A stretch of DNA of 64,000 nucleotides from Flavobacterium lacustre (GTDB taxonomy: Bacteria > Bacteroidota > Bacteroidia > Flavobacteriales > Flavobacteriaceae): positions 1,426,001-1,490,000 of the forward strand of contig NZ_CP114882.2 of NCBI RefSeq assembly GCF_027474525.2, given 5' to 3'. The translations under genes were made by a program, and so were the position numbers. A model generated the notes under the pieces. That model was not told the DNA's origin. It worked only from the letters and a program-made list of their open reading frames with translations, and did not search any database. Below are positions 1 through 64,000 of this stretch, in pieces (position 1 is the first letter of the stretch; every line of letters starts with the position of its first letter).

Positions 1-140
1 GTGGTAAAATTTAGCAAAAGCCTGTACTTTAAGTCTGGTTTCTTCTCCTATTTCAGGACTGTTTCGTAATGATTTTGAAACGGTTGAAATGGATACGTCA
101 AGCTCTTTTGCTATTTGTTTAAGGGTTACCTTTCTTTTCA
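1..140 (-). CDS. LacI-family transcriptional regulator (N-terminal part, runs off the window)
   Basis: The first ~46 codons of a minus-strand gene start at the ATG complement at 138-140. They encode a LacI-type helix-turn-helix: the run TLKQIAKELDVSISTVSKSL is the classic DNA-binding motif with the STVS recognition helix. The sugar-binding domain lies beyond the window edge. The gene is divergent from the susC operon, which suggests it controls the neighbouring alpha-glucan locus in place of the SusR regulator used in Bacteroides. The family call is firm; the ligand (probably maltose or a maltodextrin) is inferred from context. Confidence 0.88.
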
Positions 141-250
141 TAAGTGTAGGTTTGGGAAAATTATTTTAATAATAAAGATATGTTTATTTTTTATTAATGG
201 CAAAATAAGTACTTAAAACTTAAATAATACAGAAACTTTTCAACACTATC

Positions 251-299
251 ACGTTATCGTAGATGGTTATGATTTTTGTCATGTCGAAAACGTTATAGT
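251..299. promoter_or_regulatory. Candidate LacI operator pair
   Basis: Two near-identical 10-mers, ACGTTATCGT (251-260) and ACGTTATAGT (290-299), lie 39 bp apart in the divergent gap between the LacI-type gene and susC. The first has palindromic ends (ACG...CGT); the second sits within an AAAAC-N6-GTTTT inverted repeat. This is the form and place expected for a LacI-type operator. Binding is inferred. Confidence 0.4.
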
Positions 300-304
300 T
301 TTGT

Positions 305-312
305 TAAGTTTG
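305..312 (+). promoter_or_regulatory. Candidate -7 box of the susC operon
   Basis: TAAGTTTG matches the Bacteroidota -7 consensus TAnnTTTG. It lies about 60 bp upstream of the susC start and just downstream of the putative operators. No well-spaced -33 TTTG is evident: the nearest lies at 275-278, 26 bp away. Confidence 0.4.
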
Positions 313-374
313 CTACTCGAAGTAAAATTAAAACTTAAACGCAACCAAAACTCAAATTAATTTAAACAAAAAGT

Positions 375-3314
375 ATGAAAACAATTTACAAAAAGTTGTT
401 ATTTTTATTACTACTTCTGCCTTTTAGTATTCTGGCTCAGAATACGGTGAGTGGGACTGTTCTTGATAAAGCATCAGGGCAGCCAATTCCGGGAGTAAAT
501 GTAAATGTACAAGGCGCCAATAATGGTGTTTCGACAGATTTTGACGGGAAATTTCAGTTGTCAAATGTAAAGAAAGGGGATCAAATCGTTTTTTCTTATA
601 TTGGATATAAAAATTCCGTTGTTAGTTATAATTCTCAAAAAACATTGAGTGTTTCTTTAGAGGAATCTTCTAGTGAGTTAAAAGAAGTTGTTATTCAAGT
701 TGGTTATGGATCTGTTAAAAAGAAAGATGCAACAGGTGCTGTGACAGTATTGACTAGCAAAGATTTTAACAAAGGGCCTGTAACTTCTGCAGATCAGATG
801 ATACAGGGTAAAGTAGCCGGTTTACAAATTGTAAATGGTGGTGGTTCTCCTGGTGAGGGCGCAACTATTAGAATTAGAAGCGGTTCTTCTTTGTCAGCAA
901 ATAATGATCCTCTATATGTAATAGATGGAGTGCCTGTTGCTGCAGGAGGCGTTAATGGAGGAAGAAATCCATTGTCTACTATTAATCAAAACAATATTGA
1001 ATCTATATCAGTATTAAAAGATGCTTCTGCAACTGCTATCTTTGGTTCCCGTGCATCAAATGGGGTAATTATTATTACAACTAAAAAAGGTAAAGCAGGA
1101 GATTTACAAATTAGTTATAGCGGAAATCTTCAAGTTTCTGAAATTACAAAAAAGGTAGATGCTTTAACGTCTAATCAGTTTAGAGACTTCTTGACTGCTC
1201 ATGGTACACCTGCACAACAAGCTTTGGTAGGTGCTGCAAATACAGATTGGCAAGAGGAGATTTACAGAACGGCTGTTGGTACAGATCATAACGTCGCTTT
1301 AAGCGGAGGTTCTGATAATGTGGTATACAGAGCATCTGTAGGATATGCTAATTTGAATGGTATCTTGAAAAGAGATAACATGCAAAGAACTACTATGGCT
1401 GTGTCGTTAACAGGAGATTTTTTTGATAAACATTTAAAAATTCAGTTAAACAACAATACATCTGTTATTAAAAATAATTACAGTAATAGAGGTGCTATTG
1501 GTTCTGCTATCAGCTTTGATCCAACTCAAGTGGTTAAAAATGCCGATGGAACTTATTTTCAATGGTTAACATCTCCAACTCAATTCAATCAGTTGGCAGG
1601 AAAAAACCCATTATCATTGATTGAGCAACAAGATAATTTTGGAGATTCATACAGAAGTATCGGAAATGTACAATTTGATTATAAATTACATTTCTTATCA
1701 GAATTGAAAGCTGTAGCTAATTTTGGTTACGACCAATTAAGTGGTAGAAGTTATGGAGGTGTATCTCCTGATTACTTAAACGGATTAGCTGGTTCGGGAT
1801 ATAATAATTCGTATGAATATACTCAATCCAGAAATAATAAGTTGATGGATTTATACTTGAATTACAATAAAAAAATTGATGCAATCAATACACAAGTTGA
1901 TGTAACAGGTGGGTATTCTTACCAAGATTTCAGAGATTCTAATGATGGAAGTTCATATAATTTTCAAAATAATAAAATTACTCCTGCAGTTCCAGTGCCT
2001 TCACGTGTGAATTTGCAATCGTTTTTTGCAAGAGGTAATTTTACTATCGCTGATAAATACTTGTTAACATTGTCTTACAGACGTGATGGTACATCTAGAT
2101 TTACAAAAGAAAACCGTTGGGCTAATTTCCCTGCAGTTGCTTTAGCATGGAAAATGAATGAAGAAAGTTTCTTAAAAGATGCGACTAGCGTTTCAACATT
2201 GAAACTTAGAGCTGGTTGGGGAGTTACAGGACAACAAGATATTGGAGTTAGTTACCCTTCAATTCCATTGTATTTAGTTTCTAATATCCAAGCACAATAT
2301 CAATTTGGAAATAGTTTTTATAATACATACAGACCACAACCTTATAATAGTAACCTGAAATGGGAAGAAACTACAACAGTTAATGCTGGTTTAGATTATG
2401 GTTTCTTGAATAACAGAATTAGAGGTACAGTAGATTTATATCAAAGAACTACAAAAGATTTATTATTGTATACTCAAAATCCTTCTTTCTTTGGTTTCTC
2501 TAATTATGATAATTACAATATTGGAACAATTGAGAATAAAGGTATTGAGTTATCTGCTGATGTTACTCCTGTTAAAACAGATAGTTTCGAATGGAATATC
2601 GGAGGTAATGTGACGTTCCAAGATTCAAAAATTACTAAATTGACAACTGTTTTAGATAATACTCCAGGTATTAATACTGGTGGTTATGAAGGTGCTACAG
2701 GAAATACAATCCAAAATCACCAAGTAGGATATGCTCCAAGTTCATTCTATGTATATGAGCAAGCATATGGTGCAGACGGAAAACCATTAGATGGAGTGTA
2801 TATTGATAGAGATAAAAACGGAACCATTAATGCACAAGATAAATACCGTTTCCACAAACCTGCTGCCGATGTATTTTATGGTTTCAATACAAGTGTTACC
2901 TATAAAAATTGGGATATGGCTATGAACTGGAGAGGATCTTGGGGTAATTTTAATTACAACAACGTAGATTCAAGTAAAGGTTCTTACCAAAATATTTTAA
3001 TAAGAAGTACAGATTTGTCTAATGGTGTTCAAAATATTTTAGAGACTGGTTTTACAACTCAAGATACAAAAAGATATGAATCTGATTACTACATTCAAGA
3101 TGCTTCTTTTGTTAGGTTAGATAATGTAAGTATTGGATATACTTTTAATCAAAAACCGGATTCAACTTCGTTAGTTAAATTAACATTGGCTGCTCAAAAT
3201 GTATTATTGATTACTGATTATAGCGGATTAGATCCAGAAATTTCGGGAGGTATTGATAGTAATTTGTATCCAAGACCAATCACTTTTACGTTAGGTTTAA
3301 ACGTTAATTTCTAA
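375..3314 (+). CDS. susC: SusC/RagA-type TonB-dependent glycan transporter
   Basis: Outer-membrane TonB-dependent channel of 979 residues that imports oligosaccharides captured by its SusD partner. The order is a signal peptide (1-21, ending ILAQ), a carboxypeptidase-regulatory-like domain (about 24-100, VSGTVLDKASGQPIPGVNV), a plug domain (about 115-230, with DPLYVIDGVPV and the ASATAIFGSRASNGVIII signature), then the beta-barrel ending in a C-terminal aromatic residue (LGLNVNF). Length is normal for the family. susD follows after 17 bp, and the SusE-like and amylase genes point to an alpha-glucan substrate. Expression is probably controlled by the divergent LacI-type regulator. Confidence 0.95.
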   Translation: MKTIYKKLLFLLLLLPFSILAQNTVSGTVLDKASGQPIPGVNVNVQGANNGVSTDFDGKFQLSNVKKGDQIVFSYIGYKNSVVSYNSQKTLSVSLEESSSELKEVVIQVGYGSVKKKDATGAVTVLTSKDFNKGPVTSADQMIQGKVAGLQIVNGGGSPGEGATIRIRSGSSLSANNDPLYVIDGVPVAAGGVNGGRNPLSTINQNNIESISVLKDASATAIFGSRASNGVIIITTKKGKAGDLQISYSGNLQVSEITKKVDALTSNQFRDFLTAHGTPAQQALVGAANTDWQEEIYRTAVGTDHNVALSGGSDNVVYRASVGYANLNGILKRDNMQRTTMAVSLTGDFFDKHLKIQLNNNTSVIKNNYSNRGAIGSAISFDPTQVVKNADGTYFQWLTSPTQFNQLAGKNPLSLIEQQDNFGDSYRSIGNVQFDYKLHFLSELKAVANFGYDQLSGRSYGGVSPDYLNGLAGSGYNNSYEYTQSRNNKLMDLYLNYNKKIDAINTQVDVTGGYSYQDFRDSNDGSSYNFQNNKITPAVPVPSRVNLQSFFARGNFTIADKYLLTLSYRRDGTSRFTKENRWANFPAVALAWKMNEESFLKDATSVSTLKLRAGWGVTGQQDIGVSYPSIPLYLVSNIQAQYQFGNSFYNTYRPQPYNSNLKWEETTTVNAGLDYGFLNNRIRGTVDLYQRTTKDLLLYTQNPSFFGFSNYDNYNIGTIENKGIELSADVTPVKTDSFEWNIGGNVTFQDSKITKLTTVLDNTPGINTGGYEGATGNTIQNHQVGYAPSSFYVYEQAYGADGKPLDGVYIDRDKNGTINAQDKYRFHKPAADVFYGFNTSVTYKNWDMAMNWRGSWGNFNYNNVDSSKGSYQNILIRSTDLSNGVQNILETGFTTQDTKRYESDYYIQDASFVRLDNVSIGYTFNQKPDSTSLVKLTLAAQNVLLITDYSGLDPEISGGIDSNLYPRPITFTLGLNVNF

Positions 3315-3331
3315 TACAAATAACAAGAAAA

Positions 3332-4927
3332 ATGAAAAAGATACAAATAAAATTATTGGGTATTTCTTTGTTACTGTTGGTGATGTTATTCCCATCGTGT
3401 ACAGATGATTTGAACCAAGCGCCAGAAAGCACAAATGCTATTCCAGGTGAAGAATTTTTTACAGATGCAGCTTCGTATAAGCAAAATTTAGCTAAACTAT
3501 ATGCAGGTTTTGCAGTTTCCGGACAAGAAGGTCCTGCAGGTAAACCGGATATTTCTGGAATTGATGAAGGAGAGAGCCAGTATATCAGAGGGTTTTGGTT
3601 GATGCAAGAATTAACTACAGATGAGGCAGTAATAGGTTGGAATGATGGTACTATTAAAGATTTACATTATCAAACATGGACACCATTAGACCGTTTTATT
3701 ACAGCTACTTTTGCTCGTTTCTCTTTTCAGATTGTGAACTGTAATGAGTTTTTAAGACAAACTACAGATGAGAAATTAGCAGCTAGAGGTCTTGATGCAG
3801 CTTTAATAACTGAAATTAAAACGTACAGAGCTGAAGCTCGTTTCTTGAGAGCTTTGACCTATTGGCATTTAATTGATATGTTTGGTGGTGGATCATTAGT
3901 TACAGAAAATTCTCCATCTTCATTTTACTATCCGGAATATGCTACCAGAGCTGAATTATACAAATTTGTTGACGATGAATTGACTGCGATTACGCCAGAA
4001 TTGAAAACGCCAAAATCAAATGAAGCTTACAGAGTGGATCAAGCAGCTGCTTGGATGTTACAAGCAAAGTTGTACATGAATTCACAAGTATACATTGGAA
4101 CAGATAATTATGCAGCAGCAGTTCCTTTAATCAATAAAGTAATAAGTTCAGGATATGCAATACATGATAATTACAATGAATTATTCTTAGCAGATAATGA
4201 CAAAAATGGCGCTCAAAATGAATTCATTTTTGCTATTGCTTTTGATGGTCTTCACACTCAAACATACGGAGGAACTACTTTCTTGACTCACGCACCAGTG
4301 GGAGGAAGTATGCCGGTTGATGAATTTGGTATTAGTGGTGGTTGGGCTGGTATCAGAACAACAGCTGCTTTTGTTGACAAGTTTGCTGAAAATACTAACG
4401 ATGCACGTGGACAGTTCTATACTGATGGGCAAACTAAGGAAATTGTTGACATTGGTTCATTTACGGATGGATATGCAGTTCAAAAATTTAGAAATGTTGA
4501 TGTTAACGGCGTTAGAGGAACAGACAAATCTGGTACTTTTTCAGATTCAGATTTCCCAATTTTCCGTTTGGCAGATGCTTATTTAATGTATGCTGAATGT
4601 GCTGTAAGAGGTGCTGGAGGTGCAACCAAAGCGTTGGCTAAAACATATGTTGATGCATTAAGAACTAGAGCAAATACTTCAACAGTACTAGAAGGTACTT
4701 TGACCTTAGATTTTATTCTTGATGAAAGGTCTAGAGAATTGCACTGGGAAGGACAAAGAAGAACTGATTTAATTCGTTTTGGTAAATTTACAGGAGGAAG
4801 TTACGTATGGCCTTGGAAAGGAAATGTTTCTGGCGGAGCTCCTACGCAATCCTACAGAAATTTATTCCCAATTCCTGCAACAGCTTTATCATCAAACCAA
4901 AAATTACAACAAAACCCAGGGTATTAA
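3332..4927 (+). CDS. susD: SusD/RagB-type glycan-binding lipoprotein
   Basis: Surface lipoprotein of 531 residues that forms the lid of the SusC channel and binds starch-like oligosaccharides. The lipoprotein signal ends at Cys23 (LFPSC). The N-terminal region carries the SusD-like TPR helices (for example TYRAEARFLRALTYWHLIDMF) and the C-terminal part has the family signature around LDERSRELHWEGQRRTDLIR and a FPIPATAL end. It is co-transcribed with susC (17 bp gap) and the following SusE-like gene (21 bp gap). Confidence 0.95.
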   Translation: MKKIQIKLLGISLLLLVMLFPSCTDDLNQAPESTNAIPGEEFFTDAASYKQNLAKLYAGFAVSGQEGPAGKPDISGIDEGESQYIRGFWLMQELTTDEAVIGWNDGTIKDLHYQTWTPLDRFITATFARFSFQIVNCNEFLRQTTDEKLAARGLDAALITEIKTYRAEARFLRALTYWHLIDMFGGGSLVTENSPSSFYYPEYATRAELYKFVDDELTAITPELKTPKSNEAYRVDQAAAWMLQAKLYMNSQVYIGTDNYAAAVPLINKVISSGYAIHDNYNELFLADNDKNGAQNEFIFAIAFDGLHTQTYGGTTFLTHAPVGGSMPVDEFGISGGWAGIRTTAAFVDKFAENTNDARGQFYTDGQTKEIVDIGSFTDGYAVQKFRNVDVNGVRGTDKSGTFSDSDFPIFRLADAYLMYAECAVRGAGGATKALAKTYVDALRTRANTSTVLEGTLTLDFILDERSRELHWEGQRRTDLIRFGKFTGGSYVWPWKGNVSGGAPTQSYRNLFPIPATALSSNQKLQQNPGY

Positions 4928-4948
4928 TAATATTAAAATATATAAAAG

Positions 4949-6094
4949 ATGAAAAATATAACGAAATCAATAATTGCTTTATTTGCGGTACTTGCTCTGT
5001 CTTGTAGCGTAGAAGATGTTCAAGACAGACCAGTAATTCAAGGAGTTGATACTCCTGAGTTAGTTGCTCCGGAAAGTGACAAATCATATGTATTACTTGA
5101 AGAAAACGCTGATGTTATAGCAGAACGTTTTGTTTGGTCTGCAGCTACATATGGTGGAGATGTTGAAATTGGATACAAACTTTTAATGGATGTTAAAGGG
5201 GGTGATTTTACAAATGCAATCGAATTAGGTGGAACTGCTGGTGCAACTCAAATTGAAGTTTCAGTGAAAACCTTGAATGACGCAGTTCTTGCATTGGAGG
5301 GAATTACTGGTGAAATAGGATCTTATGACGTAAAAGTAATGTCACATTTGAGCGGAATTCAAACAATGATTTCAGCTAATCCATTGACTATTTTAATTAA
5401 CGCTTATCAGCCAGCAGTAGCTAACAATTGTCCAAATCAGTTTGGTGTTGGAGCAGGAATTGTATCTGCAGGTTGGGGATGGAGTACGCCTTTAACTTTG
5501 GTTTGTAATGATAACATATTAGTTTCTGCAGTAGAGTTGAAAAATGATACATTTAGATTCTTTACAGTAAACGGAGATTGGGGTTCTGGTAGAAATTACC
5601 CTTGGTATGTTACTGAAGGATATAAAATCAGTTCATCTTTAGAAAATGCTAATGATGGTGACTCAAATTTCAGATTCATTGGTACTCCTGGAGTTCACCG
5701 TATTAAAATTGATGAAGTTGCAAAAACGATTACAGTAGCACAAGGAGAAACAGCTGTAAATTCTAATTGGTTAGTAGGAGCAGCAACTCCAGGTGGTTGG
5801 ACTTGGTCAGGTAATAGTGAAACAGAATTAGGCTTAATAAAAGACGGTGTGTTTGAAGTTCCAGTTGTATTAAAATCAGGAGAAACATTTAGAGTGTTTT
5901 TAGGAAACAATGGTACTGATGATGGAAACTGGGATGCATCTCATAATTACCCTTACTATGTTACAGAAGGATATACAATTTCTTCTGAGTTTGAAAATGC
6001 TGCTGATGGAGATAGTAATTTTAGATATACTGGAGCTACAGGTCTTAGAGTTTTAAAAATTGATACAATTGCTAAAACAATTACATTGAACTAG
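4949..6094 (+). CDS. SusE-like starch-binding outer-membrane lipoprotein
   Basis: Lipoprotein of 381 residues; the signal peptide ends at Cys19 (LALSC). The N-terminal ~130 residues resemble the SusE immunoglobulin-like domain (PELVAPESDKSYVL). The rest is an evident internal duplication: two modules of about 110 residues, each with an N-Y-P-(W/Y)-Y-V-T-E-G-Y segment followed by NA.DGDSNFR and ending in IAKTIT-type strands. Tandem modules of this kind bind starch in the SusE/SusF family. It is the last gene before a terminator. It assists capture of glycans at the cell surface but is not a transporter itself. The exact name (SusE or SusF) is uncertain. Confidence 0.8.
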   Translation: MKNITKSIIALFAVLALSCSVEDVQDRPVIQGVDTPELVAPESDKSYVLLEENADVIAERFVWSAATYGGDVEIGYKLLMDVKGGDFTNAIELGGTAGATQIEVSVKTLNDAVLALEGITGEIGSYDVKVMSHLSGIQTMISANPLTILINAYQPAVANNCPNQFGVGAGIVSAGWGWSTPLTLVCNDNILVSAVELKNDTFRFFTVNGDWGSGRNYPWYVTEGYKISSSLENANDGDSNFRFIGTPGVHRIKIDEVAKTITVAQGETAVNSNWLVGAATPGGWTWSGNSETELGLIKDGVFEVPVVLKSGETFRVFLGNNGTDDGNWDASHNYPYYVTEGYTISSEFENAADGDSNFRYTGATGLRVLKIDTIAKTITLN

Positions 6095-6111
6095 TATTTA
6101 ATACAATTCCT

Positions 6112-6142
6112 AAAAGGGCTATCTTCGTATAGCCCTTTTTTT
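6112..6142 (+). terminator. Intrinsic terminator after the SusE-like gene
   Basis: A strong stem (AAAGGGCTAT / ATAGCCCTTT, loop of six bases) is followed by a T run. It separates the binding-protein operon from the amylase gene 18 bp further on, so amylase transcription must rely on readthrough or on a start within this short gap. Confidence 0.75.
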
Positions 6143-6159
6143 ATCTAATTTAATTAATT

Positions 6160-9054
6160 ATGAAACAAAAAGCCCTCTTATTATTGTTGTTCTTATTCTC
6201 CATTGCGGGATTTGGACAAGTGCAAACAGTCACTTATACCGTAAGTCCTGCTACATTTGAAGAAACAACAGCAATTACCATTACTATAAATGGTAATTCT
6301 ATAAATGAAACAACTTGGGGAGTTACAGGAAATGCTTTGTATATGTGGACATGGTCTTTTGATGTCAATGATGTGAACAGTATAGATTGTCCTACTAATG
6401 GTACATGGACTTCGAGCAACGAAGCTAATAGATTTACTTACAATGCAATTTCTGATACTTATACAAAGACTTTTACACCAAATGTTTTTTACAATAGAAA
6501 TGGATTAGGTAAAATAGGTCTACTCATTAAAGCAAAGGATGGAACTGGAGATAAAAAATCTCAAGATATTTTTGTTGAAGTTGGGGCTTTTCAAACAACA
6601 TTAACAGCGCCATTACAAAATAGTTCGACAATTATTGCTTCAGGAAGTAATCTAAAAATTACCGCTACTAATACAAACGGAAATGCCAGTTACACCTTAA
6701 AAGCTAACGGAACGACTTTAAATACAAATGCCAGTACGGCTAGTTACAGTTATACTCATACTGCTATCACAAACAATCAAAATTATGAATTATCAGTAAC
6801 TCAAGGGGCTACAACCATTGTAAAAAAATTCAGTGTAATTGTTAATCCGGGAACAATAAGTGCCACTTTGCCCGTAGGTTTAGTTGACGGAATTAACTAT
6901 AATGCTGTTGATGCAACCAAAGCGACTTTAGTTCTTGATGCTCCATTGAAAGATTTTGTCTATGTAGCCGGAAGTTTTAATAACTGGCAACCTACTTCGG
7001 CGTATGCCATGAAAAAAGATGCAACTACAGGCAAGTTCTGGTTGGAGTTGACAGGCTTAGTTTCGGGGACTAATTATACCTATCAATACTGGGTTGTTGA
7101 TGCTACCCCAATATCTGGAACACCTTCTATGGTGAAAACGGCTGATCCCTATTCAACATTAGTATTGTCGCCAGATGATGATCCCTATATTCCAACAACA
7201 ACTTATCCAAATCGTCCCGCATATCCAACAGGGCAGGAAAGAGAGGTTACGGTTTTACAAACAGGAAAAACACCTTACGCTTGGAGCAATGCCACAACTA
7301 ATTTTGTTAAGCCGGAAAAAGAAAAATTAGTGGTTTACGAACTTTTAATTAGAGATTTTGACGCCAATAGAAATTTTCAGAGTGTAATTGACAGAATCGA
7401 TTATTTTAAAAATTTGAAAATAAATGCTATCGAATTATTGCCTGTTATGGAGTTTGAAGGAAACGAAAGTTGGGGATACAACACTTCTTTTCACATGGCT
7501 TTAGACAAATTTTATGGTACTTCCGATAAATTTAAAGAAATGATTGATGTATGCCATCAAAATGGAATTGCGGTAATTCTGGATGTTGCTTTGAATCATG
7601 CTTTTGATAGAAATCCAATGGTTAGAATGTGGATGAACGATCCTGATGGTGACGGATGGGGCGGGCCTTCTTCCGAAAATCCTTATTTTAATACTGTCGC
7701 TAAACACAGTTACAGTGTAGGTAATGATTTTAATCATCAACTACCAAGAACTCAGAATTATGTAAAAAGAGTTGTAAAACAGTGGATAGAAGAATACAAA
7801 ATTGATGGTTTTCGTTGGGATTTAACCAAAGGATTTACTCAAAATTGTCCTTCGACAGTTTCAGGAGGTCAAGATAATTGTACTAATAATTATCAACAAG
7901 ACCGTGTTGATGTTTTGAAAAGTTATGCTGATTATTCTTGGAGTTTAGACCCAACACATTATACTATTTTTGAGCATTTAGGAACAGATGCAGAGGAGAA
8001 AGCATGGGCAGATTATAAAATTTCTGAAACTCCAAGTAAAGGAATTATGATGTGGGGTATAATGAATAGCCAATACAATCAGTTAACTATGGGTTATAAT
8101 ACTAGTAACGACATTTCTAGAATGAATAGTACTAGTAGAGGGTTTTTGGCTAAAAGGTTAATGGGTTATGCAGAAAGTCATGATGAAGAGCGCTTAATGT
8201 ATAAAAACATTCAATTTGGAGCTAATCTGGGTAGTTATAACGTAAAAACAAAAAGTACTGCTTTAGCTAGAATGTCTGCTTTAGGAGCCGTTACTTTATT
8301 AGTTCCGGGGCCAAAAATGATTTGGCATTTTGGAGAATTAGGAATGGAAAATTCTATATTTACATGTACTGACGGCACTGTAAACACATCAGCAGATGTA
8401 ACTTCGGGAGATTGTAAATTAGCTACAAAACCACAGCCACAATGGACAAGTAATTGGTTGGCAGATTCCGGTAGAAGTAAAATTTATACCGATTGGTCAA
8501 AGATGATTACTATGAAAATAAACGAACCTGTTTTCTTAGGAACTACCACAATGGTTAGTGCTACAACACTAACTCCTATTATAAAGGTTACAAACAGTAA
8601 TTTGACTTCTTCAGATCTTAAGGACGTTGTGATACTAGCTAATTTTGATTTAAGTTCTAAAAACATTGTTCCAGTTTTTCCTTATATAGGAACTTGGATA
8701 AACCTTATGGATAATACACCAATTACAGTTACAACTGTAAATGATGCAATATCAATTCCGGCAGGTGAATTTAGAATTTATGGTAATAAACAAGCTTCGT
8801 TAGCGATTGCAGATTATGAAAAAACAACAACAATTCAGTTGTATCCAAATCCTGCATCGAGTTCTTTTAGTTTAAATATAAATACGACCAAAGTGCAGTT
8901 GTTTTCTATAACCGGACAATTGGTAAAAAGTTTTGAAGGCAATCAGTCAGCATCACATCAATTTGCTGTTAATGACTTGAACAAAGGGCTTTATATTGTA
9001 AAAGTATTCAACGAAAACAATGAAGTTGAGGTTTTAAAATTGATAAAAAACTAA
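6160..9054 (+). CDS. Secreted GH13 alpha-amylase with type IX secretion sorting tail
   Basis: Endo-acting alpha-glucan hydrolase of 964 residues. A signal peptide (1-20) is followed by two Ig-like regions (about 25-230), an early-set carbohydrate-binding domain of CBM48 type (about 255-340, VYVAGSFNNWQ) and a GH13 (alpha/beta)8 barrel from about 390. GH13 signatures are visible: DVALNHA at 475, GFRWD with nucleophile Asp554, FEHLG with acid/base Glu605, and SHDE with His674-Asp675. The last ~75 residues (LYPNPASS ... GLYIVKV) are a type A sorting domain for the type IX secretion system, so the enzyme is probably exported to the surface or medium. It would supply maltodextrins to the adjacent SusCD pair. 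Confidence 0.93.
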   Translation: MKQKALLLLLFLFSIAGFGQVQTVTYTVSPATFEETTAITITINGNSINETTWGVTGNALYMWTWSFDVNDVNSIDCPTNGTWTSSNEANRFTYNAISDTYTKTFTPNVFYNRNGLGKIGLLIKAKDGTGDKKSQDIFVEVGAFQTTLTAPLQNSSTIIASGSNLKITATNTNGNASYTLKANGTTLNTNASTASYSYTHTAITNNQNYELSVTQGATTIVKKFSVIVNPGTISATLPVGLVDGINYNAVDATKATLVLDAPLKDFVYVAGSFNNWQPTSAYAMKKDATTGKFWLELTGLVSGTNYTYQYWVVDATPISGTPSMVKTADPYSTLVLSPDDDPYIPTTTYPNRPAYPTGQEREVTVLQTGKTPYAWSNATTNFVKPEKEKLVVYELLIRDFDANRNFQSVIDRIDYFKNLKINAIELLPVMEFEGNESWGYNTSFHMALDKFYGTSDKFKEMIDVCHQNGIAVILDVALNHAFDRNPMVRMWMNDPDGDGWGGPSSENPYFNTVAKHSYSVGNDFNHQLPRTQNYVKRVVKQWIEEYKIDGFRWDLTKGFTQNCPSTVSGGQDNCTNNYQQDRVDVLKSYADYSWSLDPTHYTIFEHLGTDAEEKAWADYKISETPSKGIMMWGIMNSQYNQLTMGYNTSNDISRMNSTSRGFLAKRLMGYAESHDEERLMYKNIQFGANLGSYNVKTKSTALARMSALGAVTLLVPGPKMIWHFGELGMENSIFTCTDGTVNTSADVTSGDCKLATKPQPQWTSNWLADSGRSKIYTDWSKMITMKINEPVFLGTTTMVSATTLTPIIKVTNSNLTSSDLKDVVILANFDLSSKNIVPVFPYIGTWINLMDNTPITVTTVNDAISIPAGEFRIYGNKQASLAIADYEKTTTIQLYPNPASSSFSLNINTTKVQLFSITGQLVKSFEGNQSASHQFAVNDLNKGLYIVKVFNENNEVEVLKLIKN

Positions 9055-9070
9055 AACCAAATTTTAAATA

Positions 9071-9107
9071 AAAAAAGGCTGTCTCTAAAAAAGGCAGCCT
9101 TTTTTTA
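9071..9107 (+). terminator. Terminator of the amylase transcript
   Basis: A stem AAAAGGCTG / CAGCCTTTTT with an AT-rich loop ends in a run of seven Ts, 17 bp after the amylase stop. Confidence 0.7.
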
Positions 9108-9142
9108 TTTGGTTGAAAGTGTTCTATTTTTAAAATAAAACA

Positions 9143-9172
9143 AAAAAACTGCTCCATTTCCGGAGCAGTTTC
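9143..9172 (-). terminator. Terminator of the acs transcript
   Basis: A near-perfect hairpin (AAACTGCTCC / GGAGCAGTTT) is followed on the minus strand by TTTTTTG. It lies downstream of acs in the convergent gap. Confidence 0.7.
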
Positions 9173-9204
9173 TCTACTACAATTAACAATTAAAAACTAA
9201 AAAA

Positions 9205-11112
9205 TTATATTTTGCCGTTTTTGATTTCTTCTACAATTTCTGGATTCAGCAAAGTACTGATGTCTCCAAAGTTAGAATAATCTCCTTCGGCAATTTTGCG
9301 AAGAATTCTACGCATGATTTTTCCCGAGCGTGTTTTTGGTAAACCGGAAACAAACTGAATTTTATCTAATTTGGCAATTGGCCCGATATGATCCGAAATT
9401 TGTTGATTAATCTCTTTACTCAAGTTTTCTCTATCACGATATTCTCCTGATTCTTTTAGGATTACAAAACCATACAATGCATTTCCTTTTATATCATGTG
9501 GGAAACCTACAATCGCTGATTCCGCAACTGCCGGATGTTCATTAATCGCATCTTCAATTGGTGCAGTTCCCAGATTGTGTCCGGAAACAATTACTACGTC
9601 ATCTACGCGACCAGTAATTCTATAGTATCCAACTTCATCACGCAAAGCTCCATCTCCTGTGAAATATTTCCCTGGGAAAGCACTGAAATACGTCTCTTTA
9701 TAGCGTTGATGATCGCCCCAAATTGTTCTGGCAATTCCAGGCCATGGGAATTTAATACATAAACTACCGGTTACTTGATTGCCTTCTATTTCGTTGCGTT
9801 TTTCGTCCATCAAAACGGGCTGAATTCCCGGTAAGGGTAACGAAGCATACGTTGGTTTTGTTGGCGTTACAAATGCCAGAGGTGAAATCATGATTCCGCC
9901 CGTTTCGGTTTGCCACCAAGTATCAACTACGGGACATCTTTTTCCGCCTACGTGGTCATTATACCAGTGCCAAGCCTCTTCATTAATAGGTTCTCCTACA
10001 GAACCAATTACTTTTAGGGAGGATAATGGATATTTTTGAACATACTCCAAGTTCTCTTTTGCCAAAGCACGAATAGCAGTTGGCGCGGTATAAAACTGCG
10101 TTACTTTATGTTTTTCGATGGTTTCCCAAAAACGACTAAAATCAGGATAGGATGGAACGCCTTCAAAAATTACCGTCGTTGCACCATTCAATAAAGGACC
10201 ATAAAGGATATAAGAGTGGCCGGTAATCCAACCGATATCAGCTGTACACCAGAAAATATCATTTTCTTCGTAGCTAAAAACATTTTTGAATGTATAAGCG
10301 GTATAAACCATATATCCGGCCGTTGTATGTACCATTCCTTTTGGTTTTCCGGTTGAACCAGAAGTGTAAAGAATGAATAAAGGATCTTCAGCATCCATGA
10401 TTTCTGCCACATTATTATCCGAAGCTTTATCTAAAAGAGGTTGCAACCAAATGTCACGACCGTCTTTCATTTTAATTTCGGTGTGCGTTCTTTTGGCTAC
10501 TAAAACTTTGGTAACACAAGGACATTTTTCTAAAGCTTCATCTACAATTCCTTTTAAATCAATTGTTTTATTACCACGGTAACCGCCATCTGAGGTAATC
10601 ACCATTTTACATTCGCTGTCATTGATTCTCGCAGCTACTGCCGAAGCCGAGAATCCAGCAAAAACCACCGAATGTATCGCGCCAATTCTGGCACAAGCCA
10701 AAACAGAAACCGCTAATTCCGGAATCATAGGCAAGTAAATACAAACACGATCTCCTTTTTTTATTCCTTGTTCACGAAGAACGTTTGCCATTCTGGCCAC
10801 GCGCTCGTACAATTCGTTATAGGAAATATGTAGCGCTTCTTCGTTTGGATCGTTTGGTTCAAAAATAATGGCCGTTTTTTCTCCTTTTTTGGCAAGATGT
10901 CTGTCAATACAGTTTTTGGTGATATTAACTTTGGCATTGGTAAACCATTTGATATCGGCTTCAGCCATATTAAAATCAATTACTTTATCCCATTGTTGGT
11001 ACCAAGTAAAGTTTTCGGAGGCAATTCTGTCCCAAAATTTTCTCGGTTCACGAATTGATTTTTTGTAATGTTTAAAGTATTCTTCTAAGTTTTCAATTTT
11101 GTAATAACTCAT
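9205..11112 (-). CDS. acs: Acetyl-CoA synthetase (AMP-forming)
   Basis: Cytosolic enzyme converting acetate, ATP and CoA to acetyl-CoA through acetyl-AMP. At 635 residues it has the usual Acs length. Visible motifs are the ACS N-terminal region, the P-loop-like YTSGSTGKPKG, the WWQTETGG adenylate-binding segment, and the C-terminal PKTRSGK, whose Lys598 is the catalytic lysine acetylated in other Acs proteins. It is the last gene of a minus-strand run (sensor kinase, receiver protein, prpE-like, acs), 54 bp after the prpE-like gene, so it is probably co-transcribed with its own two-component system. Confidence 0.95.
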   Translation of the reverse strand: MSYYKIENLEEYFKHYKKSIREPRKFWDRIASENFTWYQQWDKVIDFNMAEADIKWFTNAKVNITKNCIDRHLAKKGEKTAIIFEPNDPNEEALHISYNELYERVARMANVLREQGIKKGDRVCIYLPMIPELAVSVLACARIGAIHSVVFAGFSASAVAARINDSECKMVITSDGGYRGNKTIDLKGIVDEALEKCPCVTKVLVAKRTHTEIKMKDGRDIWLQPLLDKASDNNVAEIMDAEDPLFILYTSGSTGKPKGMVHTTAGYMVYTAYTFKNVFSYEENDIFWCTADIGWITGHSYILYGPLLNGATTVIFEGVPSYPDFSRFWETIEKHKVTQFYTAPTAIRALAKENLEYVQKYPLSSLKVIGSVGEPINEEAWHWYNDHVGGKRCPVVDTWWQTETGGIMISPLAFVTPTKPTYASLPLPGIQPVLMDEKRNEIEGNQVTGSLCIKFPWPGIARTIWGDHQRYKETYFSAFPGKYFTGDGALRDEVGYYRITGRVDDVVIVSGHNLGTAPIEDAINEHPAVAESAIVGFPHDIKGNALYGFVILKESGEYRDRENLSKEINQQISDHIGPIAKLDKIQFVSGLPKTRSGKIMRRILRKIAEGDYSNFGDISTLLNPEIVEEIKNGKI

Positions 11113-11166
11113 TGTTTTTCTAATTAATTCGTTGATATATTAATTCGTTTTTTGAAATATGGTCTT

Positions 11167-13062
11167 TTATTTATAAACACCAATTTGGTATTTGGTTAAA
11201 ACGGTTATGATTTCGTCAACAATTGATTCATCGTCAATCGTTGATGGAATTTGAAAATCATCTCCATCAGCAATACTGCGCATCAGTTTTCGGAGAATTT
11301 TACCCGAACGTGTTTTGGGTAACCGCTCCACAATAACTACGTTTCGCAAGGAAGCTACCGCGCCAATTTGCTGACGTACTAGTTTTATAATTTCTTGTTC
11401 TAACTGATAATGCTCTATTTCTTCACCGTGTTTGGTCACAACCAAAGCTAAAGGTGTTTGCCCTTTTAACTCATCGTGAATTCCTATTACGGCACATTCT
11501 GCAACGGCATGATGTGAAGCAACTATTTCCTCCATTTCGGCTGTCGAAAGTCGGTGACCGGCTACATTGATTACGTCATCAACCCTGCCGGTAATGAAAA
11601 TATAATCATCATCATCTTTAAATCCGCCATCTCCTGAGAAATAATATCCGGGGAATTTATTTAAATAACCCGCCTGAAACCTTGGATTGTCTTTCCATAA
11701 ATCCATTAAAGTTCCCGGAGGCAAAGGTAATTTCAGTACTACATAACCTTCTTCGTTTGGTCCTAATTCGGTTCCGTTTTCGCCAAAAATTTTAATGTCA
11801 AATCCACAAACTGCTTTTCCTACAGAGCCTGGTTTGATGGGCAAATATTCAACACCCATCATATTGGCAATCATGGGCCAGCCGGATTCTGTTTGCCACC
11901 AATGGTCAATTGCAGGAACCGGAATGTGCTCTTGGTACCATTCTAATGTGGCAACATCGCAACGTTCTCCTGCCAAAAATTGTGTTTTCAAAGAACTCAA
12001 ATCATATTGTTTGATGAAATCTCCGTTTGGATCTTCTTTCTTGATGGCACGAATCGCAGTTGGAGCAGTAAACATAACCGCCACTTTGTGTTCTTCAATC
12101 ATTCGCCAAAACGTACTGGCATCAGGAGTTTTGATTGGTTTTCCTTCAAAAATAATCGTTGTGTTGCGGTTAATTAAAGGTCCGTAAACAATATAACTGT
12201 GTCCTACCACCCAGCCAACATCCGAAGCCGCCCAAAAAATATCACCTTCATTTGCATTGTAAATATTTTTCATCGAAAACTTAAGCGCAACCGCATAACC
12301 TCCCGTGTCCCTTACAATTCCCTTTGGTTTCCCTGTTGTTCCCGAAGTGTACAAAACGTATAATGGATGTGTGGCGCTTAATGGAACGCAAGGTGCTTCC
12401 TCAGAACCGTAAACTAAGGCGTCATAATCAACATCATATTTTTTAAACGGAACTCTTGCTCCTAATTTTCTATTGAAAACGATTACTTTTTTTGGTTTAT
12501 GATTCGCTAATTCAATTGCTTCATCTACCAATGGTTTGTAAGCAATCAAACGGTCTATTTCAATACCGGAGGAAGCAGTTAAAATTACTCTGGGTTTGCA
12601 ATCATCGATTCTGATGGCTAATTCGTGTGGAGCAAAACCGCCAAAAACTACCGAATGTGTTACGCCAATTCGCGCGCAAGCCAGCATAGCAAAAGCAGCC
12701 TGAGGAATCATTGGCATATAAATTACAGCGGTGTCACCTTTCTTTAATCCCAAAGATTGCATACCACCAGCGAGTTTTGCCACTTCAGTTTTAACTTCTG
12801 AAAACGTGTATTTTTTTATATTTTGTGTTACTGGCGAATCATAAATCATGGCCACCTGATCGCCAAAACCATCCTGAATGTGTTTGTCTAAAGCTAAATA
12901 ACAAACGTTTAATTCTCCATCTTTAAACCAAAGCGGATATCCGTTTTCGTCTTTTGATAAAATGGTTTTTGGTTTGCTGTACCATTCAATTGCATCGGCT
13001 TGTGCGGCCCAAAATTTTTCGGGTTGTTCGATGCTTTCTGTATATAGTTCTTTGTAGTTCAT
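11167..13062 (-). CDS. prpE: Propionyl-CoA synthetase-type acyl-CoA synthetase
   Basis: Second AMP-forming acyl-CoA synthetase, 631 residues, clearly diverged from the adjacent acs. It carries YTSGTTGKPKG, WWQTESGWPM (the GWP variant typical of PrpE-like enzymes) and a C-terminal PKTRSGK with Lys588. It most likely activates propionate or another short carboxylate; exact chain length cannot be read from sequence. It lies 27 bp from the upstream response regulator and 54 bp from acs, in the same direction, so an operon is likely. Confidence 0.85.
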   Translation of the reverse strand: MNYKELYTESIEQPEKFWAAQADAIEWYSKPKTILSKDENGYPLWFKDGELNVCYLALDKHIQDGFGDQVAMIYDSPVTQNIKKYTFSEVKTEVAKLAGGMQSLGLKKGDTAVIYMPMIPQAAFAMLACARIGVTHSVVFGGFAPHELAIRIDDCKPRVILTASSGIEIDRLIAYKPLVDEAIELANHKPKKVIVFNRKLGARVPFKKYDVDYDALVYGSEEAPCVPLSATHPLYVLYTSGTTGKPKGIVRDTGGYAVALKFSMKNIYNANEGDIFWAASDVGWVVGHSYIVYGPLINRNTTIIFEGKPIKTPDASTFWRMIEEHKVAVMFTAPTAIRAIKKEDPNGDFIKQYDLSSLKTQFLAGERCDVATLEWYQEHIPVPAIDHWWQTESGWPMIANMMGVEYLPIKPGSVGKAVCGFDIKIFGENGTELGPNEEGYVVLKLPLPPGTLMDLWKDNPRFQAGYLNKFPGYYFSGDGGFKDDDDYIFITGRVDDVINVAGHRLSTAEMEEIVASHHAVAECAVIGIHDELKGQTPLALVVTKHGEEIEHYQLEQEIIKLVRQQIGAVASLRNVVIVERLPKTRSGKILRKLMRSIADGDDFQIPSTIDDESIVDEIITVLTKYQIGVYK

Positions 13063-13089
13063 TTTAATTGTTGTGTAAAGTAATTGAGT

Positions 13090-13455
13090 TTAAGCCGATA
13101 GTAATTCTTGAACTTGTTCAATCAGTTTCTTGATTGAAAATGGCTTGACGACATATAAATTAGCGCCTAACGAAAGGCCTTTTTCGATGTCTTTTTCTTT
13201 GTTTTTTGCCGAGAGAAAAATGACTTTGCAATGCCTCAGTCGTTCGTCCTTTTTTATTTGTTCTAATGTGGCAAAACCATCTACCATAGGCATCATTACA
13301 TCAAGAATTATAATATCCGGAAGTTGATTTTTAAGGATATCAAGTGCTTCTTGTCCGTCACGGGCGATGAAAACTTCAAAATTATTTTTTTTGAAAGTAT
13401 ATTCTAGTGCCATTACTATGTTGGGTTCGTCATCTACAATTAAAATCTTCTTCAT
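13090..13455 (-). CDS. Receiver-only response regulator
   Basis: A stand-alone CheY-like receiver domain of 121 residues. The acidic pocket Asp8/Asp9, the phospho-acceptor Asp52 (IIILDVMMP), the conserved Ser of FLSAKN and the Lys of VVKPFS are all present. There is no output domain. It starts 6 bp after the sensor kinase gene, so the two are a cognate pair. In the CrbS/CrbR acetate switch of proteobacteria the regulator has a DNA-binding domain; here it must act on a partner protein or be a phosphate relay or sink. Function is inferred from context. Confidence 0.9.
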   Translation of the reverse strand: MKKILIVDDEPNIVMALEYTFKKNNFEVFIARDGQEALDILKNQLPDIIILDVMMPMVDGFATLEQIKKDERLRHCKVIFLSAKNKEKDIEKGLSLGANLYVVKPFSIKKLIEQVQELLSA

Positions 13456-13461
13456 TGTTTT

Positions 13462-16167
13462 TTAATTATTTTCTATTGTATTATAATTGGGTAAAGTAAA
13501 GGAGAAAGTGGCGCCGTTAGTTTCATTATTTTCGGCCCAAATGTTTCCTTTATGGTGTTCAATAATTTGTTTGCAAATTGCTAATCCTAATCCGCTTCCA
13601 ATGGGTTTTTTGACATTTTGGTTTCGGGATTGGTAGAATTTATCAAAAATAGCTTCAAAATCTTCTTTTTTAATTCCTTTGCCGTTGTTGTGAATTCTTA
13701 CTTCGACATTGTCTTTGTTTTCAATAATTTGAATCGAAATTTTACCTTCTTTTTCGGCACAGAACTTTATAGCATTCGACAGTAAATTGTGCATCACCTG
13801 AATGATGCGTTCTTCGTCATAAAAAGCTTTTATTTCCTTATCGGCATCATTAAATTCGAGCGCTATTTTTTTGTTGTTTATTAATTGTTTTAAAGAAGCT
13901 ACTGTTTTTGAAATTGTCTTTGAAATGTCATTTCTGGAAAGATAAATTTTCTGTTTTCCGGTTTCAAATTTTTCTAAATCCAGAATTTTATCAATCAATC
14001 GATTCAATCGGTCGGATTCCGAAATGATATTTTGTAAAAACTGTTTTCGCAGTTCCGCCGGAATGTCTTCATCATCGTGAAGGATTTCGCTTGCGGCCCG
14101 AATCGCGGTGATTGGCGTTCGTAATTCATGCGTCACGGTATCCAGAAATTCATCTTTTTGAATGTCTTTGTTGACCAGCTCCTGATTGGCATTTTTTAAC
14201 TGTTCGGAAATTTTTTGTAATTCGGTTGATGTTTCGGTTAGTTTCTTGTTGACAATAATATTTTCTTTGGATTCTTCTAAAATGCGCAATACTTCGGTCA
14301 GACTGATTTTGTCTTCTTTGACTACGCTTGAGATTAATATTTTGGCGGAAGCCGTACCAATATGTCCTGTTAATAAATTTTCGGCAAACTTGATAAATCG
14401 AGCATCGGCCGTTGTTACTTTTTTATCGATATTGTATTTTAAATTAAAAATGGTCAAGGCTCTTTTTGTTCGTTCTTCCCCAAGAAAACGCTGTAGTACT
14501 TTTTGAATATCAGATACATAAGCAGTTCCTTTCCATACAAAAGCATCTTCGTGATTGGTGATGTATTTGTCTATGTCTACAAACATTTCGGCATAATTAC
14601 GCTCTCTGTAGTTTCCTTTGAAACTCACGGAAATACCGGAATAACTGATGACATTAAAAAATAAACTCCAAAAAAGAGCATGTGGAATCGGGTCTAAATA
14701 ATCTAAACCAAAGAGTTGAAACGGTTTTAAGAGTTCGATTCCCCAAGGTCCTTCTTGTACAAAGGTGTTAGTGGATGCTGTAAGACCGATAGCATAAGGC
14801 AGCAAAAGGGTGTAAAAACACATGAGGAAACCAAGAATGATTCCGGTAATTGCTCCTTTTTTTGAACCTCTTCTCCAGAATAATGCGCCAAAAAAGGAAG
14901 GTGCTAATTGTGCAATAACCACAAAGGAAACCAATCCGATGGAGACTAAAGAATAGTCTAAAATGAATATTCTATAGATGGCATACGCCAAAATTATCAA
15001 CGAAAAAATACCTATTTTTCTGCTGATAACAATTCGTTTGTTGTTTTTTTCCTGAGAGGTATTTTGTAAGGAACCAATGAAGCCATATGGAATCAAAAGG
15101 TTGTTACTCAGCATGGTTGCCAATGCAATCGAGGAAACGATAATCATTGATATTGCAGCCGAAAATCCACCAAGAAAAACTATAACAGTTAGAAAATTAT
15201 TATTAAAAAATTGAGGAATTAACAATGAATAGGTATCAGAATTGAGTCCTTTTCCTTCAAAAAGAATATTTCCGCCCCAAGCAATAGGAAAAACAAAAAT
15301 ATTGAACAGTAATAAATATAATGGAAATAACCACATCGCAGTTCGAATATGGGATTCTTTATTATTCTCTACAATTGCGGTATGAAATTGTCTTGGTAAA
15401 AGAAAAATCGCAAACATGGACAAAATACAAAGAAAAAACCAATTGATTCCGCTGCTGAGATCGCCTATTGAATTCTTTTTGTCAAAATTTTCAAGAACAG
15501 CTGCTTTGGTGTAAATATCATCAAATCCGTCGTAAACGAAATAAGTTACATAAACGCCAATGATTAAAAAGAAAACTAATTTCAATATCGATTCCATCGC
15601 CACTGCGGTTACAATTCCACGTCTTTTTTCGGAAGCATCCACATATTTTGTTCCGTAATAAGAAGCAAATAATGCCAGCGCCAGACAAACATAAGTTGTT
15701 GTATCATTGAAGATATTAGAACTCGACTGCGTTTTTGTTACAATATGAAACGTATCCGAAATTGATTTTAGTTGTAATGAAATGTAAGGTAAGATTCCGA
15801 AAATACAAATTACAGTAACCAAAGCGCCAAGAAATCGGCTGTTTCCGTATCTCAATGAAATGAAATCAGCAATACTCGAAATTTTGTTTACTCTTGAAAT
15901 TCGGATAATTCTTTTAAGGATAATCATCCAAGTCGGAATGATTATTATGGGACCTAAATAAATGGGAATGTAACTTAAACCAGAGTTTGCGGCAAGACCA
16001 ATGCTGCCATAATACGTCCAGGCTGTACAATATACAGCTAATGAAAAGGAATAAATGTAAGGGTTATTCGTCCATTTAGAATGACTCCTTTTTTCGGCCC
16101 AATAGGCGATGTAAAAGAGAATTGACAAATAAAGTCCTAAAATCAATAAAAGTCCTATGCTACTCAT
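13462..16167 (-). CDS. Sodium/solute symporter-fused sensor histidine kinase (CrbS-like)
   Basis: Membrane sensor of 901 residues. The first ~540 residues are a sodium:solute symporter (SSS/PutP-type) domain with about 13 membrane helices (for example AVYCTAWTYYGSIGLAANSG). A coiled linker leads to a HisKA domain with the phosphorylated His680 in THELRTP, and a HATPase_c domain with the N box (NLLSNAIKF) and G boxes (NNGKGI, GSGLGLAI). This is the layout of CrbS/CbrA kinases, which couple substrate transport or sensing to control of acs. Its start overlaps the small upstream gene by 8 bp, and the receiver gene follows after 6 bp. Confidence 0.9.
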   Translation of the reverse strand: MSSIGLLLILGLYLSILFYIAYWAEKRSHSKWTNNPYIYSFSLAVYCTAWTYYGSIGLAANSGLSYIPIYLGPIIIIPTWMIILKRIIRISRVNKISSIADFISLRYGNSRFLGALVTVICIFGILPYISLQLKSISDTFHIVTKTQSSSNIFNDTTTYVCLALALFASYYGTKYVDASEKRRGIVTAVAMESILKLVFFLIIGVYVTYFVYDGFDDIYTKAAVLENFDKKNSIGDLSSGINWFFLCILSMFAIFLLPRQFHTAIVENNKESHIRTAMWLFPLYLLLFNIFVFPIAWGGNILFEGKGLNSDTYSLLIPQFFNNNFLTVIVFLGGFSAAISMIIVSSIALATMLSNNLLIPYGFIGSLQNTSQEKNNKRIVISRKIGIFSLIILAYAIYRIFILDYSLVSIGLVSFVVIAQLAPSFFGALFWRRGSKKGAITGIILGFLMCFYTLLLPYAIGLTASTNTFVQEGPWGIELLKPFQLFGLDYLDPIPHALFWSLFFNVISYSGISVSFKGNYRERNYAEMFVDIDKYITNHEDAFVWKGTAYVSDIQKVLQRFLGEERTKRALTIFNLKYNIDKKVTTADARFIKFAENLLTGHIGTASAKILISSVVKEDKISLTEVLRILEESKENIIVNKKLTETSTELQKISEQLKNANQELVNKDIQKDEFLDTVTHELRTPITAIRAASEILHDDEDIPAELRKQFLQNIISESDRLNRLIDKILDLEKFETGKQKIYLSRNDISKTISKTVASLKQLINNKKIALEFNDADKEIKAFYDEERIIQVMHNLLSNAIKFCAEKEGKISIQIIENKDNVEVRIHNNGKGIKKEDFEAIFDKFYQSRNQNVKKPIGSGLGLAICKQIIEHHKGNIWAENNETNGATFSFTLPNYNTIENN

Positions 16168-16354
16168 AATATTTTTTTATGATTAGGTAGGTGATGGCAA
16201 TAGAAAACAGCCATGCAGAAAACAGATAGATGTATATAATCGGGAAACCAAATAATGGTTTAGAACTGTCAAATAATAGCAAAAGCGGAATGTTCAATGC
16301 TAATAACATTAGCATTGAAAGGATAACCAACTTTTGTTCATGTCTTTTTTTCAT
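16160..16354 (-). CDS. Small two-helix membrane protein next to the sensor kinase
   Basis: A 64-residue protein with a basic N-terminus (MKKRHEQK) and two hydrophobic helices (about 9-27 and 38-58), ending IIKKYYE. Its stop overlaps the start of the sensor kinase by 8 bp, which suggests translational coupling. Small membrane subunits often precede SSS transporters, so an accessory role for the kinase's symporter domain is plausible; the family is not one I can name. Confidence 0.6.
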   Translation of the reverse strand: MKKRHEQKLVILSMLMLLALNIPLLLLFDSSKPLFGFPIIYIYLFSAWLFSIAITYLIIKKYYE

Positions 16355-16441
16355 ACTAAAATTCTACTTGCTTTTCAGCGGGATATGGATCGCCTTTTAC
16401 TTTGTTTTTTTATCCTGGCGATTTCATGGTAATTAAAATAA

Positions 16442-16471
16442 GCAATCTCTACAAGTAAATGTAGAGATTGC
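16442..16471 (-). terminator. Terminator of the carrier/small-protein transcript
   Basis: A perfect 11 bp stem (GCAATCTCTAC / GTAGAGATTGC) is followed on the minus strand by TTATTTT. It ends the porin-carrier-small-protein unit before the sensor operon begins. Confidence 0.7.
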
Positions 16472-16483
16472 CTATTAGAAAAT

Positions 16484-16714
16484 TTATTTGTGACCTCTTT
16501 CGTCATAGTCGCCCATTAAGGCGTAATAACCAAAGGTTCCTAATCCTAAAACGATTAACGGTGTTAGTATAAAAAGGATGATAATCCCAAATACCAAATC
16601 GTCTTGTTTGCCCGATGCAAATTTTGGTAATCCAAATTCGAAAATGCAAAAATAAGCAGCGGCAATGGCTAAGGCTATCCAAACCAATCCTAAAACTCTT
16701 TTTATCTGATTCAT
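16484..16714 (-). CDS. Small membrane protein (DUF6814-like)
   Basis: A 76-residue protein with two membrane helices (about 8-28 and 42-66) and a charged tail ending YDERGHK. It lies 11 bp downstream of the MHS-type carrier and is the last gene before a terminator. It resembles the small flavobacterial family DUF6814, which I recall occurring beside such carriers; a role as carrier accessory is inference. Confidence 0.6.
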   Translation of the reverse strand: MNQIKRVLGLVWIALAIAAAYFCIFEFGLPKFASGKQDDLVFGIIILFILTPLIVLGLGTFGYYALMGDYDERGHK

Positions 16715-16725
16715 ATCTATATTTT

Positions 16726-18261
16726 TTAAATGTGAGCGTTTTTATCTTTATTCTTAATGTAAACCATTCCTACTATAAACGAAACCGATGCGATAACAAT
16801 TGGATACCACAATCCTTCCAAGTAGAACTCTGCATCTCCGGCATCTTTTGCATGCGTTACAAAGTAAGTAGATATAGCTGGAAGCAATCCTCCAAAGATT
16901 CCATTTCCTACGTGATAAGGCAAAGACATCGAAGTGTATCTAATTTTTACCGGGAACATTTCTACTAAGAATGCTGCAATCGGACCGTAAACCATCGTTA
17001 CAAAAATAACTTGGATGAATACTAAAAAGATAAGCATCCATTGGTCATTAGTATTAATGCTTACTGTTGTTTTAGTTTCTACTTTTGGTTTCCCATCAAC
17101 AATCTTAGCTACTCCATTCTCTAAAGATACGGTTTTAACTTCAAGATATTTAGTTCCGTCAGTATACTCTTTATTCGTAGTATAAATTGAGTCCATGGTT
17201 TGTTTTTTATTCTCTTTCAGTTCAGCAACTAATTTTGTGTTCGCAACAATTTCTGTTTTGTTTTTTACATTAGTTGTTTCATACATGCTTTTGTAAATAG
17301 GTCTGTACAATAATATTGCACACAACATACCGCCCATCATAATGTATTTTCTACCTACTTTATCACTTAACCAACCAAATACAATGAAAAATGGTGTTCC
17401 AAGGATTAATGCAATCCCAAGTAATGTATCTACTTGAGAAGAATCAATAGACATTACCGTTTTTAAGAAACTCATGGCGTAAAATTGACCGGTATACCAC
17501 ACAACTCCTTGTCCCATTGTTGCTCCAAATAAAGCTAATAAAACGAATTTCAAGTTGTAACGGTTTCCAAAACTTTCTTTTAATGGATTAGTACTTGTTT
17601 TTCCTTCACTTTTTGCTTTGGCAAAAACAGGAGATTCATCCATGTTTTTTCTAATTAAATACGAAACACCTACCATGATAATCGAAACCCAGAACGGAAC
17701 TCTCCATCCCCATTCGTCAAATTGCTCTGGTGTAAGAACATTTCTTGTGGCCAAAATAACCATCAAAGAGATGAATAATCCAACAGTTGCAGTAGTTTGA
17801 ATCCATGAAGTCCAATATCCTCTTTGTCCTACCGGAGCGTGTTCTGCTACATAAGTTGCCGCTCCTCCGTATTCACCACCCAGCGCAAGACCTTGTAGTA
17901 AACGTAATATAAGCACTAACAAAGGTGCCATGAATCCTATGGTTTCGTAACTTGGTATACAACCAATCAAGAACGTGGCTCCACCCATTAAGATTAGGGT
18001 AACCATAAAAGTATATTTTCTTCCAATTAAATCTCCCAGTCTTCCGAAGAAAAGGGCTCCAAATGGTCTAACTACAAATCCGGCTGCAAACGTAGCCAAT
18101 GTAGATAAAAATGCTGCTGTAGGATTGTCTGACGGGAAAAATTTAGTTGAAATTACTACGGCTAAACTTCCGAAGATGTAAAAGTCATACCATTCAATCA
18201 TTGTACCCATTGAGGATGCGGAGATTACTTTCCAAATTCCTTTTGTTGATTTTTCTTTCAT
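16726..18261 (-). CDS. MFS transporter, metabolite:H+ symporter type
   Basis: Inner-membrane carrier of 511 residues with 12 predicted helices. The family motif GRLGDLIGRKYTFM lies in the loop 2-3 region and GWLSDKVGRK in loop 8-9. It belongs to the MHS group (KgtP/ShiA/ProP-like), whose members carry organic acids with protons. An unusual hydrophilic stretch of about 80 residues lies between helices 9 and 10, predicted on the periplasmic side. Gene order porin, carrier, small protein next to acs suggests uptake of a short carboxylate; the substrate is inferred. Confidence 0.8.
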   Translation of the reverse strand: MKEKSTKGIWKVISASSMGTMIEWYDFYIFGSLAVVISTKFFPSDNPTAAFLSTLATFAAGFVVRPFGALFFGRLGDLIGRKYTFMVTLILMGGATFLIGCIPSYETIGFMAPLLVLILRLLQGLALGGEYGGAATYVAEHAPVGQRGYWTSWIQTTATVGLFISLMVILATRNVLTPEQFDEWGWRVPFWVSIIMVGVSYLIRKNMDESPVFAKAKSEGKTSTNPLKESFGNRYNLKFVLLALFGATMGQGVVWYTGQFYAMSFLKTVMSIDSSQVDTLLGIALILGTPFFIVFGWLSDKVGRKYIMMGGMLCAILLYRPIYKSMYETTNVKNKTEIVANTKLVAELKENKKQTMDSIYTTNKEYTDGTKYLEVKTVSLENGVAKIVDGKPKVETKTTVSINTNDQWMLIFLVFIQVIFVTMVYGPIAAFLVEMFPVKIRYTSMSLPYHVGNGIFGGLLPAISTYFVTHAKDAGDAEFYLEGLWYPIVIASVSFIVGMVYIKNKDKNAHI

Positions 18262-18295
18262 AAAATTATTTTTTTAATTGTTTTTGGTTTTTTAT

Positions 18296-19561
18296 TTAAA
18301 AGGCATACACACAAGAAACCATGGCTCTAAAATTGCCAATTTCTTTTTTATTACCTCCAGCCGTTGCATTGCTTTTGATTAAATCGCCCCAAGTTGCAGC
18401 AGTGTATTCTAATTCTGGTGAAATTCTGAATTTATTTTTCTTAAAATCTATTCTGGCAGAACCTCTCCAAACATTGTCAACAATTCTTGATCCGCTGGTA
18501 CCTCTCATGTAGTTTACAAAAGTGGCTGTTGTAGTATCATCGCTTGATCCGTTGTTTTTTGTGTATCCAAAGAAAAATCCTGGAGCAATTGCTTTTCCGT
18601 TACTGGCAACGTCCAACCAGAATGAAGTGGTTTTAGTTGGGTCATAAGTTTCAACTCCGCCAGCGATTGTTTTTCCTGTAAATCCGCCTAACATAACTAA
18701 GTTATTTAAGTTTCCACCCGAAATTCCATATGCTTTAATAGAAACTTTGTCATTCGAATATTTTGCATATCCAAAAACAGAAGAGCTATTTATTTTTTCA
18801 TTTGAAACCAAGTTATTAGAAACAGTTAAAGGTTGTAATGATTTGTATTCTGCACCAACTCCTAATAATACAGTTTTAGTTTTGTATTGAATTTGAGCAT
18901 TAAGTGAAGGTAAAGCAGCGTTTATAGCAGCTGAGTTTTGAGTTCCTGGACCAGCAGTAGTGAATTCTCTTTCTTTATAAGCTACAAATGTTGCAGAAAC
19001 CTCTTTGCTTAACATTTGTTTTAATTTTACTTGAGTAGCCCAGCCAAAAGGGTTGAACATAATTCCTGTATTGAAGTTTGCAACTCCGGGAAAAACTTCA
19101 GGTATAAAAGTTGGATACCAGGTTTGTCCCATTGTCAATGATGTTTTAGACCAATCTAAGTTTACATAAGCATGTCTTAATCGGAACAATCCTATAGAAG
19201 ATCCTTCGAAATTCCCAAAAAAATCAGCTTCTATAACAGAAGATGTTTTGGCTCCCCATACGTTCGGGCCTTTCGCTTTTACGCCCAATCTTGAAGTTAC
19301 AGAAAGAAAATTAGATTGTCCTGCGGCATTAATATCCTTCCCGTTAGCATCTAACACTTCGTCTAAAGGATAGAGGTTTAAATTATCTTCTCTTACTTGA
19401 GCGGATTTTCGGGTATCCCAAATGTAATCGGTTCTAACAAATCCATAAATACTTACATCCCATTCTTTTTCGGGAGCAGCAGGAACCGCTGGAGCCGGAG
19501 TTTGAGAAAATCCTTTTAAGGAAACAATTCCCAGCATAAGGATTAAATAACGTTTTTTCAT
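18296..19561 (-). CDS. Outer-membrane porin (DcaP-like)
   Basis: A 421-residue protein with a signal peptide (1-19, KGFSQ), a short Pro/Ala-rich spacer and a predicted beta-barrel that starts WDVSIYGFVRTDYIW and ends CVYAF with a terminal aromatic residue. It resembles DcaP-type porins that pass small organic acids. It sits 34 bp upstream of the MHS carrier gene, so porin and carrier probably form one uptake route across both membranes. The specific solute is not readable. Confidence 0.75.
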   Translation of the reverse strand: MKKRYLILMLGIVSLKGFSQTPAPAVPAAPEKEWDVSIYGFVRTDYIWDTRKSAQVREDNLNLYPLDEVLDANGKDINAAGQSNFLSVTSRLGVKAKGPNVWGAKTSSVIEADFFGNFEGSSIGLFRLRHAYVNLDWSKTSLTMGQTWYPTFIPEVFPGVANFNTGIMFNPFGWATQVKLKQMLSKEVSATFVAYKEREFTTAGPGTQNSAAINAALPSLNAQIQYKTKTVLLGVGAEYKSLQPLTVSNNLVSNEKINSSSVFGYAKYSNDKVSIKAYGISGGNLNNLVMLGGFTGKTIAGGVETYDPTKTTSFWLDVASNGKAIAPGFFFGYTKNNGSSDDTTTATFVNYMRGTSGSRIVDNVWRGSARIDFKKNKFRISPELEYTAATWGDLIKSNATAGGNKKEIGNFRAMVSCVYAF

Positions 19562-19668
19562 AATAAATTAGATTTTTGGTTGGTAATTTTGGTTGGTTTA
19601 ATACCGCCAAATTCTAATTTTTTATCTAATAAAAAAATATTGATATATAAATGCGTAAAGTGGTATAG

Positions 19669-20088
19669 TTAATCCTTAAATCTTTCCCATTTTATAAGCA
19701 TAAACTTGTCTCCAAGCTCGGTTATTATCATACCTGCACCAGAGAGTAATTGCTTGTTTTTTAAATACTCAACTAGTTCTAAATGACTAAAAATCTTATA
19801 AGTAGGATGGTAATTTGCATGAGATGGTTTTTTGATGTTAAAGGTTTTTACCCAGTTGCTGACCGTTACATGAGAAACCCCGATAATTCGCTCTATTTCA
19901 CGATAACTTAAGCCTTCTAAATACAATTGTAATGCTTTGGTAACATAGTAATCGTCTATCTTTTTTCCGATTTTGTTAACCGTAAAAAAATAATTACATT
20001 TTTTACATAAGTACCTTTGTTTACTGTTGATTACGCCGCTTTTTACGATGTGTGTATCTTGGCATTTCGGACAGGATAAAATCTCCAT
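19669..20088 (-). CDS. InsA-like zinc-ribbon/HTH protein, probable regulator
   Basis: A zinc ribbon at the N-terminus (SCPKCQ ... CKKCNYFF, two CxxC pairs) is followed by a helix-turn-helix (GLSYREIERIIGVSHVTVSN), the layout of the IS1 InsA protein. A C-terminal ~45 residue extension (from YHPTYKIF) is not part of InsA. No InsB/DDE transposase, terminal inverted repeats or target duplication are visible, so it is probably a domesticated DNA-binding protein. I chose the ATG at 20088; an in-frame ATG at 20124 would lie at or before a probable start of transcription, judging from a TATAATTG box just upstream. It is adjacent to the porin gene, so control of the acetate module is possible. Confidence 0.65.
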   Translation of the reverse strand: MEILSCPKCQDTHIVKSGVINSKQRYLCKKCNYFFTVNKIGKKIDDYYVTKALQLYLEGLSYREIERIIGVSHVTVSNWVKTFNIKKPSHANYHPTYKIFSHLELVEYLKNKQLLSGAGMIITELGDKFMLIKWERFKD

Positions 20089-20124
20089 ATATATAAATTT
20101 TGCATAAATATAGTAATTTTGCAA

Positions 20125-20323
20125 TTATATAAAAGAGAATAATATAAAAAATATGTTTAAAATTTACGAAAGCCCTATTTTTATTGAAACTTTATTGAGC
20201 TTTTGGTAAACATTGCGAATTTTTTCAAAAATGATTTTCTAAATTACAATACTTTTAGAAAAGAAGGAGTGTTGTTTTGGGCTCAACTTAATATTGTGGA
20301 GTGTTTAGGAAAGATATAAAAAC
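20125..20323. other. Intergenic stretch with a possible decayed short gene
   Basis: The plus strand has a short reading frame from ATG 20153 to a stop at 20207. A second frame, shifted by one base, runs from about 20187 to a stop at 20317 and includes FRKEGVLFWAQLNIVECLGK. Together they could be the remains of a small gene broken by a frameshift. I cannot name a family, and chance open frames in AT-rich DNA are an equal explanation. Confidence 0.25.
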
Positions 20324-20353
20324 AAAAAACCCGAATATTTCTATTCGGGTTTT
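20324..20353 (-). terminator. Terminator just outside the left attachment site
   Basis: A stem AAAACCCGAATA / TATTCGGGTTTT is followed on the minus strand by TTTTTTG. It abuts the tRNA-end copy and matches in position the terminator that follows tRNA-Phe at the other end. It is therefore the likely original terminator of tRNA-Phe before integration. Confidence 0.7.
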
Positions 20354-20366
20354 GTGGTACCTCCAG
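20347..20366 (+). repeat. Left attachment site (tRNA-Phe 3' end copy)
   Basis: GGGTTTTGTGGTACCTCCAG matches the sequence at 31751-31770 with one mismatch, and the last 13 bases are identical. It duplicates the end of tRNA-Phe and the arm of the downstream terminator. On the far side both copies are also flanked by ACAAAAAACCC, so the element carries an imitation of the tRNA end plus its terminator. Confidence 0.8.
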
Positions 20367-20429
20367 CACCAACCAAAAACGCTGTTAAGTGCCGTAAACA
20401 AAGAGTATTTTGATATTTTTAGTTTTCTG

Positions 20430-20447
20430 GTAGAATACTGGTAGAAA
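20430..20447 (+). promoter_or_regulatory. Candidate integrase arm-type sites, left end
   Basis: Two GGTAGAA boxes start at 20430 and 20441, exactly 11 bp (one helical turn) apart, about 65 bp inside the left attachment core. The same box with the same phasing recurs at the right end. Confidence 0.55.
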
Positions 20448-20583
20448 CGCCTTATTTATATTAATTCTAAGATTAAATTGATGGTTTATCGTTCTTTAGA
20501 CCTTTTGTTTTGTTGCTTTTGGTTTAAACAGACAGGCTAAATTATAATAGGGGTTTTCTAAAATATGTTATATCTATTAAATA

Positions 20584-20609
20584 AAAAAACCACCTAAAAG
20601 GTGGTTTTA
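20584..20609 (-). terminator. Terminator after the element's leftmost gene
   Basis: A stem AACCACC / GGTGGTT with loop TAAAA is followed on the minus strand by a run of seven Ts. It lies downstream of the membrane-protein gene. The 140 bp between them hold only T-rich repeats (TTTTGCGTTTTCG-like). Confidence 0.7.
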
Positions 20610-20753
20610 CTATAGGTTTATAAAATCAACTATCCGTACCATGTACTACCCTCGATAACTTTATTTGTTGTTTTCATTTTTTTGTCTTTTTTGCGTTTTC
20701 GTTTTTTGCGTTTTTTCGTTTTTTGTTGTAGTGCTGGGTAAATATATTATTTT

Positions 20754-21842
20754 TTATTGATTTCTGTAAAAAAACATTGTAAATTTTTCACCCGATAATA
20801 AAACGTCTCTATTTATATATGCCATTTTATCTTTTTGGTAAGTTCCATTATGATAGAACTTATTACCATTTAAAGGTACAAATGTAATATTAATATTTTC
20901 ATTATGTTCTATATTAATTGTTAAATCATCTATTATTCTTGCACTCCCGAACGTGAAAATTCTATCTAGTTCTATATTTTGTTTCATAATAGTGATACTC
21001 TCTATATGATACTCCAAATGTCCCGCCATTTTTTTTGAGAGCGTTAGTGTAGTAATATTCTTGTCTTTTGTTTCTGCAATGTTAATTTCTATGAAATCCA
21101 TTTCATCATTATTCTTTGAATAAAATTTAATATCAACATTTGCGTCTGCATCCGAATTATCATAGTTCGACTTAAAATCAAATTCAAATTCTTCCTTATT
21201 TGGACGCATTATTGTAAATGACGACCTCTCGGTTACTGCTACGTATTTGTTATCTATAAGCTCAATATAATAATTTACCTGAAAATTCTTGTAATAGTAT
21301 GATATGTTATTCTTTTTAAATAAATGGTTTTCAATTTTATTTTCAAGTTTATCATATAGTTCCGGAAATTCTTTCTTGTATTTACACAAAGTAACAGTTT
21401 GCCAAATCTTATCTAAATTACTTTGTTTGTTTAAATGATCTTGTGAATATGCGAGAGCATCTATTTTTGTAGTTAATAGGTTGTCAAACTCATCTGACAT
21501 TATGATGCTTTTGAAATTTTTCTTAAATACATTTAGTGAATCCAAAAAATTTAATGTAGTTGTGAATATACCGGCACTGAATAATATTTTACATAAATCT
21601 TTTATAAACTCATAGTTATGAATATGCTTAAATTCTATAAAAGCAAAATCAATAAATAAAAATGATATTGCAGGAATTAAAAAAATAATAAACATGTAGT
21701 TTTTTAAATAGACTAAATATTTTCTAAAAACTGGAATGAGTTTAAAAAAGTCACTGATGAAAAATAATATAAGAATTGAAATTATTATTATAAAAAGTGT
21801 GCTTATTATATTTAATGCGGGGCTTTCAAAAGATTCTATCAT
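20754..21842 (-). CDS. Unknown membrane protein with beta-rich cytosolic domain
   Basis: A 362-residue protein not assigned to a family. Helices at about 12-32, 47-68 and 78-102 anchor it in the membrane. A helical linker follows to about residue 175. The last ~185 residues are rich in alternating hydrophobic and charged strands (for example KYVAVTERSSFTIM and INITFVPLNG), suggesting a beta-barrel or sandwich. It is the last gene of the element, has its own terminator, and is separated from the rest by the 50 bp repeat array. This is the usual place for an accessory gene. The layout recalls membrane effectors of bacterial immunity (short membrane anchor plus beta-rich sensor), but no partner cyclase or sensor gene is present and this is only a structural analogy. 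Confidence 0.6.
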   Translation of the reverse strand: MIESFESPALNIISTLFIIIISILILFFISDFFKLIPVFRKYLVYLKNYMFIIFLIPAISFLFIDFAFIEFKHIHNYEFIKDLCKILFSAGIFTTTLNFLDSLNVFKKNFKSIIMSDEFDNLLTTKIDALAYSQDHLNKQSNLDKIWQTVTLCKYKKEFPELYDKLENKIENHLFKKNNISYYYKNFQVNYYIELIDNKYVAVTERSSFTIMRPNKEEFEFDFKSNYDNSDADANVDIKFYSKNNDEMDFIEINIAETKDKNITTLTLSKKMAGHLEYHIESITIMKQNIELDRIFTFGSARIIDDLTINIEHNENINITFVPLNGNKFYHNGTYQKDKMAYINRDVLLSGEKFTMFFYRNQ

Positions 21843-21968
21843 AATTATTTTTTTTTCTCAATTTTATAAAAATAGTAAATTATACTAAATTTCTTCTTTT
21901 ATTCGCACTTATTTATGTTTTTGGGTTGTTTTTTATTTTTACCATGACTTACTGTATGTCTCCTATAG

Positions 21969-22665
21969 ATCGGTTCACATTGGATCAGTAAATCAGGACC
22001 AGCATATCACTCCAGCAGATAGGCCCGCATTGGATCATTAGATCAGGACCAGCATATTACTCCAGCAGATAGGCCCACATTGGATCATTAGATCAGGACC
22101 AGCATATTAATCCAGCAGATAGGCCCGCATTAGATCAGGACCAGCATATCACTCCAGCAAATTACTCCATCAGATAGGCCCGCATTGGATCATTAGATCA
22201 GGACCAGCATATTACTCCAGCAGATAGGCCCGCATTGGATCAGTATGTCAGGACCAGCAGATCACTCCAGCAAATTGGGCCGTATTGGATCAATAAATCA
22301 GGTCCAGCAGATCACTCCAGCAAATCGGACCGCATAGGATCAATAGATCAGGTCCAGCAGATCACTCCAGCAAATCACTCCAGCAAGTTGGCCCGCATTG
22401 GATCAGTATATCAGGACCAGCAGATCACTCCAGCAAATCGGACCGCATTGGATCAATAGATCAGGTCCAGCAGATCACTCCAGCAAATCACTCCAGCAAG
22501 TTGGCCCGCATTGGATTAGTATATCAGGACCAGCAGATCACTCCAGCAAGTTGGACCGTATTGGATCAATAAATCAGGTCCAGCAGATCACTCCAGCAAA
22601 TCGGACCGCATTGGATCATTATATCAGGACCAGCAGATCACTCCAGCAAATCACTCCATCTGATT
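21969..22665 (+). repeat. Array of about thirteen 50 bp tandem repeats
   Basis: Units begin with GGACCAGCA or GGTCCAGCA at 21996, 22046, 22096, 22138, 22201, 22251, 22301, 22351, 22414, 22464, 22527, 22577 and 22627 (last one partial). Most are 50 bp; one is 42 bp, and three are 63 bp through duplication of a 13 bp piece (TCACTCCAGCAAA). Each unit has the core CACTCCAGCA, a GG(A/C)CCGCATTGGATCA segment and several GATC sites. Units 1-5 and 6-13 form two sequence subtypes, and a 113 bp pair is itself duplicated (22351-22463 and 22464-22576). The array is about half GC in an AT-rich setting. Its role is unknown. Confidence 0.95.
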
Positions 22666-22855
22666 AAAGTTTTGGTTTTGGTCGCTTCTTGAATATCATG
22701 TCTTTTTTAATGTTTTTAATAATGCTTAACACTATTAAAATAATACTTCCAGCTTCTTTGATAAAAATTAAGGTTTCCATAATTTGAAATGTTTTAGGAA
22801 AGGTCCAAAACGCCTTAATAAATAAAAAGGACACGATTTTCAGACTTTTTTTCAA
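22664..22855 (-). CDS. Possible small single-helix membrane protein
   Basis: A 63-residue frame whose stop touches the end of the repeat array. An internal ATG at 22783 would give a 38-residue protein with one hydrophobic helix (GSIILIVLSII) and a strongly basic tail (KKRPKPKL), the general form of small membrane toxins or phage-encoded membrane peptides. No family is recognised, and it could be a chance frame. Confidence 0.3.
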   Translation of the reverse strand: MKKSLKIVSFLFIKAFWTFPKTFQIMETLIFIKEAGSIILIVLSIIKNIKKDMIFKKRPKPKL

Positions 22856-23063
22856 AGGTCTGAATGTGTTTTATTTTATGCTGTGACATGTAATTTACAC
22901 ATACTTTATGTGTCACATTTAAACTTAAATTAAAATCGTATATGATCAAATTAATGTCTGAATTTCTACCAGTTTTCTACCAACAATACAAAGAAAACAT
23001 GTAAAGTGTTGATTTTATTAGTTTTACTGTATTTGTTTCAAGTCCTATACAGACCATGCCATA
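22856..23063. other. Non-coding stretch with an inverted pair of GGTAGAA boxes
   Basis: No gene is visible. The stretch has an imperfect inverted repeat around 22880-22920 (GTGACATGTAATTTACACAT and TATGTGTCACAT) and, at 22964-22981, two TTCTACC boxes 11 bp apart. These are the reverse complement of the GGTAGAA arm-type boxes at the element's ends, so it may be an extra site for integrase or excisionase. Confidence 0.4.
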
Positions 23064-23090
23064 AAAAAACCGCCTGTTATAGCGGTTTTT
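23064..23090 (-). terminator. Terminator of the 24.46-23.1 kb gene group
   Basis: A stem AACCGC / GCGGTT with loop TATAACAG is followed by TTTTTTT on the minus strand, 25 bp after the stop of the 78-residue gene. Confidence 0.7.
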
Positions 23091-23114
23091 GGTTGTTGTT
23101 TATCTGTGGTAGAG

Positions 23115-23351
23115 TTAATCTGTTTGTATTTGCTTTTGGGCTTCCAGTTCAGCTAATAACTTATTAACTGGAGTTGTTAAAATGGTGTATAGTGTAGTTC
23201 TTGAAATTGGATAAACGGGAACTATGTATTTTCTCAAAATTACGGTATCTGGAATGTCCTCCGTTTTGTGTTTATTGTATAAATCTACTATTAATTTATA
23301 CCTTTTCAACTTATTGGTTTGAATCCCTATATTTTGTTTTGTGTTTCCCAT
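23115..23351 (-). CDS. Hypothetical 78-residue protein
   Basis: A small basic protein (MGNTKQNIGIQ...) with a possible helix-turn-helix at about 48-65 (YPISRTTLYTILTTPVNKLL). No family is recognised. It lies 53 bp downstream of the HNH-like gene on the same strand and is followed by a terminator, so it is probably the third gene of that group. Confidence 0.5.
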   Translation of the reverse strand: MGNTKQNIGIQTNKLKRYKLIVDLYNKHKTEDIPDTVILRKYIVPVYPISRTTLYTILTTPVNKLLAELEAQKQIQTD

Positions 23352-23404
23352 TCTGTAAAAATAAATTATTTATTAATGGTTTGCAACCCGATTTTTTTTA
23401 ATCA

Positions 23405-24151
23405 TCAAAGCCCTTTATACTTGTTTTTGTTCGCTTTTCTTAAAGGAATTTGAATTTTTGAACCTAAATTTTTTAAGGTTTCATTTGTTTTTTTGTTCTT
23501 TTCGGTGGCGGTGGGTGGCGTTGGTTCAAAGTCCATAAGTTGCAAAAGTCCGTTTTCTTGATCCTGTAAACATTCATTTATTAATAGTGATAAATATTTG
23601 TTTATGGTGTTAATTCCATTTCTTACCGTGTAACCGTTTACTTTGCTTAATTGGGCTTTGCTTTGGCTTTTATTAAATGGTTGTAACCATTCGACAAATA
23701 AATTAAATCCTGTATTGTTATGGTGGAAATAAATAAACCCTCTTTGCTTTGCTATTTGGTTTAAATGGTCTTTAAACCAAAAATTTTGTGTATTTATTTT
23801 TTTAGGTACTTCAAAATATAATCTTATAGCGTTTATTATTTCGCTTTCGGGCGGTGCCGTGTGCTGTATTCCAGTACTGGCATACTCTAAATTATTATAA
23901 TCAAAATCCTTATTGTTTCCATTCAAAAACAGTGTTTTGCCGTTTCTTACTGGTATTTTTTTAAAAGTTTCCAAAATTAACTTTGGCAAATTGTATGTTT
24001 TGCCGTTTATTATTGCTTTTCCTGTCTTTGTGGGGCTTATAGCATTGCCAGTGGTATAATTGTGAATCTTGCCTTTATTTGTTAAATACAGCCCTTTTAT
24101 GGTTGTTTTTCTATAACCTTTGCTTTGGAGTTCTTTAATTGTCATTTTCAT
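23405..24151 (-). CDS. Protein with a degenerate NUMOD4/HNH-like N-terminal fold
   Basis: About 248 residues from the ATG at 24151, which overlaps the end of the upstream gene by 17 bp; a longer start at 24190 would overlap by 56 bp. The first ~95 residues follow the pattern of NUMOD4/HNH proteins: a GLYLTNKGKIHNY strand pair, a GKTYNLPKLILETFKKIP helix, then FLNGNNKDFDYNNLEYAS. The last matches the usual NHIDGNK..N..NLEW motif, but the catalytic His position is Leu, so nuclease activity is doubtful. The rest is unassigned. It may be a DNA-binding relic of a homing-type nuclease. Confidence 0.55.
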   Translation of the reverse strand: MKMTIKELQSKGYRKTTIKGLYLTNKGKIHNYTTGNAISPTKTGKAIINGKTYNLPKLILETFKKIPVRNGKTLFLNGNNKDFDYNNLEYASTGIQHTAPPESEIINAIRLYFEVPKKINTQNFWFKDHLNQIAKQRGFIYFHHNNTGFNLFVEWLQPFNKSQSKAQLSKVNGYTVRNGINTINKYLSLLINECLQDQENGLLQLMDFEPTPPTATEKNKKTNETLKNLGSKIQIPLRKANKNKYKGL

Positions 24152-24461
24152 TTTTTGCGGTTTTAATGTAACGTGATACGGTGCTAACACTTTTATTCAA
24201 AGTAACCGCAATTTGTTTGTAACTCATTCCCGAATTAAACAGATCGTTAGCTTTATTTTTTATCGGGGTTGTTTCCCTTTGGGCTTTCCAGTTTTCGGCA
24301 ACATACCATTTTTCAATTGTCCTAAATGGTGTATCCGTTATTTTTCCGATCTCTACCAAAGACAAACCTATTAAGTAATATTTTTTTGCTTTGGCTTTGT
24401 CGTCTAAGGTGTACGATTTTCTTTGTATTGGTTCGGGTTGCTTTTTTTTGATTTTTGTCAT
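24135..24461 (-). CDS. Double helix-turn-helix protein
   Basis: A 108-residue protein with two HTH motifs: YYLIGLSLVEIGKITDTPFR at about 29-48 with the following TIEKWY, and SGMSYKQIAVTLNKSVSTVS at about 76-95. The first resembles the N-terminal HTH of phage terminase small subunits, and the second is a HTH_23-like module. No terminase large subunit is present, so a regulatory or replication role is more likely. It is the first gene of a three-gene group whose upstream gap holds the repeat-rich region described next. Confidence 0.6.
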   Translation of the reverse strand: MTKIKKKQPEPIQRKSYTLDDKAKAKKYYLIGLSLVEIGKITDTPFRTIEKWYVAENWKAQRETTPIKNKANDLFNSGMSYKQIAVTLNKSVSTVSRYIKTAKNENDN

Positions 24462-25099
24462 TATGGGTGTTTTTGAAGTTTATAGAATTATGGTAGTAGT
24501 ATAATGGTAGTAAAATGTGTTTTTAAACTAAAAATTTGCCTGTTTTAGTTAAGGGTTGTTTTTGACTTTTTTTAATTTGTTTTTGGTTAATTATTTTTCA
24601 AATAGCCCTTTTGTTTTTTTTCTGGTGGCTTGTGCCTTGCTTATTGATTTTGAGCCCTTTTTTTAAGTAATCGTGTCTTTTTGGTGTTTTGGGTGTTGGT
24701 TTTGGCTTGTTTATCCAGTATTACAGTGATTTAAGGGTGTTTTATGAATAATTGCCGTTTTTACTACCTTTTTTACTACCATTTCAGACCTTTTTTTGTT
24801 TTAGCCTTTATTCTTTGAATTGGTAACACTTTTGTAACTCTCTAACTATTACTTAAACTCAATACTGGTGCGGGTGTGCTCCCTATCGGGAGTATATTAC
24901 AAGTTTCCACAAAAAAAATATGGGAATATACGTGTGTCATTTGAACCGTTTTTTTTATCATTATGTATCATTTGAAATTTAATTTTAGTTTAAATTATTG
25001 TTTTACAGTGATTTAAAGAAGTTACACAAGTGTTACTTTTTATAAATGTGCTTTTCAATCCTTTTATTTTGTCATTAAGTATCAATTGATATTAAATTT
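24462..25099. other. Repeat-rich non-coding region, candidate replication origin
   Basis: No credible gene lies in these 638 bp. Visible elements are ATGGTAGTA at 24490 and 24504, facing an inverted pair (TACTACC, 12 bp apart) near 24770; the direct repeat TTACAGTGATTTAA at 24721-24734 and 25003-25016; a near-complementary pair GTAACACTTTTGTAAC (24823-24838) and GTTACACAAGTGTTAC (25021-25036); the hairpin CTCCCTATCGGGAG (24879-24892); TCATTTGAA at 24937 and 24968; and the palindrome TATCAATTGATA near 25080. This density, next to a possible replication initiator gene, suggests an origin. It is inference. Confidence 0.45.
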
Positions 25100-26047
25100 T
25101 TATATAACTATTTGTTTTTCAGAATTATAAGCGTTTTTCCAAATGGGTACTATTTTACTGTTTTTAATGTCAAATTCGTGGCGAATAGCTTCCCAGTTGT
25201 TAATAAACTCTTTTACTGTGTAAAATTGTCGTTTAGAAAGTGCGTTGTTTTCGTACTGGCTTCTATATTGATTTAAAACACATATTTTGCCGTTATAAAT
25301 AATATTCCTTATTAGATCTATTTTGCCCCGTGTTGTTCCCTTTGGGGCGGTTATGTCATTGTAAAAATTAAGGTTTTCCCATTCATTGAAAAACAAATTT
25401 TGCAACCTGATTAAATTATCTAAATTCAAAAAATCCTTTAAAAATGCTTTTTCGCAACGCCTGTGTACTGTTTCAATTCTAATTATATTTAGTCCAGTGG
25501 GGGTGCGCCTGTTTTGTTTGTCCAGCATTTCAAAAACTTTATCGTAAATCTTAAAATAAAGCCTATAATCTCGGTGTCGTTCGGTTGTTACTTGCCTATT
25601 GTCTTTGTGATTTGCATCTATTAAAAAGATTTTTTCTTTATGTTTTCCGATGCTGTGTATAGCTTCCAAAACTGTTTTGGGTTCAATGGGTAATTTTACA
25701 TTTATGCCTATTTCAAAAAATGTAATTTCTACTTTATCGGGATTTATTCCAGTGTTGAAAATAAGCCTTTCAAATGTTGCTTTGGCTTGTTGCATCGTAA
25801 AGCTGTCAAAGTTTGTCAGGCTTCCAGTTTCTAAATAAGAATAGTATTTGTGTAAACTTCCAGTTATTTTTAACCGATTGTTAGGATCAATTTTTATAAA
25901 CAAACCGCCTGTAAAGTTTTTAGTAGTTCGATTGTCATAATAGATTAAGCCGTTTAATGAATTACGCATTAAACGGCTGTTTTTTATGATGTTCTTTATT
26001 TCGGTTTCTGATAAATTTTTATTTACCATTGTGATATTGTCAATCAT
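25100..26047 (-). CDS. Possible replication initiator (phage/plasmid gene II/X-like)
   Basis: 315 residues from the ATG at 26047; the frame opens further upstream only with TTG. The sequence has the order seen in gene II/X-type phage/plasmid replication proteins: an LKITGSLHKYYSYL strand-helix segment, a KATFERLIFNTGINPDKVEI stretch followed by TFFEIGINV, a YFKIYDKVFEML segment, and an IIRIETVHRR strand. I recall this pattern from filamentous-phage and plasmid Rep proteins of Bacteroidota; catalytic residues cannot be assigned with certainty. Its 3' end faces the repeat-rich gap that may be the origin. The AAATACGCAAA motif lies in its leader. Confidence 0.5.
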   Translation of the reverse strand: MIDNITMVNKNLSETEIKNIIKNSRLMRNSLNGLIYYDNRTTKNFTGGLFIKIDPNNRLKITGSLHKYYSYLETGSLTNFDSFTMQQAKATFERLIFNTGINPDKVEITFFEIGINVKLPIEPKTVLEAIHSIGKHKEKIFLIDANHKDNRQVTTERHRDYRLYFKIYDKVFEMLDKQNRRTPTGLNIIRIETVHRRCEKAFLKDFLNLDNLIRLQNLFFNEWENLNFYNDITAPKGTTRGKIDLIRNIIYNGKICVLNQYRSQYENNALSKRQFYTVKEFINNWEAIRHEFDIKNSKIVPIWKNAYNSEKQIVI

Positions 26048-26079
26048 TTTATATATTTGCAAAGTGCTAAACGTTAATA

Positions 26080-26090
26080 TTTGCGTATTT
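26080..26090 (-). promoter_or_regulatory. AAATACGCAAA motif upstream of the Rep-like gene
   Basis: An exact 11-mer (AAATACGCAAA on the minus strand) 33 bp before the start codon. It is one of four copies, each in the leader of a separate minus-strand gene of the element. Confidence 0.5.
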
Positions 26091-26107
26091 TGTTTTAGTT
26101 ACAGTAT

Positions 26108-26133
26108 AAAAGCCCCTTTCAAGGGGCTTTTTT
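26108..26133 (-). terminator. Terminator after the excisionase-like gene
   Basis: A stem AAAAGCCCC / GGGGCTTTT with a six-base loop lies at the stop codon of the excisionase-like gene. The hairpin with T runs on both sides could work in both directions. Confidence 0.65.
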
Positions 26134-26416
26134 ATGCCCTACTTTCAATAAAATAACTTATATCGGCTCGCTTAATTAGTACCTTACTATACTTCTCTGA
26201 CTTCATTTTAATGACACTAAAAAAGCCTTTATCTACATAGCTTTGAAATGTGTTTCTACTACATTTTAGCATTTCCATAGCTTCCTTGGGGGTTAACATT
26301 TCCTTTTGTCCTATGGTTTTCATTTCGTGCAATGATTTTGCTATACTGGTTAAATTAGTTTTCATTTCTTCCCATTCATTTAATGGCACTGTAATAACTG
26401 CTATACCCGTTTGCAT
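26132..26416 (-). CDS. Excisionase-like helix-turn-helix protein
   Basis: A 94-residue protein. The N-terminal ~45 residues form a helix (WEEMKTNLTSIAKSLHEMK). The C-terminal half is a winged HTH of the HTH_17/MerR-like excisionase type: MLTPKEAMEMLKCSRNTFQS, then a wing (YSKVLIKRADISYFI). Proteins of this kind pair with tyrosine integrases in Bacteroidota mobile elements, where they bend DNA for excision or act as regulators. It is not next to the integrase, so a regulatory role is also possible. It is 17 bp after the upstream gene. Confidence 0.75.
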   Translation of the reverse strand: MQTGIAVITVPLNEWEEMKTNLTSIAKSLHEMKTIGQKEMLTPKEAMEMLKCSRNTFQSYVDKGFFSVIKMKSEKYSKVLIKRADISYFIESRA

Positions 26417-26433
26417 ATAAATTATTTTAAAGG

Positions 26434-27051
26434 TTATTTAAATAGATTTACGCACGTTAATTTTGGTGCAAATTTGCTGTCTTTAAAGGTTAGCAAGGTT
26501 TCAAATAAATCGTCTGGCGTAATGTTTCCCGATGTTTTTAATTCATTTATTCGTGTCATTTTTTCTGAAATTTCCTCCAGTAATTTAATGGCTTCGGTTT
26601 GCTTTTCGTTTTCTACATACAAAGAGCATTTTTCGTGTATGTGTTGTTTTACCTTTTGGCAAACTTCTAAATTATTATTATTTCCAATAACAAAACTATC
26701 AGTAAACCAGTGGTTTTGACTTGCAATTTGTTGGCTTGCTTTGTCGGTAATTATTTGGTTTATTAACTCGTCTGTTCCTACTGGCTTTTCAATTATTTCG
26801 AAAAGCTTTTCGGGGTTCATTTTTAAACCTCCAATATTAAGGCTTTCCCCGTGTGTAATTTGTTGAGTTAAAAACGCTTTAGGATTGTCAAAAAGTGGGT
26901 TTAGGTCTTTAGCTTCCAATGGCTTTAAACATAGTAAGGCGTATTTGTTTAAATACTCCTGAAAGTATTTTTGTTTAGGCAAATAAAACCCTAATTCGTT
27001 TTTAATCTGTGCATCGTTGGTGTGTAATAACACCTTTTCAAAATTTTTCAT
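26434..27051 (-). CDS. Unknown element protein, 205 residues
   Basis: No family recognised. A mainly helical, soluble protein without signal or membrane segments; residues 105-170 carry amphipathic stretches such as QTEAIKLLEEISEKMTRINE. It lies 9 bp downstream of the 27061-27360 gene and 17 bp upstream of the excisionase-like gene, so it is part of one transcription group. Confidence 0.6.
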   Translation of the reverse strand: MKNFEKVLLHTNDAQIKNELGFYLPKQKYFQEYLNKYALLCLKPLEAKDLNPLFDNPKAFLTQQITHGESLNIGGLKMNPEKLFEIIEKPVGTDELINQIITDKASQQIASQNHWFTDSFVIGNNNNLEVCQKVKQHIHEKCSLYVENEKQTEAIKLLEEISEKMTRINELKTSGNITPDDLFETLLTFKDSKFAPKLTCVNLFK

Positions 27052-27060
27052 AATGGTGGT

Positions 27061-27360
27061 TTAAATGGATTTTTTATCTAAGTATTTAAAATACATTTCT
27101 ATTTTTTGCTCTTTGGTGGCTTTTGAATTTTGGGGTGTAATTTCGGATTTAAACCAACTTATGTACTTTTCCTGTTGGCTTTGGTAATCGTTCCAAAATT
27201 TGCTTTCTTTGGCTCGGTTAACCTCGAATTTGTTAGCTTCTAAAAACTTCAAACCTTTTTGAACGGTAAGCGTTTTAAATTCCTGTTGCGTGGTTTCGAA
27301 CTCCTTTAGAATGTCATTGCTAAAATTCTTTAGTAGTGCTTCCATTTCTTTGATTTTCAT
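27061..27360 (-). CDS. Unknown coiled-coil element protein, 99 residues
   Basis: A highly charged, helical protein (MKIKEMEALLKNFSNDILKE...). I chose the ATG at 27360, not 27393, because a 45-codon reading frame ends only 2 bp upstream of it, which fits translational coupling. No family recognised. Confidence 0.55.
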   Translation of the reverse strand: MKIKEMEALLKNFSNDILKEFETTQQEFKTLTVQKGLKFLEANKFEVNRAKESKFWNDYQSQQEKYISWFKSEITPQNSKATKEQKIEMYFKYLDKKSI

Positions 27361-27362
27361 GT

Positions 27363-27500
27363 TTAAATAGTGTTTAATTTTGGGCTTGAGCAATAACTTA
27401 TTACTGTATGACCAAAGAGTTTAATTCTAATTTGTGCGCCTGTAAAATCCATATTTTCATTGTGGATCAATACCTTTTCAACTGTAAATATTTGTTTCAT
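27363..27500 (-). CDS. Small 45-residue protein
   Basis: A short frame from the ATG at 27500 to a TAA at 27363, beginning MKQIFTVEKVLIHNE and ending SSPKLNTI. It stops 2 bp before the start of the next gene in the same direction, the tight spacing of real operon genes in this element. No family recognised; a beta-rich small protein is likely. It is below usual size cut-offs for gene calling. Confidence 0.5.
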   Translation of the reverse strand: MKQIFTVEKVLIHNENMDFTGAQIRIKLFGHTVISYCSSPKLNTI

Positions 27501-27682
27501 TTTTTTGTGTGATTTTGGTTAATTATAAAAAAATCAATCATCATAAAATGTATAGGTTAAACCCTCATTTGTATTTTATATCAACATCATTTATAAAAAG
27601 CACTGAAAAAAATCGGTTTTGATAGTGTGCTTGGGGGTCTGTAATTAAATCCTATTGGCCCCCTAAATGATTGATTTTGTTT

Positions 27683-28006
27683 TTATAGGTCTTTTATTTT
27701 TAACGCTATGTTTTCGACTTCTTTTTCAATTAGTAGTTTATCTAAAAACTCCAGTTCAACGTCTGGAACTAATTTTTTGCCAATGGTTGCCAATCCTCCA
27801 CAAGTTGCCAAATCCGCTTTATCTCCATAAAGCCCTATCGTTTCAATAGCTGAAAAAATGGCAGAAAGAGCATAACCAATTTCTGAATAATTAGAAAATG
27901 TCATTTCTTTTAAAACTGGCTCTTGCTCAAACTGACTAAATTCTAAATAAGTTGAAATATTTTTTAATGCTTCGGGGCTGTATTCTGTAATTGTTTTTGT
28001 ACTCAT
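27683..28006 (-). CDS. Unknown element protein, 107 residues
   Basis: An acidic protein with a helix-rich pattern and a Gly/Ala-rich middle (TCGGLATIGKKLVPDVELEF). No membrane segment is clear and no family is recognised. The AAATACGCAAA motif lies 5 bp upstream of its start codon, as for three other genes here. A 7 bp GC-rich inverted repeat (GGGGGTC / GGCCCCC) about 20 bp downstream lacks a T run. Confidence 0.55.
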   Translation of the reverse strand: MSTKTITEYSPEALKNISTYLEFSQFEQEPVLKEMTFSNYSEIGYALSAIFSAIETIGLYGDKADLATCGGLATIGKKLVPDVELEFLDKLLIEKEVENIALKIKDL

Positions 28007-28010
28007 AGTT

Positions 28011-28021
28011 TTTGCGTATTT
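28011..28021 (-). promoter_or_regulatory. AAATACGCAAA motif upstream of the 107-residue gene
   Basis: An exact copy of the 11-mer, ending 5 bp before the ATG. One of four such copies in the element. Confidence 0.5.
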
Positions 28022-28065
28022 TGATTTTTAATTAATTATTTATTCAATGCAATAGCATTATTTTT

Positions 28066-28347
28066 TTAATCGGATTTATTAGGGTTTTGTAGTTCGTTCG
28101 TTGGTGTAGCGTTCCATTTGTCGGCTTTTGATTTTGCTTTGACAATAGCATAAACCATTTCTTTGGGTTCTTTGTAATTAGGTTCTAATTGTGCCAAAAT
28201 TTCTGTTTGTATAGACTGGAGACTTTCCTCTAATCCTTTTAACTCTATTTCTTTTTGTTGCTTTTCAAATAGCACTGAATTTGCTATTTTTCCCAATCGT
28301 TTGGTGTTGTGGGTTTTTTTGTCTAAAAATTCGATCCAGTGTTTCAT
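28066..28347 (-). CDS. Unknown coiled-coil protein, 93 residues
   Basis: A charged protein with a predicted coiled coil at about 25-55 (EKQQKEIELKGLEESLQSIQ) and a polar tail. It starts 1 bp after the stop of the DUF6046-like gene, so the two are probably translated together. No family recognised. Confidence 0.55.
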   Translation of the reverse strand: MKHWIEFLDKKTHNTKRLGKIANSVLFEKQQKEIELKGLEESLQSIQTEILAQLEPNYKEPKEMVYAIVKAKSKADKWNATPTNELQNPNKSD

Positions 28348-28348
28348 T

Positions 28349-29008
28349 TTATTTAATTATTAGATTATAATCGAAGTCGCTAAATGCTTTTATTTCGTAT
28401 GCCTGTACATTTTCGCCTTTTGTAAATGGGAAGCTAAACTCTTCTATTGCTATTTTGTTTATTCCCAAAAGTTCTAAAAGGGGGCAAAAAACCCAAACAT
28501 CTTTTGTTACTTTCAAGAAATTTAATAAGAGTCTTAGTTGTTCTTTTGGGTAACAGTCCTCGTGCTTTCCTTTTAGTTTTTTCCCAATTAATACGCCTGT
28601 TATCGTAATTTCATAGTCTTTGGGTGCTATGCGTTGTTTTATTGTTCCGATTAATTTGTTCCCTGATGTGTCGTTAATTCTAGCAACCTTTGTTTTTCCA
28701 ATTTCATTACCTCCTAAAACACTGATCAACGGCTCGTATGGAAATAACCATTGAGTACCTTTTTCCGTAAAACTAAACGACAAAGGAAAAAACTGTTGTT
28801 CTTTGCTTTGTTCGGGGTCTGCTTCCCAAATATATTTTTGTTCTGCTTGGTTAACTTCTTTAATTCCCGTTATATTTCTAAATGGTAAAAACTGAATAGG
28901 CGGAAAAACGTGTTTTGTTATTTCGTTCTCTACAATGTCAAGCCGTTCAAGTGTTTTAATGGCTTTGCTCCCCATTAATGATGCAAATAAAATATCCTGA
29001 TTATTCAT
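28349..29008 (-). CDS. DUF6046-like phage-type protein
   Basis: A 219-residue protein whose C-terminal half follows the pattern I recall for DUF6046, a family common in phages and prophages of Bacteroidota: an ITITGVLIG strand, a YPKEQLRLLL helix, WVFCPLLELLGINKIAIEEF and a final YEIKAFSDFDYNLII. The N-terminal half includes an FPFRNITGIKEV strand segment. In phages such proteins lie among tail or baseplate genes, yet no other tail gene is present here. It is in a tight group with a coiled-coil gene on each side (10 bp and 1 bp gaps). The family call rests on memory of the pattern. Confidence 0.55.
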   Translation of the reverse strand: MNNQDILFASLMGSKAIKTLERLDIVENEITKHVFPPIQFLPFRNITGIKEVNQAEQKYIWEADPEQSKEQQFFPLSFSFTEKGTQWLFPYEPLISVLGGNEIGKTKVARINDTSGNKLIGTIKQRIAPKDYEITITGVLIGKKLKGKHEDCYPKEQLRLLLNFLKVTKDVWVFCPLLELLGINKIAIEEFSFPFTKGENVQAYEIKAFSDFDYNLIIK

Positions 29009-29018
29009 TTTATAATAG

Positions 29019-29213
29019 TTAGTTTTTTAAATCCAGTTTTTGCGGTTCGCTTTCAGTGGTATAATGCAAAATCATTGTTATTTGGGTTTTTTCCTTTGCT
29101 CTCAAATCTTTGATTTTTTGAGTTATACGCTTCAATAAGTTACTTTGTTCTTGCAAATCTTTTTTTGTTTGATCCAGTTCCAAACACGTTTTTTTGATTT
29201 TTTCAAAGTCCAT
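29019..29213 (-). CDS. Small coiled-coil protein, 64 residues
   Basis: A charged helical protein with heptad-like spacing (ELDQTKKDLQEQSNLLKRIT) over about residues 8-45. It lies 21 bp after the HTH regulator gene and 10 bp before the DUF6046-like gene. No family recognised. Confidence 0.55.
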   Translation of the reverse strand: MDFEKIKKTCLELDQTKKDLQEQSNLLKRITQKIKDLRAKEKTQITMILHYTTESEPQKLDLKN

Positions 29214-29234
29214 TTTATAAAGTTTACAGTTAAT

Positions 29235-29453
29235 TTATACGCTCGCAACCGCTTGCAGTTCCATTATGGCACTGGCTTTGGCTTCCTTATATTCTTTAAG
29301 GTATTGAGCCGTTACTTGCATTAAATTTAAATTCTCTTTGGTTTCTTCTCCACGGAAAAACCTTTGCACTGTGGCGTAATTAATCCCGCTACGTTTAACG
29401 ATTTCTTTAACTGCGCCAAGTGGTAACTGGGTTCTAATTTGTTGAATGTCCAT
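29235..29453 (-). CDS. HTH transcriptional regulator of the element
   Basis: 72 residues from the ATG at 29453. A longer frame to 29531 is possible, but the -7 box at 29507-29514 would place transcription start inside it. The HTH covers about residues 12-35 (AVKEIVKRSGINYATVQRFF), followed by a helix (LMQVTAQYLKEYKE), a compact repressor-like fold. It is the first gene of a group with the coiled-coil and DUF6046-like genes. Paired inverted repeats flank its promoter, so it probably controls itself. Confidence 0.7.
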   Translation of the reverse strand: MDIQQIRTQLPLGAVKEIVKRSGINYATVQRFFRGEETKENLNLMQVTAQYLKEYKEAKASAIMELQAVASV

Positions 29454-29483
29454 TTGCTTGTTTTTTAATGAATGATAAATAAA

Positions 29484-29552
29484 GCATAAATTACTTTTAT
29501 GCACGACAAATGTATATAAAAAAACGTGCATAAAATAATTCTATGCACGTTT
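29484..29552 (-). promoter_or_regulatory. Promoter with paired operators for the HTH regulator
   Basis: A perfect minus-strand -7 box TACATTTG (plus-strand 29507-29514) lies between two inverted repeats. One is GCATAAATTACTTTTATGC at 29484-29502; the other has arms AACGTGCATA and TATGCACGTT within 29522-29552. All four half-sites share TGCATA or its close variant GCATAA. This is a typical autoregulated repressor promoter. The second repeat, with its T run, could also end the upstream transcript. Confidence 0.65.
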
Positions 29553-29578
29553 TTTTTAATTATTTATTAAAATAATAT

Positions 29579-30319
29579 CTATTTAATTGTAATACAGTCT
29601 ATTATGTAGTCTTGAAAAATCCACGGTTTCATTATTTTTGGGGGTAATATGTCGATGTTAGGTAATTTAAAACGAAATTTCTTTAGTACAACTTCAATAT
29701 AAAAATCAATAAATGTATATTTATTTAAATTATAAACTGGATTAATATACCAATTTATTGAGTCTTTTTCTTTGTCATCTACTTCGTACAATTCAATATT
29801 TATTTTTAATAATTCCCTAATTTCTTTTACACTTCCCAAATACAATTCATTATTTATATAGTTTTTATTATTGTAAACCTCTTTTTTTAATTTTGCAAAG
29901 CAATCTAAATAATTTTCTGAATTTTGCCTTTCGTAACGTGTTTCCTGTCCTAATTTAATTCTATCGTTTGACCATTGTATAAATTCATCAAAATTCTCTA
30001 ATATTGGGTATTTTGCAAATTCATAAAATTGCATAAATGTTTTTATGTCAAATGTATAGCCACATTTTTCTATTGCTTTAATTATGTTTTCACAAAAAAC
30101 AATTTCCTTTTTAATCCATTCGTTTAATATATTGTCTTTTTCAATTTTTAAAAATTCGTCTTCTGTAAATGTATTTGATATTAAACTTTTTATTTTTGTG
30201 TTTTGGTTTAAGTATCTTAATAAAAAATACACTTTGTATTCATTACCAAAAGCCCCTTTTATGGGCTTTAAGTTAGTATTTAAGTAATGCTTTACGGTTA
30301 TTTTACTCGTTTTACTCAT
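29579..30319 (-). CDS. Unknown element protein next to the integrase
   Basis: 246 residues from the ATG at 30319 (MSKTSKITVKHYLNT). The alternative start at 30355 lies upstream of the AAATACGCAAA motif found in other leaders, so the inner ATG is preferred. The N-terminal ~50 residues have the strand pattern of integrase arm-binding domains (VKHYLNTNLKPIKGAFGNEY and KVYFLLRYLNQ), which may be coincidence. The rest is helical and charged with an aromatic-rich C-terminus. No family recognised. It lies 63 bp downstream of the integrase. Confidence 0.55.
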   Translation of the reverse strand: MSKTSKITVKHYLNTNLKPIKGAFGNEYKVYFLLRYLNQNTKIKSLISNTFTEDEFLKIEKDNILNEWIKKEIVFCENIIKAIEKCGYTFDIKTFMQFYEFAKYPILENFDEFIQWSNDRIKLGQETRYERQNSENYLDCFAKLKKEVYNNKNYINNELYLGSVKEIRELLKINIELYEVDDKEKDSINWYINPVYNLNKYTFIDFYIEVVLKKFRFKLPNIDILPPKIMKPWIFQDYIIDCITIK

Positions 30320-30326
30320 TGTGTTT

Positions 30327-30337
30327 TTTGCGTATTT
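30327..30337 (-). promoter_or_regulatory. AAATACGCAAA motif upstream of the integrase-adjacent gene
   Basis: An exact 11-mer ending 7 bp before the chosen ATG at 30319. Further upstream a TTAATTTG box resembles the -7 consensus. Confidence 0.5.
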
Positions 30338-30382
30338 AATTACTCGGTGTTGCAAATTAACAAAAAAATGCAGTTGTTTTGT

Positions 30383-31576
30383 TTAAAAATTCACTGCTAT
30401 TAATTCATTTTCTATTGTCTTATCCATTATGTGACCATAAATTTGAGTAGTTGCAATTTTCTTATGTCCTAAAATCTTTTGTACTGATGTAAGACTTACG
30501 CCTTTATAAAGTAAATATGTGGCGGTGGTGTGTCGGGCGGTGTGAAATGTAATTAACTTATCAATTTTAGCCAGTCCCGCCAATGTTTTTAATGTGCGGT
30601 TTGCGTACTGGTTTGTAATCTGTTCAAAACAAAATACAGTATCAAAACGATTGTATTTGTTAATAATCTCAATCGGCTTGCCGTTAAAAATTGCGTAAAT
30701 TGGTATTCTCACGCTTTCGTCTGTCTTTTCCATTTTCTTGATTAACCAAGTATTCCCGCCAATGGTTACAAGTTCCCGTTTTTGCATGCTCAACACATCA
30801 CTAAAACGCAACCCAGTATAAATGCTATACATAAATAAATCCTTTATGTATTGTAATTTTATATTTTCGCCTGTTAAAACTAAATCTTGCATTTGGTCTA
30901 TTTCTTCGGGTGTAAGAAATATTTTTCTGCTTTCCATTTGCTTAATTTTAAATTTCCTAAATGGGTATTGTTGTACATTCATTAAATCCTTGTTAATTGC
31001 CAAATTCACATAGCTTTTCAAGTTCTTGAAATACTTAAAAATCGTGTTTTGGCTTAATTTTTTAGGCGGTAAATTTTTGTAAGTAATGTTTATTTTTCTT
31101 AAAAATGTTTCGAAGTCGTGCAGAAATTCAAAGGTTATATCTTCATAGTAAATCACTTTTTTAAATTCCTTTAGCCTTTTTAAAGTCATTTCGTGAGTTT
31201 TTCGGGTTGCACTTGAAATGGAATTATTTTTAATTTCCAGCTCCATAAACTCTGTAAAGGTTTTTATTTCGTTACCGTTCAAAAAGTCGTTTAACATTCC
31301 CAAATTAAAAGGCTTCCCCGCATTAATTTTGTCCAGTTCGTAGTTTTCAAAATCCCGCATTGTTTCGGCAATTTGTTTATTTAACTTAATGGCGTTGGGG
31401 TATTCCGTTTTAATTGTACGGTTTTTATAGTTCCAGTAGATCGGTTCTATATAAATTTGGGTAGAAAAATATTTGTTTCTCCCGTTCAAATAACACTCAA
31501 TTTGTATGAGTGCTTTGCCTTGTGTATTTAACTGGTTTTTCCTGTCAAACACAGGCGTGTAGCGTGTTTTGTTCAT
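30383..31576 (-). CDS. int: Tyrosine recombinase/integrase of the element
   Basis: 397 residues from the ATG at 31576; an upstream ATG at 31600 falls within the probable -7 box and is rejected. The N-terminal arm-binding domain (about 1-90) is followed by a SAM-like core-binding domain (about 95-200) and the catalytic domain with Arg in YTGLRFSDV, His-x-x-Arg in FHTARHTTATYLL, His in LGHKKIATTQ and nucleophile Tyr in IYGHI. It is the phage-integrase type common in Bacteroidota mobile elements. It lies next to the tRNA-Phe attachment site and should catalyse integration and excision. Confidence 0.95.
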   Translation of the reverse strand: MNKTRYTPVFDRKNQLNTQGKALIQIECYLNGRNKYFSTQIYIEPIYWNYKNRTIKTEYPNAIKLNKQIAETMRDFENYELDKINAGKPFNLGMLNDFLNGNEIKTFTEFMELEIKNNSISSATRKTHEMTLKRLKEFKKVIYYEDITFEFLHDFETFLRKINITYKNLPPKKLSQNTIFKYFKNLKSYVNLAINKDLMNVQQYPFRKFKIKQMESRKIFLTPEEIDQMQDLVLTGENIKLQYIKDLFMYSIYTGLRFSDVLSMQKRELVTIGGNTWLIKKMEKTDESVRIPIYAIFNGKPIEIINKYNRFDTVFCFEQITNQYANRTLKTLAGLAKIDKLITFHTARHTTATYLLYKGVSLTSVQKILGHKKIATTQIYGHIMDKTIENELIAVNF

Positions 31577-31580
31577 AATA

Positions 31581-31605
31581 TTTGCGTATTTAGATAGCAA
31601 ATGTA
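31581..31605 (-). promoter_or_regulatory. Integrase promoter: -7 box plus AAATACGCAAA leader motif
   Basis: TACATTTG (plus-strand 31598-31605) is a perfect TAnnTTTG box on the minus strand. The shared AAATACGCAAA motif at 31581-31591 starts 6 bp after it, so it would overlap the transcription start or the first transcribed bases. It lies 4 bp before the ATG. Confidence 0.6.
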
Positions 31606-31627
31606 TGTAAACATTTTTGATAAATCG

Positions 31628-31656
31628 GGTAGAAATCGGGTAGAAAACTGGTAGAA
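31628..31656 (+). promoter_or_regulatory. Candidate integrase arm-type sites, right end
   Basis: Three GGTAGAA boxes start at 31628, 31639 and 31650, exactly 11 bp apart, between the integrase promoter and the attachment core. The spacing and position fit arm sites bound side by side on one face of DNA. They also lie just upstream of the integrase -7 box, so integrase could repress itself. Confidence 0.6.
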
Positions 31657-31731
31657 AAAAGATTGATATTTAATGATATTCTTTTTTGTCAAAAAAATGA
31701 AAAGCCCAGTAAAATAAGGACTTTAAACAAA

Positions 31732-31756
31732 AAACCCACTCGTTATGAGTGGGTTT
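31732..31756 (-). terminator. Terminator of tRNA-Phe (element-borne)
   Basis: A perfect stem AAACCCACTC / GAGTGGGTTT is followed on the minus strand by TTTTTTG. It follows the tRNA 3' end by 3 bp and mirrors the hairpin just outside the left attachment site. Confidence 0.75.
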
Positions 31757-31770
31757 CGTGGTACCTCCAG
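31751..31770 (+). repeat. Right attachment site (within tRNA-Phe 3' end)
   Basis: The 20 bp partner of the left site, with one mismatch. Thirteen bases (31758-31770) are identical and cover the last 12 bases of the tRNA gene. Confidence 0.8.
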
Positions 31771-31831
31771 GGATCGAACCAGGGACACATGGATTTTCAG
31801 TCCATTGCTCTACCATCTGAGCTAAGGTACC
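31759..31831 (-). tRNA. tRNA-Phe (GAA anticodon)
   Basis: A 73-base tRNA on the minus strand. The acceptor stem is GGTACCT / AGGTACC with discriminator A, the D-arm contains AGCTCAGATGGTAGAGC, the anticodon stem-loop is ATGGA-CTGAAAA-TCCAT with anticodon GAA, and the T-arm contains GGTTCGATCC. CCA is not encoded. It is the integration target of the 11.4 kb element, whose insertion restored an intact 3' end. Confidence 0.97.
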
Positions 31832-31847
31832 GTTCTTATTGCGGGTG

Positions 31848-31878
31848 CAAATATAGGATGATTTTTAATTTATCCAAA
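31848..31878 (-). promoter_or_regulatory. Promoter of tRNA-Phe
   Basis: On the minus strand a TTTG (plus-strand 31875-31878) is separated by 19 bp from TATATTTG (31848-31855). This fits the Bacteroidota -33/-7 promoter with normal spacing. Transcription would start about 10 bp before the tRNA. Confidence 0.7.
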
Positions 31879-31903
31879 ACAATTTTTAAAAAAAATCAAT
31901 TCG

Positions 31904-31911
31904 TACCTTCG
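31904..31911 (+). promoter_or_regulatory. Candidate -7 box of the coaX operon
   Basis: TACCTTCG differs from TAnnTTTG at one base and is followed by CA, a variant also seen before the PpiD-like gene (36052-36059). It lies 20 bp before the coaX ATG. Confidence 0.45.
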
Positions 31912-31930
31912 CATCGTCAAACAATAAATT

Positions 31931-32665
31931 ATGATTCTAACAATTGATGTAGGGAATACCAGGATTAAAGGTGCTGTTTTTGAGGGGAATATCCTTGTTG
32001 AGGATTTTGTTTTCATGAAAACAGAGCACGAAAAAAAAATTCAAAATATTTTAAATAAATATAAAAAAGTAACTCATTTAGTCATTTCGTCTGTCGGATT
32101 TCTCGAAAAAGAGTCTTTTTTGCATTACAATGAGGAGTTGAATGTTCATTTTATGTCGCATAAAGATGCTTTTCCGTTTGTAAATAAATATGCAACGCCA
32201 CAAACTCTCGGAATTGACCGAATGGTTCTTGCGGCGGGCGCAACGCTTCAATATCCAAACCAAAACAGATTAGTTATTGATGTAGGGACTTGCATTACCT
32301 ATGATTTCATAGATGAGAACGACACCTATTTAGGAGGTGCTATTGCGCCAGGGTTGCGGTTGCGGTATGAATCACTTCATAATTATACCGCAAAACTTCC
32401 TTTATTAACATCGCAAAATCCGGATTATTTTATTGGTAAATCTACTGCGGAGTCCATTCATTCTGGAGTTGTAAATGGATTCGTCTATGAGATTGACGGT
32501 TTTATCGATGAATATAAAGCACACTATTCAAATTTTATAATAATTTTAACGGGTGGAGACACAGATTTTTTGGCTAAACGATTAAAAAATACCATATTTG
32601 CCAATTCAAATTTCCTTCTCGAAAGTTTGAACCAAACATTTCAATATAAAATCAAAAATGATTAA
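31931..32665 (+). CDS. coaX: Type III pantothenate kinase
   Basis: First enzyme of coenzyme A synthesis; phosphorylates pantothenate. The 244-residue protein has the ASKHA-fold motifs of CoaX: LTIDVGNTRIKGAVF at the N-terminus, TLGIDRMVLAAGA, and VIDVGTCITYDF with the substrate-binding Asp. The next gene starts 8 bp before its stop, which suggests translational coupling. It is probably the first gene of a run to lptC and beyond. Confidence 0.95.
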   Translation: MILTIDVGNTRIKGAVFEGNILVEDFVFMKTEHEKKIQNILNKYKKVTHLVISSVGFLEKESFLHYNEELNVHFMSHKDAFPFVNKYATPQTLGIDRMVLAAGATLQYPNQNRLVIDVGTCITYDFIDENDTYLGGAIAPGLRLRYESLHNYTAKLPLLTSQNPDYFIGKSTAESIHSGVVNGFVYEIDGFIDEYKAHYSNFIIILTGGDTDFLAKRLKNTIFANSNFLLESLNQTFQYKIKND

Positions 32666-33908
32666 AAAAATTATAGTAAGCACTTGCCTGCTTTTGTCAT
32701 TCGTATCTTTTGCTCAAGAAGGAACTGCGTCTCCTTATTCTTTTTTCGGAATTGGTGATGTGAGATACAAAGGAACGACTGAGGTACGTTCTATGGGAGG
32801 AGTTGCAGTTGAGCAGGACAGTATTCATATTAATTTAGATAATCCGGCAGCTTATGCCAATTTAAAATTGACCACTTTTGCCATTGGCGGAAGTTATAAT
32901 GCCACAAAATTAAAAACGGAAAGCGAGTCAGCAAGTACACGAAGAACAACATTGGATTATTTGGCCGTTGGTGTGCCTTTAGGAAAATTTGGTTTTGGTT
33001 TTGGATTAATTCCTTATTCTTCGGTAGGCTACAAAATAGAATCTATTGCTGCCGATGCTTCAGAAAACAGCACTCGTTTTAAAGGATCCGGTGGTTTAAA
33101 TAAAGTGTTTTTAGGTGTTGGATATAGCATTATTCCTGGTTTGAGTATTGGTGCTGATGCACATTATAATTTTGGAAAAATTGAAACTAGTAGTTTAGAG
33201 TTTGTTACAGGGATTCCAGTTGGGACTAGGGAATTAAATAAAATTGATTTATCTGGAGTTAATTTTAATGCAGGAATGATGTATCAGACTAAAATAACTA
33301 AAAAATTAACTTTTTACAGTAGTTTGAATTATACGTTAGAGAGCACTTTGACATCTACTAATACAAGAAATATTTCGACGGGATTGTTGAATTCTAATTT
33401 TGATATTACTGTAGTTGATACTACGGATGATGTTGTCTATAAATCAGATTTGACTTTGCCAAGTAAAATTACATTTGGCGCCGGTATAGGAGAGTCTAAA
33501 AAATGGCTTTTGGGAGCTCAATTTAGTACACGTGACGCGGGTAGTTTAGCAAATAACTACAATGATATGGCAAATGTCACATACGAAAAACAACAAAAAT
33601 TCAGTGTTGGGGGGTATTATATTCCAAATTATAATTCATTTACAAGTTATACTAAACGAATTGTTTACCGAGCTGGTTTGAGATATGAAAAAACAGGTTT
33701 GATTGTTGACTCTGAAGCTATAAATGATATTGGATTTACTTTAGGTTTGGGAATGCCAATTACGGGTTCTTTTTCTAATGTAAATTTCGGTTTTGAATTA
33801 GGAAAAAAAGGAACTACAAATTCAAATCTTGTTCAAGAAAATTACGCTAACTTTAGTGTAAGTTTATCTCTTAACGACAAATGGTTTGAAAAGAGAAAAT
33901 TCAATTAA
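32658..33908 (+). CDS. Outer-membrane beta-barrel protein of unknown function
   Basis: A 416-residue protein with a signal peptide (1-19, SFVSFAQ). The N-terminus reads GTASPYSFFGIGDVRYKG, then repeated amphipathic strands, ending ANFSVSLSLNDKWFEKRKFN. The pattern (SMGGVAVEQD, LDNPAAYANL) resembles FadL/OmpP1- or PorV-like barrels of flavobacteria. It overlaps coaX by 8 bp and precedes lptC, so a link to outer-membrane assembly is possible, but the cargo is unknown. Confidence 0.7.
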   Translation: MIKKIIVSTCLLLSFVSFAQEGTASPYSFFGIGDVRYKGTTEVRSMGGVAVEQDSIHINLDNPAAYANLKLTTFAIGGSYNATKLKTESESASTRRTTLDYLAVGVPLGKFGFGFGLIPYSSVGYKIESIAADASENSTRFKGSGGLNKVFLGVGYSIIPGLSIGADAHYNFGKIETSSLEFVTGIPVGTRELNKIDLSGVNFNAGMMYQTKITKKLTFYSSLNYTLESTLTSTNTRNISTGLLNSNFDITVVDTTDDVVYKSDLTLPSKITFGAGIGESKKWLLGAQFSTRDAGSLANNYNDMANVTYEKQQKFSVGGYYIPNYNSFTSYTKRIVYRAGLRYEKTGLIVDSEAINDIGFTLGLGMPITGSFSNVNFGFELGKKGTTNSNLVQENYANFSVSLSLNDKWFEKRKFN

Positions 33909-33953
33909 TCTCCGGAGAGCATAAATAACTCCACTTTGTTACGTTTGTATACT

Positions 33954-34508
33954 ATGACTTTTTTTAAACAAAATATACTATTTCAAGGAATCACGGTCTT
34001 CGCCGTGATGCTTTTTTTTGGGTGTGAAAGTAATTTTAAAGAAGTACAAAAAATAAATTTTTCTGATTTTGTGCCGAGTACAGATGCGGATGATGTGAAT
34101 GTAAAATATACCGATTCAGGTCGCATTACCGGAATTTTGGTAAGTTCAAAAATGTTAGATTTTTCAAGTGTGGATTTTCCGTTTACAGAGTTTCCAAAAG
34201 GAATTGATGTTACTTTATATGATAAAAAAGGAAAAAAAACATTTATCAAAGCCACTTACGCAATTTCGTATAAACCAACAGGTATTATAGATTTACAAGG
34301 AAAGGTGAAAATCACTTCGGATGACGGAAAAATTCTTGAAACCGAACAATTGTATTTCGACCAAAAAAATGATTGGTTTTATACCGAAAGAAAATTTAAA
34401 TTTACGGATCCAAAAGGCGTTTCAAACGGTCAGGGAATTGATTTCAGTAAAGACTTTAAAGTTATAAATTCGCAAAGAATAACCGGCGAAATTGATTCGG
34501 CCGATTAA
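33954..34508 (+). CDS. lptC: LPS export protein LptC (lipoprotein form)
   Basis: 184 residues from the ATG at 33954; an in-frame ATG at 33936 is possible. A lipoprotein-type signal ends MLFFGC, unlike the membrane-helix LptC of E. coli. The periplasmic domain has the LptC/LptA-type repeated strand pattern (KGIDVTLYDKKGKKTF, LQGKVKITSDDGKILETEQL, YFDQKNDWFYTE). It should bridge the inner-membrane LPS extractor to the periplasmic bridge. Confidence 0.8.
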   Translation: MTFFKQNILFQGITVFAVMLFFGCESNFKEVQKINFSDFVPSTDADDVNVKYTDSGRITGILVSSKMLDFSSVDFPFTEFPKGIDVTLYDKKGKKTFIKATYAISYKPTGIIDLQGKVKITSDDGKILETEQLYFDQKNDWFYTERKFKFTDPKGVSNGQGIDFSKDFKVINSQRITGEIDSAD

Positions 34509-34525
34509 ATTAAAAAATATAAATT

Positions 34526-34720
34526 ATGAGTTACCTTAAGTTTACCCCTTACATTTATCTTGTTTTTGGAATTTACCTTATATATGATGGATTTACTAAA
34601 ATCAGTGATCCAAACGAAAACCCTTGGTTTAGTTTTGTATTCGCAGGATTAGCCGTTTTTATGTTTTTCTTCAGAATGAAATTCGCTAAAAAATTCGAAG
34701 ACCGAAATAAAAAAGCGTAA
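34526..34720 (+). CDS. Small conserved two-helix membrane protein
   Basis: 64 residues with two membrane helices (about 8-24 and 35-51) and a basic tail (KKFEDRNKKA). It lies between lptC (17 bp) and the CBS-domain membrane protein (3 bp), so it is part of that operon. Function unknown. Confidence 0.65.
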   Translation: MSYLKFTPYIYLVFGIYLIYDGFTKISDPNENPWFSFVFAGLAVFMFFFRMKFAKKFEDRNKKA

Positions 34721-34723
34721 TTC

Positions 34724-35983
34724 ATGGAAATAAGTATCATATTATTGTGCTTAATACTATGTGCCTTTTTCTCGGGAATGGAGATTGCTTTTATTTCGTC
34801 AAATAAAATTTACCTCGAAATCGAAAAGAAACAAGATAGTTTTGTTTCAAAAATCCTGACTAAACTTACCGAAAAACCTTCTAAGTTTATTGTTGCAATG
34901 CTTATTGGTAATAACATAGCATTAGTTATTTATGGGTTTTTTATGGGGGAATTATTAATGCATTGGGTTGATGGGTTGGGCTATCATTTCTCTGGCGTTT
35001 TAAATTTAATTGTTCAAACCTCACTGTCTACTTTTATCGTTTTGATTACGGCAGAGTTTTTGCCTAAAGTTTTCTTTCAAATTTATGCCAATTCTTTATT
35101 GAAATTTTTTGCGCTTCCGGCGTATTTTTTTTACAGACTATTTTACTTTGTCTCAACTTTTTTTATTTGGATTTCTGATTTTGTGCTAAGAAAATTTTTC
35201 AAAACTCAGGGCGATCAGATACAATTGTATTTCAGTAAAGTAGAATTAGGGAATTATATCACCGAGCAAATGAGCACGGTGGAAGATAATGAAGAAGTCG
35301 ATTCTGAAATACAAATTTTTCAAAATGCATTAGAATTTTCGGGTGTAAAAGCCAGAGATGTGATGACGCCCAGAACCGAAATTTCGGCAATAGACTTGTA
35401 CGATTCGGTTTCAGAATTGAAAGAATTGTTTATAAAAACGGGTTATTCTAAAATTGTAGTGTATCAAAACTCACTCGATGACATTATTGGATACGTGCAT
35501 TCTTTTGATTTATTCAAAAAACCAAAAACAATTAAAGAGATTCTGATTTCGGTTGAATTTGTGCCAGAAACCATTTATATCAAAGATGCGATGAGTTTGT
35601 TGACCAAAAAAAGAAAAAGTGTCGCAGTAGTTTTAGACGAATATGGTGGAACTTCGGGAATTATAACTATCGAAGATATTGTGGAAGAGCTTTTTGGAGA
35701 AATTGAAGACGAACACGATTCGGACGAAGAGCTGATTGAAAAAGAATTAGAGGAAGGAACTTATCTTTTTTCAACACGATTGGATGTAGAATTTTTAAAC
35801 CAAACCTATAAGTTTGATATTCCCGAAAGTGATTCGTATAGTACTTTGGGAGGATTTATAGTCGATTTTACTAAAGATATCCCTCAAAAAGGCGATTTAA
35901 TCACCATCGATAACTATCGATTTGTAATTGAAGAAGCCACAAATAAGAAAATAGAATTGGTTAAAATGACTGTAGTGGAGTAA
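34724..35983 (+). CDS. CNNM/CorC-type membrane protein with CBS domains
   Basis: 419 residues. The N-terminal DUF21/CNNM transmembrane domain (about 1-160) begins LCAFFSGMEIAFISSNKIYL. A pair of CBS domains follows (about 205-325, from VKARDVMTPRTEISAID to DEYGGTSGIITIEDIVEELF) and then a CorC_HlyC domain (about 340-415). Members are linked to Mg2+ or Co2+ transport, though often named hemolysins. GldE of gliding motility has the same layout, but no gld genes are adjacent, so a general ion-transport role is more likely. Confidence 0.85.
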   Translation: MEISIILLCLILCAFFSGMEIAFISSNKIYLEIEKKQDSFVSKILTKLTEKPSKFIVAMLIGNNIALVIYGFFMGELLMHWVDGLGYHFSGVLNLIVQTSLSTFIVLITAEFLPKVFFQIYANSLLKFFALPAYFFYRLFYFVSTFFIWISDFVLRKFFKTQGDQIQLYFSKVELGNYITEQMSTVEDNEEVDSEIQIFQNALEFSGVKARDVMTPRTEISAIDLYDSVSELKELFIKTGYSKIVVYQNSLDDIIGYVHSFDLFKKPKTIKEILISVEFVPETIYIKDAMSLLTKKRKSVAVVLDEYGGTSGIITIEDIVEELFGEIEDEHDSDEELIEKELEEGTYLFSTRLDVEFLNQTYKFDIPESDSYSTLGGFIVDFTKDIPQKGDLITIDNYRFVIEEATNKKIELVKMTVVE

Positions 35984-36090
35984 TTTTTTTAGAAAATTAA
36001 AATTTCTTGAAAAATAAAACGCTACTAGTATTATTATTAATTAGATAATTGTATTTTCGCAAACTGAATTTAAAATTAACAACAATAAAA

Positions 36091-38190
36091 ATGGCAGTTT
36101 TAGCAAAAATTAGACAACGTTCCGCTTTATTGATAGCAGCTATTGCAATTGCATTATTTGCATTTATAATACAAGATCTTATTGGTAAAGGTGGCTTTAG
36201 CCAAAACACAAAAGATGTAGGAAGCATCGATGGAAAAGATATTTCATTTGAAGACTTTAGACTTAAAGTAAGCAATGTTGAAAAAAGTGGTCAAGGGATT
36301 ACTTCAACAGCGGCAGCAAACAGAGTTTGGGATCAAGAAGTTTCTATTGCTTTGCTAACAGCCGAATTTGATAAATTAGGATTGAGAGTTGGAGAGAAAC
36401 ACATTATCGAAGTTTTGAAAGCAGATCAAAATATTGGAAAAAACCCAATGTTTTTGAACGCAGCAGGAATGTTTGATTTGGCAAAATTCAAAGATTATTT
36501 CAAAACTAATCCAGAGCAAGCTCAATATTTGAAAGACAGAGAAAAAGATGCAGAACTAAATGCTAAATTTCAAATCTACAACACACTTATCAAAGCAGGA
36601 GTTTACACAACGGAAAGCGAAGGTAAATTGAAATATGAAATGGAGTCTAACAAAGTAAACTTTGCTTATGTTGCCGGTTTATATTCTACCATCAAAGACA
36701 GTGATGTTAAAGTTACTGATGCTGAGATTGTAGATTTCATGAAGAAAAATGAAAAGAAATACAAAGCGGACGAATCTAGAGAAGTAGAATACGTTTTGAT
36801 TGAAGATAAAGCTTCTAAAGAAGATGAAAATGAAGTGAAAAATAAAATCACTGCATTGTTATCAGGAAGCGTAGTTTATAACCAAGCAACAGGTAAAAAT
36901 GATACATTGCAAGGGTTTAGAACAGCAACAAATACAATTGATTTTGTAAATTCAAATTCAGATGTGCCTTACGATTCGTCTTATGTTGCCAAAAAAGATT
37001 TGCCTGCAATTGATGCGGAGCAATTATATAACTTAGCTCCTGGAGCGGTTTATGGACCTTACAAGTTTGGTAGTTACTACTGTATTTCTAAATCTTTAGG
37101 AAGAAAAGCAGGCGTTAATGCGAAAGCAAGTCATATCTTGATCAGTTACCAAGGAACACAAGTTCCAAACCAAAAAGAAAATAGAACGAAAGAAGAAGCT
37201 AAAGCAAAAGCAGAGTCTATCTTAGCTCAAGTAACAGCAAATCCCGATAGTTTTTTAATGTTAGCATTTACTGCTTCTGATGATTCTTCTTCTCAACAAG
37301 GAGGTGATTTAGGTTATTTTGGTCCAAACCAAATGGTAAAACCTTTCAATGATTTTGTTTTCAATAACAGTATTGGAAAAGTAGGTTTGGTTGAAACTCC
37401 TTTTGGTTTCCACATTATCAAAATTACAGACAAACAAGACGGAATTCGTTTAGCTACTGTAGCTCAAAAAGTAGAAGCTTCTGAAGCAACTTCTGACAAG
37501 ATATTTACAGAAGCAACCAAATTTGAAATGGATGCTGTTGATAAAGATTTTAATAAAGCAGCAAAAGAGATGAAATTGACTATTGCAGCTCCAGTAACTG
37601 TAAAAGCAATGGATGAAGCTTTTGGACCTCTTGGAAATCAAAGAACAATCGTAAGATGGGCTTTTGAAGATGATACTAAAGAAGGTGCTGTGAAAAGATT
37701 TGAAGTAGCTAATTTAGGTCACGTAATTGCAAAACTTAAAAAAATTGATAATTCAGGGTTAGTAGCCGTTAGTTTAGTGAGACCATATGTTGAGCCAATT
37801 CTTAAAAACAAGAAAAAAGCCGAATTGATTAAAGCTAAAATGACTGGAAGTTCTCTTGAAGCAATTGCAAAAGCTACAGGTTCAACAGTACAACAAGTGA
37901 CTGGTGTAACTATGGAAAATCCGGTTTTGGCTGGAGGAGTTGGTCAAGAGCCAAAAGTAGTTGGAAATGCATTTGCATTATCAGCTAATAAATTATCAGC
38001 ACCAATCGAAGGAAATACAGGCGTTTATGTTGTTAAAAATGTAAGCATAGTAAAAGCACCAGCTTTGAAAAATCATGCGCCTTATGTTGCAAAATTAAAA
38101 GCACAAAGCGCTTCTGATGCAAATAGAGTTGTTCCTGCATTGAAAGCTAATGCTACAATCGTAGATAACAGAAAACTATTTAATTACTAA
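36091..38190 (+). CDS. PpiD/SurA-like periplasmic peptidyl-prolyl isomerase
   Basis: 699 residues from the ATG at 36091. The in-frame ATG at 36049 lies before a probable -7 box (TATTTTCG, 36052-36059) and is rejected. One N-terminal membrane helix (SALLIAAIAIALFAFIIQDL) anchors it, as in PpiD. A SurA_N-like region follows, then a parvulin (PPIC) domain at about 335-440 (ASHILISY ... GGDLGYFGPNQMVKPF ... TPFGFHIIKI). A long C-terminal region may contain a second, decayed parvulin-like domain. It assists folding of exported and outer-membrane proteins. Confidence 0.88.
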   Translation: MAVLAKIRQRSALLIAAIAIALFAFIIQDLIGKGGFSQNTKDVGSIDGKDISFEDFRLKVSNVEKSGQGITSTAAANRVWDQEVSIALLTAEFDKLGLRVGEKHIIEVLKADQNIGKNPMFLNAAGMFDLAKFKDYFKTNPEQAQYLKDREKDAELNAKFQIYNTLIKAGVYTTESEGKLKYEMESNKVNFAYVAGLYSTIKDSDVKVTDAEIVDFMKKNEKKYKADESREVEYVLIEDKASKEDENEVKNKITALLSGSVVYNQATGKNDTLQGFRTATNTIDFVNSNSDVPYDSSYVAKKDLPAIDAEQLYNLAPGAVYGPYKFGSYYCISKSLGRKAGVNAKASHILISYQGTQVPNQKENRTKEEAKAKAESILAQVTANPDSFLMLAFTASDDSSSQQGGDLGYFGPNQMVKPFNDFVFNNSIGKVGLVETPFGFHIIKITDKQDGIRLATVAQKVEASEATSDKIFTEATKFEMDAVDKDFNKAAKEMKLTIAAPVTVKAMDEAFGPLGNQRTIVRWAFEDDTKEGAVKRFEVANLGHVIAKLKKIDNSGLVAVSLVRPYVEPILKNKKKAELIKAKMTGSSLEAIAKATGSTVQQVTGVTMENPVLAGGVGQEPKVVGNAFALSANKLSAPIEGNTGVYVVKNVSIVKAPALKNHAPYVAKLKAQSASDANRVVPALKANATIVDNRKLFNY

Positions 38191-38216
38191 AAATTGTAAT
38201 TTAAAAGTTCAACAAT

Positions 38217-38256
38217 AAAAAATCCCGATGCATTTAATGTATCGGGATTTTCTTTT
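38217..38256. terminator. Bidirectional terminator between ppiD-like and GYDIA genes
   Basis: A stem AAAATCCCGAT / ATCGGGATTTT has T runs on both strands and lies between two convergent genes. Confidence 0.75.
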
Positions 38257-38288
38257 ATAAAGCAATTAGTAAAATAACGTAAGCAGTT

Positions 38289-39203
38289 TTACAGTATCAT
38301 TTCGCTGTAAGGAATAATGGTTTCATATCCTTTGGAAGCAAAATAATCTTTTGGGTTTTCCTTTGAAATCGCTAAAATAAAATCGCCACCCCAAGCTCCA
38401 AGACTTTTTAGAACCCCTTTAAAATCAGGAAATAAAGCTTCTTTTACTGTTTTCATCTCGAGAATGTTACTCATGGCAATTTCATGTTTTTCTATTGCTG
38501 CGGCAAACGATTTAAGCGTCGTAGCCTCAATTACAGCTTGAGTAATTGTATTGTTTGTGGTTATATTTTTTTCTAAATGATTGTTTTTATTATTGTAATA
38601 CGAAGCAATTGCCACTTTACTGCTTTGTTTTTTATTGAGATAAACGAAATATAAGTTTTCGGCAAAATCAGGGTTGAAAATTACTTTTTCAACAATTGGC
38701 TTGTCTTCTACTATAGCGTACAAAATAGGAGTGTTATTTTGCGCACAGGCGATGTCGTAGCCGCTACCGCCAAAACTATTTTTGAGTAATATAAAAGCGT
38801 CAATTTGCAGCCATTGTGCAATGTTGTTGATTAAGGTCGATGAGGTTCCTAATCCCCATTTTTTAGGAAATCCCAGTTCGGTTGTGATTAAATATCCTTC
38901 TGATTCATTGATAAACTTTGGGTTTAGTAAATAAGCTTCGTGCAAAATGGCTATTAATGTGTTTTTTACCGATTCGATTTCTGAATCTAACGGGTTTGTG
39001 ATTTCAGAAAAAGTAAGGGTTTCTTTGAACCATATACTGTGGTCAACATCATAACTTTCCCAGTGTATTTCTTGGTTGTTTCCTTTTTCAATGATTAGGT
39101 TCTGACCAAATTTTGTTGGTAATGCAAAAGCTTTGGCTCCGTCAAGAACCAGATATTCGCCTGTTATTAAAAGTTTTCCGTTGCTGTAGAATGTTTGTTT
39201 CAT
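38289..39203 (-). CDS. GYDIA-family GHMP kinase (mevalonate pathway)
   Basis: A 304-residue GHMP-superfamily kinase. It has the ATP loop as PKKWGLGTSSTLIN and the family-naming motif GGSGYDIACAQ. It starts GKLLITGEYLVLDGAKAFALP, as mevalonate and phosphomevalonate kinases do. With HMG-CoA reductase next upstream on the same strand (96 bp apart), a mevalonate or phosphomevalonate kinase role in isoprenoid synthesis is likely; which of the two is not decidable here. Confidence 0.85.
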   Translation of the reverse strand: MKQTFYSNGKLLITGEYLVLDGAKAFALPTKFGQNLIIEKGNNQEIHWESYDVDHSIWFKETLTFSEITNPLDSEIESVKNTLIAILHEAYLLNPKFINESEGYLITTELGFPKKWGLGTSSTLINNIAQWLQIDAFILLKNSFGGSGYDIACAQNNTPILYAIVEDKPIVEKVIFNPDFAENLYFVYLNKKQSSKVAIASYYNNKNNHLEKNITTNNTITQAVIEATTLKSFAAAIEKHEIAMSNILEMKTVKEALFPDFKGVLKSLGAWGGDFILAISKENPKDYFASKGYETIIPYSEMIL

Positions 39204-39214
39204 TTGTATATTTT

Positions 39215-39290
39215 TAGCCCCGATGGAAACGGCATCCTCTTGTGGCGGTGTTCGCCATAAGAGATATAGTGTACAGCGGGATTAAGCTCC
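39215..39290 (+). repeat. Dispersed repeat with variable hairpin, copy 1
   Basis: The ends TAGCCCCGATGGAAACGGCATCC and AGCGGGATTAAGCTCC flank an 11 bp hairpin with one wobble pair (CTCTTGTGGCG / CGCCATAAGAG, loop GTGTT). A diverged copy with the same ends but a longer and unrelated hairpin lies at 53784-53926. It fills the gap between two co-directional minus-strand genes. Confidence 0.75.
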
Positions 39291-39299
39291 TGGTGGGTA

Positions 39300-40616
39300 T
39301 TATTTTCTTAGATTTTCAATGTAGTCGACAACGGCACTATGCGAAACGACATGATGTTTGAAATGTTTCCGAATTAAAACACGTTCATCCTCATTGGCCT
39401 CAAACTGATTCAGGATGTTGTTCAGGTGCATTTTCATGTGTCCGTCTTGAATTCCTGTTGTGGTCAAGGAGCGTAATGCGGCAAAATTTTGAGCTAAACC
39501 TGCCACAGCCACGATTTGCATTAGTTCTCTAGCCGATGGTTTTTCAAGCATTTCTAACGAAAGTTTGACCAATGGATGCAAGGAAGTTAATCCGCCAACG
39601 GTGCCTAATGCTAAAGGAATTTCCATCCAGAATGTAAAAATTCCGTCTTCAATTTTGGCATGAGACAAACTGGAATATTGTCCGTTTCGCGAAGCATACG
39701 CATGGATTCCGGCTTCTACGGCTCTGAAATCATTGCCCGTTGCCAGAACCACGGCGTCAATTCCGTTCATGATTCCTTTATTGTGAGTTACAGCACGGAA
39801 AGGTTCGACTTCGGCAATTTGAACGGCTTGCACAAATTTTTCTGCGAATTCTTGCGGGTCGTTTATGTGTTTTTCTTCTAAAGCATTGATAGGACAAGAA
39901 ACTTCGGCTCTAACGATGCAATTGGGAACATAATTGGAAAGGATGCTCATTACGACTTGAATGTCTTTTTCAGAAGCTGAAAACAATTCATAATCAAGTG
40001 CTTCTTCTTTTAAAGTTTTAGCAAATTGCTCTAAACACGAATTGATGAAGTTCGCGCCCATGCTGTCTTTGGTTTCAAAAGTAGCATGAAGCTGAAAATA
40101 ATTGGGAATTAATTTAGTTTTGTCTTTTAGAACAATATCTAAAATTCCGCCTCCTCTTTTTTGCATATTTTTAGTGATACTTTCTGTATCAGCAAAAAAT
40201 TTAGCTTTGGTTTGGTTGAAAAAGGATTCCAGTTTTAAAGCATCTCCTTTGAACATAAAATGTACTTGTCCGATTTTTTCGGTATTGATAACGGTAGTTT
40301 TAAAGCCACCGCGAGTAGACCAAAATTTTGCAGCTTTTGCGGCAGCGGCCACTACGGAACTTTCTTCAATAGCCATCGGAATGGTGCTGTATTTTCCGTT
40401 AATTAGAAAATTTGGAGCGACTCCAAGCGGAATATAGAAATTTGATATCGTGTTTTCTATAAATTCATCGTGCAGTTTTTGTATTTTTTCATCAGAATTC
40501 CAATAGTTTTTAAGCAATTGTATGGCTTCCTGTGGTGTTGAAAAGTAGGCAGTTGCAATCCAGTTTATTTTTTCTTCTTTGGATAATTTCGAAAATCCAG
40601 AAACGGCGTTATTCAT
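39300..40616 (-). CDS. Hydroxymethylglutaryl-CoA reductase, class II type
   Basis: 438 residues from the ATG at 40616 (MNNAVSGFSKL); a start at 40655 is possible. It interconverts HMG-CoA and mevalonate with NAD(P)H. Class II signatures include KDSMGANFINSC, the catalytic Lys segment THNKGIMNGIDAV, the Asp segment VLATGNDFRAVEAG, ASRNGQYSSLSH and the GTVGGLTSLHP dinucleotide-binding region. It lies upstream of the GYDIA kinase, consistent with the mevalonate route used by flavobacteria. Confidence 0.92.
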   Translation of the reverse strand: MNNAVSGFSKLSKEEKINWIATAYFSTPQEAIQLLKNYWNSDEKIQKLHDEFIENTISNFYIPLGVAPNFLINGKYSTIPMAIEESSVVAAAAKAAKFWSTRGGFKTTVINTEKIGQVHFMFKGDALKLESFFNQTKAKFFADTESITKNMQKRGGGILDIVLKDKTKLIPNYFQLHATFETKDSMGANFINSCLEQFAKTLKEEALDYELFSASEKDIQVVMSILSNYVPNCIVRAEVSCPINALEEKHINDPQEFAEKFVQAVQIAEVEPFRAVTHNKGIMNGIDAVVLATGNDFRAVEAGIHAYASRNGQYSSLSHAKIEDGIFTFWMEIPLALGTVGGLTSLHPLVKLSLEMLEKPSARELMQIVAVAGLAQNFAALRSLTTTGIQDGHMKMHLNNILNQFEANEDERVLIRKHFKHHVVSHSAVVDYIENLRK

Positions 40617-40794
40617 TCTCAATTGATTATAAGATAATTGTTGGCAAAGATACAATTTTAGCGGTTTTGTTTTTACTGTAGGATATTCAATAAATAGTTT
40701 TGTTTGATATTGTTTTTAACATTTAACATATGAAATGTGAAATAATTGTAAATTTTTCACTAAAATTGAACGTTTTTATATTTACCATACTATC

Positions 40795-42966
40795 ATGAAA
40801 TTAAACACGTTTACGGCCTTATTTTTATTGTTGTGTTTGACTGTTACCGGACAGCAAAAAATCACAATTGAGCAAATCTACAACGGTACTTTTCGTGCCC
40901 AAGGAATGGACGAATTGCAGTCCATGAAAAATACCAACCAATATACGGTATTGAATCCGGACCGAGTTTCCAGAAGTATGCAAATTGATTTATACGATTT
41001 TGCTACTTTAAAGAAAACGGCGACACTTATTGATACTAAAAATTTCCCTGCATTATCGGATGGTATTGACAGTTATACTTTTAGTTCTGATGAGAAACTG
41101 ATTTTGATTGCGAATAATTCCAATCAAATTTTCCGTCATTCCTTTACTGCCGATTATTATTTATACACGATTGAAAGTAAACAATTAACTAAATTATTTG
41201 ATTTTCAGGTGCAGGAACCTACTTTTTCCCCAGACGGAAAGAAGATTGCTTACGCCAAAGAAAATAATCTTTATGTATATGATTTAGCTACAAAACAATC
41301 TACACCAGTTACAACTGACGGTAAGAAAAACAGCATCATCAACGGAATTACGGATTGGGTTTATGAAGAAGAATTTGCTTTTGTAAAAGCATTCGACTGG
41401 AGTGCTGACAGCAAAAAACTGGCCTACATTCGTTTTGACGAAAGTGAGGTTCCGGAATTTTCGATGTCTATTTTTCAAAAAGAACTGTATCCAACAGTTG
41501 AAACGTTCAAATATCCGAAAGCAGGCGAGAAAAATTCAGCCGTTTCCTTGCACATATATGATGTGAATGCTACAACTGTTAAAACAGTAAATCTAGGAAA
41601 CTACAATGATTTTTATATTGCCAGAATGAAATGGACGAACGATGGCAATGTTTTATCCGCACAGGTATTGAATCGTCATCAGGATAATTTAGATTTGTTG
41701 TTTATTGATGGAAATTCCGGAGCTGCAAAAGTAGTTTTGAATGAAAAAGACAAAGCTTATGTTGATGTGACTGATAATTTGACTTTTCTAAAAAACAACA
41801 GCTTTATTTGGACCAGCGAAAAAGATGGATTCAATCATATTTATTGGTATGATAAAAATGGGAAACTAAAAAATCAAGTCACCAAAGGAAAATGGGAAGT
41901 GACTTCTTATTATGGTTTTGACGAGAAAACGAATACTATTTTTTATCAATCGGTAGAGAATGGTTCTGTTAACAGAGCTATTTACAGCATAAATTTAAAC
42001 GGGAAAAACAAGTTGCTTTTGTCCAAAAACATAGGGACAAATGCCGCTACTTTCAGTCCGAATTTTGAATTTTATATCAATACGTTTTCTACGGCCAATC
42101 AGCCAACAACGTATACTTTGAATGCCGTTAAAACCGGAAAACAACTTCAGGTTATCGAAGATAATCAAGCATTGGCTTCGAAACTAAAAGATTTTAACTT
42201 GCCTTCAAAAGAGTTTTTTGTTTTAAAAACAGAAAAAGGGAATGAGTTAAATGCTTGGATTATCAAACCAAAGGATTTTGATGCTTCAAAAAAATATCCT
42301 GTTTTTATGTATCAATATTCTGGTCCAGGATCACAGCAAGTCAATAACGAATGGAACTCTGCAGATGATTATTGGTTTATGATGCTGGCGCAACAAGGCT
42401 ATATCGTTGCTTGTGTGGATGGTCGTGGAACAGGTTTTAAAGGTGCCGATTTCAAGAAAGTAACGCAAAAAGAATTAGGAAAATACGAGGTGGAAGATCA
42501 AATTGATGCCGCCAAAGTAATAGGAAATTATCCGTATGTGGATAAATCCAGAATTGGAATTTGGGGTTGGAGTTACGGAGGGTTCATGGCTTCGAATTGT
42601 ATTTTGAAAGGTGCTGACGTTTTCAAAATGGCAATTGCTGTAGCACCTGTAACCAATTGGCGTTTTTATGACAGTGTTTACACCGAAAGATATATGCAGA
42701 CGCCACAGGAAAATGCTAGTGGTTATGACGAAAATTCACCGATAAATCATGTTGATAAATTGAAAGGGAAATTCCTGTTGATTCATGGTTCAGGAGATGA
42801 TAATGTGCATGTGCAGAATTCGATGCAAATGATGGAAGCTTTAATCCAAGCTAATAAACAATTTGATTCTCAAATTTATCCGGATAAAAACCACGGAATT
42901 TATGGAGGAAAAACCAGAGTGCAATTGTACACTAAAATGACTAACTTTATCAAAGAAAATTTATAA
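40795..42966 (+). CDS. Dipeptidyl peptidase IV (S9 family)
   Basis: Exported serine peptidase of 723 residues that removes X-Pro or X-Ala dipeptides from peptide N-termini. A signal peptide (1-19, LTVTGQ) is followed by a DPPIV_N beta-propeller (about 80-450) with the DWVYEEEF motif that binds the substrate N-terminus. The alpha/beta hydrolase domain has Ser593 in WGWSYGG, Asp668 or Asp669 in GSGDDNVH, and His700 in KNHGIYGG. Two POT peptide carriers follow on the same strand, so released dipeptides could be taken up directly. Confidence 0.92.
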   Translation: MKLNTFTALFLLLCLTVTGQQKITIEQIYNGTFRAQGMDELQSMKNTNQYTVLNPDRVSRSMQIDLYDFATLKKTATLIDTKNFPALSDGIDSYTFSSDEKLILIANNSNQIFRHSFTADYYLYTIESKQLTKLFDFQVQEPTFSPDGKKIAYAKENNLYVYDLATKQSTPVTTDGKKNSIINGITDWVYEEEFAFVKAFDWSADSKKLAYIRFDESEVPEFSMSIFQKELYPTVETFKYPKAGEKNSAVSLHIYDVNATTVKTVNLGNYNDFYIARMKWTNDGNVLSAQVLNRHQDNLDLLFIDGNSGAAKVVLNEKDKAYVDVTDNLTFLKNNSFIWTSEKDGFNHIYWYDKNGKLKNQVTKGKWEVTSYYGFDEKTNTIFYQSVENGSVNRAIYSINLNGKNKLLLSKNIGTNAATFSPNFEFYINTFSTANQPTTYTLNAVKTGKQLQVIEDNQALASKLKDFNLPSKEFFVLKTEKGNELNAWIIKPKDFDASKKYPVFMYQYSGPGSQQVNNEWNSADDYWFMMLAQQGYIVACVDGRGTGFKGADFKKVTQKELGKYEVEDQIDAAKVIGNYPYVDKSRIGIWGWSYGGFMASNCILKGADVFKMAIAVAPVTNWRFYDSVYTERYMQTPQENASGYDENSPINHVDKLKGKFLLIHGSGDDNVHVQNSMQMMEALIQANKQFDSQIYPDKNHGIYGGKTRVQLYTKMTNFIKENL

Positions 42967-43005
42967 TTTAACCGTATTTAAACTAACCAACCAAAAATAA
43001 ATAAT

Positions 43006-44682
43006 ATGACAGAAACTCAAGTAAAAACAGGACATCCAAAAGGACTTTGGGTATTATTTGGAACCGAAATGTGGGAACGTTTCAATTTCTATGGTATGCG
43101 AACCTTATTGGTTTTATTTCTAGTAAATTCTTTGATGATGAAGGAAGAAGATGCTTCTATCATTTACGGAGGTTTTCTAGGATTGTGTTATTTAACACCA
43201 ATGTTAGGAGGTTTTATAGCAGACCGTTTTTTTGGAAATAGAAACTGTATTTTATTGGGAGGTTTGATGATGGCTGTTGGGCAATTGTTGTTGTTTACAA
43301 GTGCCACCGTATTTCCGGCTAATTTGAGTTTAGCTACTACAATTATGTATGGCGGTTTGGGGGCAATTGTTTTTGGAAACGGTTTTTTTAAGCCAAATAT
43401 TTCCAGTATGGTGGGTAGTTTATACCCAAAACAAGAAAAAAGTAAATTAGATACTGCTTTCACTATTTTTTACATGGGAATCAATATTGGTGCTTTTTTA
43501 GGACAGTCAATTTGTCCTTTGCTAGGTGATGTAAAAGATACAGGTGGAATTAGAGATATTTATGCTTTCAAATGGGGATTTCTTGCCGCATCGATAGCTA
43601 TGCTTATTGGAACGTTAGTTTTTTACTTTCTAAAAAATAAATATGTTGTTACTCCGGAAGGAAGACCATTAGGAGGATTGCCATCCAAAAATGTTGCAGC
43701 TGATTTTGAAGAGGGAGAAGCGCAAAAAGCTAATTTTTCTCAATTATCATTGATTATTGCTGGAATTGTGTTTCTAGTTTTAGGTGCTATCGTTCATTTT
43801 GTTTTTGAACAAAATCTAATTTACACCTTAATTTATTCCAGTGGATTAACTTTAGCAGGATTAATCATTTCAGATTCTTCTTTGACAAAAATTGAAAGAG
43901 ATCGAATTATTGTAATTTATATAGTTTCCTTTTTTATCATCTTCTTTTGGGCTGCTTTTGAACAGGCAGGTTCTTCTTTAACATTTATTGCTGATAATCA
44001 AACCGACAGGAGTTTCTTTGGATGGCAAATGCCAGCTTCGATGGTTCAAATTTTCAACGGATTATTTGTGGTTGCTTTAGCGATTCCTTTCAGTGTATTA
44101 TGGGATAAACTAAGAGCCAATGATAAAGAACCAATTTCTCCGGTTAAATTGGCGGTAGGTTTATTGTTAATTACAGTTAGTTTCTTTATGATTGCTACTC
44201 AAGTAAAAGATCTTGGAAATTCGGGACTTTTAGCTGTTAAGTGGTTGATATTATTGTATTTATTGAATACTTGTGCGGAACTTTGTTTGTCACCGATAGG
44301 TTTGTCGCTGGTAGGGAAATTATCTCCAAAACGTTTTTCTTCTTTATTGTATGGAGTGTTTTTCTTATCGAATGCTTCTGGCTATGCATTAGGTGGTACT
44401 TTAGGATCTATTTTGCCGGCAACGGGAGATAAGTTCAAAAAAGCATCTGATTTAGGGATTGATTTACAAGGAATTTTAGACAAAACGATAACGCCAACTG
44501 CAGCACAACTTAAAGTTTTGGCCGATAATAATATAAGTGATCATAATAATGTTTTTGCAGGATTTGAAATTCATAATTTATTCGAATTTTTTATGGTTTT
44601 TGTAGTCTTGACAGGAATTGCTGCTGTGATTTTATTCGCATTGACTCCATTTTTGAAAAAAATGATGCATGGTGTTCGTTAA
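43006..44682 (+). CDS. POT/PTR family di-/tripeptide:H+ symporter (1)
   Basis: Inner-membrane carrier of 558 residues with about 14 helices. It carries the POT signatures GTEMWERFNFYGMRTLL (helix 1, with the ExxERFxYY-like proton site), FGNGFFKPNISSMVG (helix 4-5 region) and FWAAFEQAGSS (helix 7). It lies 39 bp after the DPP IV gene and is probably co-transcribed with it. A 70 bp hydrophilic insertion near the C-terminus (about 455-515) is longer than in the second copy. Confidence 0.92.
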   Translation: MTETQVKTGHPKGLWVLFGTEMWERFNFYGMRTLLVLFLVNSLMMKEEDASIIYGGFLGLCYLTPMLGGFIADRFFGNRNCILLGGLMMAVGQLLLFTSATVFPANLSLATTIMYGGLGAIVFGNGFFKPNISSMVGSLYPKQEKSKLDTAFTIFYMGINIGAFLGQSICPLLGDVKDTGGIRDIYAFKWGFLAASIAMLIGTLVFYFLKNKYVVTPEGRPLGGLPSKNVAADFEEGEAQKANFSQLSLIIAGIVFLVLGAIVHFVFEQNLIYTLIYSSGLTLAGLIISDSSLTKIERDRIIVIYIVSFFIIFFWAAFEQAGSSLTFIADNQTDRSFFGWQMPASMVQIFNGLFVVALAIPFSVLWDKLRANDKEPISPVKLAVGLLLITVSFFMIATQVKDLGNSGLLAVKWLILLYLLNTCAELCLSPIGLSLVGKLSPKRFSSLLYGVFFLSNASGYALGGTLGSILPATGDKFKKASDLGIDLQGILDKTITPTAAQLKVLADNNISDHNNVFAGFEIHNLFEFFMVFVVLTGIAAVILFALTPFLKKMMHGVR

Positions 44683-44702
44683 TCTTTTTATAGTATAAAA
44701 TT

Positions 44703-44748
44703 AAAAAAACACTATCTTTTTGAACCTTCAAAAAAATGGTGTTTTTTG
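44703..44748 (+). terminator. Terminator between the two peptide carriers
   Basis: An imperfect long hairpin (AAAAAACAC / GTGTTTTTT outside, TTTTTGAA / TTCAAAAA inside) ends in a T run, 20 bp after the first carrier gene. Confidence 0.65.
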
Positions 44749-44789
44749 CTATTATACCCCTTTTAAATTATCTAAAATTATCAATATAA

Positions 44790-46301
44790 ATGGAACAAAA
44801 TTTAAGCATAGAAGAAATTCAAAATTTTAAAGGAAAGTATCCGAAACAATTGTGGTACCTGTTTTTTAGTGAAATGTGGGAACGTTTCAGTTTTTATGGA
44901 ATGCGCGGTATGCTATATATTTTCATGGTGCATCATCTTATGATGAGTGATGTTGTTGCGAACTTACAATATGGCGCCACGCAGGCATTCGTTTATGCAT
45001 TTACCTTTGTGGGAGGTTTGTTTGCAGATAAAATATTAGGATACAGAAAGTCTCTTTTTTGGGGAGGGATTTTAATGATTGTAGGAAGTTGTATTTTGGC
45101 TTTCGATCCCAAACAGTTTTTCTTTCTTGGGGTAAGTTTTACAATTATTGGTACCGGTTTTTTTAAGCCCAATATTTCTACAATGGTTGGAAAATTATAT
45201 AAAGACGATGATAATCGAAGAGATGCAGGGTTTTCATTATTCTATGCGGGAGTAAATCTTGGAGCGTTAATTGGAGGTTATATTTGTATTGCTGTTGCAA
45301 AAGGAGCGATGTTAAGTTCCATAATACCTGAAAATTTGAGATGGAACGTTGCCTTTGGTTTCGCTGCGGTTGTGATGATGATTAGTTTGCTGACTTTTGT
45401 TCGAACACAAAAAAGTATGGGCGAAATAGGAATTTCTCCTTTATTAAATTTAGAAGTTAAAAAAAGAAAAACATACGAATACATCACTTATATTGGATCT
45501 CTTGCTATTATTCCGATTATTATTTTGCTGGTTTCTAATTCTGAGTATACGAATCTGTTTATGTATATCATTGGTCCTTGTTCTTTGTTATACTTGTTTT
45601 ATGAAATGAGAAATTTCTCTTTAAACGAAAATAAAAAATTATTGGCTGCCTTGGTTTTTATTCTGTTTTCAGTAGTCTTTTGGGCTTTTTTCGAACAGAG
45701 CGGAGGTTCTTTGAGTGCTTTTGCAGCAAATAATTTAAATAACACGGTAGCAGGGTTGAAGTTAGACCCTAATGGTGTAAACAATTCTGCCAATTCCTTT
45801 TTTGTAATCACTTTTGCAGCTTTGGTAGGATTGGTTTGGTTTTGGATGAGCAAAAGAAAAATTGAGCCCAATACAGTTGTCAAATTTGGACTTGGATTTT
45901 TATTTCTTGCCGGTGGTTTTTACGTGTTTTATTACACTAAATTCTTCGCCGATGCTAACGGAGTTACCTCTTTAGATCTTTTTACTTTTGGTTGGTTTAT
46001 AATTACTTTTGGAGAGTTGTGTTTGTCGCCAATTGGAATGTCAGCTATGACAAAATTATCTCCTCAAAAAACACAAGCCGTAATGATGGGAATGTGGTTT
46101 CTGGCCAGCGCTTACGGACAATATTTTGCGGGATTATTAGGGGCGAATATTGCAAGTGCTTCTGAAAATGCAACAAATTTTGAGAAATTAACAGTCTATG
46201 CCGATGGCTATAAACAACTGGCTATTTATGCGCTTATTGCGGGACTGATTTTAATTATTATTTCTCCTTTGGTAAAAAAATTAATGCAAGAAGTAAAATA
46301 A
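44790..46301 (+). CDS. POT/PTR family peptide symporter (2)
   Basis: A second POT carrier, 503 residues, with FSEMWERFSFYGMRGML, GTGFFKPNISTMVGKLY and FWAFFEQSGGS, and about 14 helices. It is clearly diverged from the preceding copy, so the pair is an old duplication or separate acquisition. A terminator separates the two, so it probably has its own promoter. Substrates of the two copies may differ in length or charge, which cannot be read here. Confidence 0.92.
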   Translation: MEQNLSIEEIQNFKGKYPKQLWYLFFSEMWERFSFYGMRGMLYIFMVHHLMMSDVVANLQYGATQAFVYAFTFVGGLFADKILGYRKSLFWGGILMIVGSCILAFDPKQFFFLGVSFTIIGTGFFKPNISTMVGKLYKDDDNRRDAGFSLFYAGVNLGALIGGYICIAVAKGAMLSSIIPENLRWNVAFGFAAVVMMISLLTFVRTQKSMGEIGISPLLNLEVKKRKTYEYITYIGSLAIIPIIILLVSNSEYTNLFMYIIGPCSLLYLFYEMRNFSLNENKKLLAALVFILFSVVFWAFFEQSGGSLSAFAANNLNNTVAGLKLDPNGVNNSANSFFVITFAALVGLVWFWMSKRKIEPNTVVKFGLGFLFLAGGFYVFYYTKFFADANGVTSLDLFTFGWFIITFGELCLSPIGMSAMTKLSPQKTQAVMMGMWFLASAYGQYFAGLLGANIASASENATNFEKLTVYADGYKQLAIYALIAGLILIIISPLVKKLMQEVK

Positions 46302-46353
46302 AACAGTATTTTAGGCCTTGTTTTTGATGAATAAAAAATAAAATTTAAAAAAT

Positions 46354-46815
46354 ATGAATAAAATTGTTCTCCTGTTCTTATTGGTTTTTGGATCAATGAC
46401 AACTCAAGCGCAAGAATTAACTTGGGAAACGAATATCAATAAGGCGATTGAGGTTTCTAATAAAACGAACAAACCATTATTGTTGTTCTTCACTGGGAGC
46501 GATTGGTGTGGTTGGTGTATCCGATTGCAAAAAGAAGTACTTAAAACTCCAGAATTTACAAAATGGGCAAATGAAAATGTTGTTTTGGTAGAATTAGATT
46601 ATCCTAGAAGAACGCCTCAAACAGCGGAAATCAAGAAACAAAATGCTGAGTTGCAACAAGCTTTTGGTATACAAGGATTTCCAACGGTCTTTTTTGCAAA
46701 GGCGATAACTACAGACGGAAAAACAAATTTTCAAGGATTAGGAAATACAGGTTATGTAGCTGGCGGTCCAACGGCTTGGTTGGCTGTAGCTGATGGAATT
46801 TTGAAAATGAAATAA
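46354..46815 (+). CDS. Exported thioredoxin-like protein
   Basis: 153 residues with a signal peptide (1-19, TTQAQ) and a thioredoxin fold of the Thioredoxin_7/DsbD-gamma kind. The redox motif is CGWC (Cys52, Cys55) in GSDWCGWC, and the cis-Pro lies in GFPTVFF. It should act in the periplasm on disulfides. It is 52 bp after the second peptide carrier and convergent with comEC, only 2 bp separating the stop codons. Confidence 0.85.
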   Translation: MNKIVLLFLLVFGSMTTQAQELTWETNINKAIEVSNKTNKPLLLFFTGSDWCGWCIRLQKEVLKTPEFTKWANENVVLVELDYPRRTPQTAEIKKQNAELQQAFGIQGFPTVFFAKAITTDGKTNFQGLGNTGYVAGGPTAWLAVADGILKMK

Positions 46816-46817
46816 TC

Positions 46818-48854
46818 CTAATGTATGGTATAGAATCCCTTTTCGGCAGTAGCGTGAAAAGGGATTTTTTGTTTTAGGCATGTAGTTTTCCATAGTTTTT
46901 GAATCGTTTTGAAATTAGATGCATCAGCAATGACTATGTTCGGTTTCGTGGTTTGCAGCAATCGTTCCATATTTATTTTTGGAGATTGCCTTAGAATCAA
47001 AATATCTGGAATTGTGTTTTTTGGATATATTCCGGAACTGTCAATAATTAATATTTTATTTCCATTAAAAAAAAGAATATTTGGAACCAATTTTTTAGCA
47101 CGAACACTACTGAAATTACCAACTAAGTACGACTTTAATACTTCCTCTTTTTCTACTGTTTTCAAAAGATTCTCAGTAGTATAAAGAATGACATTTTCGG
47201 CTTTTCGTTCTGCAATCAACGTATTTTTTTTAGAATTAAATAGTATCCATTCTTGCTGATTTTCAATGTTCCAATAATTTTTAAAACAGGAAAGTTGTAC
47301 TGTAATAACGGAAAGTAATACCACAGCCAACTTGTTGAAACTTGGTTTTTTGAACCAAATAACAGCTGCTACAATCAACAAATAACTGCTAAGAAATAAA
47401 TACGTATTAAACGGAATATCTTTAATTATAAATTGTTCCAGCGAGGCAATCCAATTGATTATTTTGTTCATATACAAAATACTCCATTCTAATATTTTTG
47501 AAAGGAAAACAGGCGTAGAATCTAATGCTGCTAAAATCATCACCAAAACCCCAAAAATCATTATGATACTCAGTAGCGGTATGATGATCAAATTAGTTAC
47601 AAAGAACAATCCCGGAAATTGATGAAAGTAATACAAACTCAAAGGGAAAGTACCTATTTGTGCTGCAAAAGAAACGGTGAGAATATCCCAAATGTACCTT
47701 GCAATTTTGTTTTTTGGTATCCAAAGAGAAGCTAAAAGAGGCTGCAGCCAAATAATAAAGAACAACGCAATATAACTCAATTGAAAACCCACATCAAATA
47801 AAAACGAAGGTTGTACCAATAAAATCAGCAATATAGAAATCAATAAAGTATGGTAGATATTCACGCTTCTGCGCAAATGGGTTCCAATGGCCACAAAGGA
47901 AAACATAGTGACGGAGCGAACTACAGATGGCGCCAAACCGGCTAATATTCCAAATAAGGATAATGAAAGTAAAATGATGATTAGTTTGAGTAAAGAACCG
48001 TTTCGGGTATTGGGAAATGGCTTCAGAATGAAAGTAATAAAGAGTAAAATAAACCCGATGTGTAAACCTGAAACTGATAAAATATGTACCGCTCCCGCAT
48101 ATTGATAATCCCGAATGATTTCTGGAGAAATATCTTGTTGTTGCCCGAGAATTAAGGCAATTGCTACGTTTAATTCTGTTTTGTTGAAGTCATTTTTTTC
48201 TAAATTAGAGATGATTTTTGTTCGTAATTTGGAGGTATAATACCAAATATTCTTTTCAATAACAGGATTTATAGCAATCTCGTCAACATCAGCGTACAAC
48301 TGTGCATAGATTTGTTTGTTCTCTAAATATTTTCCGTAATCAAATTGGTTTGGGTTTTTTGGAGCGCTATTTTTATACAAAACACCTTTGATTTGCAATT
48401 GATTTCCAATTTCAAAGGTGTGATTTAAACTGTCTTTTCGAATATTCAGGATAATTCTGCCGGATCGTTCGTGTTTATCAATGCGATTCACAAGAGCAAT
48501 ATAGCGTTCGTTGAATGGTGTGGTTTTTAATTTTTCTCTCAATGTTATGGTAATCAAATGATTTTTCTCAAAAATCGTTTGATGATGTACATAATTACTT
48601 TTTTGATAAAAATCGGTATGAACAATTTGGGTGCTAACACCAATCGCAAATGAAAGTAAATAGGTCGTAATACCAAAATAGATTGTTCTACTGAATTTTT
48701 TTCGCAATAAAAAGTAGGCTGTACAAAATGTACAGATAGTGATACCAAGAAAAACAAAAGCAAATTCGGGATTAGGTTTCAAGTAAAACGCTAGCAGAAT
48801 GCCCAAGACAAAAACTATTGTGATTCTCGCTAAAGGAAATTGTAACACTTTCAT
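46818..48854 (-). CDS. comEC: ComEC/Rec2 competence DNA channel
   Basis: 678 residues from the ATG at 48854. It has an N-terminal DUF4131/OB-type region (about 20-190) between membrane helices and the Competence domain with many helices (about 225-490), including LSVSGLHIGFILL and SFAAQIGTFPLSLYYFHQFP. The C-terminal ~150 residues resemble a metallo-beta-lactamase fold (ILIIDSSG ... DILILRQSPKI) but the HxHxDH metal motif is absent. It moves transforming DNA across the inner membrane. The last ~15 codons overlap the terminator of the convergent gene. Confidence 0.88.
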   Translation of the reverse strand: MKVLQFPLARITIVFVLGILLAFYLKPNPEFAFVFLGITICTFCTAYFLLRKKFSRTIYFGITTYLLSFAIGVSTQIVHTDFYQKSNYVHHQTIFEKNHLITITLREKLKTTPFNERYIALVNRIDKHERSGRIILNIRKDSLNHTFEIGNQLQIKGVLYKNSAPKNPNQFDYGKYLENKQIYAQLYADVDEIAINPVIEKNIWYYTSKLRTKIISNLEKNDFNKTELNVAIALILGQQQDISPEIIRDYQYAGAVHILSVSGLHIGFILLFITFILKPFPNTRNGSLLKLIIILLSLSLFGILAGLAPSVVRSVTMFSFVAIGTHLRRSVNIYHTLLISILLILLVQPSFLFDVGFQLSYIALFFIIWLQPLLASLWIPKNKIARYIWDILTVSFAAQIGTFPLSLYYFHQFPGLFFVTNLIIIPLLSIIMIFGVLVMILAALDSTPVFLSKILEWSILYMNKIINWIASLEQFIIKDIPFNTYLFLSSYLLIVAAVIWFKKPSFNKLAVVLLSVITVQLSCFKNYWNIENQQEWILFNSKKNTLIAERKAENVILYTTENLLKTVEKEEVLKSYLVGNFSSVRAKKLVPNILFFNGNKILIIDSSGIYPKNTIPDILILRQSPKINMERLLQTTKPNIVIADASNFKTIQKLWKTTCLKQKIPFHATAEKGFYTIH
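46834..46870 (+). terminator. Terminator of the thioredoxin-like gene, inside comEC
   Basis: A stem AATCCCTTTTC / GAAAAGGGATT with a following T run lies on the plus strand, within the last codons of the minus-strand comEC. The hairpin therefore also encodes protein. Confidence 0.7.
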
Positions 48855-48929
48855 GTTACTAAAGTACAAAATTTTAGTAAGAAATAACTTTGTTCTTTGT
48901 AGGAGGTTTTTTGTGCTACAAAAAATAAA

Positions 48930-50042
48930 TTACTTCAAATCTGCAACAATTAACTTAGCTGTTTTCTCACTGGCGCCAATGCCGCCCAGTTTTTCTTCCA
49001 ATAAGTCGTAATTAGCCAATAGTTTTTTACGGTGATTAGGCTCCAGGATTTTTTTTAATTCTTGACGAATGCGTTTTGTAGTGCAATCTTCTTGAATTAA
49101 TTCGATGACCACTTCTTCATCCATAATCAGGTTTACTAATGAAATGTATTTTAGTGTAATAATGCGTTTTGCTATTTGATACGAGGCCCAACTGCCTTTA
49201 TAACAAACTACTTCGGGTACTTTGAAAAGAGCGGTTTCGAGTGTTGCAGTTCCGGATGTGACTAATGCTGCAGTAGCGTTGCTTAATAAATCGTAGGTTT
49301 TATTAGAAATGAATTTTATATTTTCATTAGAAATAAAACGTTCGTAAAAGGAGAAATCTTGACTTGGAGCGCCAGCAATTACAAACTGATATTCCGGAAA
49401 ATCTTTTACAACACTCAGCATAACGGATAACATTTTGGTGATTTCCTGTTTTCGGCTGCCGGGTAAAATGGCAATTATAGGTTTTTCGTTCAATTGATTT
49501 TCGCTTCTAAAAACGATTCCATCGATGGTCGGTTGGTTGTGAATGGCATCAATTAAAGGGTGCCCGACAAATGAAACGGGATAATGATGTTTGTCTTCAT
49601 AAAAGCTTTTTTCGAAAGGAAGAATCACATACATTTTATCTACATCGCGTTTGATATCGGTAATTCGGCTTTCTTTCCAAGCCCAAATTTGAGGGGAAAT
49701 GTAATAATGTGTTTTCATTCCCAATTCTTTCGCCCATTTTGCAATACGTAAATTAAAGCCGGGGTAATCAATAAAAACCAGAACATCAGGTTTAAATTCC
49801 AGGATGTCTTTTTTACATATTTTGATATTATTCAAAATGGTTTTTAAATTAAAAATCACTTCAATAAATCCCATGAAAGCCAATTCGCGATAATGTTTTA
49901 CTAATTTGCCACCAACATTTTGCATCAAATCACCTCCCCAAAACCGAATGTCAGCTGATGGATCTTCCTTGTATAATGCCTTCATCAAATTAGATCCATG
50001 TAAATCACCGGATGCTTCACCTGCTATAATATAGTATTTCAT
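48930..50042 (-). CDS. lpxB: Lipid-A-disaccharide synthase
   Basis: 370 residues from the ATG at 50042 (MKYYIIAGEASGDLHG); an upstream in-frame ATG at 50072 is less likely. It joins UDP-2,3-diacylglucosamine and lipid X to form the lipid A disaccharide on the inner membrane. Family motifs are GEASGDLHGSNLM, FIDYPGFNLRIAKWAK, YISPQIWAW and LPGSRKQEI. It lies 55 bp after a small membrane-protein gene and follows surE on the same strand. Confidence 0.95.
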   Translation of the reverse strand: MKYYIIAGEASGDLHGSNLMKALYKEDPSADIRFWGGDLMQNVGGKLVKHYRELAFMGFIEVIFNLKTILNNIKICKKDILEFKPDVLVFIDYPGFNLRIAKWAKELGMKTHYYISPQIWAWKESRITDIKRDVDKMYVILPFEKSFYEDKHHYPVSFVGHPLIDAIHNQPTIDGIVFRSENQLNEKPIIAILPGSRKQEITKMLSVMLSVVKDFPEYQFVIAGAPSQDFSFYERFISNENIKFISNKTYDLLSNATAALVTSGTATLETALFKVPEVVCYKGSWASYQIAKRIITLKYISLVNLIMDEEVVIELIQEDCTTKRIRQELKKILEPNHRKKLLANYDLLEEKLGGIGASEKTAKLIVADLK

Positions 50043-50097
50043 TTTTCTTTTCTTTAGAACCTTCTGCTGCATTTAAATGTAAAAATAATTACATTTC

Positions 50098-50370
50098 TTA
50101 TATAAACAAAGTGATAATCGTAAGTACAATAACTGCTAAAACAACGCCTCTTGCCATTAGTTCTTTATTGCGTTTGAGTAAAACAGCAAAAATAATTAAA
50201 TCAAGAATGGCACCTAAAGTTATTATTTTGCCAAGATGTCCTTGTGCTTTCATTGTTTGTATTCCAGTTATAAAATCATAGTTGGTAAATCCGGTAATGA
50301 AAATAAAACTACCCAAAATACAACCCAAAATCCCGATGGTAAAACCCAATATTAAATCTGTTTTATTCAT
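50098..50370 (-). CDS. Small membrane protein between surE and lpxB
   Basis: 90 residues with three membrane helices (about 7-27, 50-65 and 72-90). Its start overlaps the surE stop by 8 bp. It is conserved in layout next to surE and lpxB in flavobacteria as far as I recall; function unknown. Confidence 0.65.
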   Translation of the reverse strand: MNKTDLILGFTIGILGCILGSFIFITGFTNYDFITGIQTMKAQGHLGKIITLGAILDLIIFAVLLKRNKELMARGVVLAVIVLTIITLFI

Positions 50371-51142
50371 TCCATTTCCAGGTATTAAGTTGTTGCATGC
50401 TGTGATGTGCGGTTAAATCAAATTGCACTGGGACTATCGAAATATAATCATTTTCCAATGCCCATTCGTCTGTATCTTCGCCTTTATCTTGATTGACGAA
50501 TTCTCCTGCAAGCCAATAATAATCTTTTCCTTGAGGTGTTTTTCTTTTGTCAAATTTCTCTACCCACATCGCTTTTGCCTGGCGGCAAACTTTTATTCCT
50601 TTGATCTCTTCTTTCTTTAGTTTAGGGAAATTTACATTCAAAAGAACGCCTTCCGGCAAGCCGTTTGTCAGGACTTCAAGACATATTTTTCTAATGAAAG
50701 ATTTAATGGGTTCAAAATCGGCATTCCAATCGTAATCTAATAATGAAAAACCAATTGCTGGAATTCCTTCAATTCCTGCTTCAACAGCAGCACTCATTGT
50801 TCCGGAATAAATCACATTTATAGAGGAATTTGATCCGTGATTAATACCAGAAACACACAAGTCTGGTTTTCGTTTCAGGATTTCATTTACGGCCAGTTTG
50901 ACACAATCTACTGGCGTTCCAGAGCAGCTGTATTCAGTAATAGCATCGTTTTCTTTTGAAATTTTATTCAGATACAAAGTGCTGTTTATCGTAATGGCAT
51001 GTCCCATGGCACTTTGTGGTTTGTCAGGTGCTACAACTACGACGTCGCCAATTTCTGCCATAACAGCAATAAGTGCTCTGACTCCCGGAGCCGAAATCCC
51101 ATCGTCATTGGTAACTAATAGTAAAGGGCGAACTTGTTTCAT
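50363..51142 (-). CDS. surE: 5'-nucleotidase SurE
   Basis: 259 residues from the ATG at 51142 (MKQVRPLLLVTNDDG). It removes phosphate from nucleoside monophosphates. The metal site is TNDDG near the N-terminus, with Ser in DKPQSAMGHA and Asn in VSGINHGSN. The YSGTMSAAVEAG signature is present. It overlaps the following small membrane-protein gene by 8 bp. Confidence 0.95.
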   Translation of the reverse strand: MKQVRPLLLVTNDDGISAPGVRALIAVMAEIGDVVVVAPDKPQSAMGHAITINSTLYLNKISKENDAITEYSCSGTPVDCVKLAVNEILKRKPDLCVSGINHGSNSSINVIYSGTMSAAVEAGIEGIPAIGFSLLDYDWNADFEPIKSFIRKICLEVLTNGLPEGVLLNVNFPKLKKEEIKGIKVCRQAKAMWVEKFDKRKTPQGKDYYWLAGEFVNQDKGEDTDEWALENDYISIVPVQFDLTAHHSMQQLNTWKWNE

Positions 51143-51351
51143 TATTTTTATTTTCAAAAAGATTGGTATTCTATGAATTTATTGGCAAATGTAACGACTC
51201 AAAAGAGTAATTTTCAGACAAAGAAAACAAATTTATCAACTACAAACATTAATGTTAGGACAAAAAGAACAATTTTATATCTTTAACAAAAAATTATGCA
51301 GAGCCTATAATTGTTGGCATAGTTTTTACCGTAATTTAGATTAAAAAATTG

Positions 51352-53628
51352 ATGAATACTATTATTGACTATATGAAAAGAAATTATAAAATACTTCTGG
51401 CTGTTGTATGCCTCTCGGTAACCTTGTTTGCATTCAAAATGAATTCAGGGAATGAAAACGACGCAGATCCTGATAAAGACAAATTACTTTTGGAGTTATT
51501 GACTTTTGTTTTAGAAAAAGGACATTATAGTCCTGCGGTTATTGATGATGCTTTTTCTAAAGGAGTTTACAAAGATTTTATTCAGGCATTAGATCCTTCA
51601 AAACGATTTTTTCTACAATCGGATATTGATGAATTTGCAAAGTATGAAACCGATTTAGATGATCAATTAATCAATAAAGATTTGACTTTCTTTAATCTTG
51701 CATATGATAGATTGATGCAGAGAATGGAAGAAGGAAAATTGATTTACAAATCAGTTTTGAGCAAACCATTTGATTACACTATTGACGAAAGTTTCAATAC
51801 GGATTATGAAAAAGCGCCTTATGCAAAAACTTCAGCCGAACTAAAAGATAAATGGCGTAAACAGATTAAATTATCTACACTTTCTTCATTGGTAGACCGC
51901 ATGGAAATGCAAGATAATAAGAATAAAACCGGGGTTGACAAATCGGTAAAAGAACCTGTTGTACAAGTAAAAGAAGGGGAACAATTTGACCAGAGTTATT
52001 ATGATAAAACTAAAAATACAGCTGTTGAAACCGGTAAAACTAAAACTTTTGTAGAATTAGAAAAAGAAACCAGAGAAAGTTCTGCTAAATCATTGGATGA
52101 GTATTTTGGTTTTATAAAAGATTTAGATCGAAATGATTGGTTTTCGGTGTATATCAATTCAATTACTGCTCGTTTTGATCCGCATACAAACTATTTAGCT
52201 CCCGAAGAAAAAGAGCGTTTTGATGTGAGTATCAGCGGAAAACTGGAAGGAATCGGGGCGCGTCTTCAAAAGAAAAATGATTATACTGAAATTTCAGAAT
52301 TGATTTCCGGAGGGCCGGCTTGGAGAGGAAAACAATTAGAATCGGGTGATTTGATTATGAAAGTGGCTCAAGGCGACAAAGAACCGGTTGATGTTGTTGG
52401 AATGCGTTTAGACGATGTGGTTAAAAAAATTAAGGGACCAAAAGGTACTGAAGTTCGTCTTACTGTAAAAAAAGTAGACGGAACTATAACGGTGATTTCT
52501 ATTATAAGAGACATCGTTGAAATTGAAGAAACGTATGCAAAATCAAGCATTGTTAATAAAAACGGATTAAAGTACGGCGTGATTTATTTGCCTAAATTTT
52601 ATATCGATTTTGAAAATAAAGATGGAAGAGATGCCGGAAAAGACATTGCTATTGAAGTTGACAGATTGAAAAAAGCAGGTGTGAACGGAATTGTACTTGA
52701 TGTTCGTGATGATGGTGGAGGATCTTTATCGACTGTGGTAGATATTGCCGGTTTATTTATTGAAGACGGACCAATTGTACAAATCAAGTCAGCCGGTAAA
52801 AATAAAGAAGTTTTATATGACAGAGATAAAAAAATCGAATGGGACGGACCGTTAGTGATAATGGTTAATAGTTTTTCTGCTTCGGCTTCAGAGATTTTAG
52901 CGGCAGCGATTCAGGATTACAAAAGAGGAATCATTATCGGAAGTAAACAAACGTATGGTAAAGGAACGGTTCAAAACGTAATTGACTTGAATCAATTTGT
53001 GCGCAGTAGTTCTGTGGGCGATTTAGGTGCTTTAAAAACTACGACTCAAAAATTTTATAGAATAAACGGTGGTTCAACACAATTAGAAGGTGTAAGCAGT
53101 GATATTGTTATGCCGGACCGTTATGCGTATTTGAAAATGGGAGAGCGTGATGTTGAAAATGCAATGCCGTGGGATAAAATTGATCAGGCCGATTATAAGG
53201 TTTGGACTAAGAACTCGAATTTTAATCAAGCGATTACCAATAGCAAAAACAGAATTGCTCAAAATCAACAATTTCAATTGGTTGAAGACAACGCAAAATG
53301 GATTGATAGCCGAAGTGAAGAGAATGTTTATAGTTTGAATATTGACAAATTTAAATTGGCTCAAACTGAAATTGAAGGAAAAGCAAAAAAATATAAACCA
53401 ATATTGGATTATAAAAATGAATTGAAATTCACTTCTTTGCCTTCTGAACAAGAAATAATGGCTAAAGATGCTGCTTTAAAAGAAAAAAGAGAACGTTGGC
53501 ATGAAGCTCTATCAAAAGATATTTATGTGGAAGAAGCACTCAATGTATTGGATGATTTACAAGCGAAAGGGATTGTGAAAAAAGCAATTCCAGTTAAATT
53601 TAAAAAAGATAAATTAGCTAAATCATAA
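51352..53628 (+). CDS. Tail-specific (carboxy-terminal processing) protease
   Basis: 758 residues from the ATG at 51352 (an in-frame TTG lies just before). An N-terminal membrane or signal helix (ILLAVVCLSVTLFAF) leads into a CTP_N-like domain, a PDZ domain (about 275-365, GIGARLQKKNDYTEI) and an S41 catalytic domain. The Ser/Lys dyad region reads NSFSASASEILAAAIQDY and GSKQTYGKGTVQ. A C-terminal DUF3340-like extension follows, as in E. coli Prc. It degrades or trims exported proteins from their C-termini. Confidence 0.92.
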   Translation: MNTIIDYMKRNYKILLAVVCLSVTLFAFKMNSGNENDADPDKDKLLLELLTFVLEKGHYSPAVIDDAFSKGVYKDFIQALDPSKRFFLQSDIDEFAKYETDLDDQLINKDLTFFNLAYDRLMQRMEEGKLIYKSVLSKPFDYTIDESFNTDYEKAPYAKTSAELKDKWRKQIKLSTLSSLVDRMEMQDNKNKTGVDKSVKEPVVQVKEGEQFDQSYYDKTKNTAVETGKTKTFVELEKETRESSAKSLDEYFGFIKDLDRNDWFSVYINSITARFDPHTNYLAPEEKERFDVSISGKLEGIGARLQKKNDYTEISELISGGPAWRGKQLESGDLIMKVAQGDKEPVDVVGMRLDDVVKKIKGPKGTEVRLTVKKVDGTITVISIIRDIVEIEETYAKSSIVNKNGLKYGVIYLPKFYIDFENKDGRDAGKDIAIEVDRLKKAGVNGIVLDVRDDGGGSLSTVVDIAGLFIEDGPIVQIKSAGKNKEVLYDRDKKIEWDGPLVIMVNSFSASASEILAAAIQDYKRGIIIGSKQTYGKGTVQNVIDLNQFVRSSSVGDLGALKTTTQKFYRINGGSTQLEGVSSDIVMPDRYAYLKMGERDVENAMPWDKIDQADYKVWTKNSNFNQAITNSKNRIAQNQQFQLVEDNAKWIDSRSEENVYSLNIDKFKLAQTEIEGKAKKYKPILDYKNELKFTSLPSEQEIMAKDAALKEKRERWHEALSKDIYVEEALNVLDDLQAKGIVKKAIPVKFKKDKLAKS

Positions 53629-53665
53629 TTAGTTTTTCTTTAAAAGAATAGAATAACAACAAGCT

Positions 53666-53708
53666 AAACGCTCCATAAATTCAAATCGAATTTATGGAGC
53701 GTTTTTAT
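53666..53708 (+). terminator. Terminator of the protease gene
   Basis: A perfect long stem (AAACGCTCCATAAATTC with its complement, loop AAATC) ends in a T run, 38 bp after the protease stop. Confidence 0.8.
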
Positions 53709-53783
53709 TTAGAACACATTAATTTGTCTAAAATAAAGTGATTTAGGAAATTAAAAAGGCAATGGTAAAGGTGGATTGATGTG

Positions 53784-53926
53784 TAGCCCTGATAGCAATG
53801 GAAAGCATTTGAAGGCTCGTTTATTAGTTTTTATGTTTTTTCAAAGCGACCAAAGGAAGCTCTTGAGAAAATAATAAAAACTTTAACGAGTCAAAAAACT
53901 TGAAATGAATAGCAGGATTTAGCTCT
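53784..53926 (+). repeat. Dispersed repeat with variable hairpin, copy 2
   Basis: The ends TAGCCCTGATAGCAATGG and AGCAGGATTTAGCTC match copy 1 at 39215-39290, but the centre is a different and longer imperfect hairpin (arms starting CTCGTTTATTAGTTTTTAT and ending AATAAAAACTTTAACGAG). Together with the protease terminator it fills the 320 bp gap before rodA. No gene is seen there. Confidence 0.65.
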
Positions 53927-53949
53927 AAAGAAAGGAAGTTAGATAGATT

Positions 53950-55185
53950 CTACCATTCATTTACTTTATTTGCATCCATTTTTAGGAATATAAAAAGGAG
54001 TATTGTAAAACCCCAAAGTCCGGAACCTCCATACGAAAAGAAGGGTAGTGGTACTCCAATCGTTGGAAAAATCCCCACTACCATGGCAATGTTTACAAAG
54101 AAATGAATAAATAAAATTCCTGCAACACAATAGCCATATACGCGGCTGAATTTTGTTTTTTGCCTTTCGGCCAAATAGATAACACGAAGAAATAAGCCCA
54201 CAAATAGCGCAATAACGATTAAAGAGCCGATAAATCCCCATTCTTCGCCAACGGTCGTGAAGATATAATCGGTGTGTTGTTCGGGCACGAAACCGCCTTT
54301 GGTTTGTGTTCCTTCCAAAAAGCCTTTTCCAATCCAACCACCGGATCCGATGGCTATTTCAGATTGATTGGTATTGTATCCAATCCCTTTCATGTCTACC
54401 GTTTTTCCTAATAAAATATTGAAACGGTCTCTGTGATGTTGTTTGAAAACATTTTCAAATACATAATTTACCGATAAAACAAAGCTGGAAATTAAGACGA
54501 AAATGATTCCGCTCAAAACAATATTTCGATCTCCTAATCTGGATTTGAAATGAATGATAACCAATGCTAATAAAGCAATTAGAATCACATACTGAGGTTC
54601 TAATAATAGCGTCATGACAAATAAAAGAATCGTAATAAAACCCGTCCATACATACCAAGCAGGAAGACCTTCGCGGTATAAAACAATAATGAAAACACTA
54701 TAAATCAATGCGCTTCCCGGATCGGGTTGAGGTAATATGAGTAATACGGGCAAAAATACAATAGCCAAAGCTTGAATTTGTCTGTTGACGTCTTTAAGAT
54801 TGATTTGTGTATCACTTAAGTATTTTGCTAAAGCCAATGCGGTTGCTGCTTTTGCAAATTCTGAAGGTTGTAATGTGAAACTTCCAAAACCATACCAACA
54901 ACGTTGTCCCGCAATAGTCTTTCCGAACACAAAAAGGCCGGCCAAAGATAATAATGATATTCCAAATATGATGGAGGCATATTTTTCATAGAATTTACCA
55001 TCGACATAAAGTACGATCAAAATTAACGGAATAGTTAATATGATAAATATAAGCTGCTTGTCCGAAGTTCCTTCCATAGAAGAAAGTGAAGAAGAGTAAA
55101 TGTTTAACCATCCTAATAGTACCAATACACTATAGATAATGACACATGTCCAGTCAAGATTATTCGTTATGCTTTGGTTTTTCAT
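53950..55185 (-). CDS. rodA: Rod-shape peptidoglycan polymerase RodA
   Basis: SEDS-family glycosyltransferase of 411 residues with about 10 helices that polymerises lipid II during cell elongation. Family motifs include GFGSFTLQPSEFAKAA, LPQPDPGSALIY, FVPEQHTDYIFTTVGEEWGF and PLPFFSYGGSG. It is the last gene of the mre operon, 13 bp after the PBP2 gene, and works with that transpeptidase. Confidence 0.95.
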   Translation of the reverse strand: MKNQSITNNLDWTCVIIYSVLVLLGWLNIYSSSLSSMEGTSDKQLIFIILTIPLILIVLYVDGKFYEKYASIIFGISLLSLAGLFVFGKTIAGQRCWYGFGSFTLQPSEFAKAATALALAKYLSDTQINLKDVNRQIQALAIVFLPVLLILPQPDPGSALIYSVFIIVLYREGLPAWYVWTGFITILLFVMTLLLEPQYVILIALLALVIIHFKSRLGDRNIVLSGIIFVLISSFVLSVNYVFENVFKQHHRDRFNILLGKTVDMKGIGYNTNQSEIAIGSGGWIGKGFLEGTQTKGGFVPEQHTDYIFTTVGEEWGFIGSLIVIALFVGLFLRVIYLAERQKTKFSRVYGYCVAGILFIHFFVNIAMVVGIFPTIGVPLPFFSYGGSGLWGFTILLFIFLKMDANKVNEW

Positions 55186-55198
55186 TTGAAAGAATAGC

Positions 55199-57136
55199 TT
55201 ATTGTTGTTTTTGTTTTGTTGTGTCTATTTTTACTTTTCGAATAACAGTTTTGCTTTTCAAAATAGAATCTTGTTTTCTCATTTGTGTTTTTACAGTTTC
55301 AGAGAGACCACCGAGTTTAGCATACTCGCCTTGTAAACTTTTATTTAAGATTCTGGTTTCTAAATCGGTTCTGGTGATTTTATGTCTTAAGTATTTTTCA
55401 ATCATTAAACTCGCAATCGGACCTGCAATTGTAGCTCCAAATCCACCATTTTCTACCATGATAGCGATTGCAATCTTGGGATTATCTTTTGGTGCAAAAG
55501 CTACAAATATAGAGTGGTCTTCTAGTTGTGTTCTTTTTCCATCAATTTTAGCGAAATTTTCAGCAGTTCCTGTTTTTCCACAAATATCAATTCCTTCGAC
55601 TTTCAAATAATAAGCAGTTCCTAGATTATAAACATCAAATAGACCACTAATCATGGGTTTGAAATATTTTTTATCAATGGTAGTGACATGCTTTGTTGTG
55701 AACTTCTTGTCAATTTTTTCTCCCTCTATTTTTTTTATGATGTGAGGCGTATAATAATATCCTTCATTAGCAACTGTTGCCATCATATTGGCGAGTTGAA
55801 TAGGTGTCATTAACACTTCTCCTTGCCCAATAGCATTAGATACAATTGTTGTGCTTCTCCAACCACCATTAGGATAAATACGTTTGTATGTTTTTGAATC
55901 TGGAACTTTTCCTTTTTTACCTGTTGGTAAGTCATAGCCCATAAATTGGCCCAGACCAAAACTTTTAACGTGATTACTCCAAACATCTACCGCATAAGCA
56001 GGTTTGGCGTATTTATTTATGGTTAACATGTATGCGCTTGCAAAATAAGTATTACAGGAATTATAAATTCCATTATGTAATTGATGTGGTCCAAAGCCGT
56101 GACATCCCATAAAACGTCCTCTGGCATAGCTAAATCCGTGATGACACATGAAAGTTGTTTGCTCGTTGACAACTCCTTCTTGTAAAGCAACCAGACCTGT
56201 TAATATTTTAAAAGGGGAACCAGGAGGATATTCGGCTAACAATCCACGATCATAAAGCGGTTTAGCAATAGAATCGCGATACAATTCAGTATAATTTTTT
56301 GATCTTTTTCGTCCTACTAATATCGAAGGGTCGTAAGAAGGAGCGGTAACAAGTGCTAATATTTCACCTGTTTTAGGTTCAATAGCAACTATTCCACCTC
56401 TTTTATTAATCATTAATTCCTCACCATATTTTTGAAGTTCGGCATCAATAGTCAGGTTTATATCTTCTCCTTGTACAGCAATTGTATCGTATTTCCCTTC
56501 CTTGAAAGAGCCGATTTCTCGGTTGTATTTGTCTTTTTGAATGTATTTAACGCCTTTTATTCCTCGCAAAATTTCTTCGTAGCTTTCTTCAACCCCTTGT
56601 TTTCCTATCAAATCACCACTGTTGTAGTATGGATTTTTTGCCACGAGTTTTTCATTAACTTGAGTGATGAAACCAAAAATGTTGGCGCCAAAATCTACTT
56701 CATAATCACGAAGCGAACGCTTTTGAAAATAGAAGCCTTCAAATTTTCTGATTTTTTCCTGAAAAGCGGCAAATTCACTTTTATTTAATTGTGGTAAAAA
56801 AACAGAAGGCAATCTTGGGCTGTAGATTTTTGCTTTTTCTATTTTTTTAATAAAATCTTCTTTAGTGATGTTTAATAATTGACAAAATTCTAAAGTATCG
56901 GTATTCTTTACTTCACGGGGAATTACCATGATGTCATAAGAAGCCTGATTCGCGACTAATAATTTTCCGTTACGATCATATATATATCCTCTTTCTGGAT
57001 AATCATATTTTATTTTAATGGCATTATTGTCTGATTTTAATTTGAAGGAATCATTAATAACTTGCAAATAAAATATCCGTATCACGAGCAATGATGCTGC
57101 GATGATAATTAAGGAAGGCAGCAAGACTTTTCTCAT
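55199..57136 (-). CDS. mrdA: Penicillin-binding protein 2 (elongation transpeptidase)
   Basis: 645 residues. An N-terminal membrane helix (about 5-25) precedes the PBP dimerisation domain (about 45-230) and the transpeptidase domain. The active-site motifs are SPFK with Ser307/Lys310, SCN at 360-362 and KTGT at about 525. The CHHGFSYARGRFMGCH segment (Cys331-His346) resembles the metal-binding loop of Gram-negative PBP2. It overlaps mreD by 4 bp and is followed by rodA. Confidence 0.95.
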   Translation of the reverse strand: MRKVLLPSLIIIAASLLVIRIFYLQVINDSFKLKSDNNAIKIKYDYPERGYIYDRNGKLLVANQASYDIMVIPREVKNTDTLEFCQLLNITKEDFIKKIEKAKIYSPRLPSVFLPQLNKSEFAAFQEKIRKFEGFYFQKRSLRDYEVDFGANIFGFITQVNEKLVAKNPYYNSGDLIGKQGVEESYEEILRGIKGVKYIQKDKYNREIGSFKEGKYDTIAVQGEDINLTIDAELQKYGEELMINKRGGIVAIEPKTGEILALVTAPSYDPSILVGRKRSKNYTELYRDSIAKPLYDRGLLAEYPPGSPFKILTGLVALQEGVVNEQTTFMCHHGFSYARGRFMGCHGFGPHQLHNGIYNSCNTYFASAYMLTINKYAKPAYAVDVWSNHVKSFGLGQFMGYDLPTGKKGKVPDSKTYKRIYPNGGWRSTTIVSNAIGQGEVLMTPIQLANMMATVANEGYYYTPHIIKKIEGEKIDKKFTTKHVTTIDKKYFKPMISGLFDVYNLGTAYYLKVEGIDICGKTGTAENFAKIDGKRTQLEDHSIFVAFAPKDNPKIAIAIMVENGGFGATIAGPIASLMIEKYLRHKITRTDLETRILNKSLQGEYAKLGGLSETVKTQMRKQDSILKSKTVIRKVKIDTTKQKQQ

Positions 57137-57639
57137 CTTTTGTTTGGCTTAATAAGATATATTATAATGATACAAATAATAATTGTGAAAACTGTACTCA
57201 GTACCGTTCTTAGTAAAATGTCCCAGAAAAAGCTAAATTGAAAAGCTTCTAATATGAACAAAACAAGGTGATGTATGACAACGGATAGTAAAATAAACGA
57301 AAATCGCTCCGGAGTTAAAACATCGTTTAATTTTACAGTTTGGTACTCATAACTTAGACCGAAGGAGAATTTAAATAAAAAAGGTCTGAAATAAGCTAAA
57401 GCTAAACAAGCTGTAGCATGAATTCCTCCTGAATTACTAAACATATCCATGATAAGACCTAACAAAAAACTTGCCAAAAGAAGTCCTGATTTGTTTCCGT
57501 TTACAGGATATAAAATGATAAATAACACGTAAGGAAACGGACTTATGAATCCAAAAAAATTCATGTTGTTGAAAACAATAATTTGAGTTGCCAAAAGCAA
57601 AACAAACCGAAAAATATTGACTAACAATGCGCTATTCAT
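57133..57639 (-). CDS. mreD: Rod-shape determining protein MreD
   Basis: 168 residues, five or six membrane helices, with the short motif FGFISPFPYVLFIILYP near the N-terminus. It connects MreC to the elongasome in the inner membrane. Sequence is poorly conserved in this family, but its place between mreC (8 bp overlap) and the PBP2 gene (4 bp overlap) makes the call firm. Confidence 0.9.
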   Translation of the reverse strand: MNSALLVNIFRFVLLLATQIIVFNNMNFFGFISPFPYVLFIILYPVNGNKSGLLLASFLLGLIMDMFSNSGGIHATACLALAYFRPFLFKFSFGLSYEYQTVKLNDVLTPERFSFILLSVVIHHLVLFILEAFQFSFFWDILLRTVLSTVFTIIICIIIIYLIKPNKR

Positions 57640-58456
57640 CTTTTTCTCTCTTTTCTAAATTAATAAGTTCTTCACGATTCTTGCTCTTGATGATATATAC
57701 ATGACCCAGATTAGTCATGTCATTAAATAATTTAACCTCTATTTTATAATAATGAGTTTCTTCGTCTGTATAAATTCTTTCAATAGTTCCAATATTAATA
57801 TTTTCAGGAAAGATAACAGATTGACCTCCAGTTACAATAGTGTCTCCTTTTCGGATGGTGGCTAATCTAGGAACATCGATTAGTTGTACATAACCGGTAC
57901 TTTTTCCGTCCCAAGTTAAAGAACCAAAATGGTCTGATTTCTTAATCTTAGCGTTAATAAGGGATTTTTTATTTAAAATACTGATAACAGTAGCATAATG
58001 AGCCGAAGTATTGTCAACAATCCCTACAATTCCTAAACTATTAATCACTCCCATGTCAGGTTTTACGCCTTGTAGTTCTCCCGAATTTAAGGTTAAATAA
58101 TTTTCATAAACATTATAAGAATTGTGTATCACTTTTGAAACAATAATGTCTGAAGGTTTTACTCCTTTTAAACTGTCTAATTTTTTTATTTGAGTAGTAT
58201 CTTTTTTATTAAACAGAAGGCTTTTTAAATTTGCATTTTCTAAAGCAAGCGCATCATTTTGTGTTCTTAAATTTAAATATTCATTGATGTTATTTGCTTT
58301 TTCATAAACACCACCGCTCAAAAAATTAGCAGAACTAATTATTTTACTTCTGTGAAAAGAGTGGGATTGAATAGTAAGGGCTAACGAAATGCCTAAAAGC
58401 AGCAAAAACAGTAAACGATTACTGTTTTTAAAAATAAAATTAAATATTTGCTGCAT
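57632..58456 (-). CDS. mreC: Rod-shape determining protein MreC
   Basis: 274 residues. One N-terminal membrane helix (about 13-29) leads to a coiled coil (about 62-90) and a periplasmic double beta-barrel with VIHNSYNVYENYLTLNSGE, GVINSLGIVGIVDN and GDTIVTGGQSVIFPENI. It scaffolds PBP2/RodA outside the inner membrane. It overlaps mreD by 8 bp and is 98 bp after mreB. Confidence 0.93.
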   Translation of the reverse strand: MQQIFNFIFKNSNRLLFLLLLGISLALTIQSHSFHRSKIISSANFLSGGVYEKANNINEYLNLRTQNDALALENANLKSLLFNKKDTTQIKKLDSLKGVKPSDIIVSKVIHNSYNVYENYLTLNSGELQGVKPDMGVINSLGIVGIVDNTSAHYATVISILNKKSLINAKIKKSDHFGSLTWDGKSTGYVQLIDVPRLATIRKGDTIVTGGQSVIFPENINIGTIERIYTDEETHYYKIEVKLFNDMTNLGHVYIIKSKNREELINLEKREKDE

Positions 58457-58554
58457 TTCTTAAATGTATAATGTAAATGATTGTTGTTTTTATTTAGAAT
58501 CTAATTGTTGTATTGGGCCTTAAATCTAATGCCAAACGAACTTAGAAAAACGCA

Positions 58555-59583
58555 TTACTTAATCAAAATACTTTTAAATTTCACAATGTTTTTAAGTGCC
58601 ATTCCGGTTCCTCTAACTACTGCTCTTAATGGATCTTCGGCAATGTAAACAGGTAAATCTGTTTTTTGTGAAATTCTTTTATCAAGTCCTCTTAACATTG
58701 ATCCTCCACCTGCAAGATAAATTCCTGTATTGTAGATATCCGCTGCTAACTCCGGAGGTGTTTGAGATAAAGTTTCCATTACAGCATCTTCAATTCTTTG
58801 AATAGATTTGTCTAATGCTTTTGCAATTTCTCTGTATGAAACTTCAACTTGTTTTGGTTTTCCTGTCAATAAATCTCTACCTTGGACTGACATGTCTTCT
58901 GGAGGGGTTTCTAAATCTTCGATAGCAGCTCCAATTTGTATTTTTATTTTCTCAGCAGTACTTTCTCCAACAAAAAGGTTGTGTTGGGTACGCATGTAAT
59001 ATACAATGTCATTTGTAAATACGTCACCGGCAATTTTTACCGATTTGTCACATACAATTCCGCCTAATGCAATTACAGCAATTTCAGTTGTTCCACCACC
59101 AATATCTACAATCATGTTTCCTTTAGGTTGCATGATGTCAATACCAATACCAATAGCCGCAGCCATAGGTTCGTGTATCAAATAAACTTCTTTACCGTTT
59201 ACTCTTTCACAAGACTCTTTTACAGCTCTCATTTCCACTTCGGTAATACCGGAAGGGATACAAACAACCATTCGTAATGCGGGAGTAAACATTCTTTTTT
59301 TCAATGCAGGTATGCTTTTTATAAACATACTTATCATTTTTTCGGAAGCATCAAAATCTGCAATTACACCATCTTTCAAAGGTCTTATCGTCTTAATGTT
59401 TTCATGTGTTTTACCCTGCATCATGTTGGCTTCTTTACCAACAGCAATGATTTTTCCCGAAACTCTGTCTCGGGCAACTATAGATGGGCTGTCAATTACA
59501 ACTTTATCATTATGAATGATTAAAGTGTTAGCGGTACCAAGGTCTATCGCAATATCCTCGGTCATGAAATCAAAAAATCCCAT
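58555..59583 (-). CDS. mreB: Rod-shape actin homologue MreB
   Basis: 342 residues, an actin-fold ATPase that forms membrane-bound filaments guiding wall synthesis. Nucleotide-site motifs are AIDLGTANTLI at the N-terminus, MIVDIGGGTTEIAVIALGG in the middle and LAGGGSMLRGLD near the C-terminus. It opens the five-gene mreB-mreC-mreD-mrdA-rodA run. A perfect -7 box lies upstream. Confidence 0.96.
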   Translation of the reverse strand: MGFFDFMTEDIAIDLGTANTLIIHNDKVVIDSPSIVARDRVSGKIIAVGKEANMMQGKTHENIKTIRPLKDGVIADFDASEKMISMFIKSIPALKKRMFTPALRMVVCIPSGITEVEMRAVKESCERVNGKEVYLIHEPMAAAIGIGIDIMQPKGNMIVDIGGGTTEIAVIALGGIVCDKSVKIAGDVFTNDIVYYMRTQHNLFVGESTAEKIKIQIGAAIEDLETPPEDMSVQGRDLLTGKPKQVEVSYREIAKALDKSIQRIEDAVMETLSQTPPELAADIYNTGIYLAGGGSMLRGLDKRISQKTDLPVYIAEDPLRAVVRGTGMALKNIVKFKSILIK

Positions 59584-59624
59584 AAGTCTTTTAAGGGTTT
59601 AAAAAGTTATAAATAAGTAAAGCA

Positions 59625-59632
59625 CAAAGTTA
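59625..59632 (-). promoter_or_regulatory. Candidate -7 box of mreB
   Basis: On the minus strand TAACTTTG fits TAnnTTTG exactly, about 40 bp before the mreB start, in the gap after purH. No clear -33 match at normal spacing. Confidence 0.5.
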
Positions 59633-59638
59633 AACAAA

Positions 59639-61165
59639 TTAATGTTTAAAATGACGCGTTCCAGTAAATACCATTGCAAGTTTATTTTCGTTACAATAAT
59701 CAATGCTTAATTGGTCTTTAATAGAACCTCCAGGCTGAATTACAGCTGTTATTCCTGCATTTTTTGCAATCTCAACACAGTCAGGGAAAGGGAAGAAGGC
59801 ATCACTTGCCATTGAAGCACCATGTAAGTCAAAACCAAAAGTTTTTGCTTTTTCAATCGCTTGCAACAGAGCATCAACACGAGAAGTTTGTCCTGTTCCA
59901 GATGAAATTAAGGTTCCGTTTTTTGCAAAAACAATCGTATTCGATTTGGTGTTTTTACAAACTTTCGAAGCAAAAATCAAATCTTCAATTTCTTGTTCAG
60001 TAGGAGCTGTTATAGTAACGGTCTTTAAGTCTGCTTTATTGTCGGTGATATTGTTTCTTTCCTGAACTAAAATTCCGTTTAGGCAGGTACGAACTTGTTT
60101 TTGTGGTAAGGCTACTTCATTTTGAATTAAAATAATTCTGTTTTTCTTTTCTTCCAAAATGGCAATAGCTTCAGCATCATAAGATGGCGCGATAACTACT
60201 TCGCAGAATAATTTATTTATTTCGGTTGCTGTTGCAACATCAATTTTTGTATTTGCAATCAAAACACCACCAAAAGCTGAAGTTGGGTCACAAGCCAAAG
60301 CAGCTAAATAGGCTTCGCTAATCGTATTTCTGCTGGCTAATCCACAAGCATTGTTGTGTTTCAAAATAGCGAAAGTTGGACCGTCGTTTTTGAATTCATT
60401 AATTAAATTCACGGCAGCATCTACATCAAGTAAGTTGTTATATGATAATTCTTTTCCGTGTACTTTATTAAACATAGCTTCAAAGTCACCAAAGAAAAAT
60501 CCTTTTTGATGCGGGTTTTCTCCATATCGTAAGATTTGACCATTAGCAATACTTTGTTTATAAATAGTTTCGTCTGTGTTGAAATAATTAAAGATAGCGC
60601 TGTCGTAATGAGAAGAAACATGAAAAGCTTTTGTAGCTAATAATTTTCTGTCTGCAAGAGTTGTCGCTCCGTTTTGATTGGTAATTAAGTCCAAAAGTAA
60701 ACTGTATTCATCAACTGAGGCTACAATTACGGTGTCTTTAAAGTTTTTTGCGGCAGCACGAATTAAGGAAATACCACCAATATCTATTTTTTCAATAATA
60801 GCTGACTCACTTGCTCCTGAAGCAACTGTTTTTTCGAATGGGTATAAATCAACAATTACTAAATCAATCTGTGGAATGTTGTATTCCTGCATTTGTTGCA
60901 CATCACTTTCGTTGTCTTGACGGTTTAATATTCCTCCAAAAACTTTTGGGTGTAATGTTTTTACTCTACCCCCAAGAATAGATGGGTAAGAAGTAACGTC
61001 TTCAACTGGGATTACAGGAATTCCTAAGTTTTTTATGAAATCTTCGGTTCCGCCAGTAGAATATAAAGTAACGTTTTGTGAATGTAGTTTTTGTACTATT
61101 GGCTCAAGACCTTCTTTTGAAAATACTGAAATTAATGCGGATTGAATTGTTTTAGTTGTACTCAT
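59639..61165 (-). CDS. purH: Bifunctional AICAR transformylase/IMP cyclohydrolase
   Basis: 508 residues from the ATG at 61165 (MSTTKTIQSALISVFSK). The longer frame to 61237 is rejected because a -7 box (61190-61197) lies within it. It carries out the last two steps of IMP synthesis. The N-terminal MGS-like cyclohydrolase domain (about 10-150) contains LYSTGGTEDFIKNLG and ILGGRVKTLHPKVFGGIL; the C-terminal transformylase domain has LRYGENPHQKG and the KHNNACG catalytic Lys-His motif. It precedes mreB. Confidence 0.95.
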   Translation of the reverse strand: MSTTKTIQSALISVFSKEGLEPIVQKLHSQNVTLYSTGGTEDFIKNLGIPVIPVEDVTSYPSILGGRVKTLHPKVFGGILNRQDNESDVQQMQEYNIPQIDLVIVDLYPFEKTVASGASESAIIEKIDIGGISLIRAAAKNFKDTVIVASVDEYSLLLDLITNQNGATTLADRKLLATKAFHVSSHYDSAIFNYFNTDETIYKQSIANGQILRYGENPHQKGFFFGDFEAMFNKVHGKELSYNNLLDVDAAVNLINEFKNDGPTFAILKHNNACGLASRNTISEAYLAALACDPTSAFGGVLIANTKIDVATATEINKLFCEVVIAPSYDAEAIAILEEKKNRIILIQNEVALPQKQVRTCLNGILVQERNNITDNKADLKTVTITAPTEQEIEDLIFASKVCKNTKSNTIVFAKNGTLISSGTGQTSRVDALLQAIEKAKTFGFDLHGASMASDAFFPFPDCVEIAKNAGITAVIQPGGSIKDQLSIDYCNENKLAMVFTGTRHFKH

Positions 61166-61189
61166 CGTGTAGTTAAAATTATAAAGTGC

Positions 61190-61197
61190 AAAAATAG
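61190..61197 (-). promoter_or_regulatory. Candidate -7 box of purH
   Basis: On the minus strand TATTTTTG fits TAnnTTTG exactly, 25 bp before the chosen purH start. It supports the short form of the protein. Confidence 0.55.
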
Positions 61198-61330
61198 TTT
61201 TTTTTTGATTATAAAATTCAATCAATTTGTGTAACATTATTTTAAAAAATCACACCAATGTGTATGTGGATTTTTATTAGGTTTTTGAATAAAATTTATA
61301 GAAATTTACCTTAACACAAATTTAAAGTAT

Positions 61331-62581
61331 ATGTTGGTCTATCTTCGATTATTAAAAGAGAGTTTTGGTTTTGCAATGAATGCATTACGCAACAATAAAT
61401 TGAGAACTTTACTTTCTTTATTAGGAGTTACCATTGGTATTTTTTCGATTATAGCAGTTTTGGCTGCAGTTGATTCTTTAGACCGAAAAATAAAAAAAGA
61501 CTTGAGCAGTTTAGATAAAAACACTATTTATTTGATGCGATTTTCTTTTGGTCCTTCCGAAATTCCGCAATGGAAAAGAGAACAGTTTCCGGATGTTAAA
61601 TATGATGAGTATGAATACCTGAAAAGTTCTGTTAATGATTTAGACCAAATGGCATTTCAGTTTTTTGTAAACAGAGAATCCATGAAATTTGAATCTGAAT
61701 CCGTTAGTGACGTAAATATTGTTCCTGTTTCTCATGAATTTATAGAAATTCAAGGTCTTGAGTTTGAAAAAGGAAGATTTTATAACGAATCCGAGTCAAA
61801 TTCCGGGGCTGCCGTAATTGTTTTGGGATACGAAATTGCCAAAGGACTTTTTGGCGAAAGCGAACCAATAGGTAAAAACATTCGGTTGTATGGACAACGG
61901 TTTACGGTTATTGGAATGTTGAAAAAGCAAGGGGCTGGAATGTTTGGCGATAGTAATGACACGTCTGTTTTTTTACCGGTTAATTTTTTAAGAAGATTAT
62001 ATGGAGATAATAATGATGCGATGACGCCAGTGATTCTCATAAAGCCTCAAAAAGGGATTGACATGGATGCCTTTAAAGCTGAAATTGCCCAAAAATTAAG
62101 GAATTACAGAGGAATGAAAACGGATGAAATTGACAATTTTTTCATCAATGTCTTGTCCGGATTCACTGATTTGATTGACGGTATTGTAGGGCAAATGAAT
62201 TTAGTAGGATGGGTAATCAGTGGTTTTTCTTTGCTTGTAGGAGGTTTTGGGATTGCTAATATTATGTTTGTTTCTGTAAAAGAACGTACAAATTTAATAG
62301 GAATTCAAAAGTCGTTGGGTGCTAAAAATCGATTTATATTGTTTCAGTTTCTGTTCGAAGCAATAATACTTTCTGTAATTGGTGGAATTATTGGTTTGTT
62401 TTTAGTTTGGATAATCTCCGTTGTTTTGACAAAAGTATTAGATTTTGAATTTGTTTTGGGAATGGGAAATATTCTTTTAGGAACGGGATTGGCCGCTATA
62501 ATAGGATTAATATCAGGAATATTACCAGCGATAACCGCTTCGAAATTAGATCCTGTTGAGGCCATCAGGACCGGAATGTAA
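61331..62581 (+). CDS. MacB/FtsX-type ABC transporter permease
   Basis: 416 residues with one N-terminal membrane helix (LSLLGVTIGIFSIIAVLAA), a periplasmic MacB_PCD domain (about 50-270) and three C-terminal helices in an FtsX domain (about 290-410, GIANIMFVSVKERTNLIGIQ). It is the permease half of an exporter or lipoprotein- or stress-linked mechanotransmission complex; no ATPase gene is adjacent, so its partner is elsewhere. The substrate is unknown. Confidence 0.88.
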   Translation: MLVYLRLLKESFGFAMNALRNNKLRTLLSLLGVTIGIFSIIAVLAAVDSLDRKIKKDLSSLDKNTIYLMRFSFGPSEIPQWKREQFPDVKYDEYEYLKSSVNDLDQMAFQFFVNRESMKFESESVSDVNIVPVSHEFIEIQGLEFEKGRFYNESESNSGAAVIVLGYEIAKGLFGESEPIGKNIRLYGQRFTVIGMLKKQGAGMFGDSNDTSVFLPVNFLRRLYGDNNDAMTPVILIKPQKGIDMDAFKAEIAQKLRNYRGMKTDEIDNFFINVLSGFTDLIDGIVGQMNLVGWVISGFSLLVGGFGIANIMFVSVKERTNLIGIQKSLGAKNRFILFQFLFEAIILSVIGGIIGLFLVWIISVVLTKVLDFEFVLGMGNILLGTGLAAIIGLISGILPAITASKLDPVEAIRTGM

Positions 62582-62596
62582 TGATATAAGAAAAAT

Positions 62597-62634
62597 AAAA
62601 ATGCTCCAGGAATACAATTTCTGGAGCATTTTTA
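62597..62634. terminator. Bidirectional terminator between permease and accD
   Basis: A stem AAAAATGCTCCAG / CTGGAGCATTTTT with an AT-rich loop lies between two convergent genes. Confidence 0.8.
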
Positions 62635-62681
62635 TTTTAATATTGAAACCAAAAAAAATCCCGATTGCTCGAGATTTAAAT

Positions 62682-63536
62682 TTATCTAATATTGTTGTTT
62701 TGAATTAAATCAATATACAAGTTAATCTTGTCTTTTAATTCTTTTCTTGGTGTGATAAAGTCTAAGAAACCATGTTCAAGAAGAAACTCTGCAGTTTGAA
62801 ATCCTTCCGGTAAATCTTTTCCTGTGGTATCTCTCACAACTCTAGGTCCGGCAAATCCGATTAAAGCACCAGGTTCAGAGATGTTTATGTCTCCAAGCAT
62901 TGCGTAAGAAGCGGTTGTTCCTCCTGTTGTAGGGTCTGTACACAATGAAATATAAGGTAATTTAGCTTCGGCAAGTTGTGCCAACTTAACAGAGGTTTTT
63001 GCCAGTTGCATCAAAGAATTAGCAGCTTCCATCATACGAGCTCCGCCAGATTTTGAAATCATTACAAAAGGCATTTTGTTTTTGATAGCATGGTCAATTC
63101 CACGTACTATTTTTTCTCCAACAACGCCTCCTATTGAACCTCCAATAAAAGCAAAATCCATACAACAAATCACAACGTCTTTACCTTTAGATTTGCCAAC
63201 TCCAGTACGCACAGCGTCTTTAAGTTTGGTTTTTTCCATGACATCTTTTAATCGATCTGCATATTTTTTGGTATCCACAAAATGCAAAGCATCTTTAGAA
63301 GTCATGTTTTTGTCTAATTCCACAAATTCATTATTGTCGAATAAAATTTCAAAATAAGTGTCACTTCCAATTCTAACATGAAAATCATCCTCAGGGCTTA
63401 CATACAAATTGCGTGCAAGTTCATCGGCATCAATGATTTTTCCAGTTGGAGACTTATACCACAGACCTTTTGGAACATCCATTTTGTCTTCGGTAGCAGT
63501 AGTAATTCCTTTTTCTTTTCTTTTAAACCAAGCCAT
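62682..63536 (-). CDS. accD: Acetyl-CoA carboxylase carboxyltransferase, beta subunit
   Basis: 284 residues; transfers CO2 from carboxybiotin to acetyl-CoA to make malonyl-CoA. The crotonase-fold core is intact ([54 protein letters not shown]). The N-terminal zinc ribbon of E. coli AccD is replaced by a Cys-free version: [13 protein letters not shown] and [14 protein letters not shown] stand where two CxxC pairs would lie. This seems normal for Bacteroidota as far as I recall. Confidence 0.95.
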
Positions 63537-63573
63537 TTTTTAAATTTTAGAATGTAGATTTAGATTTTAGATT

Positions 63574-63613
63574 AAAAAATAGATTTCAGAACGAATCCAA
63601 AATCTATTTTTTA
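63574..63613 (-). terminator. Terminator of the aldolase gene
   Basis: An AT-rich inverted repeat AAAAAATAGATT / AATCTATTTTTT with its T run on the minus strand lies about 70 bp downstream of the aldolase stop. The gap before accD holds no gene. Confidence 0.55.
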
Positions 63614-63680
63614 AAATGGATTTAAAATTTAAAGTTTGACTTCATTATAAAATCAAAACTCTAAACACTTAAATCTAAAA

Positions 63681-64000
63681 TTATAGAGTATTTACGTTAT
63701 TCAAGTCAGCAAAAGCTTGTTCAAGTCTTGCGTTGAATGTAATTTCACTTTCACGTAACCATTTTCTTGGATCGTAATATTTTTTGTTTGGAACATCAGA
63801 TCCTTCTGGGTTACCAATTTGAGTTTTTAAGTACTCAATGTTTTTAACCATATAATCACGGATACCTTCAGTAAATGCAAATTGTAAGTCGGTATCAATG
63901 TTCATTTTTACAACACCGTAACCAATAGCTTCTCTAATTTCTTCTAATGTAGAACCTGATCCACCGTGGAAAACAAAATCAACTGGATTTGATCCTGTTT
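63681..64000 (-). CDS. fbaA: Class II fructose-bisphosphate aldolase (C-terminal part)
   Basis: The gene runs off the right edge; the visible 106 codons begin within TGSNPVDFVFHGGSGSTLEE. This contains the HGGSGS phosphate/metal-binding motif of class II aldolases. The GVVKMNIDTDLQFAF strand with the conserved NIDTD follows, then a C-terminal YYDPRKWLRESE helix. It splits fructose-1,6-bisphosphate in glycolysis and gluconeogenesis. An ATG at 63905 is internal, not the start. Confidence 0.93.
   Translation of the reverse strand, partial: TGSNPVDFVFHGGSGSTLEEIREAIGYGVVKMNIDTDLQFAFTEGIRDYMVKNIEYLKTQIGNPEGSDVPNKKYYDPRKWLRESEITFNARLEQAFADLNNVNTL

Follow-up and report, generated by a model that had tools for sequence, protein, structure and literature searches.

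Tandem repeats far richer in GC than their surroundings stand out in Flavobacterium lacustre at 21969..22665 of the window, the whole 64,000-nucleotide stretch of DNA that was analyzed. The locus raises the question of what such a block belongs to and whether it acts as DNA, as RNA, or through a protein. Our analysis suggests that the block belongs to an integrative element, that it occupies the same spot in several related elements, and that it probably acts as DNA.

Structure of the array and its host element

TRF reports 12.9 copies with a period of 50 at 21978-22652, and higher-order repeats extend to 22658. The top score of the array is 649, for a period of 163 (a 113-bp higher-order repeat is also reported), versus a maximum of 66 in 20 order-1 random windows. 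The anchor AGG[AT]CCAGCA occurs 13 times, and its 12 spacings (eight of 50 bp, three of 63 bp, and one of 42 bp) run in the order 50, 50, 42, 63, 50, 50, 50, 63, 50, 63, 50, 50. Together these confirm the 13 units, one 42-bp variant, and three 63-bp variants described in the initial annotation. The 63-bp units are longer because a 13-bp sub-unit (ATCACTCCAGCAA or a variant) is present twice. A duplicated 113-bp pair had also been noted, and its copies at 22350-22462 and 22463-22575 indeed match at 108 of 113 bases. The claimed GC enrichment holds as well: the array has 47.9% GC, whereas other 697-bp windows (1,239, overlapping) have a mean of 33.6% and a maximum of 42.9%. So does the abundance of GATC, with 25 sites in the array (35.9/kb) versus 1.75/kb across the entire window, array counted in. 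The inverted GGTCC...GGACC pair said to occur in many units was overstated. Counting this motif pair only, both halves are present in just 2 of the 13 units.

The array was placed inside a mobile element, and this is correct. A 13-bp sequence of the tRNA-Phe 3' end occurs twice, 11,404 bp apart; these att-like cores flank the array and delimit an integrative element of 11.4 kb (20354-31770) at tRNA-Phe. The features of the element are as follows.

20354..20366, + strand: left att-like core GTGGTACCTCCAG, the displaced tRNA-Phe 3' end, with a terminator-like hairpin before it (putative role)
20427..20447, + strand: pair of GGTAGAA repeats close to the left end, putative integrase arm sites
20754..21842, - strand: 362-aa membrane protein, an accessory gene beyond the array
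21969..22665, no strand: GC-rich tandem array, 13 anchors, 50-bp units plus 63- and 42-bp variants
22664..22780, - strand: open reading frame of a 38-aa hydrophobic/basic peptide (METLIFIK...), its stop codon touching the array
22963..22981, - strand: GGTAGAAAACTGGTAGAAA site close to the candidate origin block, an additional copy of the arm-type site, inverted
23032..23055, - strand: conserved block AGTCTGTATAGGACTTGAA in which 5 bp may form a stem, putative nick site for rolling-circle replication
23115..23351, - strand: p78, a 78-aa protein conserved in part of the relatives
23405..24190, - strand: HNH-like protein adjoining the array
24135..24461, - strand: two-HTH DNA-binding protein HTH108, with matches to HTH families that include those of terminase small subunits
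25100..26062, - strand: rolling-circle Rep with a predicted RepDE-like fold, first ATG probably at 26047
30383..31600, - strand: tyrosine integrase (Phage_integrase, 1.2e-22) beside tRNA-Phe
31622..31657, + strand: three GGTAGAAA direct repeats, candidate integrase arm sites
31758..31770, + strand: right att-like core within the tRNA-Phe 3' end (tRNA 31758-31831, - strand; putative role)

Both ends of the element have GGTAGAA(A) repeats nearby that resemble arm sites of the integrase. In other family members, the HNH gene is followed by a comparable GGTAGAA site. Just beyond the left end of the element lies a stand-alone 151-aa protein with an InsA-like zinc ribbon and an HTH (19669-20124, - strand).

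No reliable Pfam family was found for the Rep. Its predicted model (mean pLDDT 85) resembles staphylococcal RepDE (4cwc) with a Foldseek E value of 2.4e-6 and a TM score of only 0.43-0.48, and by this predicted fold it is a rolling-circle initiator. The HNH-like protein matches phrog_959 (E 3.6e-6) and, weakly and in 4 of 12 members, HNH_3 (best E 0.0073). Its predicted fold is similar to I-HmuI (Foldseek E 0.012, probability 1.00, 93 columns). All 12 family rows lack a histidine in the expected stretch, judged against what we take to be the HNH motif, and carry FKNGN, FLNGN, and variants instead. Therefore, the protein probably binds DNA without cutting it, which makes it a natural candidate for the reader of the array. 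An extra N-terminal copy of the HNH domain is present in L059, L060, L063, and L066 (by tblastn) and in L064 and L067 (by eye); the presence of this copy does not track that of the array. Relatives of the HNH-like protein were found in 4 of 299 genus genomes, including the window's own, and in 2 of 299 genomes of a family-level draw (the window's own plus one weak match), and none was confirmed in IMG/VR.

A Pfam scan of the 15 element ORFs, part of them also compared with PHROGs and NCBIfam, matched no ParA/ParB (or parM/parR) family. Nor did the element proteins scanned against Pfam, PHROGs, and NCBIfam match any capsid or relaxase family. The 219-aa protein p219 (28349-29008, - strand) matches DUF6046 (E 1.7e-28) and a PHROG annotated as "baseplate hub." It is similar to a tail-related protein of Flavobacterium phage FPSV-S1 (27% over 39% of the query) and to a protein on a 10.5-kb faecal phage contig (39% over 68% of the query). 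Of 398 genus genomes, 14 (among them the window's own) contain a match to the 362-aa membrane protein. We considered it as a partner of the array and rejected this, as six 20-kb loci around its relatives (L053-L058) show no GC-rich array adjoining the gene. One of these loci (L055) has AT-rich pairs of 92-100 bp, and another (L057) has a 24-bp x 4.8 repeat ~3 kb off.

Recurrence of the array in the element family

Rep searches identified relatives in 21 of 398 genus genomes (own included), along with 18 loci from the species-genome collection and 6 from IMG/VR. Homologues of both HTH108 and the HNH-like protein accompany Rep at 11 of the 18 loci, HTH108 alone at 1, and neither at 6. (L059 and L062 are the same contigs as L047 and L048.) The close family analyzed here has 13 members: the 11 loci with both homologues, the window, and L052 (G276). 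The family is characterized by a tyrosine integrase and a RepDE-like Rep of the rolling-circle type, together with a protein carrying two HTHs and an HNH-like one that lacks the expected histidines.

A GC-rich tandem array lies directly 3' of the HNH gene in 7 of the 13 members, from Flavobacterium, Sphingobacteriaceae, and Sunxiuqinia. Unit length varies between 48 and 111 bp, and most of the unit sequences are distinct.

Window: 50 bp x 13
F. aquicola (L060): 50 bp x 29
F. sp. ZT3R18 (L063): 68 bp, ~11 units, 5 N
F. davisii (L064): 63/84 bp, 3.6 kb, in a chromosome record
Sphingobacteriaceae MAG (L065): 48 bp, reaching the contig end
F. muglaense (L066): 51 bp, including an N gap
Sunxiuqinia (L071): 111 bp x 4.2
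Core of the window array: GATCCAATGCGGnCC

The seven arrays have 48-55% GC versus 31-40% in flanking DNA. The slot is constant although the neighboring tRNA gene varies (Phe, Met, Asp, Arg). In F. davisii, all nine of nine matches to one array stretch sit together at the array. Fourteen control loci from outside the close family (252,586 bases, unmatched to the family for mobile-element content) contain no array with a period of at least 30 and at least 3 copies; the nearest control repeats are 24 bp x 4.8 (49% GC) and 41 bp x 2.2 (59% GC).

The array is absent from five members (L052, L059, L061, L072, and L067). All that F. branchiophilum (L067) has is a short GC-rich stretch without repeats, in which 17 of 17 bases are shared with an L063 flank. 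The contig of L062 stops 296 bp past the HNH frame, which is too early to judge. Because the five array-less members include the close relatives L059 (Rep 79%) and L061 (Rep 77%), the array appears to be dispensable. On a Rep tree of 12 rows, which omits L072 and scores L062 as array-less although its contig ends early, the array label requires five changes and does not cluster; therefore, gain and loss look frequent. At the level of genome comparison, this shows the array to be a GC-rich satellite that recurs in a family of rolling-circle integrative elements, can be dispensed with, and turns over fast. The slot also holds accessory genes, namely, the 362-aa membrane protein in the window and PDC-S02 in L059 and L061. 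The latter is a candidate defence gene, matched by a scan at 13436-14425 in L059; the L061 gene at 13177-14166 is assigned by its near-identity to that of L059, as judged by eye. Flavobacterium sp. ALJ2 has two family elements (L059 and L062), beside tRNA-Met and tRNA-Phe.

We then compared the arrays with each other, reducing arrays of more than 1,800 bases to their first 1,800 and removing N. Two pairs are homologous, the window with L060 and L063 with L064. The window and F. aquicola units align along their full 50 bp. Between these pairs, the window and F. davisii arrays have in common a 30-bp core, ACTGMTCCAATGCGRGCCAACWWGCTGGAG, with 26 of 30 identical bases and a score of 20, whereas 56 controls, reversed or complemented, score no higher than 11. 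Rep identity to the window's is 47% for L064 and 50% for L063, and the orientation of the core relative to the genes is opposite in the window and F. davisii clades. The window-L063, L060-L063, and L060-L064 comparisons score 14 to 15. We did not find the core in L065, L066, or L071. The best scores of these three versus other arrays reach 12.5; a common core is unproven for them because such scores barely exceed the control maximum. A motif shared by all arrays was rejected, as nothing rose above shuffles.

The unit of the window array is not a dispersed repeat of the host chromosome. The source genome (one 3.45-Mb contig) has a single match to the array, a relaxed unit pattern gave no further hit there, and the array was found in 1 of 299 genus genomes, the window's own, and in none of the other 298. 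No match to the window array was found in plasmids or phages by blastn, an exact 25-base pattern from it had no hit in IMG/VR, and the F. davisii and Sunxiuqinia arrays had no match in phages. A helper phage or plasmid as the source of the unit was dropped on the basis of these empty searches.

Possible functions of the array

Our preferred reading, which we hold tentatively, is that the array is a fast-turnover cis site at the DNA level, probably bound by a protein of the element. It would be a fast-evolving GC-rich minisatellite proper to integrative elements of ~10-13 kb with a tyrosine integrase and a rolling-circle Rep. Its slot would be framed by the HNH gene and a candidate origin block on one side and by the element end or a relocated integrase gene on the other. 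The many copies may form a platform in cis for an element DNA-binding protein, with the HNH-like protein or its HTH neighbor as the first candidates. Binding could serve a partition-like, copy-control, or DNA-protection role while the element is excised and replicating, and copy number and sequence would turn over by slippage or unequal recombination. We prefer this reading because the array has the same slot in seven members whatever the tRNA gene, because the controls contain nothing comparable, because a core is common to the window and F. davisii despite Reps only 47% identical, and because the arrays are consistently GC-rich relative to their surroundings. The full-length alignment of the window and F. 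aquicola units, the RepDE-like fold of the Rep, and the I-HmuI-like neighbor without the expected histidine also argue for it. The array-less members, the unclustered label on the Rep tree, the lack of a motif in all arrays and of the 30-bp core in L065, L066, and L071, and the inversion of the core between clades argue against it.

The main rival, which is possible though we consider it doubtful, is a functionless neutral minisatellite. Here, a GC-rich seed by the rolling-circle origin would have been expanded and homogenized by slippage and recombination, and the GC bias could come from repeated gene conversion. Arrays that appear and vanish between close relatives, with units of variable length and sequence, are what such a process would leave, and the short unrepeated stretch in L067 and the degenerate look of the end units (by eye) are also consistent with it. 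However, it does not readily account for the placement of seven of seven arrays in one slot, the retention of the 30-bp core across divergent clades, or the control loci being free of such arrays.

A bolder form of the cis-site reading is unlikely in our estimation. The arrays would be a new class of cis DNA site, a fast-diverging "centromere-like" satellite found in rolling-circle integrative elements of Bacteroidota. Its reader would be an HNH-fold protein that has lost nuclease activity and in many cases has its domain duplicated, and co-evolution of site and reader would make each element incompatible with its relatives.

It is improbable that the array is a DNA stuffer that adjusts the element to a size a helper phage could package. 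Element size could be estimated in nine cases (L063, L065, and L066 left out; the L071 end guessed from a 14-bp repeat) and spans 10.1-13.3 kb, and the F. davisii element would be the smallest of all if its 3.6-kb array were removed. The similarity of p219 to phage baseplate and tail-related proteins, and that of HTH108 to terminase small-subunit HTH families, among others, would also fit. However, array length and remaining length are not clearly related (Pearson -0.58, p 0.10; Spearman -0.27, p 0.48; n = 9), and the standard deviation of size is hardly smaller with the arrays (1,096 bp) than without (1,182 bp).

More improbable still is that the array forms the untranslated tail of a transcript encoding a small, type I toxin-like membrane peptide. 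A hydrophobic/basic ORF of 37-38 aa ends at the array start in both the window and F. aquicola, where the relative lies in the same place (L060, 13034-13147, + strand), and ~400 bp of DNA before and across this ORF is conserved between the two. In the stretches preceding the other five arrays, however, the peptide has no convincing counterpart (best E 0.021, a fragment in the L065 stretch). A search of 299 genus genomes gave matches at E ≤0.1 in 53, of which only the window's own is clear (1.1e-22; next 0.0023). The array also shows no fold above shuffles. A general link between small peptides and arrays was rejected, since it is limited to the window and L060.

The initial annotation had proposed an iteron or partition site, among alternatives that included a phase-variable spacer. 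A partition-like or other protein-binding site acting at the DNA level falls within our preferred reading, although no ParA/ParB family was matched among the element proteins. The iteron part, in which the array would be the iterons of the replication origin itself, is very unlikely given the array-less members and a better origin block. The array does consist of direct repeats within a Rep-bearing element. To our knowledge, rolling-circle Reps of the RepDE kind, the fold predicted here, do not use long iterons. The conserved block AGTCTGTATAGGACTTGAA lies outside the array, just 3' of the HNH gene or p78. At least 16 of its 19 bases are found in 7 of the 13 members (window, L059, L060, L061, L064, L066, and L072), versus chance hits of up to 14 of 19 in the same elements. 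Four further rows were aligned by position (L062 at 14/19, L065 and L052 at 13/19, and L067 by eye). Because it is present outside the array and is kept in the array-less L059, L061, and L072, the block appears to be a better origin candidate than the array. It was not recognized in L063 or L071, both of which bear arrays, and this would favor iterons. Over 11 rows, 90% of cells in the 5-bp stem pair versus 10-46% when slid; shuffles reach the same, however, and only two cells are changed on both sides, too little covariation to establish the stem.

Terminator-like hairpins on the gene strand precede the array in L063, L066, and L071. In the window, such a hairpin (23065-23090, + strand) is separated from the array by the small peptide ORF, and in L060 and L064, one was found after the array. 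The evidence for terminators is weak because hairpin numbers are near those of shuffles and, in L064, below them.

Finally, a coding or structured-RNA locus is scarcely credible: periods divisible by 3 and long open frames occur in L064, L066, and L071, but the window, L060, and L063 periods (50, 50, and 68) break the reading frame, each of the six frames of the window array has 6-17 stops, the fold z-scores of seven consensus units (as two copies, on 2 strands, with 2 energy models; n = 28) all lie between -0.53 and 1.69, and Rfam matched nothing over the array. The window array is thus not part of a translated protein gene, and the earlier suggestion of a structured RNA source is unsupported.

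Comparison with known systems

Like sopC/parS of the F plasmid, the window array has tandem repeats in the range of about 40-60 bp. Unlike that system, the element has no matched ParA/ParB family, most window units lack the inverted GGTCC/GGACC motif, the unit is not conserved in the element family, and some members have no array. Iteron arrays of plasmid origins are also direct repeats in elements with a Rep gene; however, the Rep here has a predicted rolling-circle fold, and the better origin candidate is elsewhere. The usual iterons are far shorter than these units. Bacterial minisatellites or VNTRs have the same quick turnover of copy number and sequence and degenerate end units, whereas the arrays here are confined to a single slot in a single family of mobile elements, in several genera, and keep a core in two clades.

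The element itself is similar to tRNA-integrated phage satellites and integrative mobilizable elements in its size, its tyrosine integrase at a tRNA gene, and its HTH regulators. The accessory slot (PDC-S02 in L059), the baseplate-like protein, and the terminase small-subunit HTH matches of HTH108 are further likenesses, with the difference that no capsid or relaxase family was matched. The ssDNA prophages of the phiCjT23 type are described as ~6-8 kb with dif motifs on both flanks (PMC9719478). On that description, the element does not look like this type because its own integrase sits at a tRNA gene.

Eukaryotic centromeres typically have satellite arrays that stay in position while their sequence diverges. 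A bacterial element family that behaves in this way would be a small, testable system for telling functional sites in an arms race from by-products of replication, and this family supplies a concrete candidate origin and a candidate reader protein. What appears to be new here, from the genomes compared, is an element family with recurring, position-conserved, mostly sequence-divergent GC-rich arrays. The titles and abstract openings in the literature searched, a set to which subscription papers and preprints do not belong, contain no description of the family or its arrays. Elsewhere in the window, two matches to Flavo-1 RNA are present at 39212-39287 and 53781-53923 (+ strand).
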